Program-made: the position numbers and the translations under genes
Shown: piece after piece, positions 1 to 64,000 of the stretch
Layout: each line of letters starts with the position of its first letter
Numbering within the stretch: position 1 is the stretch's first letter
Notes under the pieces: generated by a model
The model's input: the letters and a program-made list of their open reading frames with translations, nothing else
Told to the model about the DNA's origin: nothing
Database searches by the model: none
From: a virus
DNA: 64,000 bases
IMG/VR virus record: IMGVR_UViG_3300025131_000021
Coordinates: 1-64,000 of that record
Reading direction: 5' to 3' (one strand)

Positions 1-3000
1 AGTATGGCAAATCTGATAACTATTAAGACCAACACTAACTGCACTTGCTGTTTTAGAAACTTTTGCTTTAAACACTCTATAAAAATTACTTGGATAAATT
101 TTGCTTGAACCTGATACACCTACACCTGTTGCACTAACTGTATTTGCATCAATATCTTCAGTAATACACATTGAACTTGTTAAACCTGAATTATCACTAG
201 CAGTAAAAGTAATTGCACCATCTGCGGATCCATTAACCAATGCACAAACTGCACCTGCGGCTGAATTATATGCATAAGAGCTAATTATATCTGAGTCGAT
301 TGTTCCGCCAGTATCTGTTGTTCTATCAACTGCTGAACCTGCCGATAATGTAGCACCGCCAGTATTGTCTGTAAATCCATGTGCTAACTTAGGACTTGTT
401 CCAGTATCTTCACCTGTAAAACCTATTGTTTTAGCACTTAATCCGGCTGGTGCGGCAGGCGTTGCTAAAATATCCATAGTAAAGTTTTCAGTATCATCAG
501 TAGCATTTAAACTTAATGTTGGATTATATGCTAATAAATTACCATTATATGTTCCTGTTCCTACTGATGTATAATCATGTGTAATGTTAGTTCCTACATC
601 ACCTGGATTACTACTACCGTGGGCCATGCAATCAAGAGCTGAACTATCGCCCCAATTATATTCATAGCATGTAGCATTTTGTGATGTATTAGCGGCACAT
701 CCTAACGCATAATTAAGTCCATCATATCCAGTTACAGCATATCCTCTAACGTTGCTTGCATTATCAATACCTGTTGATTCGTTTTGGAATATTACTGCTA
801 CATTAGATCTTGGATCTGGCTTAATTGTTATTGTACATGCCGATGTTACAAACGGACTGCTTGTGTGTCCGTTATATGCTTGCAAGCATACATCACGTGT
901 TACTGTGGTACCTGAGGCTTGTTCACCTGTTGTTAAATCAAAAGTATGTGCAACGGCAACATTATAATCGCCTGCTCCACCGCCTCCTGCGGCAACTTCG
1001 CATGTTGAACCATCATCAAATGTCCACTTCCAACAGTTTCCTGCACCAAAATTACTTGCAGATCCTAGTGTATCAACAGTACCTGTAAAGTTAACAACTA
1101 AACCACTTGTTGCTTCTTCATTATTTCCACTATTAACATCACTTGTAAATGCTGGTGTTTGTGAACTCCAAACACATACACATTTAACTTCGCTAAGTGG
1201 AAGTACTGACGGGTTAGTTGTGCTATGATTATCCATTCTCAAACATACTGAATAACGTGTATCTGCATCTGGTGAATTTGTCCATGTGTGTGCTAATCCT
1301 GCACCATCTCGTCCACCTGCGGCGGCATCAGTTGCAATACATGCATCGGAACTATCACCCCAAAATATTGTATAATCAGCAGTATTACCATATGAAGTTG
1401 TAGCACCTGTTTCTGTTGATGTATTGCATATGCAAGCGGCTGAAGCACTATCCCAGCCAGCAGTTGTAACATTTGCCGGATTTCCATCATACATTGCCCA
1501 TTCAATATCCGGAGTTGGAGTAGCAATTAACATATAATCTGTACAATCTAATGTTATTTCTGAACCATAACCTATACCACTTGTATGCTTTGCAGTTGCA
1601 CAAACTGTATTACATCCTACTGCACCCGATCCATATGTTTTTGAAACTGTACATGAACCATCACACGATACACTTGTTAATTTGCAATCCGAAGTTCCGT
1701 CACCCCAGTCGATATCAATACATGATGGATTACCCATCCAGCAAAATGTAAAAGCAATAGCGGTATTAGCACTTGAAATACATTGTCCTGCATCATAATC
1801 CGAATCTGTACTCCAAGATATATCTCTAACATAAGTATCTCGTCTTACATTTAATATTGTATCGTTTAAAATATGAATTGCGTCTGCTAAACCATCTGTG
1901 TTTTCAAGACATACACTAGCACCTTCTCGTGTTCCGCTATATCCAGATGTTAATTGTGGTGTTCTGTGGAATACACCTGCATATCCGGCCGGTGTACCAA
2001 TAGCACTACCAGACCCTGACGAATCAGTTATTACATTAGCGACACATAAATCAGCAAGTGCCGTTCCAAGTTTTAATTCAAATTTATCAGTTGTTTCGTT
2101 CCATGTAATATGTGCATTATCATCAGTTCCACGTTCAATTTCAAGTCCTGCATTTTCTGATGGTGTTCCTGTTTCGTCGGCATTTAATGTCATAATTGCA
2201 TCGCCAATCAGCACACAATTTGAACATACCGCAGTTTGCGTTCCTGCTACTGTTAAACTACCACCTATATGAACATCACATCCTACACCTAAACCACCTG
2301 TTACAATAACTGCACCACTTGAAGCAGATGTTGAATTTGTTGTATCTGTTACACAAGTTGCACCAGAAACATCTGCGTCACCTGTTACTGATAAACGTGA
2401 TGCTGAAAACGTTAAGTTTGAACTATCTTCTACTTCACCATTTGTTCCTGCTAATGCAATTCTTCCTGTTGTTAAATCACATACTTGTAAACTACTTGCT
2501 ATACCACATGCTAATGTTGCGGTACCTGTAGTATTAATAGTATCTGCACAAATATCATCAATATATGCATCTTCCCATCTCTTAGTGGTAGCACCTAAAT
2601 TATATGTATCACTTGCATTAGGAATAATATGAGAATGTACATCCGCACCAATTGTTAATTCATCTGTATCTGCATCACCTAAAGTAATATTACCGCTGGC
2701 AGTAATATTTGCACCAATAATATTACCAGTTGCATTTATATTTCCACCAACACATACATCACATGCTACACCAAGACCACCTTTTACTTGTAATGCTCCT
2801 GTGGTAGTACTTGTTGAATTTGTTACATCACAAAAAATACCAGTACAAGCATCTACATCATCAATAAATCCATCTTCCCATCGTTGTGTAACAGAACCTA
2901 AATTATATGTATCACTTGCATTAGGAATAATATGAGATGTAATATCACCACTAACAGTAATATCATCTGCGGCTGTATCACCTAAAGTAACATCACCGCT

Positions 3001-3423
3001 AAGTTGTACGCCATCAGCAAACACTTTATTAAATGCTTGTGTTGAACTACCTAAACAAACAGTACTTTCAAAGGTTAAATCAAAACATGCTCCTGTACCA
3101 GTTCCACCTGCGGTTGCGTTTCCAGTTGTAGTTGTTGGCTTAACATCATAGATGCCAGCACATTTAATAGCGGCAGTTTGGATAATTCCACTACCGTCAA
3201 CAGTTTGTACACAGATTGTTCCTACTTCCGATCCTGATGCAGTGGTTGCGCCAGTATTGTCTACGCAGATAATATCGTTTGCGGTGTATCCTGTTCCTGC
3301 GGTATTAATCGAAATAGCGGTAAGATTGAGTGAAGCAAGTAGATTACCCCTAAGGTACCCGCCTGCCTTTGCTAATTTTTTCTTTTCAAGTTTGTTAATT
3401 AACCCGGTATTAATTATGCTCAT
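1..3423 (-). CDS. PKD-domain tail fibre/appendage protein (partial, runs off window)
   Basis: The minus-strand frame is open from an ATG at 3423 to base 1 (1141 codons, no stop), so the C-terminus lies outside the window. The N-terminal half has phage-fibre repeats: an SHIIPNASDTYNLG-type motif followed by RWED occurs twice, and GGLGVACDVxxGG-type motifs recur. From about residue 560 at least four PKD-like motifs appear at roughly 115-130 residue spacing (IDWGDGTS, FWGDSSD, WTFDDGS, NWGDSS), so this half looks like a string of Ig-like PKD domains. Such modules usually extend or decorate virion appendages and bind glycans or proteins. Cysteine is unusually frequent. A GGAAG lies 5 nt before the ATG. 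It is the promoter-proximal gene of the cassette that continues beyond the left edge. Structural role confident; exact function unknown. Confidence 0.82.
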   Translation of the reverse strand, partial: MSIINTGLINKLEKKKLAKAGGYLRGNLLASLNLTAISINTAGTGYTANDIICVDNTGATTASGSEVGTICVQTVDGSGIIQTAAIKCAGIYDVKPTTTTGNATAGGTGTGACFDLTFESTVCLGSSTQAFNKVFADGVQLSGDVTLGDTAADDITVSGDITSHIIPNASDTYNLGSVTQRWEDGFIDDVDACTGIFCDVTNSTSTTTGALQVKGGLGVACDVCVGGNINATGNIIGANITASGNITLGDADTDELTIGADVHSHIIPNASDTYNLGATTKRWEDAYIDDICADTINTTGTATLACGIASSLQVCDLTTGRIALAGTNGEVEDSSNLTFSASRLSVTGDADVSGATCVTDTTNSTSASSGAVIVTGGLGVGCDVHIGGSLTVAGTQTAVCSNCVLIGDAIMTLNADETGTPSENAGLEIERGTDDNAHITWNETTDKFELKLGTALADLCVANVITDSSGSGSAIGTPAGYAGVFHRTPQLTSGYSGTREGASVCLENTDGLADAIHILNDTILNVRRDTYVRDISWSTDSDYDAGQCISSANTAIAFTFCWMGNPSCIDIDWGDGTSDCKLTSVSCDGSCTVSKTYGSGAVGCNTVCATAKHTSGIGYGSEITLDCTDYMLIATPTPDIEWAMYDGNPANVTTAGWDSASAACICNTSTETGATTSYGNTADYTIFWGDSSDACIATDAAAGGRDGAGLAHTWTNSPDADTRYSVCLRMDNHSTTNPSVLPLSEVKCVCVWSSQTPAFTSDVNSGNNEEATSGLVVNFTGTVDTLGSASNFGAGNCWKWTFDDGSTCEVAAGGGGAGDYNVAVAHTFDLTTGEQASGTTVTRDVCLQAYNGHTSSPFVTSACTITIKPDPRSNVAVIFQNESTGIDNASNVRGYAVTGYDGLNYALGCAANTSQNATCYEYNWGDSSALDCMAHGSSNPGDVGTNITHDYTSVGTGTYNGNLLAYNPTLSLNATDDTENFTMDILATPAAPAGLSAKTIGFTGEDTGTSPKLAHGFTDNTGGATLSAGSAVDRTTDTGGTIDSDIISSYAYNSAAGAVCALVNGSADGAITFTASDNSGLTSSMCITEDIDANTVSATGVGVSGSSKIYPSNFYRVFKAKVSKTASAVSVGLNSYQICHT

Positions 3424-3450
3424 TTAACTTCCAATACACCTTTGTAGTAA

Positions 3451-3458
3451 TATTTATT
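3451..3458 (-). promoter_or_regulatory. T4 late-type promoter octamer (AATAAATA)
   Basis: AATAAATA on the minus strand, one mismatch from the T4 late consensus TATAAATA, placed 27 nt before the ATG of the PKD-domain protein. gp55 encoded in this window would be the cognate factor. Inferred from motif and position only. Confidence 0.45.
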
Positions 3459-3460
3459 TG

Positions 3461-3886
3461 TCATATTTTAGTCCATGTTGTACATACTAACTGATCATCT
3501 ACGTTATATGTCAAACATTGAGTAAAAAGTTTTGTTGATCCATTTGTGTCATAGTAATCAACTATGTTTAAATTATCGTTGCTATCATAACATAAACATT
3601 GCATGTTTCCGGTTACATAACAAACTTTCTCCATTAAGTCACTGGCATTATATACCATACAAGATACATTAGTTTCATTTAATGCCGAATCTAATCTATT
3701 TGCTACCCGTACCCAATTATCATCATAATATGTTTCTAAAGAACATATTGTTGAGTTATATCTCAAAAGTCCATCTACTGGTGTTCCATCACGTTGTGCA
3801 GTTGTTCCAACCGAAACTTTAATGGAACCAGTTCCATCGAATCTTGGGTTTTCAGACATTAGTGATGTTGGTACTCTTGTTGTCAT
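3461..3886 (-). CDS. Small fibre-like structural protein
   Basis: 141 residues. The N-terminal half carries the common phage-fibre signature SVGTTAQR...GLLRYNST...LETYYDDNW, which also occurs in the 116-aa and 312-aa proteins of this cassette, so these three are probably related virion proteins or attachment modules. The C-terminal half contains short alternating segments with several cysteines (MQCLCYDSND). AAGGA lies upstream of the ATG. No enzymatic motif seen. It sits between two other short structural genes, probably co-transcribed. Function inferred from context and the shared motif. Confidence 0.6.
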   Translation of the reverse strand: MTTRVPTSLMSENPRFDGTGSIKVSVGTTAQRDGTPVDGLLRYNSTICSLETYYDDNWVRVANRLDSALNETNVSCMVYNASDLMEKVCYVTGNMQCLCYDSNDNLNIVDYYDTNGSTKLFTQCLTYNVDDQLVCTTWTKI

Positions 3887-3896
3887 AAAAAAATCC

Positions 3897-4163
3897 TTAT
3901 AATACTACATGTATTCTTGCTACTATGTCAACACTTAATGGTGGAGCAGTTACAAAAATAATTGTTTGTGTACTATTATTAAAAGTATAATCTGTTGTCG
4001 GTTTTTGTAAAACACCTGATAATTGCACCATTAAATCTTTCGCATCAACGCTTCTTTCACTGGCTGGAAAGTTGCTTAACGCATAATCGGTTAGGCTCCC
4101 GTCCCCAACGAACGTCCACATCATAAGATCTGAATTTATTAATGGTTGGCCAATGTATGACAT
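3897..4163 (-). CDS. Small structural protein, fibre cassette
   Basis: 88 residues. The pattern WTFVGDGSLTDYAL, then VQLSGVLQKPTTDYTF and IIFVTAPP, is the short beta-rich module found in many phage fibre proteins (GDG-T-F..., V-V-NG-V/L-Q-P-DYT...). The same module type recurs in the 454-aa fibre gene and in the 3592-aa protein. Here it stands alone as a gene. AAGGGA is the likely ribosome binding site. Function inferred: virion appendage component. Confidence 0.6.
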   Translation of the reverse strand: MSYIGQPLINSDLMMWTFVGDGSLTDYALSNFPASERSVDAKDLMVQLSGVLQKPTTDYTFNNSTQTIIFVTAPPLSVDIVARIHVVL

Positions 4164-4186
4164 AAAATTCCCTTGTTATATAATAT

Positions 4187-4516
4187 TTAGCTGAGTTCTA
4201 AAACACTCATTACAACGTCACAATCCGTACTTGAACTTTGCAATTTCAAACTATCATTCGGTTCTAAATTTACTACTTTATCGACAACTAATGTTGTATT
4301 TTTAAAAACAGTAATATCCTTCATGATATATTTGTCGGTAGCCGCACTTGCATCATGCAAGACAAGACTAACAACAATACCACCGGTTATTAATTTATTT
4401 GAAATATATATTGCATGAACAATGGAGCCATTTATACTCGCACCTGCGGTATATAGGGTTTCTAATGTGTCTGCGGTAGTAATTGTAGTTGATGTATTTT
4501 TAAATGCAATAGCCAT
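4187..4516 (-). CDS. Conserved-looking small virion protein
   Basis: 109 residues, beta-rich, beginning MAIAFKNTSTTI, with a pattern (VHAIYISN, IVVSLVLHD, IMKDITVFKNTTL, LEPNDSLKL) like small structural proteins encoded beside fibres in marine T4-like phages. No signal peptide, membrane segment or enzyme motif. A late-type octamer lies about 30 nt upstream, so it may start its own late transcript. Function unknown; virion association inferred from neighbours. Confidence 0.55.
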   Translation of the reverse strand: MAIAFKNTSTTITTADTLETLYTAGASINGSIVHAIYISNKLITGGIVVSLVLHDASAATDKYIMKDITVFKNTTLVVDKVVNLEPNDSLKLQSSSTDCDVVMSVLELS

Positions 4517-4545
4517 TAGGCAACGTCCATAAAATCTATTTTAGA

Positions 4546-4553
4546 TATTTATC
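4546..4553 (-). promoter_or_regulatory. T4 late-type promoter octamer (GATAAATA)
   Basis: GATAAATA followed by TCT on the minus strand; the same GATAAATATCT string is found before the nucleotidyltransferase gene at 34526. It overlaps the stop codon of the S74 fibre gene and lies 29 nt before the ATG at 4516. Confidence 0.5.
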
Positions 4554-7500
4554 TATTTTAGATCTTCCAGCGCCTTGACTTTTGAGGACAGTTCTTTAAT
4601 TGCATTAGTTAAAATAGGTATCATTTTAACATAATCCAACCAATAATCTGATTCTTTTTCATTATCATTAGGGGTATGTTGCAACATTGATACTGTATTC
4701 TTATCAATTCCTAATTCAGTCAATGCATCTTCCATTTCCTGTGCAATAAAACCAAACTGCTTTGGATCAGTATTATCACTTACAGTTGTTCTATAACTAA
4801 TAGGATCTAAACAAGTGACAAATTCCAGTCCTAATGGTAGTGATTCAATATCACATTTAATTTTTCTATCAGAAGGTGATTGTGTCGCATCAGTGCTAAT
4901 TGCGTACACTTCAGTACCTTGTTTTTGTATAGAAAGTACTTTACCATTAGTAGCATCATTGCGATTTAGTGTCATTGTAGTAACATTCGGACTTATAAAT
5001 GTACTAGCACCATCGCATGTAATGCACATTCTTTTTACTGGTGTACCGTGTGTATAAACAATATAATCTCCAGATGCATCCATGCACATATCATTTGTAC
5101 TATTAAATTGTAATGCTCCGCCAGAATTGAAGCATATATTAGAGCAATAACTTACAGTATCACAAAATGTTGTTGCTCCTTGAAATGTAACTGCGCCAGT
5201 ATTTGAATTAATTGCCGAAACAATGTTAGCATCAGATGCCCATTTATTTGTTAATCCTTCTACTAAGTCATCTGTAGTTTCAGCTCTTAATAATATACCA
5301 CCTTGTTTACCCATGCTAGTATGATTAGCACAACCATAAGAATATCTAGCCTTTGCACTTGTTGGTACAACAAATTGAATATAGGTAGTCGCGGCATTAG
5401 TAAAAGAGGCAACATAATCTGCGGCTGTGGAATATGTATTTCCTCCAACATGATATGATACTCCGGCTGGAGTAGTTGGATTTGATCCTCCATTAAAATC
5501 TACATCTTCTGACAATACTAAAGGATGCCCGGCGTTTGATGCTCCTGATTGTATAATTTTATATGTAAAACCTGGTACAAAATATAGATATGGTTGTGGG
5601 CTCCCACTATCAAATTTAAATTTACTATCAACAACAGTAACATCAAGTTCAATAATAGGAGTGGATGCCGCGGCAGTTGAATCCCACTGTGATCCATCCC
5701 ATCTCATATAATCGCCAGTTCCAGGACTTATTGAAGAATTAACATCACATAATTTTTTAATTGAAGCATCTTGAAGATGTGTATTAAAACATGTCTGATC
5801 ATATGGACTTGTTGAGGTTGCCCAGCAAAATGCTGATCCATTATAATAAAGATATGAGTTAGTTGTTGGACCTGCTGGTACATCACATAAAGTTAAAACT
5901 GAGCTATCACAAACATCAGTTGGTAATGTAATTTGCCCGGTTATGTTATTATAAGCACCTATACCAGAAGTAACACAAACGGAAGCTCTTGCTCTAGTAT
6001 CTGTAAAGTATAATGGACTTGCCCCAAATTCATCAATATCGCATGTATATAAATTAATTGCACCAGTTTTTTCATTAACACAAGTTACATCATTAGTATT
6101 TTGATCTGTTTTAACTTTCCAAGATGTTGTACTATGATTATAATATAAAACTTTACCGTCATCAGCTGATGATACTGCATCAACGTCTGATAAACAAGCA
6201 AAATTTGTAGCACAAATTCGTGTATCTACTCGTGCATCTGTATAATATAAGTTTGACGAACCTTCAGTTACGCAATCTGTACTTGTAGTAACATTATCAA
6301 CATATGCTTTTACTGATTGTTGAGATGGTACTTTAGTTGCACTATTTGAAACCATATTATCTTCGTCAACTAAAGCATTTGTTATTCTTGCATCTGCTCT
6401 TGTATCTGTAAAATATAAGTTTGTTGAACCTTCTGTAATTTCGTCTGTATTATCTTTGCTTGCTACTTGTGCATCAACATATGCTTTTACTGATTGCTGA
6501 GATGGAAGTTTTGTTGCACTATCTGAAACCATGTTATCTTCATCAATTAATGCATTTGTAATTCTTGCATCAGCTCTTACATTTGTATAATATAAATTAC
6601 CACTTTCAGTTATATCACATGTACATAAATTAACATCACCGTGTAAACTATTAATACTCGATACAATAGCAGATAGACCCATTATGCCTGTTGTGCTATT
6701 ATATGTTAAAGCGGAACCACTTACAGAAATTGCACTTCTTGCTTTGGCATCTGTATAATATTGATTAACACATTCATTTATATCACAAGAATGAAGTACA
6801 ACCGCTCCTGTTTTTGTATTAACTTGTGATACTGCATCTGTAAAAGACATAACACCAGTACTATTATTATATGCCAAGGATCCACTAACTGTAATTGCGG
6901 CTCTTGCTCTAGCATCTGTGTAATATAAATCAGTATCTTCTGCTAAATCGCATGTTTTCTTAGTTGCAAAATCTGTATCAAAATCAGCAGTTTTATACGT
7001 TGTTGCTGAAATTACTCCAGTTGCACTATTATACGATATATCACCACTACTACTTAAATGAGCTCTTGTTTCTGATGCAACAGGACCAGTAAATGTAAAC
7101 ACACCAGTCGAACTGTTATATACCATGCTACCATCACCGCCAGCATCTGTTAGTGAAACGGCTCCTCTAGCCCTTGCATTTGTATAATATAAATTACCAC
7201 TTTCAGTTATATCACATGTACATAAATTTATAGAACCAGTGTTTGAGTTAACACAAGTAACACCACCCGTTACAGTAATAACACCAGTACTTGAGTTATA
7301 ACTACCTGAACCAGTTACACTAATTGCTCCTCTAGCCCTTGCATCTGTATAATACAAATCAGTACACTCCGAAATATCACAAGTATAATGATTTGAAACA
7401 TCTGAAATTTTACCATATAAACAATCCGAACGTATAGGCTTATTAAACACCCATTCGTCGTTTGTGCTTGCATAAAGTATTGTAGCATATGGAACAGGAT

Positions 7501-8578
7501 TAGCAGAGCAACATAAAGTTAATTTCAATCCACCACTATTTGCGGCCGAAGGGTTAGTAACAGCGGTTCCTAAAATAGTATTAATCGCACCAATATTTTG
7601 TGTTTCACAACTAACTTGAGTTGTTGTTCCACAAACAGTTAAATCACCAGTGATTAATGAATCACCACAAACTGTAACACAAGCACCTGTATCACATGCT
7701 ATTAATGTATTTGTTATAATATCATCTGCAACTAAATCGTTTGTAACTGTAACACAATTAAAAGTTACATTATTAGTTGTGCCAACTGCTTGTCCTATTG
7801 CTACTGCTCCACTTGTAACTGTAACACCTGTTCCAGCAGTTATAGCGGCACGAGCTCTTGCATCTGTATAATATAGATTTCCACTCTCTGTAATATCACA
7901 TGTACATAAATCAATCGAACCTGTATTTTCATTAACACAAGTGACACCACCTGTAACGTTAATAACACCAGTTGAATTGTCGTAACTACCTGAACCAGTT
8001 ACACTAATTGCTCCACGGACTCGTGCAGTTGTATGATATTGATTAGTCGAGCCTTCAGTTAAATCATCTGTATCATTATTATCTAATGATTCTTTTTGTC
8101 CATCAACATCACAACTAATTGTTTGTAATCGAGTAGCAGAAGGGTGCTTTCTGAGTCTTAATAAATTAGCACCTGTGCCAATTTGTATTTCATCAACAAT
8201 AATCTTTTTTAAGTTATTTGAATCATCTTGTATTTTAAGATCGCCTGAAGCATCTCTAGATAATTTTGTACCAGCAATATCAATAGTGGTACCAGCAGTA
8301 TAGATATCGTTCCATCGCTTTGTTGATGAGCCTAAATCTCTACAACAAGTTTGATCAGGAATTAATGAAGTATCAACAGTATCAAACGATGCGTATATAT
8401 TAGCATCGGATGCATATAAATTCGATCCTTCACTTAAATCAGTTGTAGATTTGGCTGTAAAATCCGTATTAAAACAGGATGAAGCATAATCTGTTTTTGC
8501 ATCTATCTGTGTTTGTACATCAGATGTTACGTTTGCTAGAAAAGGTACCTTATCTGCAATATCTCTGGCTCTACTCAT
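4553..8578 (-). CDS. Tail fibre with cupredoxin-like domain and C-terminal S74 chaperone
   Basis: 1341 residues. Residues ~1-970 hold many copies of a fibre repeat built around NLYYTDARAR and YNSSTGV motifs. Residues ~970-1095 form a cupredoxin-like segment in which H1018, C1083, H1086 and M1089 (GHPLVLSE ... GCANHTSMG) match type-1 copper ligands. The C-terminus (SPSDRKIKCDIESL, then IAQEMEDAL and a terminal helix LTNAIKELSSKVKALEDL) is a peptidase-S74 intramolecular chaperone, which trimerises fibres and cleaves itself off; the Ser/Asp and Lys of the motif are present. About 46 cysteines (3.4 %), far above gp6 in the same genome. Its start overlaps the preceding gene by 8 nt. A receptor-binding or side fibre is the likely role. 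Confidence 0.85.
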   Translation of the reverse strand: MSRARDIADKVPFLANVTSDVQTQIDAKTDYASSCFNTDFTAKSTTDLSEGSNLYASDANIYASFDTVDTSLIPDQTCCRDLGSSTKRWNDIYTAGTTIDIAGTKLSRDASGDLKIQDDSNNLKKIIVDEIQIGTGANLLRLRKHPSATRLQTISCDVDGQKESLDNNDTDDLTEGSTNQYHTTARVRGAISVTGSGSYDNSTGVINVTGGVTCVNENTGSIDLCTCDITESGNLYYTDARARAAITAGTGVTVTSGAVAIGQAVGTTNNVTFNCVTVTNDLVADDIITNTLIACDTGACVTVCGDSLITGDLTVCGTTTQVSCETQNIGAINTILGTAVTNPSAANSGGLKLTLCCSANPVPYATILYASTNDEWVFNKPIRSDCLYGKISDVSNHYTCDISECTDLYYTDARARGAISVTGSGSYNSSTGVITVTGGVTCVNSNTGSINLCTCDITESGNLYYTNARARGAVSLTDAGGDGSMVYNSSTGVFTFTGPVASETRAHLSSSGDISYNSATGVISATTYKTADFDTDFATKKTCDLAEDTDLYYTDARARAAITVSGSLAYNNSTGVMSFTDAVSQVNTKTGAVVLHSCDINECVNQYYTDAKARSAISVSGSALTYNSTTGIMGLSAIVSSINSLHGDVNLCTCDITESGNLYYTNVRADARITNALIDEDNMVSDSATKLPSQQSVKAYVDAQVASKDNTDEITEGSTNLYFTDTRADARITNALVDEDNMVSNSATKVPSQQSVKAYVDNVTTSTDCVTEGSSNLYYTDARVDTRICATNFACLSDVDAVSSADDGKVLYYNHSTTSWKVKTDQNTNDVTCVNEKTGAINLYTCDIDEFGASPLYFTDTRARASVCVTSGIGAYNNITGQITLPTDVCDSSVLTLCDVPAGPTTNSYLYYNGSAFCWATSTSPYDQTCFNTHLQDASIKKLCDVNSSISPGTGDYMRWDGSQWDSTAAASTPIIELDVTVVDSKFKFDSGSPQPYLYFVPGFTYKIIQSGASNAGHPLVLSEDVDFNGGSNPTTPAGVSYHVGGNTYSTAADYVASFTNAATTYIQFVVPTSAKARYSYGCANHTSMGKQGGILLRAETTDDLVEGLTNKWASDANIVSAINSNTGAVTFQGATTFCDTVSYCSNICFNSGGALQFNSTNDMCMDASGDYIVYTHGTPVKRMCITCDGASTFISPNVTTMTLNRNDATNGKVLSIQKQGTEVYAISTDATQSPSDRKIKCDIESLPLGLEFVTCLDPISYRTTVSDNTDPKQFGFIAQEMEDALTELGIDKNTVSMLQHTPNDNEKESDYWLDYVKMIPILTNAIKELSSKVKALEDLK

Positions 8579-9935
8579 TGAGCTCCTCCATTAATAACTT
8601 ATAAAATTTCCCATTTGTATGGTTAAAAACTCTTATATATTCTGATTGCTCATCAAGTGTAAAATGTCCGTTATCGTTGTGCATATGTAAATCACCAATA
8701 GTAGTTGACGAAGCAAATACGTCTTTCCAACGTTTTCCTGCTTCTCCTAAACAATGAGTATCATCAACACTAGGAAGAATATGATTTGGAAATGCTTGCA
8801 TCTGGGCACAAGTATAATGACTTGCTGAATCAAATGTTGCATAGGAAACTGTTTCTAATACATCACTAACATTTGCACCTGAATTTAATACAACCGAAGT
8901 ATTGTTGTTTGCTACAAAATCATTTGATGCACCTTCTATTAATTTAATACCATTTAAAAATACATCTATGTGTCCTGTTGTATAGCATTGTGCAGGCGTA
9001 AACGTTGTTTGACTAGCAGTTGCCGTAAATGCTTCTGTTACAATAGTGCTTCTTTCAGCATTACCATTTGTAATACATAATTGTTTCGGGTTTGATCCTG
9101 TATTTGTTGCTATTGTAATACCTGTTCCTGCTACTACTTCTAATGTATCATTATTAGTAGCAACTAAACTGCTTTGTCCTGATACTTCTAATGTTTTATA
9201 TGATACACCTGAACTTCCAACAGTAACAGTACCACTACCATTATCAGTTAATTCAAATCCACAATTAACATCAAATTTAAAAGTATCTACATTTGCTACT
9301 ATGGTATTTGAAACTGGATCGTTTATTTCACATACATTAATAGCAACTCCTGCATCACACCATGCAAAAGCACTACCTGTCCAAATAAGATTTTGATTAC
9401 TACTAGGACTTGCAGGAATATCACATAATGATTCAATACCAACACCTAGTGTTCCGTTTGTAGCACACCCTGATGTACCTATATTAAGTACACCTGTTGA
9501 ATCAGATGATAAAACAGTATCGCATACTGTAAGAGTACCATCCATACTAACATTTCGCAATGTAGCAATATCTTTATTAGCATCAACAACAAGAGCATTA
9601 TTACCGGCTACTGTACCATCTGTAATTCCATTAATTTTTGCAATATCGGTTTCGGAAACACTTTCTGCACCCATACATAATATATCTGTACAAACTGCTG
9701 TAGAAGCACAAATTGTTCCAACATCAATATTGGCTGTTTTTACACCAACTGTATAAACACATTTCCATTGATTTGTATTACCATCGCTCCCGACTCCGTC
9801 TAAACCAATACAATATGAGTCGTGGTCAATAGGTACAATGTTCTGATTAATTTGAGTAAGATCAACACCCGATTGAGTTAGTTGCCTCTTATTGTTATAA
9901 TTAATATTAGGATTAAAATATGAAAAAGATCCCAC
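8571..9935 (-). CDS. Tail fibre-like structural protein
   Basis: 454 residues. The N-terminus begins MGSFSYFNPNINYNNKRQ. A GTICASTAVCTDILCMGA stretch shows the cysteine enrichment typical of this cassette. Near residue ~300 is the module AFTATASQTTFTPAQCYTTG followed by VFLNGIKLIEGASNDFV, a common beta-sandwich fibre module. The C-terminal part (FPNHILPSVDDTHCLGEAGKRW, cited as FPNHILPSVDD and GKRWKDVF) repeats the SHIIPNASDTYNLG-RW motif of the PKD protein and the 253-aa protein. It overlaps the S74 fibre start by 8 nt, suggesting translational coupling. No enzyme motif. Virion appendage by inference. Confidence 0.75.
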   Translation of the reverse strand: MGSFSYFNPNINYNNKRQLTQSGVDLTQINQNIVPIDHDSYCIGLDGVGSDGNTNQWKCVYTVGVKTANIDVGTICASTAVCTDILCMGAESVSETDIAKINGITDGTVAGNNALVVDANKDIATLRNVSMDGTLTVCDTVLSSDSTGVLNIGTSGCATNGTLGVGIESLCDIPASPSSNQNLIWTGSAFAWCDAGVAINVCEINDPVSNTIVANVDTFKFDVNCGFELTDNGSGTVTVGSSGVSYKTLEVSGQSSLVATNNDTLEVVAGTGITIATNTGSNPKQLCITNGNAERSTIVTEAFTATASQTTFTPAQCYTTGHIDVFLNGIKLIEGASNDFVANNNTSVVLNSGANVSDVLETVSYATFDSASHYTCAQMQAFPNHILPSVDDTHCLGEAGKRWKDVFASSTTIGDLHMHNDNGHFTLDEQSEYIRVFNHTNGKFYKLLMEELNE

Positions 9936-9938
9936 TTA

Positions 9939-10289
9939 CTATCCTCCTAACGCTATTGCAAATGCAATAGCACTTTCATCTATTTGTGATTGCAACGAAG
10001 TCGTTGACGGTTTAAAACTTGACGAAACTGTATCATATGTTAAGTAATATCCTGCCGCCGGAGTTACACTTGAATCATATGAAACCACATTTTTCCAAGT
10101 AGCATTACCATAATGTTCTAATTGATTTGTATCACTATTAAATCTTAAAGATCCATCAGTTGCAACACCTGTTTGCGAACGCCCCGAAGTTGTACCAACA
10201 GGTAATATAATAGCACCATTTTGATCAACAGTTAAAACTTGACTGCTACTACTGATTTTGTTTAATTGATGATTTAAATTTATTGCCAT
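9939..10289 (-). CDS. Small fibre-like protein with GTTSGR-RFNSDTNQLE motif
   Basis: 116 residues. It contains the phage-fibre signature LPVGTTSGR...GSLRFNSDTNQLEHYGNATWK, related to the 141-aa and 312-aa proteins of this cassette. The C-terminal 40 residues end in a short helical segment (SQIDESAIAFAIALGG). TAGGA lies before the ATG. It lies between a large fibre gene and the first subtilase, 3 nt and 10 nt away respectively, so it is part of a tight transcription unit. Structural role inferred. Confidence 0.6.
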   Translation of the reverse strand: MAINLNHQLNKISSSSQVLTVDQNGAIILPVGTTSGRSQTGVATDGSLRFNSDTNQLEHYGNATWKNVVSYDSSVTPAAGYYLTYDTVSSSFKPSTTSLQSQIDESAIAFAIALGG

Positions 10290-10299
10290 TTTTTATTTC

Positions 10300-11892
10300 C
10301 TAACTTGTAATCATACTATGATACGGTTCTATATAAGGCATTCTTAAATATCTATTTGGTGCACCACATATACTATCGTCATTATTATAATCATCATCTA
10401 ATCCTGTTGAATATAATCTATTTGCTATACCTTCATCAATGAGCCATTGATTAGCATCATCTTGTGTCCAAGTAGGATGAAGTTGTAACATACAAGCAAT
10501 TACTCCAGTTACTTGCGGACTTGCCATACTTGTACCTGATAATGCAGTAACTTTATAACTAGAATTTCTTGGATCATTGTAGCCACTTATATAAGGACTC
10601 ATAATATTTGATCCTGGTGCCCATATATGTAATCTTGCGCCTTTAGTTGACGAATATCTAGTTTGCTCATACCATGTTCCACCTGACGATAGATATGATC
10701 CTTCAACATTACCAACAAGTCCTATATTTGCTGTTGATGTTGTTGGTGTACCACCTCTATGATAATACTTAATACTATTATAATATTTGTCAAAATACCA
10801 ATTATTATAATCAATATGCCCTGAACCTACAATTACATACTTGTTATTGCCAGCGGCATTATACATTATTATTCCATCATCTATGCAATCTTGTACATCT
10901 GCATCAATTGATGAAACAAAATTACCATGAGTACTACTTACACCTATTCCTCTATTTTCTAATTCTGCTGGACTTGGCCAATCACTTCCAGTATAACTAC
11001 CAGCACCCCAATCACCATGTGATCCAGTATATTCATAAGTCCAATCTGTTCCTCTATAAGTTCCATAAACAGGTTGCAAAGCATTAGTATAATATGACCA
11101 ACTATTATTACAAACAGTAGGTCTACCTGCATTAGGACCTGATTTATTATTATGCCATCCTCTAATTAATTCAAAACAAGTATATGAACTAATTGCATAC
11201 GTATTTGATAATGTAGCCATTGCATATATGTCTGCACCTCTTGCCCAGCCGTGTGTATTACCTGCGGCTGTTCCTGCTACATGACTTCCGTGTCCGTTTT
11301 GATCGCTGTAAAAATTAGCATTTTGAGAACCAGAAATTCCTGATTCCGTATACCAATCTATTTCTTGTATTCGAGATCCACCAGTACCATCAGGATTAAC
11401 TGTGTACTCTGGATGCCCGGCAGTTATACCTGTATCAATTATAACTACATCAACACCTGTGCCATCTAATGCATAATCATGATCAGCGGTTATACTTGTA
11501 CTATTAACACCTCCAAATGCATCAGTATTATTAGTATAAGAACAACTACGTAATCCCCAATTTTTTATATCAGAACCTCCTGAAGTTCTATGAAATTGTG
11601 CATCTTCATATTTTCCAAGAGTCGTAACAGGCATATTTAATATTTCCTGTTTTAATTGTACATCTAGTACTCGCGAATCATTTCTTAATTCTGCGGCTTC
11701 TAAATGTGATAATGCATACTCTGTATTTCGTTTACTTCCCGGTCGTTTATCAACCCAATCAATAGGTTTATCCGGAATACTGGCTAAACTTGTATCAGAG
11801 TTTTTGAGCCCCGATGTGTCTTTTGTCATTTGATCAAAGAACTCTGACGGGTCACAATCTTTCTTCAGAGTAACTACATATTCTTGTTCCAT
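10300..11892 (-). CDS. Subtilisin-like serine protease (S8), copy 1
   Basis: 530 residues. An I9-like propeptide starts at residue 4 (EYVVTLKKDCDPSEFFDQM). The catalytic domain has the full triad: D153 (VVIIDTGITAGHPE), H201 (NGHGSHVAGTAAG) and S455 (LSGTSMASPQVTG), plus the oxyanion Asn in NAAGNN. No signal peptide or membrane segment, so it is not exported by the host Sec pathway and is more likely virion-borne or active in the lysate or cytoplasm. It is a diverged paralogue of the next gene upstream; both share the N-terminal EY[VI]VTLKKD propeptide start. Surrounded by fibre genes on the same strand. Activity is predicted from motifs; the substrate is unknown (fibre maturation or degradation of a host surface protein are candidates). 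Confidence 0.88.
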   Translation of the reverse strand: MEQEYVVTLKKDCDPSEFFDQMTKDTSGLKNSDTSLASIPDKPIDWVDKRPGSKRNTEYALSHLEAAELRNDSRVLDVQLKQEILNMPVTTLGKYEDAQFHRTSGGSDIKNWGLRSCSYTNNTDAFGGVNSTSITADHDYALDGTGVDVVIIDTGITAGHPEYTVNPDGTGGSRIQEIDWYTESGISGSQNANFYSDQNGHGSHVAGTAAGNTHGWARGADIYAMATLSNTYAISSYTCFELIRGWHNNKSGPNAGRPTVCNNSWSYYTNALQPVYGTYRGTDWTYEYTGSHGDWGAGSYTGSDWPSPAELENRGIGVSSTHGNFVSSIDADVQDCIDDGIIMYNAAGNNKYVIVGSGHIDYNNWYFDKYYNSIKYYHRGGTPTTSTANIGLVGNVEGSYLSSGGTWYEQTRYSSTKGARLHIWAPGSNIMSPYISGYNDPRNSSYKVTALSGTSMASPQVTGVIACMLQLHPTWTQDDANQWLIDEGIANRLYSTGLDDDYNNDDSICGAPNRYLRMPYIEPYHSMITS

Positions 11893-11916
11893 AATACTAT
11901 TTATTGCAAAATATTA

Positions 11917-13734
11917 TTATGTAATTTCTATAGTCCAGGATCCGTCTTTAAAGGGCATGTTGGCGTATCGGTTATGTCCGCCATGTAGGCTGTCTGTAAC
12001 AGTATAATCTTGGCCGCCACCGAGCCAGGCTGCTGTGGGGCCTGCGCCATACCTATCTGCGGGAGTATTTGTAGTACCTTGGTGAATTGCTCCGGATTTA
12101 TGACATTCTGATCGTACAAAATCACGGACATTTTTTTGATTCCAATGAGGATTGGCTTCAAGTAAACAAGCAACCATACCACATACTTGTGGGCTTGCCA
12201 TACTTGTACCACTTAATGATTTCCAATGGTAACTAGAATCTCTAGGGTCGGTCCAGGAACTATTTGCGGCATTTACAGGTCCTGCAATATTAGTTCCGGG
12301 GGCCCATACATCTATTCTAGGTCCACTATTTGAATAATCTGCTTTTTTCTCTGTTGTTGTTCCAGGTTTATTAGTATCAGCGATTGCTCCAACACAAACA
12401 GGCATCATTCCATTATCATTCCAATGCGAACCTGGGGAGCCACCTTGCATATGTTTTATTGAGCCTCTACTAACAGTTCCGTATTCGGTTGCCCAGTCTC
12501 TACCTAAATCTGACATATTTAATTTTCTCGGACAACCATCAGTATCGTTATATGCAACATCTATTTTGTGATATTCATTACCTGCGGCGGCTACAAAAAT
12601 TACTCCAACATCCATACATTGTTCCATATCTGCTTTTATATCTGATCTAACTCGCGGATGCACCCAATAATTAGATGGATCATCTGTATCTTCGTATCCT
12701 GTTTCACCAAAAAATTCTTTACGTTGGTTTCCTGATGTATATCCTGCTTCAGCAAATCTGTAAGCCTGACCAGAATCATAAGGATAATCACCATATCTCC
12801 ATGCATGTATTGTCATATTCCAATAATGCTCTAAAATAATCCAACTTTGATTTACTACTGTAGGTCGTTTATATCCAGTTGATGCCTGGGCTGTTTTTTG
12901 TGTATGAAATGCTTCTATCATATCAAAACTATATGCATGAGAAACATATGCGGCATCTTGAATTTTTTGTGACCATATACCTGCTTCTGTTGCCCATCCA
13001 CAAGTATTACCTACTGCTATTCCAGCAACATGAGATCCATGTCCGTAACTATCATTATGATAACCATCATAACTATAACCACCAGGCATATTAATACCTA
13101 ATGCATTCCACCAATGATATGTGCTATCGTATCTTGAACCACCTGTGCCATCAGGATTAATTGCAAACTCGGGATGATCTCCTATTATACCTGTGTCTTG
13201 AATTATAACATCTACTCCTTTACCTGTCAAGTTATAACCATACTTTCCAGTAAGTTCTGTAGAGTTACTATTCCATCCTCCAGCAGTTGTAGTCATAGAA
13301 CGTAAACCCCAATTTACATCCCATGCTTGCGATGGACTCCTATCAAAATTCATATCAGTTGGTGCCCACCCTACTGCTCCTTGGGTACCTCTATAATGAC
13401 ATAATCCTATATTTTGATGGGGATCGTTTTCAAATGGAATTTGCACATCGTCGACTCTAGGATCTTTACGTAACTCTCGCACTTCTTCTAAAGACATGCT
13501 ATAATGTGTATTACAATTACTTTTTTCTCGTCTATTTACAGTATCTATAGTTCTTGTTGGTATTTGTCCTGTATCGGAAAGGGAGGCTGAATCACGAATC
13601 ATTTTATCATGAAAATCTGTTGCATCTGCATCTTTTTTTAATGTCACGATATACTCCTCTTGAGCAGTCATATCAAGACCGTTTGCAATTTCTTCTTCTT
13701 CTAGTGCTTTTAATTCATCTAATATGTCGCTCAT
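11917..13734 (-). CDS. Subtilisin-like serine protease (S8), copy 2
   Basis: 605 residues. An acidic N-terminal ~22 residues precede an I9-like propeptide (EEYIVTLKKDADATDFHDKM). The triad is D180 (VIIQDTGIIGDHPEF), H232 (YGHGSHVAGIAVG) and S511 (LSGTSMASPQVCG), with the oxyanion Asn in VAAAGNEY. The stretch EFAINPDGTGGSR after the Asp site matches EYTVNPDGTGGSR in copy 1, showing recent common descent. Insertions relative to copy 1 lie between the His and Ser sites. No signal peptide. The ATG overlaps the stop region of the adjacent 324-aa fibre gene by one base (13734), so the two are translationally coupled. Tandem intact subtilases within a fibre cassette are unusual. Confidence 0.88.
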   Translation of the reverse strand: MSDILDELKALEEEEIANGLDMTAQEEYIVTLKKDADATDFHDKMIRDSASLSDTGQIPTRTIDTVNRREKSNCNTHYSMSLEEVRELRKDPRVDDVQIPFENDPHQNIGLCHYRGTQGAVGWAPTDMNFDRSPSQAWDVNWGLRSMTTTAGGWNSNSTELTGKYGYNLTGKGVDVIIQDTGIIGDHPEFAINPDGTGGSRYDSTYHWWNALGINMPGGYSYDGYHNDSYGHGSHVAGIAVGNTCGWATEAGIWSQKIQDAAYVSHAYSFDMIEAFHTQKTAQASTGYKRPTVVNQSWIILEHYWNMTIHAWRYGDYPYDSGQAYRFAEAGYTSGNQRKEFFGETGYEDTDDPSNYWVHPRVRSDIKADMEQCMDVGVIFVAAAGNEYHKIDVAYNDTDGCPRKLNMSDLGRDWATEYGTVSRGSIKHMQGGSPGSHWNDNGMMPVCVGAIADTNKPGTTTEKKADYSNSGPRIDVWAPGTNIAGPVNAANSSWTDPRDSSYHWKSLSGTSMASPQVCGMVACLLEANPHWNQKNVRDFVRSECHKSGAIHQGTTNTPADRYGAGPTAAWLGGGQDYTVTDSLHGGHNRYANMPFKDGSWTIEIT

Positions 13735-14708
13735 TATGTATTCACCACCGTAGCTCTAGTATCAAATCTAAGCCAATTAGTGCCATCATAAAATACTGGA
13801 GTAGGTTGAGCATTACTAGATCCGTCTGTTGCATCACATGCATATGCTATTGCTCCTGCACTTGGTGCGCCTAGAGCATTTAAAGCGGTAACTGTACATA
13901 CTGCTAAACCAATAGGCGAACACGCTCTTGTTTCACCAGCGGCGTTAAGACAAATATAATTTCCTGCATTTATATTAAATGTGCCTGATGCAGTTGTAAT
14001 CAAACAACATGAAATACATAAAGTATTAGCAACTAATGTTCCACCAATATGTGCATTACATGCAATGCCTACACCACCAGATACCATAAATGCACCTGTT
14101 GTTGAACTTGTTGATTGGGTTGTATTTGTTATAGTAAGTGTACCATCAGTACAATAACAAACATCATGTCCTGAATATTTGCAAAGATAGCCTGTTCCTG
14201 AACCACCTGTAATACCTGTTAAGTTACTTCCATCACCAATGAAACAATCAGCAGTAACATTTCCACCAACTTTTATATCGCATACTACACTAATTCCGCC
14301 ATCGGTTTGTATAGACCCATCAGTTGTAGATGTTGCATTTGTAGTATTTTCAGTATATATTTTACTTTCTGATATAATATGTCCTTCAATATACGCATCG
14401 CATTTAACACCTAAGCCTCCTGAGCAGGCTATTAAAGAACCGGTTACTCCTGATGTTGCATTAGTATTTTGAGTTGCGGTATAAACTGTGGCTGATTGAA
14501 TTGTATTACAAGTAAGAGTACCGGAGACTGTCATGTCTCCTGCTACATTAATGTCACCACCAATCCAAGCATCACATGCAATACCGGCTCCACCTAGCAT
14601 TACTAAGGCACCTGTGCTAGTACTTGTTGAATTTGTTGTTGTCTTAAGACATAATTTATCTGCGGTTAAATTATAATCACCGCAAATACAAGAAGTGATG
14701 TCAGTCAT
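13734..14708 (-). CDS. Repeat-containing fibre-like protein (GGxGIACDAxIGG repeats)
   Basis: 324 residues made largely of repeats of the form TTNSTSTSTGALVMLGGAG followed by CDAWIGGDI, about four copies of 30-50 residues, sometimes with spacer segments. The C-terminus (TVTALNALGAPSAGAIAYAC, then DGTNWLRFD) is the AP.AG..AY..D....P.FYDGTNW closing module common in phage fibres and capsid decoration proteins. High cysteine content (for example YLCKYSGHDVCYCTDG). Shares repeats with the PKD protein and the 253-aa protein. Structural by inference. Confidence 0.7.
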   Translation of the reverse strand: MTDITSCICGDYNLTADKLCLKTTTNSTSTSTGALVMLGGAGIACDAWIGGDINVAGDMTVSGTLTCNTIQSATVYTATQNTNATSGVTGSLIACSGGLGVKCDAYIEGHIISESKIYTENTTNATSTTDGSIQTDGGISVVCDIKVGGNVTADCFIGDGSNLTGITGGSGTGYLCKYSGHDVCYCTDGTLTITNTTQSTSSTTGAFMVSGGVGIACNAHIGGTLVANTLCISCCLITTASGTFNINAGNYICLNAAGETRACSPIGLAVCTVTALNALGAPSAGAIAYACDATDGSSNAQPTPVFYDGTNWLRFDTRATVVNT

Positions 14709-14719
14709 TAGTGATTATC

Positions 14720-15481
14720 CTAGTGTAAATCTGTCCATGCACCGTTAGCATATCCTCTAAATTTGCAAGTATCGGATTTATAATACATTTGGCCTTCGGC
14801 ACCTGCTGGATCACTTGTGGCAGTATGAAGTTGAACAACATTGCTCATTGTTAATTTACCAGCAATGTATGCATCACAAGCAACTCCAATTCCTCCATCT
14901 GTTTGTATTGAGCCAGTTGTACCACTAGTTGAATTAGTAGTACTGTCAACAGTAATGGCACCAGCAATGTATGCATCACAAGTAACTCCAAGTCCGCCAT
15001 CTGTTTGTATTGAGCCAGTTGTACCATTAGTTGAATTAGTAGTACTATCGACAGTGATGGCACCACCAATATATACATCACAAGCAACTCCAAGTCCACC
15101 AGCATTAGTAATAGCACCTGTGGTTGTGCTAGTTGAATTCGTTGTATCTGTTGCACTAATAATACCTGCGGCTATTGTTTTAACAAAAACACAATTCCAT
15201 TTTTGTGGCGCAGAACCTAAATTATAGGTTTCATCTGTATCGGGTATAATATGTGATATTACATCAGCAGTAAAACAAACAGAATCAGTATTAGCATCAC
15301 CAATAACTGTATTACCAGTGGCATATAAATTACCTCCAACACAAATATCTTTAGTAACACCAACTCCACCTGCAACAACTAACGCACCGGTTGTTGTACT
15401 TGTTGAATTTGTGTCACTTATTATTGTTACACATGTTGAATCAATACTATATTCGCCTGCTATTTTTTCTGTATGTTTCAT
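14720..15481 (-). CDS. Repeat-containing fibre-like protein with DTCKFRGYANGAWTDLH tail
   Basis: 253 residues. N-terminal SIDSTCVTIISDTNSTS, then the SHIIPDTDETYNLG motif and WNCVFV, then three near-identical 34-residue repeats (GGLGVxCDAYIAGAITVDS) encoded by 102-bp tandem DNA repeats. The last ~36 residues (from LHTATSDPAGAEGQMYYK to GYANGAWTDLH) are almost the same as the C-terminus of the adjacent 312-aa gene. No enzyme motif. The shared tail suggests a common trimerisation or docking end. Confidence 0.7.
   Translation of the reverse strand: MKHTEKIAGEYSIDSTCVTIISDTNSTSTTTGALVVAGGVGVTKDICVGGNLYATGNTVIGDANTDSVCFTADVISHIIPDTDETYNLGSAPQKWNCVFVKTIAAGIISATDTTNSTSTTTGAITNAGGLGVACDVYIGGAITVDSTTNSTNGTTGSIQTDGGLGVTCDAYIAGAITVDSTTNSTSGTTGSIQTDGGIGVACDAYIAGKLTMSNVVQLHTATSDPAGAEGQMYYKSDTCKFRGYANGAWTDLH
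14863..15168 (-). repeat. Three 102-bp tandem in-frame repeats
   Basis: Units begin at 14863, 14965 and 15067 (each starting near CAATGTATGCATCACAAG or a close variant) with an exact 102-bp period, encoding 34-residue fibre repeats of the 253-aa protein. Units differ by a few bases; the third is the most diverged. Confidence 0.8.
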
Positions 15482-15489
15482 TTATATCT

Positions 15490-16428
15490 CTAATGTAAAT
15501 CTGTCCATGCTCCATTAGCGTATCCTCTGAACTTGCAAGTATCTGTTTTATAATACATCATTCCTTCAGTTCCTGCAGGATCGCTAGTTGCACCATGTAA
15601 TTTAATTGTTCCGCCCATTGTTAAACTTGTTAATGTACCAACACTTGTAATACCTGCTTGTGCGGCATCTACACTTAAAGAATGGGCAACATTTTCTCCG
15701 GTAGTTGCTCCTGAAGATGTTAGTCCGGTTCCAGCAGTTAATGTTCCAACATAGTTACCGGAAGTATCAGTACCAAGTGTAACCGAATTTGCTTGAATTG
15801 TTGCTGTTCCTGTTACATTTCCTGATCCATCAAACCCACTTGAAGTCCATACAACATCTCCTGTCATACCAATAGTTCTAGCCGTTGTAAGTTTATCAGC
15901 AGTTCCTGATGAACCACCAGTTGAGCCAGCAGTTGTAGCACAACAAACTGAAAAATCACATGCTAATACTTTTTTAAATGCATTATCAGTTGCATCAACA
16001 ACTACTAGATAATCAGTGTTACTGTCAATTGGATTATACATTTGATCGCATATAACACCTGTGCTAACAGTCATACAACCACTAGAAGCAAGAGTTATAT
16101 CTCCTGAAACTGCTTTTGCGGTATAGCAACTTCCTTGCCCTACTAATACATTTCCTGCAGATGCAGTTGCAGTAACAACATCTGTTAAACAATTAAGGGC
16201 TAAACCAGTTGTGTGTGCTACTGATTTCCAAGTACATGAAGATGGATCAGAATCAAAATATTCTACTGCATATGTTTCATTATTATATCTTAACGAACCA
16301 CCTTTTAGTGTACTACCTGAAGCACAACGAGAAGCAGTATTACCAGCAGGCAACACCATATTACTACATGTGCCTACTTCTAAATTGCTCGGTGCTGAGC
16401 TCGGATATGGTACTATTACTGAAGTCAT
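15490..16428 (-). CDS. Fibre-like protein with DTCKFRGYANGAWTDLH tail
   Basis: 312 residues from the ATG at 16428 (MTSVIVPYPSSAPSN); the open frame reaches further upstream, but the longer form would cross the terminator and the end of gp23, and a late-type octamer sits 26 nt before 16428. It has the signature LPAGNTASRCASGST...SLRYNNETYAVEYFDSD, a middle region of fibre repeats (TDVVTATASAGNVLVGQGS, TLTAGTGLTSSGATTGENV) and a C-terminal 36 residues nearly identical to the neighbouring 253-aa protein. First gene of the fibre cassette after gp23. Structural by inference. Confidence 0.72.
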   Translation of the reverse strand: MTSVIVPYPSSAPSNLEVGTCSNMVLPAGNTASRCASGSTLKGGSLRYNNETYAVEYFDSDPSSCTWKSVAHTTGLALNCLTDVVTATASAGNVLVGQGSCYTAKAVSGDITLASSGCMTVSTGVICDQMYNPIDSNTDYLVVVDATDNAFKKVLACDFSVCCATTAGSTGGSSGTADKLTTARTIGMTGDVVWTSSGFDGSGNVTGTATIQANSVTLGTDTSGNYVGTLTAGTGLTSSGATTGENVAHSLSVDAAQAGITSVGTLTSLTMGGTIKLHGATSDPAGTEGMMYYKTDTCKFRGYANGAWTDLH

Positions 16429-16454
16429 AATTAAATCATTCTTTATATTGTAAT

Positions 16455-16462
16455 TATTTATC
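16455..16462 (-). promoter_or_regulatory. T4 late-type promoter octamer (GATAAATA)
   Basis: GATAAATA on the minus strand between the gp23 terminator and the 312-aa fibre ATG (26 nt away). It would start the fibre cassette transcript separately from the head operon. Confidence 0.5.
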
Positions 16463-16481
16463 TTTAAGAAATAATGGTCAT

Positions 16482-16511
16482 AAAAAAAGGTACTGCCGAA
16501 ACAGTACCTTT
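16482..16511 (-). terminator. Rho-independent terminator after gp23
   Basis: A 10-bp perfect stem (AAAGGTACTG at 16486-16495 against CAGTACCTTT at 16502-16511, 6-nt loop) is followed on the minus strand by a T tract. It lies 11 nt beyond the gp23 stop. Confidence 0.85.
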
Positions 16512-16522
16512 TGTAGTAAACC

Positions 16523-17692
16523 TTAAATGAATGAAAGGTTTGTTGTGTTGATTGCGATCTTTGCAAGATAGTCGCCAGCATTACCCAAGGATGATGCTGA
16601 GTTTGAAAGTTCAACATAACCATATCTGGTTAAGAAACTTACGACTGGTTCGAACGAAGTCGGATCAAGTACAACACCAGAGCTCATCAACGGAACGTAT
16701 GGGCAATAGAAAGATGCCGCATCCATTTCGCCTGGTCCTTTATAACCAACGAGGATGTCTGTGCTGTCAGTTGCGTATGCGTCAACATAAACACGAACTG
16801 AACTGTTCAATGTACCAACAAATTTTGTATTAGTTGGTGCTTCGAAAGTACCTTCAGTTGTTCTTGCGAACGCTGAAGTTGTTGCACTTTGCAATACTGT
16901 AAGAGCAGTTGGTGAAACAACTACCCAGTTACCTGCACCACGACGTGTGCGTTGAGCTATCAAGTTAGCGGCTCTATTTACAAGAACTGCTAAAGCGGCA
17001 TGCTCGTCGCCAACATATGTGGCTGTACCAGATACGGAACCTTGGTCGTATGTACCAATGGCCGTTCCGGACAATGTTCTTAAACTGCCAAGAATGTCTT
17101 GATCAATCTCTGCTGTAATCTCTTGTGCTAAAGCGGCCATAATCTCTGCTTCAACATCAAGCCCATGCTGGGATTGTGCATCTTGTGCGGCTTCAAAAGT
17201 CCAACGAGCGGACAGTCTGCGTGACTGAGCTTCGACTGTTTGCTTTAAGACTTGAATGGATAGCCTGTTACCGGCAACCCCTTCTAAATCTGCTGTTGGG
17301 CTCGGTGCGGCCGATGATCCTGGTGCACCTGAATAATTTGTTGCGATATCAAACGGACTAAGAGCTTCTTGACCTGCAGTTCCACCATTATCGGTGTCTG
17401 AGTATCGTACTCTTAACGTATGTATCTGTGCTACGGGTCCACTCATTGGTTGGACTCCGATTATTTCGTTAGCAATAACTGTAGGCATAACCCTGCGGAT
17501 GACCGGTAAAATAACCTTATTCAATGTTGCAACGTTACCAGCATGTGAAGCACCAGCGGTTGCTGTCTCCATCAACTGGGAGCGTGTATTTTCTAAGGTT
17601 GTTTCCATGACAACTTTTTTGTTGCCTTGTAGACCGTCGCAGAGAGCCTCTTTTGTTTGTTGCCAATTTGACTCAAAAATTGCGTCTGCCAT
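16523..17692 (-). CDS. gp23: Major capsid protein gp23
   Basis: 389 residues forming the hexameric shell of the head. The motif series VILPVIRRVMPTVIANEIIG-VQPMSGP-VRY matches the gp23 family (T4: MVRRAIPNLIAFDICGVQPM). A likely gp21 cleavage site follows E42 (QLME|TATAG), giving a mature protein of about 347 residues; the site fits the (L/I)-x-E rule. Shorter than T4 gp23 (521 aa), so insertion regions are probably reduced. TAGGAG precedes the ATG and a strong terminator follows the stop. Order gp23-gp22-gp21 is the T4 order. Confidence 0.95.
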   Translation of the reverse strand: MADAIFESNWQQTKEALCDGLQGNKKVVMETTLENTRSQLMETATAGASHAGNVATLNKVILPVIRRVMPTVIANEIIGVQPMSGPVAQIHTLRVRYSDTDNGGTAGQEALSPFDIATNYSGAPGSSAAPSPTADLEGVAGNRLSIQVLKQTVEAQSRRLSARWTFEAAQDAQSQHGLDVEAEIMAALAQEITAEIDQDILGSLRTLSGTAIGTYDQGSVSGTATYVGDEHAALAVLVNRAANLIAQRTRRGAGNWVVVSPTALTVLQSATTSAFARTTEGTFEAPTNTKFVGTLNSSVRVYVDAYATDSTDILVGYKGPGEMDAASFYCPYVPLMSSGVVLDPTSFEPVVSFLTRYGYVELSNSASSLGNAGDYLAKIAINTTNLSFI

Positions 17693-17718
17693 TATATTCT
17701 CCTACTTTTCTCTGTTTT

Positions 17719-18885
17719 TTACTTCATACCTGCTAATTTTTGCAGGTTTAAAATCTCAGCTTTTGCATCGCTGGTATCTGGATTAATGTGGATGGGTTTA
17801 TTCCCGGTTACCACGGTCCGCCTTGATTGCGTTTCTGATTCTTTTATAACTTTAGTGTTTTCATTAAGTTTTTGCTTATTTGCTTCCTGCCTCTTCATCT
17901 TCTTAGCAGAAACAGCAGTTTCTTCATTTAATACACCAGGCAAGTACTTTTGATAAGAACCTCTAAGTTGATCTGTTTGGACACTCTCCAACAGTTCGCC
18001 CATGAGAGCTCTTTTACCCTTTGCCAGTGGGCTTAATAATTCACTTAAAACTTTTTCGCGTTTTGCGGAGTCCTCAGCGATTTTAATTTTTGCATTTGAT
18101 GTTTTAATTTCATCGATTGCTTTTTGTAGAGTATTATTACTTTCATTAAGTTTTGACTCTAAATCTTCTACCCTGTTTTGGTACTTTTTGACTTCTGTTC
18201 CATCTGCAAGATGACTTGTTAAGAATTCTGCCGCGAAAGATTCAAATATCTTCCTGCCAAAGTTGTTCTTTTTGGCTGTTTCAATGTCCTCTTTAAGAGC
18301 ATTAATTTCGCCCTTTAAAGCACCTGCTACAATACCTTCAACTTTTTCAGCGGCCTTTTTAACAAAATCACGCTTTGTCTCGGCAATTAAAGCCTTGCCT
18401 TCTCTAACCAATTTAACTCGTTGCTCTACAACCGCTCGTTTATCGGTGTGGAATTCGTTAAGTTCTTTGGAAATGTTCTTAACAATAAAACTTTCCAACT
18501 TAGCGAAGTTTTCTCCACTAGCCTTGCGATCAGTACGAAGTTGTTTTACTTCGTTTGCAAGAGATTCGGTTACGAATTTATCAAGGATATTGGCATGTTC
18601 TTTGACAGATTTCGTATAATTTACACGACTGTCAACTAAGCCTTTTTTATCCTCGGCAAGTTCTTCAATTTCTACTTTAATTGCATCCGAAAGCATATTA
18701 TCCATTGCTTCAACAATTTGAGATTTATCATGCTCATATCGTTGACTAAACTCCTCACGCAATTCGGCTTTCATAGCCTCTTTTTGCTCTGTAAGTTTAG
18801 AATCCCATGCTTCCTGGATGGATGTCCTTGCATCCTCGGAGAGTGCCTCGGAACCTAACAGGTCTTCTATTGCATTATTAGCCAT
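17719..18885 (-). CDS. gp22: Prohead core scaffolding protein gp22
   Basis: 388 residues, highly charged and almost wholly helical/coiled coil (LTEQKEAMKAELREEFSQRY, KKYQNRVEDLESKLNESNN). Forms the internal prohead scaffold and is degraded by gp21 before DNA packaging. Longer than T4 gp22 (269 aa), like gp22 of marine relatives. The C-terminus ends LNLQKLAGMK. GGAG ribosome site 7 nt before the ATG; 12 nt from gp21. Identification rests on composition, coiled-coil pattern and position between gp21 and gp23. Confidence 0.9.
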   Translation of the reverse strand: MANNAIEDLLGSEALSEDARTSIQEAWDSKLTEQKEAMKAELREEFSQRYEHDKSQIVEAMDNMLSDAIKVEIEELAEDKKGLVDSRVNYTKSVKEHANILDKFVTESLANEVKQLRTDRKASGENFAKLESFIVKNISKELNEFHTDKRAVVEQRVKLVREGKALIAETKRDFVKKAAEKVEGIVAGALKGEINALKEDIETAKKNNFGRKIFESFAAEFLTSHLADGTEVKKYQNRVEDLESKLNESNNTLQKAIDEIKTSNAKIKIAEDSAKREKVLSELLSPLAKGKRALMGELLESVQTDQLRGSYQKYLPGVLNEETAVSAKKMKRQEANKQKLNENTKVIKESETQSRRTVVTGNKPIHINPDTSDAKAEILNLQKLAGMK

Positions 18886-18897
18886 TATATTTCTCTC

Positions 18898-19527
18898 CTA
18901 CTTATTGAGTTCATTTATAAACCCAAGTATTTGTTTCTGTAAATGCGATTGAGCTCGCCTATCGTGCGTTGTCGCTTCTGCTAACCTAGTTAAAATATTA
19001 GCACCATTCATATTTTGCAAAGCCTCATAAATTGGCTTTGGATATGCATCTGGAGCACTCGGCTGAGCAACAATATCTACAGTTACAATTTCAAAATCAC
19101 TAACTTTGCCTCCTTCGGAAACGTTACCGCTTCCTCTAGAACTTACACCAAGTTTAACACCTGATTCTAGCAAAGTCTTGACTATATTACCCATCGGCGT
19201 TGGTAAAATTTTAAGTTTACCTACGCCATCTGAGCCTTTCATACCCATTTCGGTTATCATGTGACTTACACGATCCAGATTAACCGTTAAATCGTCCGGA
19301 TGATCTGCTTCGCCTAACACTGAAAACCCATGGTTAATTTTTTCCTGCAGTGATTGAACTGCGGAGGCAATTTCATTAATTGGGTAAACCCGGGAGTTTT
19401 GATTTTTAACATCACCTTGAATAAAAACGCCATTCATGAAAAGGTTCTTGTCAGATCCTTCACCTTCTGTGACAGTTTCTACGTTTATCGCGGCTTGTTC
19501 AAAACTCAACTTTTCAATTAACTTCAT
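18898..19527 (-). CDS. gp21: Prohead core protein and protease gp21
   Basis: 209 residues. Serine protease of the herpes/HK97-assemblin fold that matures the prohead. Visible hallmarks: NLFMNGVFIQGDVKNQNSRV-YP (conserved Asn-x-Arg-x-Tyr region), HGFSVLGEADHPDD with the probable catalytic His, and GVKLGVSSRGSG with the probable catalytic Ser, followed by VDIVAQPSAPDA. AAGGA lies upstream of the ATG. Lies between the acidic core protein and gp22, as in T4. Confidence 0.93.
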   Translation of the reverse strand: MKLIEKLSFEQAAINVETVTEGEGSDKNLFMNGVFIQGDVKNQNSRVYPINEIASAVQSLQEKINHGFSVLGEADHPDDLTVNLDRVSHMITEMGMKGSDGVGKLKILPTPMGNIVKTLLESGVKLGVSSRGSGNVSEGGKVSDFEIVTVDIVAQPSAPDAYPKPIYEALQNMNGANILTRLAEATTHDRRAQSHLQKQILGFINELNK

Positions 19528-19536
19528 TGTTTATCC

Positions 19537-20445
19537 TTAAGATCCCATTGGGCTCTTTTTATTGTCTGCATGTTCTACATTGTCTGCTGACTCTGACGAA
19601 CCTTTAGGTGCTTTATTACCTGGCTGGTTGACATTTCCTGCTGTATCTTCGGAAACACTACCTACACCATGATCACCTTCGGATCCTGAATTAGCCATAT
19701 TAACAGCCTTTCCACCCATATCATTTTTACCTGCTACGGGAGACTTTTGAGCTCCACCGTCGGCACCAACTGGATCACTAGGATCTTTAACTGCTACCAT
19801 ATTTGCGGCTTCTTCGATTTCTTCGAAATCTTCCTCAACTGTTTCAGCAACTCCGTCCTGCTCAACTGATTCCATTTCAGGCATTTCTTCTTCTGCATCC
19901 ATGGCATCCATTGGCATTTCGTCGTCCATTGGTACTTCTTCTTCAGCACCACCGACTAATTCCATAAACTCTGCTTTTAAGCGATCTAATGCTTCTTCAG
20001 CATCTACGAACGCCTGGTCAACTTCTGGGTCGCCAGTTTCTTCTCCGCCTTCGGCGTCGTCCATTGGCATTTCTTCTTCGTCGTCCATTTCGTCTTCACT
20101 ATACATTTCTTCTGACTCAATTTCTTCTAAGTCCGAATCAACTGCATTAGTTACTTCGTCAGTAAAATCCTGTTCAGGATTCCTAACGATTGCTTCGTCT
20201 ACGTCTTCTTTATCGTCTTTGTCTTCGTCTTTGCTTGCCTCGTCTACTTGTTCCGAATCTTCGTCGACTTCTTCTTTCTTTTCATCAAGAATTTCGTCTT
20301 CAGTGACTTCATCTTCGGCAACGAGGTTCTCATAAATTCCACGAGCCTTTTCCACAAATACATCATGAAGAAGGTCGCTTGCTTTGTCCGTTTCCTCGTT
20401 TATAATGTATTCGAGGACCTTTTCTAATTTATCTCGTGTAGTCAT
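19537..20445 (-). CDS. Acidic prohead core protein, gp67-like N-terminus
   Basis: 302 residues, extremely acidic (long runs of E/D, for example EEMPMDDAEGGEETGDPEVD). The first ~45 residues (KLEKVLEYIINEETDKASDL, then DVFVEKARGIYENL) resemble the N-terminus of T4 gp67, an 80-residue prohead core protein that also turns into an acidic tail. The C-terminal ~70 residues are low complexity and rich in G/S/N. If gp67-like, it is greatly extended. It would be an internal scaffold component cleaved by gp21. TAGGAG lies before the ATG. The call rests on composition, position and short N-terminal resemblance. Confidence 0.65.
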   Translation of the reverse strand: MTTRDKLEKVLEYIINEETDKASDLLHDVFVEKARGIYENLVAEDEVTEDEILDEKKEEVDEDSEQVDEASKDEDKDDKEDVDEAIVRNPEQDFTDEVTNAVDSDLEEIESEEMYSEDEMDDEEEMPMDDAEGGEETGDPEVDQAFVDAEEALDRLKAEFMELVGGAEEEVPMDDEMPMDAMDAEEEMPEMESVEQDGVAETVEEDFEEIEEAANMVAVKDPSDPVGADGGAQKSPVAGKNDMGGKAVNMANSGSEGDHGVGSVSEDTAGNVNQPGNKAPKGSSESADNVEHADNKKSPMGS

Positions 20446-20514
20446 AACAACTCCTATAACAAAATTGTTGTATATGTTTATTTAATATATGAAATCAAAA
20501 GTGTACTAAAACGG

Positions 20515-21699
20515 CTAAAAAACGGCGAGTTTTGGAAGATTTTTTATTATTTTTGAATTTTTATTGGTAAGCTCTGTAATTTTCTTTTCAAAAAGTGGGT
20601 AAAATTCATGTGTTTTTAACAGTGATCTGTCTGTTTTATTACTATTTTTAAGTGCCTTATGAAATTTAAATTCTTCTGCTAATCTAACTGCTATTAAAAA
20701 TAACTCATAAATGTTAGTAAAATCGTCATAAACTTCTCCTATACGCATATTCTGACTAATCAAATCTGTCCTTATTTCGGCGTTGTTTATAAGTTTGTTA
20801 ATAATAGCGTTATTATCAACCTCCTGTATAACACTATCAATTTCAATACCATTGTGGTCTCTTATATGTTTTTTATACATTTTAGTATGCTTAAACATAT
20901 CTAAATTAGGGTAAATTAATGGATATTTTTCATATTTGTTAAGTCTAATATATGCATTTATTATACTCTTAACAACATTATAATCCAACTTTAAATTAAG
21001 TCGCTGGCTTAATAACATTACTTTATCAATATCTAAAATATCCATCATTGGCACATTTATTATTTTATCATGTTGTTGTAATATTGGAATAGCCTCAGGA
21101 GCTAATCCATAATTGTGTGGCCACGTAAATTCTAACATGTGATACAACATATTACTAATTGTACTAAAATAATCGTTGTCTGACCAGTCATTAATTATTT
21201 CTTTGTGCCCTCCCCCGTCGGTCCAACCTGGTATGTGGAAAAAACATCTATCCATAAAAATTTTTATGGCTTGTAATGAAAGTTCATGCATAGGATTTAA
21301 ATAAACATTTATTACAAATCTATTGTCACTTAACAGTTGAACAATATCATCGTTATCAAATATTCTTCTAGCATGTATAAAATAAACTTGTTGTGTATTG
21401 GGAGGAAAATGTTTTTCAAATTGTAATATTTCATCAACTGTTATACGATGATTAGAACGAATACTATCGCCGGTGTCGTTAAAATTGTGTGAGTACAATG
21501 ATTCTAATGAACTACCGGAATCCCAATTAACACTTGAATCAATAGTTATTTTACTATCAATAAATTTTTCTGATTCAAATATATGTGTAAAACGATCTTC
21601 GGGATTAGCAAAATAAACTTGTGGGGAGGTTTGTAATATCCTACATAATAAATTTGCACTTACAAATGCAGGACCTGCAACAATAACATGATTTGACAT
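20515..21699 (-). CDS. Unknown protein, weakly sulfotransferase-like N-terminus
   Basis: 394 residues. The start VIVAGPAFVSANLLCRILQT followed by SPQVYF resembles the strand-P-loop-helix opening of PAPS-dependent sulfotransferases (G-x-x-R-S-G/T-x-x-L), but the usual Arg-Ser/Gly is absent, so activity is doubtful. Remaining sequence is helix-rich and Asn/Ile/Lys-rich, with no recognised motif. It interrupts the head cluster between the acidic core protein and the small gene next to the portal. Another possibility is a glycan- or nucleotide-modifying enzyme. I do not recognise the family. Confidence 0.55.
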   Translation of the reverse strand: MSNHVIVAGPAFVSANLLCRILQTSPQVYFANPEDRFTHIFESEKFIDSKITIDSSVNWDSGSSLESLYSHNFNDTGDSIRSNHRITVDEILQFEKHFPPNTQQVYFIHARRIFDNDDIVQLLSDNRFVINVYLNPMHELSLQAIKIFMDRCFFHIPGWTDGGGHKEIINDWSDNDYFSTISNMLYHMLEFTWPHNYGLAPEAIPILQQHDKIINVPMMDILDIDKVMLLSQRLNLKLDYNVVKSIINAYIRLNKYEKYPLIYPNLDMFKHTKMYKKHIRDHNGIEIDSVIQEVDNNAIINKLINNAEIRTDLISQNMRIGEVYDDFTNIYELFLIAVRLAEEFKFHKALKNSNKTDRSLLKTHEFYPLFEKKITELTNKNSKIIKNLPKLAVF

Positions 21700-21701
21700 T
21701 A

Positions 21702-21902
21702 CTACATAGATTCTGGGGCCATAGGGCGTGAATAAATTTTATCAAAAAATTCTTTTCTTTTAATAAGATCTACTTTTTTAATCTCTTGCATTTTGCGTAA
21801 TTTATTTAAATGTCGCAAAGTAAGTCTTACCTTACGAGTATCGCTTGGTTGTTGCTTAACTCGTTTATCTTCGTCGGCTTCATAAAATTCAAATATTTTC
21901 AT
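21702..21902 (-). CDS. Small basic protein next to portal
   Basis: 66 residues, strongly basic and helical (RKVRLTLRHLNKLRKMQEIK, then KRKEFFDKIYSRP). Its ATG overlaps the portal stop by 4 nt (ATG/TGA overlap at 21899-21902), so it is translationally coupled. Small genes at this place in T4-like genomes are often prohead core components; the acidic gp67-like protein nearby would be a natural electrostatic partner. Function inferred from position only. Confidence 0.6.
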   Translation of the reverse strand: MKIFEFYEADEDKRVKQQPSDTRKVRLTLRHLNKLRKMQEIKKVDLIKRKEFFDKIYSRPMAPESM

Positions 21903-23614
21903 TGTACTGCTCCTGGTTCTGGAGGTGGCGGTTGTTCCGCTCCTGATATCGGACTTTCGGATCCACCCTCAACAGGTGCTTCAGCATCCATTTCTGCATC
22001 AGCCATGTCATCTAGTCCTGGCTCCATTTCTGTATCAACTGGTCGTACACCGACTGCACTTAAATTATCAACTGCCTCTGCGTCACCACCTGGTGTTACT
22101 CCAGCCTGTATTGGGTTTTCTTCTGCCCACATTTCTTCATTTTCAACAATCTCATCTTCATTAAGATTTAAGTACTTCTTAAGAGTAAATCTACGTGCTA
22201 AGAATGGTACTTCTGCTAATGCACCAAATACATTTGCTCGTTGTTGGTTAAGTTCTATTTCTCTATATTCCGAAAAACTTTGTGGTTCTACAAATACTAA
22301 ATCAAATAAACTACTATCAACATTAACACCTCTAAACTTTAAAAACAACTTAAACTCTCTATCAAATTCGGGTGCCATTAATGATTGTAATCGTTGACAA
22401 TATTTTGTAAATCTAAATTCTTGAATAAATGCAGTTCCTACTCGTCCGTCAACAAAACTAGCCGTTCCATCATCTGGACCTGTAGGCAAATATGAACTTG
22501 GAATTCTTAATGCTCTTAACATTTTATTTGTAAAATATCTTAAGTCGTCTATCTGTCCTAAGTTTTCTCCACCCGGTAATGTTTCTACTTTTGAACCACG
22601 CCCTTCAGCAGTTTGTGCAAAGAAATAATCTTCCATAACACTAAGTGGATTATAACTAGCATCTAGAACAGTTGCTCCACCACCTGTACGTGATGGAATA
22701 CGTCTTTGATGTATTTCATTTTTAACACGTTCAACAAAACCCATTGCTTTATGCGAAGGCATGTTTCCTACATCAATATAAAATACTCTACGTTCAGGTG
22801 CTCTTTGTACCCTGTAAATTATAATAGCATCTTCAAGTAATTCTTTTTGCTTATATGTTTTATAAACAGCATCTAATACACTTTGTCCAAACGGCCAGTT
22901 TGAATCTAACCCTTCAGTTAAACTTAAATGTATCATATGCTCTGCATCAACACCATATTCTTTAATTGAATCGGAAAGAGCTTGTGATGCGTTTTGATAT
23001 TGTTGATTTTGTACTATACCGCCTTGTTGCATTGTTTGCATACTAGAATAATTGTCTGAGTGCGATATAATTTCACTAGCAGTTTTTTCTTGTAAATTTA
23101 GTTGTAAATTACGTACAATATATTGTTCTATCTCTTTACCTTTTGCTTCGTTGATAATTGCTTTAGAAACATCTGCTGGATTAACCCATGTCCATTCGTA
23201 TGTTTCTGGATCACGAATAAAAAATTGATCTCCATACTTTAATGTACTACGAAACATTCTCCATAAACGTGTATCCCAATCATTAATGTTTGACCATTGT
23301 TTTAATGCTTTTTTGAGTACATCAATTTCGGCTTCAGTTGCTTCGTCTTTAAAATTAAACTCAAAAGCCATATGATCGTTGTTACGTTGTTGCGTACAAA
23401 ATTCAGATAATGTATCAAGTGCGGCATTTACTTCGCTATCAACATCAATCTGATCATACTGCATATAACGTTCAACACGGTTTGGTTGTCCAGTATATAC
23501 TTCTGGTAACCAACTATGAAAGCGATTATGCGAGTTCGATAATTGTGTACCTGACGTTTTTTGTTGTAATTTTTCTATATTAGCACTTCTAAAGTGCTTT
23601 CTCCATCCAGCCAT
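21899..23614 (-). CDS. gp20: Portal vertex protein gp20
   Basis: 571 residues. Dodecameric portal at the head vertex through which DNA is packaged and to which the tail joins. Family features: VERYMQYDQIDVDSEVNAAL near residue 50, MFRSTLKYGDQFFI near 120, TGGGATVLDASYNPLSVMED near 310, EGRGSKVETLPGGENLG-IDDLRYF, and LRIPSSYLP. The last ~70 residues are Pro/Glu/Ala-rich and unstructured. A late-type octamer lies 22 nt upstream of the ATG. Confidence 0.95.
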   Translation of the reverse strand: MAGWRKHFRSANIEKLQQKTSGTQLSNSHNRFHSWLPEVYTGQPNRVERYMQYDQIDVDSEVNAALDTLSEFCTQQRNNDHMAFEFNFKDEATEAEIDVLKKALKQWSNINDWDTRLWRMFRSTLKYGDQFFIRDPETYEWTWVNPADVSKAIINEAKGKEIEQYIVRNLQLNLQEKTASEIISHSDNYSSMQTMQQGGIVQNQQYQNASQALSDSIKEYGVDAEHMIHLSLTEGLDSNWPFGQSVLDAVYKTYKQKELLEDAIIIYRVQRAPERRVFYIDVGNMPSHKAMGFVERVKNEIHQRRIPSRTGGGATVLDASYNPLSVMEDYFFAQTAEGRGSKVETLPGGENLGQIDDLRYFTNKMLRALRIPSSYLPTGPDDGTASFVDGRVGTAFIQEFRFTKYCQRLQSLMAPEFDREFKLFLKFRGVNVDSSLFDLVFVEPQSFSEYREIELNQQRANVFGALAEVPFLARRFTLKKYLNLNEDEIVENEEMWAEENPIQAGVTPGGDAEAVDNLSAVGVRPVDTEMEPGLDDMADAEMDAEAPVEGGSESPISGAEQPPPPEPGAVQ

Positions 23615-23636
23615 GGTTAACCTTGATTATTTGTTG

Positions 23637-23644
23637 TATTTATT
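23637..23644 (-). promoter_or_regulatory. T4 late-type promoter octamer (AATAAATA)
   Basis: AATAAATA on the minus strand, 22 nt before the gp20 ATG and just upstream in the gap after the tape-measure-like gene. Would drive the head operon gp20 to gp23. Confidence 0.5.
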
Positions 23645-23647
23645 GTT

Positions 23648-25495
23648 TTAGTTAGAGAAGTAATCTCGTAAAGCTCGGTCTTGTTGTGCATTAGATCTCT
23701 GAAGTCGTGTATTCTCTTGAACTGTACTTGTTGTTTCAATTGCCGCTTTAACTTGTTCCTTAATTCCACCAGTCAGAGCCTCTATGTCTCTACCCAACCT
23801 TCCTAAAAAGTTTGAAAAGTTTTCATTTAATTTTAGTAATGCTGAAGTATTTTCAGATAATGCTACTTGATTTTCAGTACCAGTTCCTGAAACGGTAGCA
23901 GTAGGGGCTATTCCAACACCGTTGGTAGATTTACTTTTAAATAACATTTGTATAAATTCTGATTCTCCAAGTGATTGCGCCTGGGCTCTAAGTTGTGTAT
24001 TTAAATCCATCCCTGATGCACCAAAAAAATCATCTGCTAACCCTTTCATCCGATTTGGAGTCTTAATTAAGTAATCAAGCACGGCTTGCTCGGTTAATCC
24101 TGTTTCTTTTCCTATATCCTGTAACATTGATGTTAATGTTTCTGCAGTTTCAAATCCCATGGCCTTCAATGTACTAACAGTACCTTTAATTGCACTCTCT
24201 GCACCTAGTGCCATTTTAGTTACAGTATCACCCTCTTTTATTCGGGCTCTAATAGCGGCTAGTTCCTCTTCGTTTACTGCTCTCTGAACAGTACCTAGTT
24301 TCATGTGTAACTTTATACCATCATTAAACATTGATTGTTGTATATAATATTCTGACTCGCGACCAGATTTTATTTCTTCATTAAACCGTCTTGCAGAGGC
24401 TAATGCAGATGTACCTGTGCCATCTTTTATATACTGCATCATTTGTTCTAAGCCTTCCATTGTTACATCAGTGGCCGCAACCAGTTGTTTCATATCTTCA
24501 CTGGATCCTGCTAATCCTAAACCAGTAGTTACCATTTGAGTAATTTGATTGGCTATTTCTGTACCGTCTTCGCCAAACTGAGAAGTTAATATTCCAACTA
24601 ATTCTTGTTGGCGTCTTTGAACTGCGGCAGTATCTCCGCCCTGGGCTTGAATTTGTGCTAGATAAGTTTGCAACGGTACACCAGAACCTGCTTGTTGTTG
24701 TGCTAACAATATTTCTCGTCTATCTCTACCTGTAATCTGTGCCATTGCAGTTGCTTCGTCAGCCATTGCTAATATTGCATCTCTAGCCCGATTTGCGGCT
24801 AAGTCTCCTTGGATTCCTTGCATTCTTTGTATTTCTAATTGCCCAACTAATAAATCATTTAACTCTTCTTGTCGCATGCCATACATACCCATTTGAGCTA
24901 AATTTATTGTAAGTTCCTCTGATAAGGCACCAAATCGTTGTGCAGACTCTATTGCAGAGTCTCCTAGATTTCGAATAGTTATGCCATTCTCTATTAGTAT
25001 ACTATTAAAAGCATCAATTGTCAACCTAGAACTCGCGGCCGCTTGTGCAATTCGTGTCATTTCCCCACTTAAACCAAGTCCAACATTTGATAAATCTCTA
25101 ACACGTCTAACATATCCATCCATCATTGTCATGGCAGTTGCAAATATACCTGTACCATCATCAACAAGTTGTGATAAACTTTTAAATGAACCATCTACTT
25201 TATCAAGGTTTCTAATAAGTTTTCCTAATTGTCCAGTTGCTCCCGTAATTAACTTACCAAAGCCGCTTATCCAGTTCGCTGGATTTAATCCACCACCAAA
25301 AGCACCTCCAGATTTTATTGCTTGAACAGTTGCTCTAGTACCTTTAGTAATTGCCTGTTGTGTTTGATTGCCTTCATCAACAGAGGTACTTCTTACACCT
25401 TTTATTGCTTCTACTAATTCTTGTAATGTTTGCTCATTAGCCCATTCAGGATAGTCTACTCCCTGTTCTAATGCTGACATTGAAACTCGTGGCAT
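23648..25495 (-). CDS. Tape-measure-like tail protein (candidate gp29)
   Basis: 615 residues, close to T4 gp29 (590 aa). Predominantly helical, with Gly/Ala-rich amphipathic stretches (AFGGGLNPANWISGFGKLIT, RIAQAAASSRLTIDAFNSIL, RFGALSEELTINLAQMGMYG) of the kind seen in tape-measure proteins. The C-terminus is a coiled coil (ENFSNFLGRLGRDIEALTGG). It is transcribed divergently from gp26 plus its frameshift product; in many phages the tail assembly chaperone pair sits beside the tape-measure gene, which supports the call. gp29-type assignment is by context and fold impression, not direct similarity. Confidence 0.55.
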   Translation of the reverse strand: MPRVSMSALEQGVDYPEWANEQTLQELVEAIKGVRSTSVDEGNQTQQAITKGTRATVQAIKSGGAFGGGLNPANWISGFGKLITGATGQLGKLIRNLDKVDGSFKSLSQLVDDGTGIFATAMTMMDGYVRRVRDLSNVGLGLSGEMTRIAQAAASSRLTIDAFNSILIENGITIRNLGDSAIESAQRFGALSEELTINLAQMGMYGMRQEELNDLLVGQLEIQRMQGIQGDLAANRARDAILAMADEATAMAQITGRDRREILLAQQQAGSGVPLQTYLAQIQAQGGDTAAVQRRQQELVGILTSQFGEDGTEIANQITQMVTTGLGLAGSSEDMKQLVAATDVTMEGLEQMMQYIKDGTGTSALASARRFNEEIKSGRESEYYIQQSMFNDGIKLHMKLGTVQRAVNEEELAAIRARIKEGDTVTKMALGAESAIKGTVSTLKAMGFETAETLTSMLQDIGKETGLTEQAVLDYLIKTPNRMKGLADDFFGASGMDLNTQLRAQAQSLGESEFIQMLFKSKSTNGVGIAPTATVSGTGTENQVALSENTSALLKLNENFSNFLGRLGRDIEALTGGIKEQVKAAIETTSTVQENTRLQRSNAQQDRALRDYFSN

Positions 25496-25504
25496 TTTCG
25501 TCCT

Positions 25505-25512
25505 TATAAATA
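25505..25512 (+). promoter_or_regulatory. T4 late promoter octamer (TATAAATA, perfect)
   Basis: Exact TATAAATA, 28 nt before the gp26 ATG at 25541. The only perfect match to the T4 late consensus noted in this window. Confidence 0.65.
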
Positions 25513-25530
25513 CGATTGAACACTTTCTTA

Positions 25531-25538
25531 TATTTATT
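25531..25538 (-). promoter_or_regulatory. T4 late-type promoter octamer (AATAAATA)
   Basis: AATAAATA on the minus strand, 35 nt before the tape-measure-like ATG at 25495, within the same 45-bp gap as the plus-strand octamer, so the gap would be a divergent late promoter pair. Confidence 0.45.
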
Positions 25539-25540
25539 CT

Positions 25541-26368
25541 ATGGAAAACCCCTTAAAACAATACTTTAGGGCGCCTGGTGCTTTTATCAAGTTACCTAGT
25601 AAAGGTATGTTCTATTCAGTTCCTCCTAAACTTTCAGTAGAAGGGGAATTAGCAATTTATCCAATGACAGCAGAAGATGAGCTGTGGCTTAAAAATCCTG
25701 ATGCATTATTAAATGGAGAAGCACTAAAGCGAATTGTTGCTAGTTGTGCCCCTGATATTCATAATCCAGAAGAAACTACAATAGCCGATGCTGATGTTAT
25801 TATGGTTACTGCAAGATTTGTTACATATGGTGATGATCTTACAGTTTCTAGCGAATGTCCAACTTGTCGTGAAAATACAGATTATTCATTTAAACTTCCT
25901 GATATAATTGCTAACATTAGAGAAATGCCTGCGGAAACTTTTGTAAACATAAACGAACTAAAAGTATTTTTAAAACCCTCAACAGTTGCATTACAAACAA
26001 AACAAGGAGTAGCGGCACTTCAGTATAGAATGTTGCTTAATAAACTTGCGGTTGAAAACAAAGAACCCGAAGAAAGGCAACAAGAATTATTAAAATCATT
26101 TGCTCATAATGTTACTACAATGCAATTTGAAACATTAAGAGAAAATATTGTTAAAATTGAAATGCCTGATGGTAATCATGTTTCAAATAAAGATCATGTT
26201 AAAGACTGGTTGAGGAATATTAAAAAAGTTGAGTTTGATGCTCTAAATAGTAAAATTGACGACTTAAATAATTCTGGTACCGACATTGATTATAACGCAG
26301 AATGCCGGGCATGTTCGCACAAATATAATACCAGGATTAGCATGGATCCAATATCTTTTTTCGGATAA
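25541..26368 (+). CDS. gp26: Baseplate hub/tail chaperone gp26
   Basis: 275 residues. Matches the T4-type gp26 family of marine phages: N-terminal FRAPGAFIKLPSKGMFY, then YPMTAEDELWLKNPDALLNG and two CxxC knuckles (SECPTCREN near residue 108 and AECRACSHK near 257) that probably bind one zinc. T4 gp26 is needed for baseplate hub assembly. The reading frame ends ...SFFG-stop, with a T-TTT-TTC slippery heptamer immediately before the stop (see the frameshift entry). Lone plus-strand gene between two minus-strand blocks, preceded by a perfect late octamer. Confidence 0.85.
   Translation: MENPLKQYFRAPGAFIKLPSKGMFYSVPPKLSVEGELAIYPMTAEDELWLKNPDALLNGEALKRIVASCAPDIHNPEETTIADADVIMVTARFVTYGDDLTVSSECPTCRENTDYSFKLPDIIANIREMPAETFVNINELKVFLKPSTVALQTKQGVAALQYRMLLNKLAVENKEPEERQQELLKSFAHNVTTMQFETLRENIVKIEMPDGNHVSNKDHVKDWLRNIKKVEFDALNSKIDDLNNSGTDIDYNAECRACSHKYNTRISMDPISFFG
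26356..26362 (+). other. -1 ribosomal slippery site T TTT TTC
   Basis: In the gp26 frame the codons are TCT TTT TTC GGA TAA. The heptamer T_TTT_TTC is a canonical X_XXY_YYZ slip site (tRNA-Phe can re-pair on TTT in the -1 frame), ending 3 nt before the stop. The -1 frame is open from 26341 to the TAG at 26596-26598. I see only weak hairpin potential downstream. Confidence 0.7.
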
Positions 26369-26598
26369 GGCTTCTTGACGCAGGATGGGATAACATCGAC
26401 TCGCTAGTTGAGGAGTTTTGGACCGAAAGCGATCAATTTACTAAAGGTTTATTAGAACTAGTTGTTAATACCGAAGGTACGGTATCATACGAAGATGTGA
26501 CAAAAATGAGTGCCAAGGAAAGAAAACTATTAATTGAAGTTGTTAATGAACGTAATGAGAAATTAAATAAACAAATGCAGGAAAATTCTAGAAAGTAG
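26362..26598 (+). CDS. -1 frameshift extension of gp26 (gp51-like position)
   Basis: 78 codons plus stop, starting CGG ATA AGG (RIRLLDAGWDNIDSLVEEFW) and ending MQENSRK. The -1 frame contains no ATG, GTG or TTG before residue ~40, so independent initiation of the whole ORF is unlikely. Joined through the slip at 26362, the product would be about 352 residues (gp26 residues 1-274 plus 78). The extension is acidic at the front and helical/charged at the back (MSAKERKLLIEVVNERNEKL), resembling the T-part of gpG/gpGT tail assembly chaperones; in T4, gp51 acts with gp26 in hub assembly, so it may be a gp51 equivalent. Its 3' end overlaps the convergent gene by 11 nt. Confidence 0.65.
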   Translation, partial: RIRLLDAGWDNIDSLVEEFWTESDQFTKGLLELVVNTEGTVSYEDVTKMSAKERKLLIEVVNERNEKLNKQMQENSRK

Positions 26599-27454
26599 AC
26601 GGCATATCATAGTCTCTACGAGTATTACTCCAATGAGCATTTATACCATCCCATTTTTGAGAAACTTTAGCCATTGCTTTCCAAGACATTTCTTCCTTAG
26701 GTATTTTAGTTGCAGGTTCTCTTATTAATTTATGAGGTAATGGATTTTTGTATGTACGTAATTTTACATTTGAATATTTGTAGATATGTGACCATCCAGT
26801 ATGTGTATGAAAATGTCTTTCTTTTATTTTAGGATCTGTTATACAAAATTTCATAATATCTAGAATAGGTTCATATAACATTTTTGAAGCACTATGACTT
26901 CCAAAGTATACTATATCTACAATTTTTGTTTTGCCACGTTTTAAAGTCATATCTGTTGTATACATGCCATCAGGCTCTTTATTTTTTGCCCAACTTATTG
27001 CATCTTCAATGGGAGCGGCCGCATTATAGTTTATAGCACAATCTAATCGCATTCTATATACAATGTCGTAATTATCTTCTAATAATTTAAAACTATTATA
27101 TGCACTAAAAAACATGCCGTATGCTTGATAATTTCCTGCATGTCCAATTTCATGTTCTGTTTCTTGTTTTTCAGGATCTCCCCAATAGCAACAATCTGGA
27201 TTTTCTTCAAGCCATTCGTCTATAATATTATACCCTGTAATTTCTATACGTTTAAAAGGATAACAATCATTTAAATCTCGTTTTAATTTTTCTAAATCAT
27301 GTTTTACAACGACTTCGGCTACTGTTTGAGTATCCCATGTATGTAAGTAATAATCAACAGAGGTTTCCTCAGTTTCAAAATATTTTCGATTGAATAAACA
27401 TCCTATATCTGCAAACCGAGGTTGTCCACTAAAACATACTGCTACTTTTTTCAT
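26588..27454 (-). CDS. Glycosyltransferase-like protein (CFSGQPR family)
   Basis: 288 residues. Opens KKVAVCFSGQPRF, followed by YYLHTWD, the start typical of a family of putative glycosyltransferases common in marine phages and their hosts. YDIVYRMRLDCAINY at ~130 gives the R-x-D element of that family in place of a DxD motif. The C-terminus is basic. Last gene of the minus-strand operon; ATG/TGA overlap with the GDPD-like gene (27451-27454). Probable role in capsule, LPS or virion glycan modification. The substrate cannot be inferred. Confidence 0.6.
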   Translation of the reverse strand: MKKVAVCFSGQPRFADIGCLFNRKYFETEETSVDYYLHTWDTQTVAEVVVKHDLEKLKRDLNDCYPFKRIEITGYNIIDEWLEENPDCCYWGDPEKQETEHEIGHAGNYQAYGMFFSAYNSFKLLEDNYDIVYRMRLDCAINYNAAAPIEDAISWAKNKEPDGMYTTDMTLKRGKTKIVDIVYFGSHSASKMLYEPILDIMKFCITDPKIKERHFHTHTGWSHIYKYSNVKLRTYKNPLPHKLIREPATKIPKEEMSWKAMAKVSQKWDGINAHWSNTRRDYDMPSTF

Positions 27455-27885
27455 ATTTCAAGTTGTGTGAAATCATCAGAACAGACTCCATAGAAGTCGC
27501 CTAATTTCATTGAGGGTGTTGGTTTTACTGCTATTGTGCGAGCGTCATTACCTGATTGTCCTGGATATGCCCATATGTATCCTTGAGACGTAACAGTATA
27601 ATTATCTTCTTGGTGCCAAAATACATTTATCTTTTGATATGAAAGTAAATTATTTAAAGCCTCGAAATTTTTAGCATGACACCATAATCGATCTTGTCTA
27701 TCTTGTAACCACGAAAAGTCTATCATGTACTTAGGATTGTCGTGTCCAAGCCATAAGCCATCTTTGTGATACCAAACATCAATTTCTGCTTCGTATCCGT
27801 TACTTAAAGATTTATCAATATATTCAGGAGCATTTTCAAGATCATTACTACCATTAGTATTACCTCTATGTGCTATCTTAATCAT
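27451..27885 (-). CDS. GDPD-like (glycerophosphodiester phosphodiesterase-type) protein
   Basis: 144 residues from the ATG at 27885, chosen because GGAG lies 9 nt upstream; a longer frame to 27924 would start inside a hairpin. The motifs IAHRGN, then ENAP...GYEAEIDVWYHKDG and LWLGHDNP match the metal and catalytic residues of GDPD/PI-PLC-type TIM barrels (HRG, ExD, H). At 144 residues it holds about half of a usual barrel (~240), so it is a minimal or divergent version. ATG/TGA coupled to the glycosyltransferase-like gene, suggesting joint work on a phosphodiester-linked surface glycan. Confidence 0.6.
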   Translation of the reverse strand: MIKIAHRGNTNGSNDLENAPEYIDKSLSNGYEAEIDVWYHKDGLWLGHDNPKYMIDFSWLQDRQDRLWCHAKNFEALNNLLSYQKINVFWHQEDNYTVTSQGYIWAYPGQSGNDARTIAVKPTPSMKLGDFYGVCSDDFTQLEI

Positions 27886-28321
27886 ATATCTTTTCTCCAT
27901 ACTTAAACGATGAGCTTTGCTCATCGAAACTATCAGATACTCCGTATCTTCAGTTTAAATTGTTTGTTATGTTACTTATTATAGATATTAACTGATTTAT
28001 AGAACTTATTCCCCGAGTGTCAAGCCACACTTAGCCTGTATATGGCTAAGTGTCCTATTCCCCTCGGAATGCACACCTCCTATTAACTAACCTAATTAAA
28101 GGAAAAGGCGGTTGGGCTGTACCCTTTTACAGTCTACTATACCAACGCAGGCTGAATGGTTATAACTATAGGAGGCAGTTTATAACCAGCCTTGCAAGTT
28201 CCAAAGTCGTCAGGATTGCTTGCTCGTTCCCATCTCGTGATGTATGGGCATGTTAATGATCATTGCCAACGGAAATCCGAACTAACACTATGTACTCATA
28301 GTATCGCTAGTCCTCGACCGG
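27886..28321 (-). ncRNA. Candidate structured RNA (at least seven hairpins, no ORF)
   Basis: 436 nt without a credible gene, G+C-richer than its surroundings, between the nuclease and GDPD-like genes. Perfect or near-perfect stems: 27908-27915/27919-27926 (8 bp); 27927-27931/27952-27956 enclosing 27935-27940/27944-27949 (5 and 6 bp); 28027-28036/28044-28053 (10 bp) enclosed by 28013-28017/28063-28067; 28117-28121/28128-28132 within 28111-28115/28142-28146; 28157-28165/28180-28188 (9 bp); 28229-28233/28244-28248, enclosed by 28213-28217/28274-28278; 28287-28292/28297-28302 with outer 28281-28284/28308-28311. Minus orientation is favoured because neighbours are minus and the loops become purine-rich (AAA, GGA, AGTA). 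Not recognised as tmRNA, RNase P, group I/II intron or tRNA. Could be a phage ncRNA, an mRNA-leader control element or an RNA-processing region. Confidence 0.55.
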
Positions 28322-28858
28322 TCATTTCTGACAGTTTAGGGCGTATGGGTTACCTTTGATCGAAAGGTATTTTACTGAGTCTTTGTTTAATTGCCAAAAG
28401 TCGTTGTAGCCTGTGAAAAGCCAGTTTTTGTATATTGTATGTCTGTGGGTTTTAAAAGAGAGATTGTGGAGGGATTCTTGGAAGCCTATGTATTTGCCTT
28501 TGCGGTTAAATTTTAGTATTAATAAGTTCAAATCTTTTTCTTCTGATACATCTAATAGTTGTTCTGTCCATTCTTCTAATAGCCTAATTTCACCATCAAA
28601 TAAAAACTGGTGAAACGGAAAATCTGCATATGATTTACATTCTACGTTAAAATATTTCCACTCGTCGGGTGGTATTATGTCTCCTCTGAAAGACTGTATT
28701 TGTCCCTCGGATAAAAAATCTTTTCGTACGACATTAGAGCCGCCAACATAAGCACCCGACGACGGAGTTCTTACAAAACTCTCGTCGTACAGTTCGGATA
28801 ATTCTTTTGCAACATCTCGTTCAAATGAACTACCTTTAATTTTGCTTTTACTCGGCAT
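28322..28858 (-). CDS. PD-(D/E)XK-type endonuclease
   Basis: 178 residues. SKIKGSSFERDVAKELSELY gives the helix-1 Glu of the fold, RGDIIPPDEWKYFNVECKSY gives the D...ExK catalytic core (D near residue 80, E and K of VECKS). The layout is like Holliday-junction resolvase/VRR-type nucleases. The likely role is DNA recombination or repair next to gp46/gp47, or host DNA degradation. Start overlaps the upstream acidic gene by 11 nt. The structured RNA follows immediately after its stop. Confidence 0.7.
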   Translation of the reverse strand: MPSKSKIKGSSFERDVAKELSELYDESFVRTPSSGAYVGGSNVVRKDFLSEGQIQSFRGDIIPPDEWKYFNVECKSYADFPFHQFLFDGEIRLLEEWTEQLLDVSEEKDLNLLILKFNRKGKYIGFQESLHNLSFKTHRHTIYKNWLFTGYNDFWQLNKDSVKYLSIKGNPYALNCQK

Positions 28859-29264
28859 CCTCTTGTATTGTTATAGCACCGGAGTCTACTTCTGCTTCTA
28901 CCGCGGCTTCGTTTATTGCTGTTAAATCTTCAAGTGATTCTTTTACTTCATCAACTGCTTCTTCTTCGGGTATATCCAATACACTCATTTCAGGTTCACT
29001 AAGATTTGGAGGGTCAAGTGCTTTCCATAAATCCTCTAATGTAAACCCTGAATCAATCCCGCATGAGCGGTCAATGTCAAATCCATCATCTACGTTTATT
29101 CCCTCTTTTTGAAGCCAATCTATAAACGCAGGATAATTTCCATCATCTTTAAACCCGGCTAAAGAAATAATGCCAGGTGCTTCACCTACGCTATTTGAAT
29201 GCTTCCATGCTCGTTTAACTATACCTGATAATAGTTCTTCATCGTTTGTTCTTTCTACTGTCAT
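28848..29264 (-). CDS. Acidic hypothetical protein
   Basis: 138 residues from the ATG at 29264, which overlaps the stop of the PyrD-like gene as ATGA and has AAGGA 9 nt upstream; an in-frame ATG at 29300 lacks a ribosome site. N-terminal two thirds look globular (IVKRAWKHSNSV, FIDWLQKEGINVDDGFDIDR, FTLEDLWKAL); the C-terminal third is acidic and probably disordered (EEEAVDEVKESLEDL). I do not recognise the family. Coupled on both sides, so made in step with the PyrD-like enzyme and the nuclease. Confidence 0.65.
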   Translation of the reverse strand: MTVERTNDEELLSGIVKRAWKHSNSVGEAPGIISLAGFKDDGNYPAFIDWLQKEGINVDDGFDIDRSCGIDSGFTLEDLWKALDPPNLSEPEMSVLDIPEEEAVDEVKESLEDLTAINEAAVEAEVDSGAITIQEDAE

Positions 29265-29956
29265 GAAATTATTCCTTGTATCTTCCACGGTGTAAAGCAA
29301 ATAGTCCCTAAACTAAAGTGATCTGCTCCATGGTCCTTATACATATTTATTGTGTCCTTCGTGTAAATTCCTCCACCTGCTATAACGGTCACTGAGGGAT
29401 ACTTTGTCTTTATGAGCTTCAGAATCTTTAATGTGTAAGGCACTATCGCCGGTCCGCTCAACCCACCTTTCTCCGTTTGGATCGTGTTCGAAGCGTGTAT
29501 CTGAGTGTATCCGCTCGCAAGGACGGATTCTATCTCTTGTTCTGTATACGTAGGGGGTATTTTGCAAATACACCATTCTCTTTTATCCTCTGTCCATTTA
29601 CTAAATTGGGTACTACTTATATTATTGCATGAACTATGCAAATTGTCAATATTTGGACAAGAAATGTTTATTTCTACAGATGCGTTACTAGGCACAATGT
29701 TATACATCTTGTGCCAGTCATTATCTTCTATTTGTGCTAAACTTAAAATTTCCCAAGGTTTGTGTTTACGTACTCCAACATGTATGCCCGGATTACGTAA
29801 TCCAATTCTATTTATCCAGCCACCACGTGTTGGCCGTAAAGTCTTTACAATTTGTTTTAATCGTCCTGGTCTTGATTCTAAAGTCCACGAACCTGTTACT
29901 GATATTGTGTTTTTAAACTTTAAATAATTTCCAAATGGTGCAGATATAAAGTACAT
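29261..29956 (-). CDS. Dihydroorotate dehydrogenase-like protein
   Basis: 231 residues. Flavoprotein TIM-barrel hallmarks of DHODs: SVTGSWTLESRPGR (cf. VTGS-T-x-x-P-R), INRIGLRNPG (cf. NAMGLNNPG), VEINISCPN (near-invariant NISCPN), GGLSGPAIVPYTLKILKLIK (GGLSG-P signature) and VIAGGGIYT, then HFSLGTICF. Full-length DHODs are about 310-340 residues, so middle segments are shortened; FMN-phosphate-binding GGG and SLGT elements remain. In the usual pathway it oxidises dihydroorotate to orotate in UMP synthesis. The TAATG overlap with the oxygenase gene and ATGA overlap downstream place it firmly in an operon. A phage auxiliary metabolic gene, or a paralogue with altered substrate. Confidence 0.7.
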   Translation of the reverse strand: MYFISAPFGNYLKFKNTISVTGSWTLESRPGRLKQIVKTLRPTRGGWINRIGLRNPGIHVGVRKHKPWEILSLAQIEDNDWHKMYNIVPSNASVEINISCPNIDNLHSSCNNISSTQFSKWTEDKREWCICKIPPTYTEQEIESVLASGYTQIHASNTIQTEKGGLSGPAIVPYTLKILKLIKTKYPSVTVIAGGGIYTKDTINMYKDHGADHFSLGTICFTPWKIQGIIS

Positions 29957-30531
29957 TAAAACTGTTTCAAGACACCATCTTTATTTTCTTGTGTCTTAGT
30001 TTGTAATGGTTGTGGAAAACTTAGTTTATCAAGAATCCACTCAACAGATTCGTTATCGTTAAATCGTAATGCCATGCCTATATGTTTAACACCGTCAACA
30101 AACGAAAAGCCATAATGTACTTTTTGTGTATTAACCGCATACCAACGACCGGGTTCTAACACTTCTATTTTATTATCGTAAACAAAACAATAATCTGTTG
30201 GGCGTGTATAATTTAAAAAACAAAGACATCTAACAGAATTTGTGTGTAACTTTCTCCACTTATCTCTATGAGGATATAAAAAAGAACCAGTGTTAAATTC
30301 TAAATATCCTACATCTGTAGCATTTTTAGGTAATTCCCACGAATCAGGTGCTTTATAGTATTCATATGCTATCTTTGCGCCTAGCTCGTTTGGATCTCTG
30401 CTATTTTTTATATTTGCCGAATCTTTATGAAATTCTTCAAGTTCCTGTATAACATTATCAGGGGCCCAAGCATTAAGATCAATAATATCTCCAGCGGCTT
30501 GAAATAAGTAATGTGCGTCAAATTGCTTCAT
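29956..30531 (-). CDS. 2OG-Fe(II) dioxygenase-like protein
   Basis: 191 residues. GSFLYPHRDKWRKLHTNSVR contains the H-x-D iron motif (H of PHRD), and the distal His is in TQKVHYGFSF; the later Lys/Arg for 2-oxoglutarate could be in KHIGMALRF. The strand pattern RCLCFLNY, FVYDNKIEVLEPGRWYAVN fits the double-stranded beta-helix of aspartyl/prolyl-hydroxylase-type oxygenases. Likely hydroxylates a protein or small molecule; substrate unknown. Overlaps the PyrD-like start by one base. Confidence 0.65.
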   Translation of the reverse strand: MKQFDAHYLFQAAGDIIDLNAWAPDNVIQELEEFHKDSANIKNSRDPNELGAKIAYEYYKAPDSWELPKNATDVGYLEFNTGSFLYPHRDKWRKLHTNSVRCLCFLNYTRPTDYCFVYDNKIEVLEPGRWYAVNTQKVHYGFSFVDGVKHIGMALRFNDNESVEWILDKLSFPQPLQTKTQENKDGVLKQF

Positions 30532-30539
30532 AGTTGTAT

Positions 30540-32315
30540 TTATTCTAATACGAAGTCCTTTGTTACCTCGTATGTTGTAAATCCGTTTTCTTTTGTTACT
30601 TGTAATATATCTGTAACCCTGCTTTGTAATTCGTCCTTATGACTTACAAGAAATACGTTTTTATTGCGTTCTCTTGACATTTTCTTTAATACTGCCATAC
30701 TTGCTTCTACACCCATTGTATCCATTCCACTATCAATAAGTTCGTCTATACATAACAAATTAATAGGATGATTTAGATTTTCAAACACATCTCTAAATGC
30801 CCAACTTAAACCTAGTATAAGTCTATTACGTTCTCCTCGCGATAAGTTATCAAAGTCTAAATCACGTCCTAGCTCTGTAATTTCTACATCTAAATCGTTT
30901 TTAAACTTAACATTATGTGGTAGTCCTAGATCTAACAAGTATTTTTGTAATTTACTATTTAGATATTTTAAATTTTGTTCAACAATAAGTTTACGTATAT
31001 ACGAATCGGGTTTTGTTAGCATATCCTTTAAAAATTCCCTATGAGTTAAATCATCAGTTAACTCGTTAAGTTTTTTAAAAGATACGTCAGTCCATGCCGA
31101 ATCTTTTAAATTTTCAATCTGTTCAGCATACGGATCAGTTTCCTTTTGTTTTGTTTCTAATTTTTCTTTTAGATTTTCTAAGTTACTTTTATGTTCATAT
31201 GCATGTTGTATATTTCCATAACTTACATGTGGCTTTTCCATATGATTTCCTAAAACTACACTTGCCGCCGTAGCAGATTCGTGATCGCTTTGTGCTTTAT
31301 CTACTTGTTCGTTGGCGTCTTTTAATTGTTTTTCTTTTTGCTTAATTAAAGTGCCATGACCATTTGAATGTAAATCTTGTTTACAGAGAGGACAACTTTT
31401 ATTCTTTAGTTGTTCAAGGTCACTTAAAATAGAAGTACGAACATTGTCGGAATGTTTCAATGCTTTTTCTGCAAGGGATAGCTCTTTTTTCGTGGCAGTT
31501 TTTGCAGTGATCCATGCATTAAACTCATCTAGTAATTCGTGTTGTTTTAGTTCTTTTTCAATATCTATTTTGCTTAAACGGTCAATTCCTAATTGTAGAT
31601 CGCTAATTTCTTTATCTTGATTCTTATTCCAAATAGTTGTACGACGTTCTAAATCTGCTATTGTTTTTTCTATTTTTGCATTTGCTTCTTGTTGTGCTTT
31701 AACTTTAAATTCTTCTTCTTTAATATTTGACTTTACTTCTTTGATAGTTTCTTTTAAAACATCAGCCTTTTCACTAAGTTGAGTAACACCTAAAATAAGC
31801 TCAATCATTTCTCTTTGTTCATGAGCTCGCAATGCAAGAAATGGTTCTGTATATGTATTAAGTGCAATTAGATGTTTAAAAAGTGTTCCGTTAATACCAA
31901 GTACTTTGTTTATTTCTGCTTGTGTATTACGTCCTTCACCTTGCATTTCATCTGTAGTGCCATTGTCAGTTTCATGTGCATCAACAATAAATTTAAAAAT
32001 ATTAGGTTTTCTACCACGCTCAATTTTATAAAGGTGTCCGTCCTTTTCAAACTCAACGGCACACATCATACCTTTGGCATTTGTTTTGTTTATTAAGTTG
32101 TCCTTTTTAATACTTGTTAAAGGAACACCAAATAAAGCATAACTCAAAGCATTAATAATTGTAGTTTTGCCTGTACCATTACGAGATTCGTTTGAACCCA
32201 AATCTAAATTATTACCTAATACTAAGGTTAGCATTGAGTCATCAAATGTAACCGCTTGGGTTACATTACCTATACTCATAAAGTTTTTTACAGATAATGT
32301 TTTTATATTAAGCAT
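30540..32315 (-). CDS. gp46: Recombination endonuclease subunit gp46 (Rad50/SbcC-like)
   Basis: 591 residues from ATG 32315 (MLNIKTLSVKNFMSIG); the upstream frame to 32357 lacks a ribosome site, whereas GGAG lies 11 nt before 32315. Walker A GTGKTT at ~47-52, zinc-hook CPLC (C308, C311) at the apex of a long coiled coil (residues ~185-440), ABC signature LSRGERNRLILGL and Walker B LLCIDELIDSGMD near the C-terminus. ATPase partner of gp47, processes DNA ends in recombination-dependent replication and degrades host DNA. Confidence 0.95.
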   Translation of the reverse strand: MLNIKTLSVKNFMSIGNVTQAVTFDDSMLTLVLGNNLDLGSNESRNGTGKTTIINALSYALFGVPLTSIKKDNLINKTNAKGMMCAVEFEKDGHLYKIERGRKPNIFKFIVDAHETDNGTTDEMQGEGRNTQAEINKVLGINGTLFKHLIALNTYTEPFLALRAHEQREMIELILGVTQLSEKADVLKETIKEVKSNIKEEEFKVKAQQEANAKIEKTIADLERRTTIWNKNQDKEISDLQLGIDRLSKIDIEKELKQHELLDEFNAWITAKTATKKELSLAEKALKHSDNVRTSILSDLEQLKNKSCPLCKQDLHSNGHGTLIKQKEKQLKDANEQVDKAQSDHESATAASVVLGNHMEKPHVSYGNIQHAYEHKSNLENLKEKLETKQKETDPYAEQIENLKDSAWTDVSFKKLNELTDDLTHREFLKDMLTKPDSYIRKLIVEQNLKYLNSKLQKYLLDLGLPHNVKFKNDLDVEITELGRDLDFDNLSRGERNRLILGLSWAFRDVFENLNHPINLLCIDELIDSGMDTMGVEASMAVLKKMSRERNKNVFLVSHKDELQSRVTDILQVTKENGFTTYEVTKDFVLE

Positions 32316-32374
32316 TAAGGAAAGATCTCCTGGCTTTAGTCGCAGACATATTATCAAGTGCTATGAACACTCGT

Positions 32375-32581
32375 TTAGTTTGGTGTTTGTTCATTATGTA
32401 TATCGTTATAAATTATCGAAAATATATTATCTACTTCGTCTTCTTCAATAATGACAAAATCACCTAAAACATCCAAGAGTACGTATCCACCGCCTTCGCG
32501 GTACTTACGTATTTCATAATCTCCGGTATGTCCAAGATGATCCGAGACATCTAAAATTTCCATATGTTTTCGTAAATTCAT
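32375..32581 (-). CDS. Small hypothetical protein between gp47 and gp46
   Basis: 68 residues, starting as ATGA overlap with the gp47 stop (32578-32581). Two beta-hairpin-like stretches (GDYEIRKYREGGGYVLLD, DFVIIEEDEVDN) suggest a compact fold. Ends 60 nt before the gp46 start. Not recognised. The tight coupling to gp47 makes it a real gene. Confidence 0.6.
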   Translation of the reverse strand: MNLRKHMEILDVSDHLGHTGDYEIRKYREGGGYVLLDVLGDFVIIEEDEVDNIFSIIYNDIHNEQTPN

Positions 32582-33597
32582 AACGAATTGTAGATGCTTA
32601 CTAATTTGTCGACTTTAATTGTTTCGCTCTTAATACATTGTAACTGATTTAGTACCACTTTGTCAACCGTTTCAAACTCTAATTCACCATCGGTAGTTTG
32701 GTCTTCTGTATAATCAGTATTTGTATTTGGAATCATTGTTAGTTCACGAATAGGGTATTTTTCTAGGTATATTTCCCTAATTTGATTAGCCTCTTGATAC
32801 GTTATATCTATATCTAAATTGACTTTTAAATGCGATTTAGATTTTAATATATCATCTGCATTATCCATTAATGTGCTAAGATCAAGTGTTTGATATCGTG
32901 GACAGTCTACCCAATTTATGTATTCAGGAACACCTCCCCATTCTAATATCATCATACCCCTATCATCATCCCACGCATCAGCAAAGTTGTGTGGGAAAGC
33001 ATTACCTATGTAATGCACATTTGATTTGTTTTGTCGCTTATGAAAATGTCCAGTAAACACATATTCTTGATTAGGAAAATGTCCCATACCTGGTCCTCCA
33101 TGATCGGGCATTTCTACCATAGCATTCATTTTAAAACCGCTAAGTTCTAAATGCCCAAACATATATGGTTGTTTAAATTTAACAACTTTTTTCCATTCAT
33201 TTTCAACAAGCCACGGAACAATAGCAACATCACCATCTTGTACTATTTCATTTACAATTTCAATATTTTTCCATACCTTGCCAAATGGAAGCGAATTAAT
33301 CTCACGTTTTTCTCTGTAATACAGATCATGATTACCCATAATCATGTACACCTTTTCAAACGCATTGCTTAGTCGTTCCAAATTGCTTATAGTATAATTT
33401 AATGTTGAAACATTTATTTGTGCCCTATGGTGATGCCAATCTCCTAAAAATATAGCAGTTTCACAGTCCCTTGCTTGTGCTTCGGTTATAAACCATTTTA
33501 TAAATTCTTCACAATCATCGTTATGCAAACGACTATTGTTTCGCATTCCAAAATGTATATCTGTAAAACATGCAACTTTTTTAAACAAATTTTTCAT
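32578..33597 (-). CDS. gp47: Recombination endonuclease subunit gp47 (Mre11/SbcD-like)
   Basis: 339 residues. Calcineurin-like metallophosphoesterase: ACFTDIHFGM (D-x-H), AIFLGDWHHH (GDxxH), IMGNHDLYY (GNHD), VFTGHFHKRQ (GHxH). These are the Mn-binding residues of Mre11-type nucleases. Partner of gp46. ATGA overlap with gp55 upstream and with the 68-aa gene downstream. Confidence 0.95.
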   Translation of the reverse strand: MKNLFKKVACFTDIHFGMRNNSRLHNDDCEEFIKWFITEAQARDCETAIFLGDWHHHRAQINVSTLNYTISNLERLSNAFEKVYMIMGNHDLYYREKREINSLPFGKVWKNIEIVNEIVQDGDVAIVPWLVENEWKKVVKFKQPYMFGHLELSGFKMNAMVEMPDHGGPGMGHFPNQEYVFTGHFHKRQNKSNVHYIGNAFPHNFADAWDDDRGMMILEWGGVPEYINWVDCPRYQTLDLSTLMDNADDILKSKSHLKVNLDIDITYQEANQIREIYLEKYPIRELTMIPNTNTDYTEDQTTDGELEFETVDKVVLNQLQCIKSETIKVDKLVSIYNSL

Positions 33598-34436
33598 TTT
33601 TCCGGAACCTCTAATGGTAAAATTGATTCATCAGTTCCCCATTTTTGTGCCGATGCTTTCTTAGCCTGGAGATAGTCATTTAACTGTCTAGTGTAACTAG
33701 GATTATATCCATGTTTCACAAGTAAGTCATCACGTATGTTTTGACTCTTTTTCTCTAGGTTTAATATACGTGTAAAAGAGTTAGTTATAGCGGCTGTATA
33801 ATATGCAAAAGGATTTGCCGATTTACTTTCATCAAACTGTAAACCTATTTGACTAAGTTGTAATAATGCTTGTGATCGCATTTCATCAACATATGTATAA
33901 CCACGCCAGTTAGATCGCATACTGTAACGATCACATAATAGCATAAAACCTTTTGCTAATTCATCAGTAATATATCCGTGTACTGACGAAAAATGTCCAT
34001 CTCTTAAATTGCCTTTCCAATGACTTCGTCCAACTTCAGTAAGTTTATCGTTGATTAATGTCCAATGTTTAAATGCTGGAAAGTTAACTTTAACATGGTA
34101 ATCTGCTTCTGTCTTTGGATTCTTTTTTAGTTTTTCTTTTGGAGGGATGTGATCGTAACATGTAACTCTATAAATTACATGATTTTTAAGTTCTTTATCG
34201 GGGACCTTTATTGGTGGTTCTTGTGCCTCTAGTTTAGCCCTACGTATGTCCTTTGCGGCCTTAGTTGTTCTTATATTAATCTTGTCTAACGATGGTAAAA
34301 TTATATCATAGTCAGAAAACTTTTCATCCTTAAACCAACAATAGGTTTTTTTAGATAAGTGTATCTGAGCTAGAAGATTTTTATTCGTTAGGTACTTTTT
34401 CGCGGCTTTTTTGCCGGGTGCTACTATTTTTTGCAT
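33594..34436 (-). CDS. gp55: Late-transcription sigma factor gp55
   Basis: 280 residues (T4 gp55: 185), with a basic N-terminal extension (APGKKAAKKYLTNKNLL). The sigma-70 region-2-like core is MRSNWRGYTYVDEMRSQALL, then QIGLQFDESKSANPFAYYTAA and LEKKSQN, matching gp55 of marine T4-like phages. It directs host RNA polymerase to TATAAATA-type late promoters, several of which occur in this window. First gene of an operon with gp47 and gp46, under a sigma70-type promoter, as expected for a protein needed before late expression. Confidence 0.9.
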   Translation of the reverse strand: MQKIVAPGKKAAKKYLTNKNLLAQIHLSKKTYCWFKDEKFSDYDIILPSLDKINIRTTKAAKDIRRAKLEAQEPPIKVPDKELKNHVIYRVTCYDHIPPKEKLKKNPKTEADYHVKVNFPAFKHWTLINDKLTEVGRSHWKGNLRDGHFSSVHGYITDELAKGFMLLCDRYSMRSNWRGYTYVDEMRSQALLQLSQIGLQFDESKSANPFAYYTAAITNSFTRILNLEKKSQNIRDDLLVKHGYNPSYTRQLNDYLQAKKASAQKWGTDESILPLEVPEK

Positions 34437-34465
34437 ATCAATCTACCTAATTTTGTGTTATATAT

Positions 34466-34494
34466 ATTATACACTAAGATGTGGTGAAAATCAA
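34466..34494 (-). promoter_or_regulatory. Sigma70-type promoter for gp55 operon
   Basis: Minus strand: -35 TTGATT (34494-34489), 17-nt spacer, -10 TATAAT (34471-34466), about 30 nt before the gp55 ATG. The sequence TAGTGTATAAT at the -10 is shared with the lipoprotein promoter at 44294-44322. Confidence 0.75.
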
Positions 34495-34496
34495 CG

Positions 34497-34504
34497 GATA
34501 AATA
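34497..34504 (+). promoter_or_regulatory. T4 late-type promoter octamer (GATAAATA)
   Basis: GATAAATA followed by TCTAAAA, 21 nt before the nucleotidyltransferase ATG; back to back with the sigma70-type promoter of gp55, so this 90-bp gap separates early/middle and late transcription. Confidence 0.55.
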
Positions 34505-34525
34505 TCTAAAAGAAGAGATTACTCT

Positions 34526-35143
34526 ATGCGTATTTTTGAAGTTATAAAATCGAATATTGATGTTGCCGTTTTTTACGGCGGAAGATTTCAGCCAATGCAT
34601 AAAGGTCACTATGGGCTATATCAATCATTAGTTGAGAAGTTCGGCCCTAATAACGTATTTATCGCAACCACTTTTGGCAAAAAACAACAACAAGCACATG
34701 CCGTAATGGACTTCGATGCAGATCCTTTTACGTTTGAAGAAAAGCAATTTATAATTAATACAATGTATAACATACCAAACGAACGCATTGTTAATACACA
34801 ACCATATAGACCTGATATGAGTCTAGTAGGGTTAAACAAAGAAAAAAATGCATTAATGCTTGCTTTTAGTGATAAAGATGCAGGTCGTCTTAAACCCGGT
34901 AATGTATTACGTAATTACGAACCTGGTATAAAATTAGAACCAAACTTCATTGACGGGAAAGAACATAGAGCATACATTTATACATCAGCATTATTTCATG
35001 GCGGAGCAAATGCATCAGACTTTAGAAGCGGTATGCGAAAATTAGAATCTGATGATGCTAAGAAACAATTATTTGCACATTATTTTGGTAAGATGAATGA
35101 TGCAGTATATAACTTAATTAATGAGAGATTAAATGGCAGGTGA
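34526..35143 (+). CDS. Nucleotidyltransferase (cytidylyltransferase/NMN-adenylyltransferase fold)
   Basis: 205 residues. AVFYGGRFQPMHKGHYGLYQ carries the (H/T)xGH nucleotide-binding motif; DGKEHRAYIYTSALFHGG near residue 155 may hold the second phosphate-binding element. Family members transfer a nucleotidyl group to a phosphorylated acceptor such as NMN or a sugar-phosphate. Such genes stand next to baseplate genes in several marine T4-like phages. Start overlaps nothing upstream; its stop overlaps the gp48-like start by 11 nt. Confidence 0.75.
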   Translation: MRIFEVIKSNIDVAVFYGGRFQPMHKGHYGLYQSLVEKFGPNNVFIATTFGKKQQQAHAVMDFDADPFTFEEKQFIINTMYNIPNERIVNTQPYRPDMSLVGLNKEKNALMLAFSDKDAGRLKPGNVLRNYEPGIKLEPNFIDGKEHRAYIYTSALFHGGANASDFRSGMRKLESDDAKKQLFAHYFGKMNDAVYNLINERLNGR

Positions 35144-35762
35144 CACAGACCAACGGGCGTATCTATTACCACCGGAACACATAGTATCGATAATGAAAGA
35201 AAGTCCTATTTTTGAACCTATTGTAAAATCAGGGTTTAAAGTAATATTTCCTTTTACGCCAACTATACAAGGAATACATGCCGCAGATTGGGGACCTATG
35301 GGAGTGACCCATACAAATTATCAATACTATTCCTATCAAGGATCACAATCACCGCAACTTAATTTAAGTGGTCCATTCTTTAACCAATCACAAGAGGAAG
35401 CAAAATATTATTTGGCGTGTGTACATTTTTTTAGAATGGTAACCAAAATGAGATTTGGAAGATCAGATCCATATAGAGGAGCACCTCCGCCTATATTAAA
35501 GTTTAACGCTTTTGGAGACTTAATGTTTAAAAACATACCTGTTATTATTCGAAGTTTTAACTTTGAAATGCCTCCAGCAGTTGACTTTATAGATATTGGT
35601 ATTGGTAAGACTACCGGAGGATCAACATATTTTAAACAACGTGTACCAACACAATCTAATTTATTTGTAGATATGCAAACACAATACTTGCCAGGGGCTA
35701 CACTTGATTGGAACTTAGAAAAATTCGCTAACGGAGATTTAGTTAGGAAAGGGTTTATTTAA
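35133..35762 (+). CDS. Baseplate/tail-tube junction protein, gp48-like
   Basis: 209 residues. The pattern FPFTPTIQGIHAADWGPMGV, LNLSGPFFNQSQEEAKYYLA, HFFRMVTKMRFGRSDPYRGA, PPPILKFNAFGD and IPVIIRSFNFEMPPAVDFID resembles the tube-like domain of gp48/gp54-type tube-initiator proteins, which cap the baseplate hub and start tail-tube growth. Shorter than T4 gp48 (364 aa). gp48 versus gp54 cannot be decided here. Followed directly by gp53 (shared base at 35762). Confidence 0.6.
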   Translation: MAGDTDQRAYLLPPEHIVSIMKESPIFEPIVKSGFKVIFPFTPTIQGIHAADWGPMGVTHTNYQYYSYQGSQSPQLNLSGPFFNQSQEEAKYYLACVHFFRMVTKMRFGRSDPYRGAPPPILKFNAFGDLMFKNIPVIIRSFNFEMPPAVDFIDIGIGKTTGGSTYFKQRVPTQSNLFVDMQTQYLPGATLDWNLEKFANGDLVRKGFI

Positions 35763-36049
35763 TGACAAAACCAACAAGCCACTATTCAACTACAACTTCT
35801 AATAACAAATACCTCGATATCTGGAACCCCCCTTCGCTACTAACAAAAACAGGTAAAGAGCAAACAGTAACAATCGAATCAAAATATGCAAATCGTCCTG
35901 ATTTGCTTGCTTCAGATTTATATGGTTCTCCTAGATTATGGTGGACTTTTGCATACTTAAATGCAGATAAACTTGAAGATCCTATATGGGATTTTAAGGC
36001 GGGTCTGGACATTCTTATATTCGATCCAACTGATATAAGAAGGGTATAA
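35762..36049 (+). CDS. gp53: Baseplate wedge protein gp53
   Basis: 95 residues (T4: 196). LysM-like core: TIESKYANRPDLLASDLYGS, PRLWWTFAYLNADKLEDPIW, DFKAGLDILIFDP, the pattern of gp53 and phage baseplate LysM proteins. Joins wedges to the hub. Its start overlaps the previous stop (TAATG type). Confidence 0.85.
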   Translation: MTKPTSHYSTTTSNNKYLDIWNPPSLLTKTGKEQTVTIESKYANRPDLLASDLYGSPRLWWTFAYLNADKLEDPIWDFKAGLDILIFDPTDIRRV

Positions 36050-36050
36050 C

Positions 36051-38291
36051 ATGGCCACCACACATGATGATGATGCACGTTATAATAAGGCTATAGGCGT
36101 ACAAGCCAGAGGATTATCTGGCAAAGGCAAAGGAAAGTTTCTCCTCGGTAGTATGCTTGATCGCTTTAATTATACATATCATCTTAGATTTACAATGTTA
36201 AATCCAATAGAATCAATAGATATGGATCCTTCTTTAGGAGTTGTAATGGTTGAATCTGCAACAACTTCTAGGTACATTATTGATAGTTTTGAACTTACAC
36301 AAACTGTTGGATGGGACAAAGTAACCCGAAGTGCTTTTGGCGGACGAGGTACTTTAGTAATTACTGAATCTGGTGGAGCATCATATTTAGATAGTATGTT
36401 ACGTGCCGCAACTCTACTTAAAATACCTGATTATAAAGAAGCAACATATTTAATGGAAGTATCTTTTCCGACCGAAAGTCCATCTGATCCTATGCTACCA
36501 ACATATAAGTGGTTATTTAAAATTACAGGAATGGCAGTAAATGTTTCCACCGCAGGAGCCCAATATTCTATACAAATAATAGATGTATCGCAACATGCTA
36601 TTAGTAGTACAGTCGCAATAATTAACGATGTTTTAGTTTTAGATAAACTAGAAACATTTGGAGATTTTGTTGACACTTTAGAAAAAGAATTAAATGATGC
36701 CCAACAAAAGAAAGTTAAAGTAACACAAATGGTTGCCAATGAATACGAATTTATATATCCTAAAAGTTGGAAATCGTGGAAATTAGAAAACTTAGATGCA
36801 CCAGATGAAAATGATCCGTTTATGCGATCAACAAACGATAATACTAAAATACAATGTAAAGTAACAAAAGGAACTAACATACTTGATTTAACGGGTTTTG
36901 CAGTAGGTAATACAGCGGAGTTTCAAGGTTGGGTTAGTGATAAAAGTTCTTCTGGTGAAGCAACAGATAGAGATAAAACGGACGAAACAAAGTTAGATAC
37001 AATTAAAAAGTTTTATAGAATACAAACAGATGTAGAATATTTAAAGTATGATGTTTTAAGAGGCGAATATGCCCAGAAACTTACATATAAAATAATGAGC
37101 TACTTGGAACCTAGACTAGATGCAGGAATGGCAAAAACATATGTTCCAAATATTGGTAATGCTCAACAAGCAAAAACCCGAGTAGACAAAATGCGTAAAG
37201 CAGGATTGCTTAAAAAAGTTTATGCACACTCAGGAACAGGTATAAACACAAATGTTTTAAACTTTGATTGTACAATGAATCATTCTTACTATTCATTACA
37301 ACCTGTTTTTAATTCTGCTAGTATAGCACAAATACCTGGATATAAATTTGAACAAGGCGGAAAACACAAACAAAACAAATTATTAGATGACATTAAAAAA
37401 ATAGATTCAAAAATAGAAAAATTACAATCAGCGGCAAATGCAGAAAGTTCGCCAGGCGTAATAGGTAGTAGTATAGCAAAAAGCCAAGAAGACTCAGTTA
37501 AACAACGAAATCAAAAAATGGACGAATTAGTATCAACCCCTTCAGTAAATGATGAGCCCTCAGTTCCTGCACCAACAAGTAATAAAGGACGAATGACAGG
37601 ATTAACGTATGCAGAATCATTTCAGGATGAAGAAGAATACTTAAATCCAAATAGTTTTCCTATAAAATTTATAGAAGATGCAAATATGGCAACTAATATG
37701 GAAGCATTTCCGGGCGGATCACATCGCGGTAGGGCATTTTTTAACACAACATATTTAAATTTAAGTAACAATGCAGATTTTGCAAAAATAGATTTACATA
37801 TTAAAGGTGATCCGTATTGGTTTGGAAGTCCTAATAGTATACGAGATAATGATTGGCATGATGATGAAACCGGTTTATATGCTAACTATGAATTAGGAAG
37901 TTGTGCTTTCTTTTTTACAATGAATTTTCCGTCAACATCATTAGCATCAAGAGATTCAAATTCTCAATACGGTAGTCCTTCAGAAACAAATATGGAAAGC
38001 CAAGGAGTTAGCAATCCAACTCATCAAGGAACGGCTTCTTCTATGCTAACTGGAAAGGCTATGGCAAATAACGATACTTCAAGTAAAGGATTAACAAGTC
38101 CAGAACCATGGGTACAAGAAGCAAACGGATTAGAGGCTGTTTATCTAGTTACAAATATTATAAGTAATTTTTCTAATGGACAATTTACACAACATTTATA
38201 TGGATTGCGTGATTGCACAATTAATATATCTTTAGTTTATGACGAGTTAAAAGGCGACATAGACTTAGTAAAACAACATCAAGATTTTTGA
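36051..38291 (+). CDS. Large baseplate structural protein (VrlC-like by position)
   Basis: 746 residues between gp53 and gp5, the place occupied by VrlC-annotated proteins in marine T4-like phages. N-terminal half has beta-rich segments (YHLRFTMLNPIESIDMDPSL, TLVITESGGASYLDSMLRAA, YSIQIIDVSQHAISSTV); the middle (residues ~445-530) is a coiled coil and low-complexity linker; the C-terminus returns to beta (DADFAKIDLHIKGDPYWFGS, GQFTQHLYGLRDCTINISLV), like a hub protein in which a final domain docks the spike. No lytic motif. Probable hub or wedge component upstream of the spike gene. Confidence 0.55.
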   Translation: MATTHDDDARYNKAIGVQARGLSGKGKGKFLLGSMLDRFNYTYHLRFTMLNPIESIDMDPSLGVVMVESATTSRYIIDSFELTQTVGWDKVTRSAFGGRGTLVITESGGASYLDSMLRAATLLKIPDYKEATYLMEVSFPTESPSDPMLPTYKWLFKITGMAVNVSTAGAQYSIQIIDVSQHAISSTVAIINDVLVLDKLETFGDFVDTLEKELNDAQQKKVKVTQMVANEYEFIYPKSWKSWKLENLDAPDENDPFMRSTNDNTKIQCKVTKGTNILDLTGFAVGNTAEFQGWVSDKSSSGEATDRDKTDETKLDTIKKFYRIQTDVEYLKYDVLRGEYAQKLTYKIMSYLEPRLDAGMAKTYVPNIGNAQQAKTRVDKMRKAGLLKKVYAHSGTGINTNVLNFDCTMNHSYYSLQPVFNSASIAQIPGYKFEQGGKHKQNKLLDDIKKIDSKIEKLQSAANAESSPGVIGSSIAKSQEDSVKQRNQKMDELVSTPSVNDEPSVPAPTSNKGRMTGLTYAESFQDEEEYLNPNSFPIKFIEDANMATNMEAFPGGSHRGRAFFNTTYLNLSNNADFAKIDLHIKGDPYWFGSPNSIRDNDWHDDETGLYANYELGSCAFFFTMNFPSTSLASRDSNSQYGSPSETNMESQGVSNPTHQGTASSMLTGKAMANNDTSSKGLTSPEPWVQEANGLEAVYLVTNIISNFSNGQFTQHLYGLRDCTINISLVYDELKGDIDLVKQHQDF

Positions 38292-38306
38292 AATGGATAA
38301 GGAATA

Positions 38307-39446
38307 ATGTCAGGATCAATAGAAAGTGGTATACCTAATCGCTATAAGACAGGTGCAGGATTATATAATAAAATGTCCGGCATCTATATTGGCAAAGTAA
38401 AAAAGAATGAAGATAAAGAAAACCACGGCAGAGTCTGGGTATGGATTGGCTCAACTGGATCTTCTGAAGATGATGAACGCTATTGGCTTCCTGTTGTTTA
38501 TACTAGTCCATTTGCAGGAGCAACAGATCAATTAAAAGTATCACCAGGTAAAACTTATAAAGCCACACAAAAAAGTTACGGCTGGTGGGCAACGCCTCCA
38601 GATATTAATAACTATGTAATTTGTGCATTTCCTGAAGGTGTGCCGTGGGGTATATGGTTTTCTTGTTTATATCAAACCAGTACAAATCAAACAGTACCGG
38701 GTATTCCTTATGATACTACTACTGCTGGAGAGTTTCCGGCGGCTAACAAAAATAGATTATCGCAAGGTAAAAAAGATACAACATTCCCGCCACATGATAT
38801 AATAAAAGCCGGACTTACTACCCAAGGACTAGAAAAAGATAAAGTACGTGGACTAACAACTAGTGGAGCAAGACGAGAAAGTCCGAGTAAAGTATTAGGC
38901 ATACTAAGTCCAGGACAACATCAGTTTGTTATAGACGACGAGGATCCTGATAGTGGTATACGATTGCGTACTGCTAATGGTGCCCAAATTTATATAAATG
39001 ATACCAATAATTTTATCTACATTATTAATAAAGATGGTAGCAGTTGGGTTGAAATGGACGGTGACGGCCAAATCAATATGTATGCAAAGAATAATATTAA
39101 CATACATAGTGAAGCCAATGTTAACATACATGCTAATCAAGATATACGTATGCAAGCAGATAATATTGTAGGTATAAAAGCACTTGCCGATGTACATTTA
39201 GAAAGTGTTGGCAAAATGAATATCCAATCAGGTGATAATTTAATGATAACAACGGATGCAGATGGCAATATAAAATGTGCAGGCGGATATAAAGAAACTG
39301 CAAGTAGAATTGACATGAACGGGCCACCAGCGACTGCCGCAACTAAATTAACACCTAATTCGTTAGGCGAAAATAAAAATGTAACGTCTAGCATAGCAGT
39401 AAAAGTTCCAGAACACGAGCCGTGGAAAGGACACATAAATCAATAA
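38307..39446 (+). CDS. gp5: Baseplate hub/spike protein gp5 (no lysozyme domain)
   Basis: 379 residues. N-terminal OB-fold (GIYIGKVKKNEDKENHGRVW, then WLPVVYTSPFAG) followed by LSPGQHQFVIDDEDPDSGIR and a C-terminal triple-stranded beta-helix built from short repeats (INMYAKNNINIHSEANVNIH, QDIRMQADNIVGI), as in T4 gp5 and VgrG. T4 gp5 (575 aa) has a lysozyme domain between the OB fold and helix; no such domain is present here. SD GGATAAGGAATA precedes the ATG. Forms the membrane-puncturing spike. Confidence 0.88.
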   Translation: MSGSIESGIPNRYKTGAGLYNKMSGIYIGKVKKNEDKENHGRVWVWIGSTGSSEDDERYWLPVVYTSPFAGATDQLKVSPGKTYKATQKSYGWWATPPDINNYVICAFPEGVPWGIWFSCLYQTSTNQTVPGIPYDTTTAGEFPAANKNRLSQGKKDTTFPPHDIIKAGLTTQGLEKDKVRGLTTSGARRESPSKVLGILSPGQHQFVIDDEDPDSGIRLRTANGAQIYINDTNNFIYIINKDGSSWVEMDGDGQINMYAKNNINIHSEANVNIHANQDIRMQADNIVGIKALADVHLESVGKMNIQSGDNLMITTDADGNIKCAGGYKETASRIDMNGPPATAATKLTPNSLGENKNVTSSIAVKVPEHEPWKGHINQ

Positions 39447-40756
39447 TGTGGATAGGCACAGACTGTCAACAAGACGAAGTGTTTGATAAAGACACTTACA
39501 CGTGGCCAACAGGACAAAAATATACTGGCGAATTTACAAAAAATCCAAATACAAATAAAAATAATCCACCAATGATTCCGCACGGCAATGGTACATGTGA
39601 ATATCCGGACGGAAGAAAATTTGTTGGTACATTTAATTTAGGACAACCTGTAAAAGGAGAATGGAATGTAGCAACAGATATAGTACAGGATAACAAAATG
39701 TATACTTCTGATGGCAGAGTATACGAAGGAAATTGGAAAGACGGTAATGCTAAGTTAACATTGCATACGGGTACAATATATGAAGGTGTCTTTAAAAACG
39801 GAAAAATAATTAAAGGAACAATGACATATCCTTCTGGAAGGAAATGGAATGGTAAATTTGATGAAGATATGCAACGATATATTCATGATCCAGTAAAAGA
39901 AACAATAGTACCTAGAGGTAAAAGAACATACTATGGAGAAGTTAATAAATTTGGCGAAGAAGATGGCATAGGATATTTTACTATCGAAGATGGTACACAA
40001 GGAGCAGGCGAATTTACTAACGGATGGTTATCGGGCATTTCAGTTTTACAAAGAGCTTCAGGAGAAACATATGCTATTGATAGAAAAGGCAACAGTAAAG
40101 AAGGACACGGCATTTATGTTTGGCCAGCAAAGAATGCATACGAAGAAGATACATGGTATATCGGAGAATTTAAAAACGCAAAACCAGAAGGGTTTGCAAT
40201 ATTCAAAACAAGTTATGGATATACATGGATTGGCGAAGTTAATAGATCGTGGATGCCAGTAGAAGGCCGCGGAAATTGGTTTAATAGATATAATCAGCCT
40301 GTAAAATTGCCTATATGGATTGGTGGTGAAAAAAAGTTTGAAGGCTTTGGTACAAATATTGCTTCAAACGGAGTATACTATCAAGGAGATTGGGTTAATG
40401 GACAACGACATGGCTGGGGTATTCATACTAAACCAGATGGATATAGATATGAAGGCGAATTTAAACACGATAAAAAACACGGCAAAGGAATATTTTTTAA
40501 GGCAAAACATAATAGTGTCTACGAAGGCGAGTTTGCTTATAACCTACCTAATGGTTACGGAATACGTTATAACCCAGAAGGCCCAGGCGGCCCAGTTATA
40601 CATAGGGGAACATTTAAAAACGGGTTGTACTACGGAAAAGGAGAAATGCGATTTAGTGATTGCACATCCTTTTTTGGCACGTGGAACAACGGTAAATTAA
40701 TTAAGGAGGATGTAAAACGATATGAAGAACACACAGGAACACAATACCCAACTTGA
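39446..40756 (+). CDS. MORN-repeat protein
   Basis: 436 residues from the ATG at 39446, which shares one base with the gp5 stop (TAATG). Many MORN motifs of the type YxGxWxxGxxxGxGxxxxxDG: examples are YTGEFTKNPNT, YEGNWKDGNAKLTLHTG, GTFKNGLYYGKGEMRFSDC, YQGDWVNGQRHGWGIHTKPD, YEGEFKHDKKHGKGIFFKA. MORN arrays make elongated beta sheets and act in protein or lipid contact. Coupling to gp5 and late-strand location suggest a spike or baseplate accessory. Rare in phages as far as I know. Confidence 0.8.
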   Translation: MWIGTDCQQDEVFDKDTYTWPTGQKYTGEFTKNPNTNKNNPPMIPHGNGTCEYPDGRKFVGTFNLGQPVKGEWNVATDIVQDNKMYTSDGRVYEGNWKDGNAKLTLHTGTIYEGVFKNGKIIKGTMTYPSGRKWNGKFDEDMQRYIHDPVKETIVPRGKRTYYGEVNKFGEEDGIGYFTIEDGTQGAGEFTNGWLSGISVLQRASGETYAIDRKGNSKEGHGIYVWPAKNAYEEDTWYIGEFKNAKPEGFAIFKTSYGYTWIGEVNRSWMPVEGRGNWFNRYNQPVKLPIWIGGEKKFEGFGTNIASNGVYYQGDWVNGQRHGWGIHTKPDGYRYEGEFKHDKKHGKGIFFKAKHNSVYEGEFAYNLPNGYGIRYNPEGPGGPVIHRGTFKNGLYYGKGEMRFSDCTSFFGTWNNGKLIKEDVKRYEEHTGTQYPT

Positions 40757-41069
40757 AGCAGGTAATCTTAATAACGGTATTGGCATCAAAAAGTATAAAC
40801 TTAAAAAACATGCCGGAGTTTTTAAGCATAATATAGAAAACGGCGTAGGCATTACAGAATGGCCATCGGGTGCTAAACTATATGGTTATTTTAAAGATGG
40901 CACAATAAACAGTTTAGGACTTTTTATAACAAGTAATAAATTAAGATACTATGGTAAAATAAAAGATTTCAAGCCTGTTAATAATAAACATTGGTTTGAT
41001 GATAACAACAATGCAGTTAATTTTACCTTGGAAGAGTCAGTCAATATATTTGCAAAAGAAATAAGTTAA
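40722..41069 (+). CDS. Short MORN-like protein
   Basis: 115 residues. GNLNNGIGIKKYKLKKHAGV, then GVGITEWPSGAKLYGYFKDG show two or three degenerate MORN repeats. AGGAGG lies upstream of the ATG, within the 3' end of the larger MORN gene (35-nt overlap in another frame). C-terminal 40 residues are not MORN. Probably a companion of the larger protein. Confidence 0.65.
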   Translation: MKNTQEHNTQLEAGNLNNGIGIKKYKLKKHAGVFKHNIENGVGITEWPSGAKLYGYFKDGTINSLGLFITSNKLRYYGKIKDFKPVNNKHWFDDNNNAVNFTLEESVNIFAKEIS

Positions 41070-41090
41070 ATATATGTAAGGAATATTTTA

Positions 41091-41855
41091 ATGATAACAG
41101 TAGCACCAACAGTTGATTTTAGTATTTTTACAGCCTCAACGACTGTCGACACAACAACAAAGGCATTAATAACCAGTTTTTCATTAAGTACGGCCGGTAA
41201 ATCGTTTATTTTATCGCAAACACGTTATCGCCCTGTAAGAATATATCAAAACGGATCATATCAACAAGGTTATTATAATACTACTCTTGATTTTGAATAT
41301 GGGCTAACCTCAACAGAAGCATACAGAGTATACGAACAAGATGTTGCAGATGCCGCAATATTTGTTAAAAACTTTTATCCCGACACTACAACATGCACCC
41401 AAAATCAATTTGATGTGTTAGTTAGTTTATATTTCTTTGAAAGAAATTTACGAACATTTATAGGTAATTCAGGTACATACGATATACAAACTGCATTCTT
41501 ATCTGGTACTGCTGAAAATTTTGCAAATATATTAATGGATACATCTGCTAACAGACAACGACATTTTAAGGAAGCAAAAATATATGCCTTAGGAGAGTAT
41601 GGAGATGCGTTAACTACGGCGTGGCTTCGCAATGAAGGTATACAGTATATGCGAGCTAATTATCCGGATAATTTTCCTAGTGCGGCGAGCAGTCCAACGA
41701 CCGAGCAAAAAAGGCAAGCTCGGTTATCCTATTACCGTGAAGTTCAACTTTGGCTAACAGGAATGACCGAGCTTGAAAAGCAAGATACAACTAACTTATA
41801 TGATCAAGTTGTTGCAGGAACAATTGATCCTTTAAAGGCATTAATTGTTAAATGA
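41091..41855 (+). CDS. Lysozyme-fold (GH24-like) virion protein, probably inactive
   Basis: 254 residues. Middle region resembles T4-type muramidases: STEAYRVYEQDVADAAIFVK, TQNQFDVLVSLYFF, then a helix-rich end with RQRHFKEAKIYALGEYG. The usual catalytic block E-G-x-x-x-x-x-Y-x-D-x-x-G-x-x-T-x-G-x-G-H is not recognisable (here GYYNTTLDFEYG), so hydrolysis is doubtful. The C-terminal 60 residues are an extra helical tail. Because gp5 here lacks a lysozyme domain, this may be a split or replacement for it, or a structural remnant. AAGGAATA is the ribosome site. Its end overlaps the convergent lipoprotein gene by 15 nt. Confidence 0.55.
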   Translation: MITVAPTVDFSIFTASTTVDTTTKALITSFSLSTAGKSFILSQTRYRPVRIYQNGSYQQGYYNTTLDFEYGLTSTEAYRVYEQDVADAAIFVKNFYPDTTTCTQNQFDVLVSLYFFERNLRTFIGNSGTYDIQTAFLSGTAENFANILMDTSANRQRHFKEAKIYALGEYGDALTTAWLRNEGIQYMRANYPDNFPSAASSPTTEQKRQARLSYYREVQLWLTGMTELEKQDTTNLYDQVVAGTIDPLKALIVK

Positions 41856-43439
41856 AACTATTTTATTATTATTATTATCTTCCCAATTTACCATATAATC
41901 CCATTCAAAAATAGTAACTTTACAATTACCAAATTCAGAAGTTCCAGGACCATCATTCCAAGTACCTAATTTTTTCTTTGGATTCTTATTTTTGAATATC
42001 ATCTCTGCAAAATCTTCCCCAGAGCCATAATCATTTGGTCCATTTAGTGCCCAATTAGTAAAAAGCGGATTCGAATTATCAAACCATCTCCAATCACCTT
42101 CACTACTCAAATCAGTTAATCCTATTCTTAATGTATACCCTGATACTTTATTGATTTTATCATTCAATTGGTTATAAAAATAATTTGCAATAAATTCATT
42201 TTCTTCATTTCCTTCAATTTTCACAGGATACGAATTGAATTCTTTTGATAGATTTTTAGCTATTGACCAAGTAACACACTTATTGGTTAATGCGTATGTA
42301 TGGTTTTGATAAACCGTAAAATGTGAAAAGTGTTCATCAATATGTGGACGAGCCATCTCTAAGGATTCAGGCTTAGAAGGAATAACGGCCAGGATTTTCT
42401 TTTCGCCCCGAACACAACGGACACTGTATTCTTTCGACTTATCCTTTGTTTCATCAGTCAAGGTCCAAAATTGTTCATAACGGCTATCATCCGGATAATC
42501 TCCTTTTTCAGGCAAAGTCCAATCATTGAATCCTTCGAGATCCAGATTTTTGCAATATTCAACAGCACCATACCAATTAAGGTGGTAATCAAATGCTTCT
42601 TTCTGCCACATCAGCCTGGTTGTTGGTTTATTAGTTGTTGGTTTATTATTAGAAACGAGTTTCTCGGGCGTTTTATTAACAACTTTTTTAGCAACAGACT
42701 TCCGTTTCTGTTTTTTATTCTTAATTTGTTCAAAGAGCTTGTTAGATTGCACAACCTGATTCATAGCAAGTGTCTGATTGTTCCTCTCAACTACTTGAAT
42801 TCTATTTTCAAGAGTTTCGTTTTTCTTAGATAATTTTGCTATTGTTTCAGATTGTTCTTCAATGTAGGTATTTGCAGTTTTCCTATTTGCTCTGCAAGTT
42901 TCCATTTCATCCCGTGGAACTTTTATTAATGTCGACACTACAAAAGAATGTCCCATAAAACTTCCACCATGAAAGTTACTGTATCGTTCTAAATAGCGAT
43001 CCTCGGTTGTTACATTTCCCATATATAATTCTGCTCTCATTTTAGCAAACGAATTACCTTGGGTCAATGTATCAATTACACCGCCATTACCGCCAATACT
43101 AACATCTTTATGTTCTTCAATAACAGAAACATTAAGTCCACAGTAACGAGCAAACGCAATCATGGCATCATTAAATGATTCATTTTTTGCATCTTTACGT
43201 TCTGAACGTCTTGCTGACATTCCAACAAAATAAAATGCATCACCTTCTTTTGGAGTTTTTCGCAACCAATCAGGTTCTATTGCAGGCTCAGTATGATCTA
43301 GTTGAGAATATCCTGATATTTTTACTTTGTTTATTTCTTGAGATTTTGCTTTTGGAGTAGTAGCCGTCGCAGTTGAACAACTAATTATAAACGGAAGGAG
43401 TAAGTATAAAATCTTATCCTTTATTGTTATATTTTTCAT
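41841..43439 (-). CDS. Lipoprotein with LPP20-like, DUF1566-like and C-type-lectin domains
   Basis: 532 residues. Signal peptide with lipobox LLPFIISC|S (Cys 21). Residues ~55-195 have the LPP20-type pattern (EPDWLRKTPKEGDAFYFVGM then A-rich helix). Residues ~200-275 are coiled coil and Lys/Thr/Pro-rich linker. Residues ~278-345 match a DUF1566/Lcl module (LMWQKEAFDYHLNWYGAVEY, GFNDWTLPEKGDY, YSVRCVRG). Residues ~375-515 look like a C-type-lectin fold (YALTNKCVTWSIAKNLSKEF, LRIGLTDLSSEGDWRWFDNS, TNWALNGPNDYG). An exported, lipid-anchored glycan-binding surface protein expected on the host. It follows a second lipoprotein gene after a terminator. Confidence 0.75.
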   Translation of the reverse strand: MKNITIKDKILYLLLPFIISCSTATATTPKAKSQEINKVKISGYSQLDHTEPAIEPDWLRKTPKEGDAFYFVGMSARRSERKDAKNESFNDAMIAFARYCGLNVSVIEEHKDVSIGGNGGVIDTLTQGNSFAKMRAELYMGNVTTEDRYLERYSNFHGGSFMGHSFVVSTLIKVPRDEMETCRANRKTANTYIEEQSETIAKLSKKNETLENRIQVVERNNQTLAMNQVVQSNKLFEQIKNKKQKRKSVAKKVVNKTPEKLVSNNKPTTNKPTTRLMWQKEAFDYHLNWYGAVEYCKNLDLEGFNDWTLPEKGDYPDDSRYEQFWTLTDETKDKSKEYSVRCVRGEKKILAVIPSKPESLEMARPHIDEHFSHFTVYQNHTYALTNKCVTWSIAKNLSKEFNSYPVKIEGNEENEFIANYFYNQLNDKINKVSGYTLRIGLTDLSSEGDWRWFDNSNPLFTNWALNGPNDYGSGEDFAEMIFKNKNPKKKLGTWNDGPGTSEFGNCKVTIFEWDYMVNWEDNNNNKIVSFNN

Positions 43440-43461
43440 TTTGCCTTTATTTGCCTAAGTT

Positions 43462-43491
43462 TAAAAGAAAGGAGTGACCTAAGCCACTCCT
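43462..43491 (-). terminator. Rho-independent terminator between the lipoprotein genes
   Basis: Minus-strand stem AGGAGTG/CACTCCT (43491-43485 with 43476-43470), 8-nt loop, followed by TTCTTTT. It lies just after the stop of the 238-aa lipoprotein, so the downstream lipoprotein would need read-through or partial termination. Confidence 0.75.
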
Positions 43492-43499
43492 GAGTGAGT

Positions 43500-44216
43500 T
43501 TATTGAGTTACAGGTGCCTCAAGTGGGCTAACTTCAGTTTGAAAAAAGTCATCATCGTTGATGCCTTCTTTTTCAACTATTTCCCAGAACTTAAGACTAT
43601 TGACTGCCTGCTCTTGAGCGGCCGCCGTTACTGCATTACTTGCTTCTTGCTTTGCTTTAAAAACATTATGCTTGGCAGTATTACCAAATGCCTCAATAAA
43701 ATGTTTCTTTGGCATTGACACAAGTGCAAAATACTTGTATCCTGGGCGTCCGACCATGTCGGCTTCACGCTCAAAATACCACTTAGTAGTACGAGCACCT
43801 TTAAGTACATTCATATGAACGAACTTATAATAGCCCCTTGAACCTATTGTTGGTGCAAGTGTAGCACCATCAAGACCGAAACCTAATTCGGCTTCTTCAT
43901 ACTTTGCTTTTGCTACGGTACTCAAATACTCCATACCGGAGAACAACGCATCACGTTTCGCGGCACGTCTTGCCGATTTTTCAGTGGCGTAAAGTGAACT
44001 TACACCAGTAAAATAAATCAGATCTCCATCAAGCAATGGTTCATTCATTACCCACTCAGGACGATCAGATTGGTCTGGATACGTGATTGGTTTTAGTTGC
44101 TGAACAGTAGTAGTAGCAATTAAACTATCACTAACTGACGAACTAATCGATGGCCTTTTGTCACTACATCCGACAGCCACCATTGCAATTACCATTGCAA
44201 CGAGGATATTTTTCAT
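43500..44216 (-). CDS. LPP20-like lipoprotein
   Basis: 238 residues from the ATG at 44216 (MKNILVAMVIAMVAVGC|S), chosen because AAGGGA lies just upstream; an ATG five codons earlier precedes the SD itself. Lipobox Cys is followed by SDKRP, so outer-membrane sorting is expected. The mature part (RPEWVMNEPLLDGDLIYFTG, then A-rich helix) shares the P-x-W...GD-x-x-YF-x-G-x-S pattern of the neighbouring lipoprotein, so the two are probably related. Visibly richer in G+C than neighbouring late genes. Made from its own sigma70-type promoter, antisense to the baseplate genes. Possible superinfection-exclusion or host-surface role. Confidence 0.72.
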   Translation of the reverse strand: MKNILVAMVIAMVAVGCSDKRPSISSSVSDSLIATTTVQQLKPITYPDQSDRPEWVMNEPLLDGDLIYFTGVSSLYATEKSARRAAKRDALFSGMEYLSTVAKAKYEEAELGFGLDGATLAPTIGSRGYYKFVHMNVLKGARTTKWYFEREADMVGRPGYKYFALVSMPKKHFIEAFGNTAKHNVFKAKQEASNAVTAAAQEQAVNSLKFWEIVEKEGINDDDFFQTEVSPLEAPVTQ

Positions 44217-44293
44217 AACATTCCCTTTCAATTAAGGATTAACAGTTAAATTATGTGTTTACACGATGCAAACACTTCTGACCTCATGCAATT

Positions 44294-44322
44294 ATTATAC
44301 ACTATGCACACTCTAGAGTCAA
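44294..44322 (-). promoter_or_regulatory. Sigma70-type promoter for lipoprotein genes
   Basis: Minus strand: -35 TTGACT (44322-44317), 17-nt spacer, -10 TATAAT (44299-44294), overlapping the 3' end of the glycosyltransferase-like gene and leaving a ~70-nt leader to ATG 44216. Near-consensus, and similar around the -10 to the gp55 promoter. Confidence 0.8.
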
Positions 44323-45009
44323 CCTCTTTTTTAATTTTTTTTCATAATAGAGCCATTTTTTTGCAAAATCGCACGATTTTGTTTCATTTGCCCAAGGGCC
44401 ACCTAGTGTATAGTGATAAATTTTTATATTTTTGATTGGATTGTATTCGCCTACGAGGAAATTATAGTGTATAGGCATTTTACCTATAAAGGGGGTTTCG
44501 GTCCATCTAAAGTGCATTAAATCACTTGCTGGAGCATTATTAACATAAGATAATGTTAACTTTCTGCAATCAGGATGTCCGTTATTAAACAACATAAAAC
44601 TTGCCCAATTCTTACGTGGAAAGGCTGAATTGTGTTCATCTTTAACGCCTGAAGCAATATATTTTGATTTAGTAGGAGTATAATTATGCTGAACTACACT
44701 AACCGCTTGCATATCATTTATATAACGAAGCGTTTCCATTAGATTACATTCAACAATAAAGTCATCATCCATGAATATACTGTAACCTTCAAATTTACAA
44801 AAAGCAGGACACATAAATCGAGCAATAGTGTGATCTGTATTTTGATCCGGTGCTCGTTTTCTAGTCCATCCTGCTAGGTGCTGAGGATGCATAGGAAAGA
44901 TACGAGCCTCAGGATTATATGTTAAAACGCTTTCTTTACACACATCCGACACATGAGGGCGTTCATGTGTGAGTCCTATGAAGATGTTTAATTTAGGTAG
45001 TTTTTTCAT
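44302..45009 (-). CDS. Glycosyltransferase-like protein (GT-A type)
   Basis: 235 residues. KLNIFIGLTHERPHVSDVCK at the start and YSIFMDDDFIVECNLMETLR near residue 75 (DxD-like MDDDF) fit a nucleotide-sugar GT-A fold found in marine phages; HYNFLVGEYNP and YHYTLGGPWA follow. Minus strand, starts 31 nt from gp25, and divergently oriented to it. Together with genes at 26588, 62719 and 63605, the genome encodes several such enzymes. Substrate unknown. Confidence 0.6.
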   Translation of the reverse strand: MKKLPKLNIFIGLTHERPHVSDVCKESVLTYNPEARIFPMHPQHLAGWTRKRAPDQNTDHTIARFMCPAFCKFEGYSIFMDDDFIVECNLMETLRYINDMQAVSVVQHNYTPTKSKYIASGVKDEHNSAFPRKNWASFMLFNNGHPDCRKLTLSYVNNAPASDLMHFRWTETPFIGKMPIHYNFLVGEYNPIKNIKIYHYTLGGPWANETKSCDFAKKWLYYEKKLKKRLTLECA

Positions 45010-45010
45010 C

Positions 45011-45018
45011 GATAAATA
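45011..45018 (+). promoter_or_regulatory. T4 late-type promoter octamer (GATAAATA)
   Basis: GATAAATA with downstream TATAAA, 22 nt before the gp25 ATG. Expected start of the gp25-gp6-giant-protein late operon. Confidence 0.55.
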
Positions 45019-45040
45019 TATAAAATTGAAGGTACTTCGT

Positions 45041-45424
45041 ATGGCTAAGATTCTATTTAAAGGTTACTCAACAATCGATAAGAAGATTGGAAGTACGCAA
45101 CTTTTTGATTTAAATTTAGCAAAACAAGATTTAATGAACCATTTTTACACCAGACGTGGTGAACGTGTAATGGAACCAACTTTCGGTAGTCTTATCCCTA
45201 CATTGTTATTTAACCCGATTAATAACGATATGGATGATATAATTTTACAAGATGCTGAATCAATTATAGATACAGACCCACGTTTTGAATTAGTTACAGC
45301 AGATACCACAATTAATGCAGATGCTAATTCAATTACATTAAACTTATTATTAAACTATACACCAGATGATAAACAAGTAACTATGGAGTTACAATTCGAC
45401 GCAAGAGCTGAAGAGGCAGTATAA
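45041..45424 (+). CDS. gp25: Baseplate wedge protein gp25
   Basis: 127 residues from ATG 45041 (MAKILFKGYSTIDKKIG), with AAGG upstream; the longer frame to 44969 would cross the opposite-strand gene start. Family signature: LAKQDLMNHFYTRRGERVME, PTFGSLIPTLLF. T4 gp25 (132 aa) is a conserved lysozyme-like-named but structural wedge component, related to type VI secretion TssE. Stop and gp6 start are adjacent. Confidence 0.93.
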   Translation: MAKILFKGYSTIDKKIGSTQLFDLNLAKQDLMNHFYTRRGERVMEPTFGSLIPTLLFNPINNDMDDIILQDAESIIDTDPRFELVTADTTINADANSITLNLLLNYTPDDKQVTMELQFDARAEEAV

Positions 45425-48400
45425 ATGGCAACAACATTACGACAGAAAAAACTTTTAGCCGCTGAAGATTTCACGGCTTTGTATGAATCATTTGCAAGTG
45501 CAAATTTTAAAGCATACGATTATGATAGTATCAGAGAAGCATTAATTAACTATGTACAAGACAATTATGCTGAAGATTATAACGATTGGATTGAAAGTAG
45601 TGAATTTGTTGCTCTAGTAGATTTGTTTAGTTTCATTGGACATAGTATTGCATTTAGATTAGATTTAACAACTAGAGAAAATATTCTTGATACTGCAACT
45701 AAATCTTCAAGTGTTTTAAATCTTGCAAGATTTGTTGGATATAATCCAAGCAGATGTAATCCTGCAACAGGTTTATTAAAATTAAAAGCATTACGTACAA
45801 CAGAAACCATATACGATTTTAATGGGACTGATATAGGTAATACTGATATAATTTGGGGTGATGCAAGTAACACCGATTATTATGAACAATTTATTACAGT
45901 ATTAAATAGGGCATTTCAAACTATTAATCAATTTGGAAATCCTTATAAAAAAGGAACAGTTGATAACATATCAACTGAAGTATATAAATTAAATTCTAAT
46001 ACAGAAAAAGCAGAGGTTACATATCCTTTTACTGCTATTGCTAATGGATCTTCTCATTCATTTGAAGTTGTTAATGGAACATTTAAAGATACTGAATATT
46101 TTTACGAAGACGATCCAGATCCAAGTGCCGCAATGAGTTTATATTATAGAAATGATGGAACAGGATTTTTAAGTAAGGATACTGGATTCTTTGTAATGTT
46201 TAAGCAAGGGTCATTGCAACATACAGATTATACATTAGATAAAGCAATAGAAAACAGAGTTATAGATATTGATACCGAAAATATTAATAATACTGACGTA
46301 TGGGTACAAAATATTAGTGCCGATGGTACTGTAACAACCGCAAACAAATGGACTAAAGTAGATAGCACCGAAGGTAACAATGTAATATACAATTCATTAA
46401 ACAAAAACATACGTAAGATTTTTTCTGTAATTTCAAGATTAAATGATACTATTAGTATTAAATTTGCTGATGGTAACTATGGTGAAATTCCACGTAACCT
46501 AATGAGAGTGTGGTATAGAACTAGCAATGGCGACACATATGTTTTACGAAGTGCTGATGTACAAGATGTATCTATAACAATTCCATATATTGGAATTGAT
46601 GGATTGTCATATGATTTAACATGCACATTTGATTTAGAGTATACTGTTAGAACTGCTACCGCAACCGAAAGTGTAGATAATATTAAACAAAATGCACCAT
46701 TAGTTTATGCAAGTCAAAACAGAATGGTTTCAGCACAAGACTATACAGTATTTCCATATACTCAAAGTAGTGCCGTTAAAAAAGTAAAAGCAGTTAATAG
46801 AACCAATATTGGACATAATAGATTTTTAACATTTAACGATCCAACCGGCGTATATACTAATCTTAACATTTTTGGATCAGATGGGTACATTTACAAAGAT
46901 TCATTATTAAAACGAAAAATTATAACATTGCCTAGTACATATACAAATCAAGAAATAGCAGACGATTTAATGACTAACATGTTATTTGATGCTGATGTTA
47001 TGAATTTTTATTACGAGAATTATCCTAAGATTACTGGAACACCTTATTTGGCATCTTCGGATTCAGCAGTAAAAATCTTTAGACAAGTGTCAAGTACGTC
47101 AACAACATCAACTGGATATTTTAAAGTTGGTGGATCATTAACAACAGCGGCGGCAGTTGGCACTAGTTACACAACAGATACAATTTTAAAAGTTATTAAA
47201 AAAGATGCATTACTGGGGTTTGTAGAACCAGCAACTGGAGATACTGAAGAGTCAACATGGGCGTCAAGTACTGCACATACAATAACATGGGCAAAAGTTT
47301 TAAGTGTAACAGGCTCAGGGTTAGGTACATTTGATACTGATGGAAACTATACTGGTAAAGATACTGCTGGTGTCGGAACAATATCACTTAGTCAACGTAT
47401 ACCCGATAATGCTAGAATTCGACATGCAGTACCACATTTTAGAAGGAAGTTTACACCATCTGAACGAGATTTAATTGTTGAACAATTATCTTTAAAAAAT
47501 AGTTTTGGTATAGGATACGACGAAGGACTAGATTTATGGTGGATCGTAGACGAAGATAACATCAGTGAACCATCAACTACATTTGTAAGAAATGTTGTTC
47601 AAGATAATACAAATACTAATCCAAGTTGGATTATACGTGCTGAAGTTAAAAATAATAAAATAGAATTCTTAATTAGACATTCTAGGTATATTTTTAGTAG
47701 TGATAAAGAAGTACGTTTTTATAATCCAAATATTAAACGATCAATTGATGTAGACACAAATAAACCTGTTGTTGACCAGATTAGTGTATTAGGTACTAAT
47801 ACTAAACCTGGAGAAACAACATTAATAGGGTCTGATATTAAATTTAATCCTGTCGGAACAGTAACATATAATGATGGATACAGCGATCCAACTAAATTAA
47901 TTATTTCTCCAGCAGATGAGAACTTAGATTTAGTACCAGATTTTCCAGATTCATTTGAACAGATTGTAGGTGCCGATACAAACAAAATATATTTTAATAA
48001 AGTAACTGAGGGTGGATACGAATATGAACGTTATACTCCTAATACTACAACTACAACAAAAACAGGACGAGCGACATTAAAATTTCAATGGAAGCATTAT
48101 GCAACTGATGAAAGAAAAATCGATCCATCAGCAAGTAACATTATTGATATATTTGTATTAACAGAAAATTATGACAACGAATTTAGAGAATGGTTAGCGG
48201 CAAACGGATCGGTTAGTACAAAACCAGCCGAACCAACACAAACAGATCTTAATACATTATTAAGTGGTATAAAAGATTATAAAATGAGTTCGGACGAAAT
48301 TGTCTTTAAACCAGTAAAGTATAAAATATTATTTGGACAGAAAGCAGATTTAGAAATGCAGGCTAGATTTAAAGTTATTAAAGCACCGGGCATAAACCTA

Positions 48401-48772
48401 ACAGACAACGAAATAAAAAGTAAAGTAATTACCGCAATAGATGCGTATTTTAATGTTGAAAATTGGGATTTTGGTGAAACATTCTATTTTACAGAATTAT
48501 CAGCATACATACACCAATCATTAGCAGGTATTGTAAGTTCTGTTGTTATTGTTCCTGTAAGTCAAGCAAGTGTATTTGGTGATTTATTTCAAATTACACC
48601 AAACTTAGATGAAGTGTTTATTAGCTCAGCACACATAACAGATGTTGAAATTGTTTCAGCATTAACAGATACTAATTTAAGAACAACTGCAACAACTGCA
48701 ACAGAATCAAGTACAGAAGAAATTGTTACCACATCGTTTGTAGGTGGTAGTACATCAACAGGGTCGTATTAA
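45425..48772 (+). CDS. gp6: Baseplate wedge protein gp6
   Basis: 1115 residues (T4: 660). N-terminus FTALYESFASANFKAYDYDS, REALINYVQDNYAEDYNDWI, SSEFVALVDLFSFIGHSIAF, RLDLTTRENILDTATKSSSV, RFVGYNPSR is typical gp6. The J-like core continues with ISIKFADGNYGEIPRNLMRV and NRMVSAQDYTVFPYT. The extra length lies in the middle. Near-zero cysteine. Shares one base with the giant gene (48772), so translationally coupled. Confidence 0.93.
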   Translation: MATTLRQKKLLAAEDFTALYESFASANFKAYDYDSIREALINYVQDNYAEDYNDWIESSEFVALVDLFSFIGHSIAFRLDLTTRENILDTATKSSSVLNLARFVGYNPSRCNPATGLLKLKALRTTETIYDFNGTDIGNTDIIWGDASNTDYYEQFITVLNRAFQTINQFGNPYKKGTVDNISTEVYKLNSNTEKAEVTYPFTAIANGSSHSFEVVNGTFKDTEYFYEDDPDPSAAMSLYYRNDGTGFLSKDTGFFVMFKQGSLQHTDYTLDKAIENRVIDIDTENINNTDVWVQNISADGTVTTANKWTKVDSTEGNNVIYNSLNKNIRKIFSVISRLNDTISIKFADGNYGEIPRNLMRVWYRTSNGDTYVLRSADVQDVSITIPYIGIDGLSYDLTCTFDLEYTVRTATATESVDNIKQNAPLVYASQNRMVSAQDYTVFPYTQSSAVKKVKAVNRTNIGHNRFLTFNDPTGVYTNLNIFGSDGYIYKDSLLKRKIITLPSTYTNQEIADDLMTNMLFDADVMNFYYENYPKITGTPYLASSDSAVKIFRQVSSTSTTSTGYFKVGGSLTTAAAVGTSYTTDTILKVIKKDALLGFVEPATGDTEESTWASSTAHTITWAKVLSVTGSGLGTFDTDGNYTGKDTAGVGTISLSQRIPDNARIRHAVPHFRRKFTPSERDLIVEQLSLKNSFGIGYDEGLDLWWIVDEDNISEPSTTFVRNVVQDNTNTNPSWIIRAEVKNNKIEFLIRHSRYIFSSDKEVRFYNPNIKRSIDVDTNKPVVDQISVLGTNTKPGETTLIGSDIKFNPVGTVTYNDGYSDPTKLIISPADENLDLVPDFPDSFEQIVGADTNKIYFNKVTEGGYEYERYTPNTTTTTKTGRATLKFQWKHYATDERKIDPSASNIIDIFVLTENYDNEFREWLAANGSVSTKPAEPTQTDLNTLLSGIKDYKMSSDEIVFKPVKYKILFGQKADLEMQARFKVIKAPGINLTDNEIKSKVITAIDAYFNVENWDFGETFYFTELSAYIHQSLAGIVSSVVIVPVSQASVFGDLFQITPNLDEVFISSAHITDVEIVSALTDTNLRTTATTATESSTEEIVTTSFVGGSTSTGSY

Positions 48773-51700
48773 TGGCAGATATACCTCATGTTCCTAAGGT
48801 AATAAAAGACACTACTAAACCAGGAACTAATAAAGCAGTCGAACGTAAAGAGTTTTCTAACCTATTACCTTCCTATCTTCGAACAGATACTAATAAAAAA
48901 GTTTTATCAACTATACTAGACTTTTTAATGAGTAATGGTAATACAAGACAATATAGCCAATATTACGGAAGAGCAAAAGGTGGATATCATACAGCCACAC
49001 AAGACGAAATAGCAAATCTACTTAACGAGTGGCAAAAGAATTATAGTTTTAGTCCCGGTTGGTTTAGTCAAGATCCGGGAACAAAAGAAATACAGTTAAG
49101 TCTAACACAAGATGATGCATATACAGAACTTAAACGACACGGAGTAAATGATAAAGATTGGAATGATGTTTTTGAGCATTCGGCATATTCATGGAGTCCT
49201 CCTATTGACCATGATAAGTTTATTAACTATGAACAATATTATTGGATTAATTGGGCGTTAGTTCTTGATGTACCAACACTTGGTAGTGGAGGTTCTGTTA
49301 TTAACGAAATAACTGCAAATGTTACAACCCGAGAGGGCGTGTCTGTTGCATTAGAAACTGGAATGGGACTTAAAAATCTTGGTAACTTCCATTTTAAAGT
49401 ATCCGGTGTTGGCGATAGCATAAGACTTGACGAAAGACAAGCCGCAGATATAATAACACGAATAGGTACTACACGAGAACAACACGAAGCAGATTATATT
49501 ACTATTGGCCTTGGTGCAACTAACGGAAATCCTTGGAGTAGAAGTAATTATTGGATGCACGAAGATACTCTTAAAGCAATGGAAATAGGGTGTGCTTGGA
49601 GTGCTTCAGTAACATATGCCGCCGACGATATTGTTAGTCGCGATGGAGAATTTCGCATAGCAAAACAGATAGGAGGTAATATAAATCAAGATCCGTTATC
49701 TGATAATACATTAACATATTGGGGTCCTGGTATTAAAGTATTAGATCCGGGTGCTCGAGCTACACGACCTATTATAGAATTTAATAAAGACATAGAAATA
49801 TATAATCATGGTTTCGATCATGCGGCAGAAGTTGGCCACATTACATCTGCTAGTATCGCTGATATTGTAGGTAAATCAAGTTATTCATATAAATCTGGTG
49901 CAGACGATGTATCTTTTGGTAATGGACAATCAGTACTGTTTATAAATTCGACTACAGATATTAATAATAAAATGTATACAATTGGTGGAGTTGGTTCTGC
50001 AATTACATTAACAGGCGAAAAAACATTTACAACTGGACAATCAGTACTCACACACAAGCGGGACACTGGCACCTCGGCAACAAAAATCTATATGGGTTCT
50101 CGTTATCACTTTAATGGAACGACCTTTGTTACTTCCCAACAAAAGACTGCAAGAGGACAAGCACCTTTATTTAATTTGTATGATAAAGATAATGTATTGT
50201 TAGATAATACAACAAAATACCCAGATAGCAACTTTGCTGGTAGTAACGTTTTTACATATGCAACAGATACAACCGGTACTACTGATACAGAATTAAATTT
50301 TAATCCTGTTATTGAAACAATCGGATTACAGGTAGCAGATTTATACGCAAGTAATAATGATTATGTATTTGATTGGGATCAGTCTAAAAAAGAATATCAG
50401 TATAAATCAAATAATGTAGTAACTGAAATAGCAGGAATATATTATACTAAAATTGGTTCTCAATATCAAAGTGGCTGGCATGAAAGTAATTACGAAGCAT
50501 ACACTCCTGTCATACAAGACATTGAAGTAGGTTCGACAACAAGCGATACTCGATATTCTGGATGTGTAACAGGAACAGTAGGATTAAATGGAAAATATGA
50601 AATTGATACAGGAACTAATACTCCGTATTATTCACGAGAATTTTATGTACATTTTGAAGGGAATAAATTTTCATGGTTTGTTAAAAAAAATGGACGGTAT
50701 CATCAAATTCCAGCAGAGCCAAATGAAACTAATCCTAAATTATATTTTCCATCTGGTAAAGATATAACAATTAATTATTATAGTGAAATCGAAGGATTTA
50801 AAATTACTGATCCAACCGGTACCGTTCCCGCCTCTGGAATTACTAATAATAATGCAACATCAGGTACAATAACAATTAATATTGATAAAGCAACATACCC
50901 GGTATTACGTTATAACGCATATCCAACAAGTACTGTTTACGGAGAGATATACCTATTTGATGAAAAACAAGAACATGGAAGACCTTTAGTATATAGAAAC
51001 GGAATTATACAAAAAGAAGGAACACAGGTACAAGCAGAAGCTCAAACTGCTGATTGGTATTTAAGTGGATCAAAAATTACATTTCCATTTTTTACAACAG
51101 AAGGCAGCCAGGGTAGAACTGTAACATTTGATTCAGTAACAGGTGATTATATTATACCAAGTGAAACTAGTAATGAACTATTAGAAGTAACTACAATACA
51201 AGAAAAAGATGTTATTAATATTGAATATTATATTGATGAACCGCGAGCTACTGATGTATGGGATGATTGTGCACCATTAACTAAAAATCCTAATTGGGAA
51301 AATCCTGCCAGTTTAAGTTATGGTAAGTTATATAAACATTTTACTACATGCTTACGAAAGCAACCATTACTTGAAGGAGCATCTTCGGGTAAGAATAATT
51401 CTAGAAATATTAGATCATTTAACACAATACCGGGTACAATATTACAATATAAAAATCCGGCATTAATAAGTGGGTTGATTTTAGATAATCCTTTTGCACC
51501 AATTATGCAAAGTATTTTTTGGTATGCACAACAATATGAAGTGTTTAAATTTAAGTTACTTAATGCATTTGATAACGCAATGCTAGGTAAGGATTATACA
51601 TTATTATCTCATAGAGAATTACTTGATGATGCACTAATTGCATTAACTAAAGGAAAGACTAAAGGATTCTCCTTTAGTTTAACAAATCATGTTGCATATA

Positions 51701-54700
51701 AAGGGTATACTGAAAAATCATACGTAGGGGATGGCACTACAACGGCTTTTGCGTTACCAACCGGATGCACATATGGCACAACGCCAACAAGTCAAAATAT
51801 TGAAATATATGTTAACGACACAATACAATTACTTGGTACTCAAGCAGGTTACAACTATACTATTAGTTCTAACACAATTAACTTTAGACCCGATTCAATA
51901 CCAGCAAATGAAAAAATAATTTTAATTAGATATGCTGATGCAATTGAAGATAATTTTATACCACATACACCAGCAAGTTTAGGTATTAATAGATTATTTA
52001 AACCTTGTGTACGTAATTTTACAAGTACAAATAAATCTGTTGTTACTCATGCACTTAAAATGCAAGCACTTAATAATGGGCCTCGTACAATTAAAATTCA
52101 TGATGGATTTAATTATTTTATACAAGGACATGATGGTAGTATGTATCCTGTAAGTGATCAAAATAATTTAACAAAATCGGAAAATGCACTATTAGAATTT
52201 GAACGAAGAATTTATAATCAAGTACAAAAATATAATACATTTGATACAAACGGAATATATCATCTTTCTATTACTAAAGACTTACGACAAACTGCTCCTA
52301 AGTTAATTAGAAAAGAATCAGGTGCTATTTGGCAAAAATTATTTAATATAGATCCATTTGAATTTACGTTTGATGTAACTGATAAATTTAGAGTAAATTA
52401 TAATGATCTCAATAATTCCGGTCATGCATTAGGACTTATTAAAGAAAAATTTGGAACTTCTCGACCAGACATTGAACCATGGAGAATACTTGGATATCAA
52501 AAATATCCTGAATGGTGGGAAACTTATTATACGTGGAAAGATACTGCTAATGGTGGTGACGATACAAAACGTGCAAATCTTATAACGGCTATTCAAGCAG
52601 GACATTATAATAGTCCGGGCGATTCAACTAAAAACTTTGATTCACGTTATGCAATTGATTCCACAATAGTAGGTAATATTGTTTCTGTTACAGGTGAATT
52701 ACAAGATCCTGTTACTGCAGGTATTATTTCCCCAGCAAGTTTTAATACATTATCAAAAGGACAATTAGTAAAAAATTATGTATGGAATGATTACGGTCCA
52801 GTACAAAATGCATATGATCATAGTAGTTTTGCTCGCTTTGTAGAAGTATTAGAGTTTTATGTTGGGTTTGCTAATGAATATGCATTTAGATATTTTGATT
52901 CACAGAAATTTAATACGTCTGGTACTAATATAACAGACATAGATGGCGGAAGAACTACGTTTACAAATTATATAACAAATGGCGAGGTAACGTCAACCGG
53001 AACAGTAACGAAACAAATTGGAATACAAAATTTATTGTTTGAGTTTATGTTATCACAAGGCAAAGATAATACATTATTTGGAAAAACACTACGGAACTTA
53101 CAACCACATATCTTATGTAAAACAAATAACTTTATTATTGATAATAGAACTGCTATAAAATTACCTATAAGTTTTAATTTACAATCAGGTAATACATTAC
53201 CAGAAGAAAACCAGCACATATTTTTATATGAAAGTCCGGCAACTGAAAGGTTTGTATACAGTCAAATAAAAGTAACAAAAGTTGCAACAGGCTTTAAATT
53301 AAGCACATATGATACTATTGGTAGAGAAATAAAGTATTATGCTCCAAAGCCAGCAGTAATATCAACAGATGTTGTTAGTGCTAGTAAAATTCAAAAGAAA
53401 CGATATACTACAACTGAAACTATATTAGATACACAAGTAGTTTTAAAAAATAATCAAGAAGTAGTCGATGTGCTAAGAGGAATATACAATTGGTATGAAG
53501 CCAGCGGCATAGCGATGGACAAGTCATCAGATGCGGTTGTAAAACAATATATTGTTTGGGGCGAAGTAACACAAGCAATAGATAATAATGTTACAGTAAG
53601 TTTTTCGACAAGTAAAATAACAGTTACTAAAACATCAGGTACAGTATTGTTAGATAGAGAGTTAGGTTATCAACATATTAATGGTTTTAAAACCACAGGT
53701 GGTATTATAAAAGATAATGATGTAGAAGTATTTCGTACAGGACATGATTTTGAAATAACACATACAGCAGATGTTGGTTGTTTATATTTTAAAATATGTA
53801 CATATGAACACGTAATAGCAGTTGATAATACTACCCAATTTAATGATATTGTGTACAGTCCGTTATTAGGTATTAAACAGCCACGAGTTAGAATATCAAC
53901 AATAGGTTTATTAGACTGGACAGGACGACTTACCGAGCCAGGATACATGATTAAAAGTAATACTATTGAGCCTAATATTGAAACAAGTGTTAAGCAAATT
54001 AGTACTGATTACTTTGCAGTTGAACAAGGCATTGCTAATGAAGAATTATCTAAAGCATTGCGTTACAACATTGGTTATTCAGAAAAAGAATTTTTACGTA
54101 ATATAAACACAGATAATGATGTAAGTTTTGAATTTTATAGAGGGTATATCCAAAATAAAGGTACTAACGAAAACTTTAATCGTTTACAAAGAAACAAAAA
54201 TACACTATACAATGATAGCAATAGTGTAACATCTATTAACGAAGAATGGATGATTAAAGAAGATGATTTTGGTTCTACACGTGAAAATGAAACATTAGAA
54301 TTTGTTGTTCAACCTAGAGATTTTAATCAAGAACGACAATTAATAGAATTTTCTAAGTATCGAGATCCTTCAAACAAAGATCTTAAAGCAGATACTAAAA
54401 TTGAAATACTTGCTAATGATGCAAGATGGGTATGGAAACCAACTGATTTAAGTACGGGTGCTGAAAATTGGTGGGATGATTATACATCTGAAATTTTTAG
54501 AGTTACAGTTTCAAAAATTGGACTTAAAAATGTATTTCAACTTGATGGAGTAGTTCGTCCAATACTTGTTTTAAATAAAGGCAAAAAATATAGATTTGAT
54601 AGTACCGATTCTTCTGTTGACAACGATGCATTGCTATTTTCAACTACACCAAATGGTACACATAATAGCGGAACCACTTATAGTACAACAGTAAAATACT

Positions 54701-57700
54701 TTTTAGAAGGCGTTGAAAAAAATAAAGCAGATTATCTTGCAGGACATTCAACTGCTACTTCACGATACATAGAAGTAGTGCCTACATCAGATACTGGTGA
54801 TAGATTATATTATTATAGTAATAGTAATTCTGATATGGGTATGACACTAATCATAACGAATAATGAATATGGTTTTAATACAGATATATTTTATGATCGG
54901 GCCATGTATACGTGGAATATGGCTGAAGCAGAAAGACGACAATATACCCGATGGCAAAAAACAGAAGATCCAGAGGGTGATCTTCCGTATTCAGGCTATG
55001 CATTATTAAGTGAAGCAGATCATTATGTACAAAAATTAACTGATATACCAGATTTATATAGTAAGTTAAGTCTTACATCATATACAGAATGGTCGGCGGC
55101 AAGTAATTATAATAAAGGCGACAAAGTACGTTATAAAGGTAAACTGTGGGAAGCACAACTCGGAATGACAAGTTATGATGGTAAAAGTTGTGCAGTAAAA
55201 GGAGCAGATCAAAGCGGTGATACAATTACTGTTGATGGATTAACACAAAAGCCATTAATAGGTACGTTATTAACATGGGTAGGTGCTGATGTTGATGAAA
55301 CTGTTCCAACGCAAACACATCATGTAGAAGAAGTAGAAAACTGGGATGCAACTGCTGGATCAGCAGACTTAGTTATATACCCACAGAAAGTAACAAAATC
55401 ATCAGATAATGCTTCAATTACATTAAATGTACCAACACCAGCATTATGGATAATAGACGGAACAGGATACGAAGGATTTTATTTAGATGAACCTAACTGG
55501 TTAGCAGTCGAAGATACACTTGGTAATTCAAGAATTTGGGTTAATCAATATGATGATAAGGGCTGGAATATTTTACAGTTAATGGATTATGATAATACTA
55601 CATTTACAAGCCAAACAACAACAGCAACATTAGAACCTACAAATGCTATTATAGAAATTTGTAAAGGAGTTGTTACTGGAGATGAAGCACAAATACAAAC
55701 TAAAGGCAATCATAATCTTAAAAAAGGTGATTATGTAGTAATTACCGGAGTTGCAACTGCTAATACAAATGTAAACGGCATACACAAAGTTATTGGATTT
55801 CCAACTGGAAGTAACAACGATGGCTCGTTAAGAGCAACAGACCACTTTTTAATTGACGAATATGCTTCGGAAACATCAACAATAACAGAAGGTAAGATGT
55901 TTGCATTTAAACCAACACGTTTTCAAACAACTGCACAATTAACAGCCACCACATCAAATGCAGAATACTTTTGGAGAGATGGTGCTATTGCATATGTTGA
56001 TTATGATGCTACGTATAGAGGATGGGCAGTATATCAACATAATAGGCTACATGCATTAACTGTATTCTTAAAATATAATGCAGATAATTATCAAGAGGCA
56101 GTTAATAAATGTTACGGGTGGGGACCATTATCTGATTCCACACTAGGACAACCTGTTATTAGATATCAACAGTCAAAAATTGATGAAAGAAATATTGATA
56201 GAGTTATTTTATATAATGGTGACACAAATAAAAAACTTGCTGAATGCGAATTGTATGACCCATTTAAAGGTATTATACCAGGCGAAGCAGATAAAAATAT
56301 AGATTATAAGAGCCTATGGGATCCTGCAAATTATAGTAATTCAACAGATACAACGTATACAGGTGATGATACAACTCACTGGGCAACTGAAAAAGAAGGT
56401 TTAATTTGGTGGGACCTTAATAATGTAGGTTATATTGAATATGAACAATCTACTTTAACTTATAGAAATAATTATTGGGGCAAAGAATTTCCGGCTTCAA
56501 GCATTGATGTGTACGAATGGACAAAAAGTTCTATAGATCCAGAAGCATGGTCGACTACCGCCGAAGGTACAGTTAAAGATGATATAGAAGTAAGCGGAAC
56601 ACCATATTCTATAACAGTTGAAAATAACACACATTATTATTATACAGTAGAAGACGAAATAGATGCAAATGGTGATTTAAAAACTTATTATTACTTCTGG
56701 GTAAAAAATAAAACATATGCAATAAATGCTAATAAATCATTAAGCACATTTGATATTGCTCGATACATAAAAGATCCAACTAATATGGGAGTTAAGTGGT
56801 GTGCCCCTATTGCTCCTAATGCATTAACAATAGCAAACGTTGAAGATTTAATTGAGACTAATACAGTCGTACAAGTTAGATTTAATATTAGTGAAAAATC
56901 TACACATGATGAATGGCAGACTATATACGAAAATGATAGCAGTGAAAAATTACCAGAAAAATATAAAGCAAGATTACTAGATAACTTAATAGGATTTTCT
57001 TCAGATTATTCAACACATTTAATTTGGACTTTACGAACAGATTATAGTGCATTATACAAGTATAATAGTGGTGATGTTGTAATGGCTAATAATCAATACT
57101 GGGAAGTATTGATTGATCATATGGGCGGTAACATTAGTACTGCATTATCTGCAAATAAAGTAAAATTATTACAAGAAGCAGATTCTAACGGCACATTCAA
57201 TAAAGGTGATACAGTTTTATATAGTGCTAATTATTATGAGTGTTTTAAAACTCATAATTTAGGTGAAGATCCGGGCTTACCAGGATCAGGAATAACAGGA
57301 TCAGAACTACCGGAAGGTGTTTGGTATCCATGGACAACCATAAATGCTAGTACAAATTTTGCAAGTTATGTTGCTCCGGCAACTACTTCGTTTGCGTTTC
57401 AACCTTGGAAAATTGTATATGATTTAGAAGATACCGACGTTGAAGTAATTACTGCATCCGCTAATACAAATTACAAAAAACGTAATAAACGATTAGAATT
57501 ACCTGACACCGCTTTACATCCGTATGCTAGATATGGAAATGAAATACGGCCTAGACAAAGTTGGTTTAAAAATAGAGCCGCCGCTAAAAGAGAATTTATT
57601 GACGGTGCTAATGTAATATTAAAAGAAATTAACATAGTTGATAATGTTGGTTATTGGAGAACAACTGGTACTATTGTTTTGGATATGCAAAAGACAACAT

Positions 57701-59550
57701 ATACAAAAGGACTACATACATATAACCCAACAACATATTGGCAGTATATTGATTGGCAGGATTCTTCTGTAACAGTCGAATCAAGCTCGGAAATTGTTGC
57801 TGACGAAGCAACATTTGCAGAATTAGATGCTACAACATATACAATAAACAGTATAATTGAAATTAGTGATGACGGGTCCGGCAGGAGAGAATGGTTCCAG
57901 GTACAAAAAATTGGTGATACACAGAAGTTTGTATTAGTTAAAAAAGAAAATGCAACAATAGAAATATTAGATACATTATGGCAAACATCTAGTACAGGAT
58001 ACGACAGCGATATATTTGATTTTTATGGATTTGATAATGATGCTGAAGTAGAATTTGAAATTATTGCAAATGACTTATTACTAAAAATATTTTCAAAGGC
58101 ATACGAATCTCGATTCAATACTATGTTTTTTAATATGTTGCGTTATGTATTACAAGAACAAAATTTTGTTCCTTGGATGCAAAAAACTAGTGAAAATAAA
58201 TTTAGGCTTGTAAGTAAAGGCGACATACAACCTGGTAGTTATAATGTTGAAAATACACAAAATACAATAGATTATTATAATGAAACAAAGCCTTATCACT
58301 CTAAGTTAGATAAAGAGTTATTTTCTAAACATATGTTTGATATGCAAAATATAACACTATCTGAGATAGATGGTAGAGCTGGAACATATGGAAATGCATT
58401 AACACATGTTGCAAATATACAAATTATGCATGGTGAAGTTGATTCATACGTATATGAATATACTATGGTAGAAGATTTACATCCAAGTCGTCCGGGTAGA
58501 GATTTAGATTATGTTAAAATTCCTTGGAATGATTTTACATCAACTATGGGCGGTACAACAATATCGTGGAATCCAGGAAGTGCAATTATTGCAGTATATG
58601 TAAATGGCACACTACGTGATGCATCAACATACGAAGATATGTATATGGTTGATGGTCGTGTTGTAAACTTTAATTCTAAATTAACTGCTGGTGATAAAGT
58701 TAATATTTTATTTAATATAACCAAAAAATATTCAGAAGGTAATTTACACCCCGAAGGTGTAGATATATCTACTAATAGTATTGGCGGTGATTACATAGGA
58801 TATGCAAATGCCTCATTTACAGAAGCAGAACCAGCCACAATATTCGATGGAGATGCATTTACTACACTAACCGATCCTACTGATATTATAGATGCTAGTG
58901 GATTTTATACTGCAACAGCATGGAATAATTGGAATAACGAAATGATACCAAGTTTCTTACGTGAAACAGTAGAAATAAGAGTACAAAGTAATCATTCAGG
59001 TAGTACTGTTATAACAGGATCAACATGGAGTGCTACACGATCTTGGAAAAATATAATACAGGATAGAGAAAATCATCAAAGATTTATGATTATAGAAGAT
59101 AAAGGTATTACATTAAGTGGTAATATAACTGCTGATGCAACAGAATTAATAGTAAGTTCGACAACAGGCATTGTAGGCCCAACAATTGACGAGCAGGGTG
59201 GTGTTGATAATGTATTTTATTTAGATTACTTTCCTGGAAGAATATGGATTGACAATGAATGTATAGAATTTGATAAAATGATTGGATCAACGTTTTATAA
59301 TTTAAGGCGCGGAATGCTAGGCACAAGTGCAGTAGCTCATACATCCGGTGCCAAAGTAAAAGATGCAAATAAATTAAAAGAAATAAATGTAAATAGATGG
59401 GAAAGTACAAATCCATTAATATCTGCTCCTAACCAACGTAACTTAGGATTTCCACGTATACCACAATGGAATGATTTAGGAGCAAGAATAAACAATAGTA
59501 CGAATGATTTAGCAATAAAGCTCAAGGGCTATCATGGTACGATAACTTGA
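48772..59550 (+). CDS. Giant baseplate/fibre protein, gp7 position
   Basis: 3592 residues in one frame. Starts MADIPHVPKVIKDTTKPGTN; the first ~200 residues contain aromatic-rich QYYWINWALVLDVP. Modules: fibre beta-sandwich at ~980-1065 (YVGDGTTTAFALPTGCTYGT); degenerate cupredoxin-like at ~1910-2030 (YYYSNSNSDMG, M2022 retained, Cys and His ligands lost); four CBM5/12-like segments at ~273 (YAADDIVSRDGEFR), ~2106 (YNKGDKVRYKGKLWEA), ~2757 (YNSGDVVMANNQYWEV) and ~2808 (FNKGDTVLYSANYYEC); C-terminal YFPGRIWIDNECIEFDKMIG near 3480. Position after gp6 equals T4 gp7 (1032 aa). Probably a wedge protein fused to carbohydrate-binding appendages. Confidence 0.75.
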   Translation: MADIPHVPKVIKDTTKPGTNKAVERKEFSNLLPSYLRTDTNKKVLSTILDFLMSNGNTRQYSQYYGRAKGGYHTATQDEIANLLNEWQKNYSFSPGWFSQDPGTKEIQLSLTQDDAYTELKRHGVNDKDWNDVFEHSAYSWSPPIDHDKFINYEQYYWINWALVLDVPTLGSGGSVINEITANVTTREGVSVALETGMGLKNLGNFHFKVSGVGDSIRLDERQAADIITRIGTTREQHEADYITIGLGATNGNPWSRSNYWMHEDTLKAMEIGCAWSASVTYAADDIVSRDGEFRIAKQIGGNINQDPLSDNTLTYWGPGIKVLDPGARATRPIIEFNKDIEIYNHGFDHAAEVGHITSASIADIVGKSSYSYKSGADDVSFGNGQSVLFINSTTDINNKMYTIGGVGSAITLTGEKTFTTGQSVLTHKRDTGTSATKIYMGSRYHFNGTTFVTSQQKTARGQAPLFNLYDKDNVLLDNTTKYPDSNFAGSNVFTYATDTTGTTDTELNFNPVIETIGLQVADLYASNNDYVFDWDQSKKEYQYKSNNVVTEIAGIYYTKIGSQYQSGWHESNYEAYTPVIQDIEVGSTTSDTRYSGCVTGTVGLNGKYEIDTGTNTPYYSREFYVHFEGNKFSWFVKKNGRYHQIPAEPNETNPKLYFPSGKDITINYYSEIEGFKITDPTGTVPASGITNNNATSGTITINIDKATYPVLRYNAYPTSTVYGEIYLFDEKQEHGRPLVYRNGIIQKEGTQVQAEAQTADWYLSGSKITFPFFTTEGSQGRTVTFDSVTGDYIIPSETSNELLEVTTIQEKDVINIEYYIDEPRATDVWDDCAPLTKNPNWENPASLSYGKLYKHFTTCLRKQPLLEGASSGKNNSRNIRSFNTIPGTILQYKNPALISGLILDNPFAPIMQSIFWYAQQYEVFKFKLLNAFDNAMLGKDYTLLSHRELLDDALIALTKGKTKGFSFSLTNHVAYKGYTEKSYVGDGTTTAFALPTGCTYGTTPTSQNIEIYVNDTIQLLGTQAGYNYTISSNTINFRPDSIPANEKIILIRYADAIEDNFIPHTPASLGINRLFKPCVRNFTSTNKSVVTHALKMQALNNGPRTIKIHDGFNYFIQGHDGSMYPVSDQNNLTKSENALLEFERRIYNQVQKYNTFDTNGIYHLSITKDLRQTAPKLIRKESGAIWQKLFNIDPFEFTFDVTDKFRVNYNDLNNSGHALGLIKEKFGTSRPDIEPWRILGYQKYPEWWETYYTWKDTANGGDDTKRANLITAIQAGHYNSPGDSTKNFDSRYAIDSTIVGNIVSVTGELQDPVTAGIISPASFNTLSKGQLVKNYVWNDYGPVQNAYDHSSFARFVEVLEFYVGFANEYAFRYFDSQKFNTSGTNITDIDGGRTTFTNYITNGEVTSTGTVTKQIGIQNLLFEFMLSQGKDNTLFGKTLRNLQPHILCKTNNFIIDNRTAIKLPISFNLQSGNTLPEENQHIFLYESPATERFVYSQIKVTKVATGFKLSTYDTIGREIKYYAPKPAVISTDVVSASKIQKKRYTTTETILDTQVVLKNNQEVVDVLRGIYNWYEASGIAMDKSSDAVVKQYIVWGEVTQAIDNNVTVSFSTSKITVTKTSGTVLLDRELGYQHINGFKTTGGIIKDNDVEVFRTGHDFEITHTADVGCLYFKICTYEHVIAVDNTTQFNDIVYSPLLGIKQPRVRISTIGLLDWTGRLTEPGYMIKSNTIEPNIETSVKQISTDYFAVEQGIANEELSKALRYNIGYSEKEFLRNINTDNDVSFEFYRGYIQNKGTNENFNRLQRNKNTLYNDSNSVTSINEEWMIKEDDFGSTRENETLEFVVQPRDFNQERQLIEFSKYRDPSNKDLKADTKIEILANDARWVWKPTDLSTGAENWWDDYTSEIFRVTVSKIGLKNVFQLDGVVRPILVLNKGKKYRFDSTDSSVDNDALLFSTTPNGTHNSGTTYSTTVKYFLEGVEKNKADYLAGHSTATSRYIEVVPTSDTGDRLYYYSNSNSDMGMTLIITNNEYGFNTDIFYDRAMYTWNMAEAERRQYTRWQKTEDPEGDLPYSGYALLSEADHYVQKLTDIPDLYSKLSLTSYTEWSAASNYNKGDKVRYKGKLWEAQLGMTSYDGKSCAVKGADQSGDTITVDGLTQKPLIGTLLTWVGADVDETVPTQTHHVEEVENWDATAGSADLVIYPQKVTKSSDNASITLNVPTPALWIIDGTGYEGFYLDEPNWLAVEDTLGNSRIWVNQYDDKGWNILQLMDYDNTTFTSQTTTATLEPTNAIIEICKGVVTGDEAQIQTKGNHNLKKGDYVVITGVATANTNVNGIHKVIGFPTGSNNDGSLRATDHFLIDEYASETSTITEGKMFAFKPTRFQTTAQLTATTSNAEYFWRDGAIAYVDYDATYRGWAVYQHNRLHALTVFLKYNADNYQEAVNKCYGWGPLSDSTLGQPVIRYQQSKIDERNIDRVILYNGDTNKKLAECELYDPFKGIIPGEADKNIDYKSLWDPANYSNSTDTTYTGDDTTHWATEKEGLIWWDLNNVGYIEYEQSTLTYRNNYWGKEFPASSIDVYEWTKSSIDPEAWSTTAEGTVKDDIEVSGTPYSITVENNTHYYYTVEDEIDANGDLKTYYYFWVKNKTYAINANKSLSTFDIARYIKDPTNMGVKWCAPIAPNALTIANVEDLIETNTVVQVRFNISEKSTHDEWQTIYENDSSEKLPEKYKARLLDNLIGFSSDYSTHLIWTLRTDYSALYKYNSGDVVMANNQYWEVLIDHMGGNISTALSANKVKLLQEADSNGTFNKGDTVLYSANYYECFKTHNLGEDPGLPGSGITGSELPEGVWYPWTTINASTNFASYVAPATTSFAFQPWKIVYDLEDTDVEVITASANTNYKKRNKRLELPDTALHPYARYGNEIRPRQSWFKNRAAAKREFIDGANVILKEINIVDNVGYWRTTGTIVLDMQKTTYTKGLHTYNPTTYWQYIDWQDSSVTVESSSEIVADEATFAELDATTYTINSIIEISDDGSGRREWFQVQKIGDTQKFVLVKKENATIEILDTLWQTSSTGYDSDIFDFYGFDNDAEVEFEIIANDLLLKIFSKAYESRFNTMFFNMLRYVLQEQNFVPWMQKTSENKFRLVSKGDIQPGSYNVENTQNTIDYYNETKPYHSKLDKELFSKHMFDMQNITLSEIDGRAGTYGNALTHVANIQIMHGEVDSYVYEYTMVEDLHPSRPGRDLDYVKIPWNDFTSTMGGTTISWNPGSAIIAVYVNGTLRDASTYEDMYMVDGRVVNFNSKLTAGDKVNILFNITKKYSEGNLHPEGVDISTNSIGGDYIGYANASFTEAEPATIFDGDAFTTLTDPTDIIDASGFYTATAWNNWNNEMIPSFLRETVEIRVQSNHSGSTVITGSTWSATRSWKNIIQDRENHQRFMIIEDKGITLSGNITADATELIVSSTTGIVGPTIDEQGGVDNVFYLDYFPGRIWIDNECIEFDKMIGSTFYNLRRGMLGTSAVAHTSGAKVKDANKLKEINVNRWESTNPLISAPNQRNLGFPRIPQWNDLGARINNSTNDLAIKLKGYHGTIT

Positions 59551-59551
59551 T

Positions 59552-59559
59552 GCTAAATA
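59552..59559 (+). promoter_or_regulatory. Weak late-type octamer (GCTAAATA)
   Basis: GCTAAATA, 19 nt before the ATG at 59579; two mismatches from TATAAATA. The same string is found upstream of the small protein at 4163 (minus). Tentative. Confidence 0.25.
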
Positions 59560-59578
59560 TTAATAACAAGGACGAATA

Positions 59579-60205
59579 ATGTTTTTAGATACAGTAACTC
59601 CGCTAGTAGAAGGACACATACTCATAAAGGATCTCGACTCTGGTCGTGTTCTCGTTAATAAACGAAATAAAATTAATTTCGAGAATATGAGTATTACCTT
59701 AGCAAATGCGGCCGCAAATAAAGGGCAATCTATTTGGGAAATGCACTTTGGAAATGGTGGAACCAACGTTGATTCTGCAGGAGCAATAACATATAAATCT
59801 ACAAATACTGATACTGCATCGGGTAGTTTGTATAATGGAAAGTTTTATAAAGTTATAGATGCAACAGACAGTAATAACACTGATTCAAGTGCGAATTATT
59901 TAACAGTAAATCACACTAACGGCCAAAATTATACAGATATTGTTGCTACATGCACAATGGCTTATGGAGAACCGGTAGCATCCGATACAACATTTAATTT
60001 AGCAGGAGTTGATCAAGGAACATTAGATAATAATGCAAGTGTTAGTGGTACATTTGTATTTGATGAACTGGGTTTAAGGGCAAGACATACAGGCGGTACA
60101 TTAGGTGCAGGAAATTTACTTAGTCATGTTGTGTTTCATCCAGTTGAAAAGTCATCAAATAGAATTATACAAACAATTTATACAATAAGAATAAGGTGCG
60201 GTTGA
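59579..60205 (+). CDS. Structural protein after the giant baseplate gene
   Basis: 208 residues. VTPLVEGHILIKDLDSGRVL, then NKRNKINFENMSITLANAAA is a start seen in fibre/baseplate proteins of marine T4-like phages; the C-terminus VFDELGLRARHTGG ... LLSHVVFHPVEKSSNRII-QTIYTIRIRC resembles a conserved tail-fibre-attachment module. Ribosome site AAGGA. No enzyme motif. Confidence 0.65.
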   Translation: MFLDTVTPLVEGHILIKDLDSGRVLVNKRNKINFENMSITLANAAANKGQSIWEMHFGNGGTNVDSAGAITYKSTNTDTASGSLYNGKFYKVIDATDSNNTDSSANYLTVNHTNGQNYTDIVATCTMAYGEPVASDTTFNLAGVDQGTLDNNASVSGTFVFDELGLRARHTGGTLGAGNLLSHVVFHPVEKSSNRIIQTIYTIRIRCG

Positions 60206-60206
60206 T

Positions 60207-61283
60207 ATGGCATACACAATAACAGGAGCAGATGGTTCAGTAGTTGCAACTATCTCTGATGGTACAACAGATACGACGTCTACGCCATTAACTCTTGTAG
60301 GAAAAAATAGTACAAACTATGGGTTACATCTTAATACGAACATGGTTTCGTTATTAAATAACTTCTCAAGTTCAACAAATCCTACAAATGCAATAATTGG
60401 CCAAATGTGGTTTGATAGTGGTAATAATCGATTAAAATACCTAGATACTGGTCGCAATTGGAGAATTACACCAAACTTAGTTGTTTCGGGCACACAACCA
60501 ACTAACCAGCAACAAGGTGATTTTTGGCTCGATTCAACAGATAATGTTCTTAAAGTATATTCAGGATCGACATATAGTTCAATGGGATTAGGATCAAGTA
60601 GTGCTGGTTCTGTTGTTGCTAAAACAATAAATGATAGCACGGGTTCAGCAAAAGCAATTATGGAATTTATTGCTAGTAATAAAACTATGTTTATAATGAC
60701 CTCCGAGAATCAGTTTACTCCATCATCTACTGCTACACAAGCCGACGGCACTTTGTATACTGCAAATTTTCCAATAATTAAACCAGGAATAAATTTACGG
60801 CAAGATACAACAATGAATCCAAGGTATTGGGGAATAGCAAGTAGTTCTGAATATGCTGATTTGGCAGAAAGATATGAAGCCGATGCCAATTACGAGCCTG
60901 GTACTGTAATGATGCTAGGAGGTACAAAAGAAGTTACGCAAACTACTGCCAAAGGCCAGCTAAATGTTATAGGAGTTGTGTCAACTGCACCAGCATACTT
61001 AATGAATTCAGAAGCAGGAACAGATGCGACGCATCCTCAAATAGCAATGATGGGAAGAATTCCATGCAAAGTAGTAGGAAAAATTAACAAATTTGACGTA
61101 ATGGTAACCAGTAATACACCAGGAGTTGCAACATCAATAAGTGGACTAATGACCCGTGAAGCATATACTAAGTATAGTAGTCAAATTGATTCAGAATTTA
61201 AAATTGGTTTTGCTAAAGCATTAGAAAGTTATGATAGTACCAGCGTTGGATCAATTGAAGTAATGATTATGCGATCGTTTTAA
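60207..61283 (+). CDS. Fibre-like structural protein with C-terminal autoprocessing-type domain
   Basis: 358 residues. Repeated IIGQMWFDSGNNRLKYLDTG and QQGDFWLDSTDNVLKVYSG (fibre W-F-D-S-x-x-x-x-L-K-Y modules). The C-terminus SSEYADLAERYEADANYEPG, TVMMLGGTKEVTQ and GVVSTAPAYLMN has the pattern of phage fibre C-terminal domains related to peptidase G2-type intramolecular chaperones. Whether it self-cleaves cannot be told. One base separates it from the previous stop. Confidence 0.7.
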   Translation: MAYTITGADGSVVATISDGTTDTTSTPLTLVGKNSTNYGLHLNTNMVSLLNNFSSSTNPTNAIIGQMWFDSGNNRLKYLDTGRNWRITPNLVVSGTQPTNQQQGDFWLDSTDNVLKVYSGSTYSSMGLGSSSAGSVVAKTINDSTGSAKAIMEFIASNKTMFIMTSENQFTPSSTATQADGTLYTANFPIIKPGINLRQDTTMNPRYWGIASSSEYADLAERYEADANYEPGTVMMLGGTKEVTQTTAKGQLNVIGVVSTAPAYLMNSEAGTDATHPQIAMMGRIPCKVVGKINKFDVMVTSNTPGVATSISGLMTREAYTKYSSQIDSEFKIGFAKALESYDSTSVGSIEVMIMRSF

Positions 61284-61295
61284 AAGGAAAATTTC

Positions 61296-62369
61296 GTGGC
61301 ACACTATGATGTTATCGCTGGAACAGATACCGTTTCACAAGCACAATTTACTGAAATTTATAACAGTATAAACAAAGTATTTGGAGATCTCTATCCAGGT
61401 GCTGTGTCAACATTACTCGGTGCTAATTGTGTTAATTACAAATTCGGTTGGGGAAACAGAAACTCAAAACAACATTCCGCGAAAATAACACATTTAGATT
61501 GGAATCAATTAATTGCTCGCTTAAATATAATTTTGGAACATACTGGTTATACCTTGACAGCAGGCGGAAATTCTGTTACACTTGTAACACGTGGCGAAAC
61601 AATTAAAGCCACACACTATAATGCTATTGCTGATGGCATTAATGAGCTTTTAACAAAGACTGTAACCATTAATGCAGGTAAGGTTTATACAAGAAATTAC
61701 TATAATTATGTTTCGGCTTCACAAGCAGAACTATTAAATTTTACAACTATAACTAGAGAAGATGCATGGACAAATGCAATAGTATCTGAAATAAAACTTA
61801 GTTTTAGTGATTTTGATGATGTACGTTATTGGCATAATAGCGGAGCCGATGTAAGGATTACACCAACAACAGCAGGCTCAACCACAACGGCCGGAACAAC
61901 ATGGGCTGGTATTGTATCAAAAATAGGCACTTATTATTGGACCATCGACGGAGCCAATTATACCGGAACAGGTGGAACAATATATGGTCTTAATTTTTGC
62001 AACTTAACAACTGATTATAAACTATCATTTGTTAGTGGAGCATCATCGGGTTATAGCGGATATTCAGGATATTCCGGGTATAGTGGATATAGCGGATATT
62101 CAGGATACAGTGGATATAGCGGTAGCGGATATTCAGGATACAGTGGTTACTCTGCTGATAGGGTAAAAATATATGTCAAATTAATAGATAACGAATTATA
62201 TTTTAAAGTACAATATATAAGTTCCATGGGAGCTCCGATAGACGGAACCCAATCAATACAATGGCAATGTCGTGCAGGAGCAGACATAGCAAGCCGTGGT
62301 ATTAAACATCATACAACAAAGCCAAGTTATAGTATTATAAATACCATGACAAGTTCCGACGATTCGTAA
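61296..62369 (+). CDS. Structural protein with SGY repeats
   Basis: 357 residues. GTG start at 61296 with AAAGGA upstream and no nearer ATG. The N-terminal ~130 residues (VIAGTDTVSQAQFTEIYNSI, HLDWNQLIARLNIILEHTGY) form a conserved-looking tail-protein domain. Residues ~252-286 consist of eleven SGY repeats. The C-terminus (KIYVKLIDNELYFKVQYISS) is beta-rich, suggesting a tip or binding domain separated by a flexible linker. Virion fibre or appendage by inference. Confidence 0.7.
   Translation: MAHYDVIAGTDTVSQAQFTEIYNSINKVFGDLYPGAVSTLLGANCVNYKFGWGNRNSKQHSAKITHLDWNQLIARLNIILEHTGYTLTAGGNSVTLVTRGETIKATHYNAIADGINELLTKTVTINAGKVYTRNYYNYVSASQAELLNFTTITREDAWTNAIVSEIKLSFSDFDDVRYWHNSGADVRITPTTAGSTTTAGTTWAGIVSKIGTYYWTIDGANYTGTGGTIYGLNFCNLTTDYKLSFVSGASSGYSGYSGYSGYSGYSGYSGYSGYSGSGYSGYSGYSADRVKIYVKLIDNELYFKVQYISSMGAPIDGTQSIQWQCRAGADIASRGIKHHTTKPSYSIINTMTSSDDS
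62049..62153 (+). repeat. 9-bp tandem repeat encoding (GYS)n
   Basis: Eight units of GGN-TAY-(AGY/TCN), then GGT AGC, then three more units. Codons vary (TCA, AGC, TCC, AGT), so amino-acid rather than DNA sequence is conserved. Confidence 0.85.
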
Positions 62370-62378
62370 AAAGGAAAT

Positions 62379-62732
62379 ATGGATGAAAGATTACAAAAAG
62401 CATTAGACTTCACAAACTACAGATTAGTGCTAGAAAATCAAAAAAATAACCTTAAACTTGCTTCAGATCAAAATCTCCATGTCATACATTCAGGACAAAA
62501 AATTAAAATAACGCACTCACTTATTAGTTTTCTTGGTACATTAAAACAAGAAAAACAAAAGGAAACTACACTTATTGATGCCTATGATAATCCTGTAAAA
62601 ATTGACAATATAGATGAGTTATTAAAATCATGTATTGAAAAATATAACTCAACAATGAATGACTGGAATATACAATTTAGTAAGATTAAAAAAGCAAGAA
62701 ATATGGAAAAATTATTAGATGCCTCAAAATAA
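62379..62732 (+). CDS. Small hypothetical, conserved-looking tail-cluster protein
   Basis: 117 residues, helical N- and C-termini (ERLQKALDFTNYRLVLENQK, KCIEKYN type), with HVIHSGQKIKITHSLISFLG in the middle. The layout (LQKALDFxNY...LxxQK...L...G..ITxxLISF) resembles a short protein that accompanies fibre genes in marine T4-like phages. AAGGA ribosome site; overlaps the next ATG by 14 nt. Function unknown. Confidence 0.6.
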   Translation: MDERLQKALDFTNYRLVLENQKNNLKLASDQNLHVIHSGQKIKITHSLISFLGTLKQEKQKETTLIDAYDNPVKIDNIDELLKSCIEKYNSTMNDWNIQFSKIKKARNMEKLLDASK

Positions 62733-63627
62733 TGGATTATGTGCCTTTGCATATAATAATGATGAAATCAACTATGTTGAAATGGCATATATTTGTGCAT
62801 TACACGCAAAAGCATATTTAAAAAATAATAACTTTTGTTTAATTACTGACGAGGGTTCCCTCTCGTATATGAAACAATTATACAAGCCTAAAATATTAGA
62901 AAAAGTTATCGACGTTGTAATGGTAACAGAAAATCCCCTTGAAGATATGGGGGAAAATAAAAATATACGGAATCATTTTGATAGTCCGTGGACTGAATTT
63001 AGAGCCCCATTTATTAATAGCAATAAACACGAAGTGTATCAAATTACTCCGTATGATAAAACTATTTTAATAGATTTAGATTACCTTGTGATGTCAAACA
63101 TGTTAGATAGTTATTTTGAAATGAATTCGCCAATAGGTATGTTTGTTAATGCAAAAAACATTCGTGGAAATAACCCATTATGGAAAGAAATATGGTTACA
63201 TAATGCAGGTATAAAAATGAAATGGTCGACTGTTATTGCATTTGATAAAAGTGACGAGGCAAAAATATTTTTTGATATGTGGGAATATGTTAAGGATAAT
63301 TATAATTACTTTAAATTTTTATATAACTTTCCACAAGGACTATACAGGACTGATTATTGTGTAAGTATTGCTTCGCATATTATGTCTGATTCAAAAGAAT
63401 CAGACTGGTATAATTTTAACGAAAGAATGTACTTTAGTGATCAGAAAGATGAGATATATGATTTTAATGACGGGATATATAGCATTATGGCTAATGATCA
63501 AAAAGAAAACTGGAAAGACATTCCAGTGACATGGAGAGATGTAGATATTCATATGATGAATAAACGATCAATTAGTAGAATAGCACCTAAGGTAATAGAA
63601 TATTATGAAAAAGAGCTCAACTTATAA
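62719..63627 (+). CDS. Glycosyltransferase-like protein
   Basis: 302 residues. GLCAFAYNNDEINYVEMAYI (GT8-like start), FCLITDEGSLSYMKQLY, and KTILIDLDYLVMSNMLDSYF with a DxD motif near residue 118. The later THRD-like region VTWRDVDIHMMNKRSI may be the acceptor side. Probable sugar transfer to virion or host surface polymer. Overlaps both neighbours, so it is within the late operon. Confidence 0.65.
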   Translation: MPQNNGLCAFAYNNDEINYVEMAYICALHAKAYLKNNNFCLITDEGSLSYMKQLYKPKILEKVIDVVMVTENPLEDMGENKNIRNHFDSPWTEFRAPFINSNKHEVYQITPYDKTILIDLDYLVMSNMLDSYFEMNSPIGMFVNAKNIRGNNPLWKEIWLHNAGIKMKWSTVIAFDKSDEAKIFFDMWEYVKDNYNYFKFLYNFPQGLYRTDYCVSIASHIMSDSKESDWYNFNERMYFSDQKDEIYDFNDGIYSIMANDQKENWKDIPVTWRDVDIHMMNKRSISRIAPKVIEYYEKELNL

Positions 63628-64000
63628 AAAATGGAAGATAACGCCAATAGAAGCAGACTTTGGTATTACATTGTTATTAGATAAAAATAGTGATCCAGTA
63701 CAAAAAGACTGTTTGTTTGTATGTGTTAAAAGTATTAAAAAATCATATCCTGATGTTCCTATTGCAGTAATAACAGATCAAAAGTTAAACATGAAAGAAA
63801 TTGATTATCTTATTCCGCAGGAAATTGCTATTGATAGTTATTGGACTGATAAGAAAATTAATCTTTGCACTTTGTATTGGCTAACCCCATTTAAAGTTAC
63901 GTTATTTCTTGATAATGATTTTATAATAACCGACAATCAAAATTTTAATCAGTACTATATTGAATTAATTAAAACAATAACTTTTCCGCAAACTGTTTTA
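63605..64000 (+). CDS. Glycosyltransferase-like protein (partial, runs off window)
   Basis: The frame opens with ATG at 63605 inside the end of the previous gene (23-nt overlap) and is uninterrupted to base 64000 (132 codons). The protein starts MKKSSTYKKWKITPIEAD and contains FVCVKSIKKSYPDVPIAVIT, then TPFKVTLFLDNDFIITDN, a DxD-like LDNDF as in GT8-type enzymes. C-terminus outside the window. Related in kind to the gene before it. Confidence 0.65.
   Translation, partial: MKKSSTYKKWKITPIEADFGITLLLDKNSDPVQKDCLFVCVKSIKKSYPDVPIAVITDQKLNMKEIDYLIPQEIAIDSYWTDKKINLCTLYWLTPFKVTLFLDNDFIITDNQNFNQYYIELIKTITFPQTVL

Follow-up and report, generated by a model that had tools for sequence, protein, structure and literature searches.

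A cupredoxin-like domain with a putative type-1 copper site in tail and baseplate proteins of marine phages

The question and the locus

Can the tail fibre of a marine phage contain a copper protein of the cupredoxin type? The question is raised by a 1341-residue tail fibre encoded in a 64,000-nucleotide stretch of DNA (the window) from a 73,539-base IMG/VR virus record. The same genome encodes a portal protein, a T4-type major head protein, an SbcC-like endonuclease subunit and baseplate wedge genes, which suggests that the virus is a T4-like myovirus. A sequence-only reading of the window had pointed to four residues of the fibre (H1018, C1083, H1086 and M1089, with C-x2-H-x2-M spacing) within a beta-rich segment, had recognised in them the type-1 copper ligand set with the spacing of amicyanin, and had described a related copy elsewhere in the genome that lacks the ligands; redox sensing, receptor binding or fold stability were the possible roles that it suggested for copper in the fibre. 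In the 1341-residue translation the four residues are found at exactly these positions, and the S74 chaperone that the fibre was said to end in is recognised by Pfam near the C-terminus, as expected of an S74-chaperone tail fibre. The features are collected in Table 1.

Table 1. Coordinates in the window of the fibre gene, its cupredoxin-like domain with putative copper ligands, and the ligand-less copy.
Feature	Position	Strand	Basis or remark
Tail fibre ORF carrying the domain	4553..8578	-	PHROG 697 structural protein, E 4e-29
S74 intramolecular chaperone, fibre residues 1236-1290	4709..4873	-	Pfam PF13884, E 1.2e-9
Cupredoxin-like domain, fibre residues 972-1108	5255..5665	-	AlphaFold mean pLDDT 87.2, pTM 0.82; Foldseek PDB matches
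His1018, putative first copper ligand, directly before strand	5525..5527	-	Sequence, AlphaFold model, family alignment
Cys1083, putative thiolate ligand, final residue of strand	5330..5332	-	Sequence, AlphaFold model, family alignment
His1086, putative copper ligand, loop after the Cys1083 strand	5321..5323	-	Sequence, AlphaFold model, family alignment
Met1089, putative axial ligand, same loop as His1086	5312..5314	-	Sequence, AlphaFold model, family alignment
Second domain copy, His/Cys/His replaced by Asp/Ser/Asn, Met kept	about 54529..54843	+	Sequence comparison
3592-residue baseplate-region ORF with the ligand-less copy and a CBM_5_12 module	48772..59550	+	Follows baseplate wedge gene 45425-48772

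The motif C-x2-H-x2-M occurs once in the fibre against 0.005 occurrences expected from composition. As an argument against chance from a single sequence this is weak, since the fibre is unusually rich in cysteine (3.4%), and it is the family evidence that settles the matter: the conservation of the ligands among related domains, described below, rules out a chance motif in a Cys-rich protein.

A domain family in virion proteins of marine phages

The sequence-only reading covered one fibre, and the domain turns out to be common in virion proteins of marine phages. By sequence comparison it is one member of a large family that spans cyanophages, pelagiphages and Methylophilales phages. Using tblastn we found 108 phage records with the domain, mostly those of Synechococcus and Prochlorococcus phages and also of Methylophilales and Pelagibacter phages; further pelagiphages and two Roseobacter phages were among the records matching a short-form domain query. 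A profile of the short form matched at least 600 stretches in viral contigs as well as 35 contigs that are filed as genomes of marine bacteria and archaea. Across the family the domain measures about 105–135 residues, and the window copy differs from the short form by an insertion before the last strands.

The carriers are long fibres, the cyanophage homologue of gp9 (the wedge-fibre connector), the cyanophage baseplate wedge protein T4-GC 399, and small phage proteins of about 215–290 residues with the domain at their very C-terminus. Among 153 complete proteins, 63 have the domain no more than 40 residues from the C-terminus. S-SSM5, P-SSM7, S-TIM5 and HTVC028P are carriers that exist in culture. 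PHROG models matching the family are annotated as tail fibre, baseplate wedge or virion structural protein, or are unannotated.

The small proteins at L099:4641-5288 and at similar loci (L034-L096) have a conserved N-terminus, SDRSGFRYRLRDMRKEWNGLLVGKDEYEPKHPQL (phrog_28581, function unknown), and the copper-like domain forms their exact end. At two loci (L006:3300-7460 and L010:4002-7466) a YHYH domain (PF14240) directly follows a copy of the domain within the same baseplate protein. In a survey of pelagimyophages, the domains mentioned for these structural proteins are YHYH, concanavalin and collagen, and neither copper nor cupredoxins are named (PMC7029224).

Profiles relate the family to cupredoxins

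Searched as a single sequence against Pfam, NCBIfam and the PDB, the window domain found no cupredoxin, and a PDB search with the S-TIM66 domain found none either; only profiles did. With family profiles, pseudoazurin, plastocyanin, nitrite reductase, rusticyanin, azurin and amicyanin were among the best PDB matches, and the C-x2-H loop was superposed in the printed alignments; individually these matches are marginal (E 0.02–1) and antibodies occur among them too. Profile comparison also placed C-x2-H-x2-M on the copper ligands of plastocyanin and amicyanin. We then compared the family by hhalign with seven cupredoxins (an amicyanin identical to 1aac, a plastocyanin and five marine bacterial proteins) and obtained 88% at E 3e-6. 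A separate run with other settings scored 27–28; 100 column shuffles gave no more than 18, and the reversed profile gave 9. Similarity to the cupredoxin superfamily is therefore present at the level of sequence profiles.

Curated models give a weaker signal. Individual family members match the plastocyanin model TIGR02656 (7.6e-5) and SoxE (2.7e-4), and there are weak matches to PF00127 (Copper-bind) in 12 of 76 members (best 0.0045, the cut-off not being passed) and to the amicyanin model TIGR02657 in three of the 76 (best 0.0055). The window domain itself matches neither TIGR02657 nor any Pfam model. Since no curated copper model was passed, we file the domain as cupredoxin-like and not as an amicyanin or a member of PF00127. 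The likeness to amicyanin drawn by the sequence-only reading thus holds for the ligand spacing, which is that of 1aac, and for profiles that align with amicyanin, plastocyanin and pseudoazurin; it gives no support for membership of the amicyanin family, since the domain stays below the cut-off of every NCBIfam and Pfam copper model and has Pro after its first His, where plastocyanin and amicyanin have Asn. Multicopper oxidases have His-Pro at the position of the first ligand.

In the predicted models the four residues are placed along the strands as in cupredoxins

Structure prediction, the check proposed along with the sequence-only reading, points to a cupredoxin fold for the window domain. 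AlphaFold2, supplied with 76 aligned family members, returned a beta-rich model with a Greek-key beta-sandwich, the scores of which are given in Table 1. Foldseek against the PDB ranked the cupredoxin AcoP first (E 1.2e-3, probability 1.00, TM 0.52), and below it largely copper nitrite reductase, laccases and other multicopper oxidases, with E-values that reach only about 1e-3. Predicted beta-sandwich and ligand placement are what the domain has in common with these members of the superfamily. Against viral models the matches were mostly phage fibre, baseplate and uncharacterised proteins.

For the short form the picture is ambiguous. The canonical short member L099 was modelled at pLDDT 92.4, but its matches in the PDB are for the most part Ig-like domains, which fit as well as or better than cupredoxins do, and amicyanin comes only at ranks 43 and 49. 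This result is the main weakness of a fold assignment that is itself drawn from predicted models. Phage Ig-like domains are mobile beta-sandwich modules found on many virion proteins; their likeness to the family is a weak Foldseek match to the short member, and the conserved His2Cys-Met set of the phage domain sets the two apart. In both models a strand begins directly after the first His and another finishes with the Cys, and the loop leading to the last strand contains the second His and the Met. This is the arrangement of cupredoxins, so that the predicted models and family conservation together put His, Cys, His and an axial Met, relative to the strands, where a type-1 site would have them.

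Three models in BFVD, A0A481YWX9, A0A481YVH3 and A0A481Z6J5 ('Beta-sandwich proteins' of Marseillevirus and Pithovirus relatives), also match the domain model (E 3e-4 to 1.3e-3), which may indicate cupredoxin-like proteins in giant viruses.

His, Cys and His are kept or lost together

Once sequences more than 90% alike had been removed, 135 domains had readable His, Cys and His columns: 124 have all three residues, 11 have none and not one is in a partial state. Some sequences were collected by patterns that include the Cys, which biases the absolute retention and, to a lesser extent, the absence of partial states. Partial states are likewise absent among the phage isolates from tblastn, and the columns of the four ligands have some of the lowest entropies in the alignment. 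The ligand Cys is the sole cysteine of the protein in 89 of 176 carrier ORFs. A role of Cys1083 in a disulphide is therefore unlikely, the ligand Cys standing alone in half of the carrier proteins.

The second copy in the window, which the sequence-only reading had noticed, is one of the ligand-less kind (Table 1), and a related contig (L159) is in the same state. In the cyanophage T4-GC 399 proteins an intact copy precedes a second one that has lost the ligands, so that the baseplates of cultured cyanophages repeat the pattern of the window. By parsimony on a FastTree tree, ligand loss needs only two changes; the 11 ligand-less copies are thus not 11 independent events and form largely one group, the second copies of T4-GC 399, together with relatives. 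A permutation test of co-loss (0 of 100,000) overstates the evidence for the same reason, since the ligand-less copies are related. The Met is separable from the triad: several triad-less copies keep it, and the intact first copy of S-RIM4 is without it. Such separability might be expected of an axial ligand, and since several ligand-less copies retain the residue, the Met may have a structural role as well.

An intact first and a ligand-less second copy form a regular pair within one protein in L006, L183, L184, L185, L186, L188 and L190, all T4-GC 399 proteins or homologues.

Probable copper occupancy and proposed role

Family conservation, the all-or-none pattern, the AlphaFold and Foldseek results and the profile alignment to plastocyanin and amicyanin have all strengthened the type-1 ligand set of the sequence-only reading, at the level of a type-1-like site. 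Sequence and predicted model give good support to the fold and the ligand set; that copper fills the site, and what it would do there, we infer. Our preferred explanation, to which we give a probability of roughly 0.6, is that the domain has the cupredoxin fold and an intact type-1-like site, serves as a mobile module of marine phage tail fibres, baseplates and small virion proteins, and is filled with copper and stabilising. After release from the host, a copper ion from the lysate or from seawater would enter the site. The bound metal would lock the loop between the last two strands and thereby stiffen the domain, giving a rigid and durable building block of the tail, with stabilisation of the particle as the main effect. 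In copies that no longer need the metal, His, Cys and His would then disappear jointly and only the sandwich would remain. Unlike a secreted or periplasmic electron carrier of the cupredoxin kind, the phage domain lies inside fibre and baseplate proteins, and several of its copies have lost the site.

We favour a structural role over host-specific receptor binding because the domain is found in constitutive baseplate proteins (the gp9 homologue and T4-GC 399) of phages with very different hosts. By analogy, a copper-loaded domain could instead be recognised by a copper uptake receptor in the host outer membrane and so aid adsorption. Azurin, which is secreted in Pseudomonas, is bound by the TonB-dependent copper transporter OprC (PMC6907878), and phages with HxH tail fibres have been proposed to use the iron in them to exploit siderophore receptors (PMC11705849); the frequent position of the phage domain close to the C-terminus would suit such a role. 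Conservation across phages of unrelated hosts, in baseplate proteins as well as in fibres, argues against it, as does the neighbourhood of the site, which is the conserved and not a variable part of the domain, and we regard receptor recognition as unlikely.

The ligand-less copies bear on a different alternative, in which the domain is a scaffold only, a sandwich derived from cupredoxins with no metal in its site in the virion. As such copies sit in baseplates while another copy in the same genome or protein stays intact, the sandwich evidently works there without the site, and in the host cytoplasm little metal would be loaded. What is hard to explain without a metal is that His, Cys and His are kept as a set, with not one partial state found, and that other cysteines are avoided; an empty scaffold seems improbable to us on these grounds. 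If a metal is bound, it could be another one, such as zinc, likewise serving stability, for cupredoxin sites can bind Zn and His2Cys ligand sets are not exclusive to copper; the retained Met and a C-x2-H-x2-M loop that matches the copper loop make this quite improbable. Least probable of all is a redox trigger, in which copper would change oxidation state at the cell surface, alter the tail and time infection: cupredoxins are electron-transfer proteins and the domain occurs in homologues of the baseplate wedge and the wedge-fibre connector, but no partner electron-transfer domain was seen.

Possible copper-bearing phage tails

In the non-subscription literature searched, there was no description of a cupredoxin or of type-1 copper in phage tails or baseplates. 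The iron of T4 gp37-type HxH fibres (the 'Ferrojan horse') is comparable in being a metal site of a tail fibre for which a part in marine metal cycling or in the choice of receptor has been proposed (PMC11705849). There the metal is held by paired His residues of a trimeric fibre, whereas the cupredoxin-like domain has one site per domain and a different fold, ligand set and putative metal.

Since hundreds of other ocean phages have the same domain with the same residues in their tail and baseplate proteins, many marine phage particles may carry copper. A stronger version, that many marine tailed phages have real type-1 copper centres in tail and baseplate, numerous in each particle, and are an unrecognised pool of seawater copper, with some lineages engaging host copper-uptake receptors, is one that we put forward tentatively and regard as doubtful. 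Were the sites filled, a very common part of ocean phages, baseplates of cultured cyanophages included, would be a copper protein; the idea of phage tails that bear metal would extend from iron to copper, and marine phages would enter the copper chemistry of seawater. Proteins annotated only as fibre, baseplate or hypothetical would also gain testable properties, namely colour, copper content and stability.

Composition and neighbours of the fibre genes

Five proteins of the fibre region of the window (1-3423, 3461-3886, 4553-8578, 8571-9935 and 13734-16623, all on the minus strand) contain 3.2–6.2% Cys, compared with 0–0.5% in the portal, head and baseplate proteins of the same phage and 0–0.8% in homologous fibre repeats of other phages. 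The copper-domain protein of S-TIM66 (L005) is similar at 3.3%. Disulphides or additional metal sites are possible reasons for this richness. Beside the fibre genes lie two tandem subtilisin-like proteases (PF00082; 10300-13734, minus strand), and a 'peptidase S8' protein of cyanophage S-BM3 contains two intact copies of the copper-like domain.
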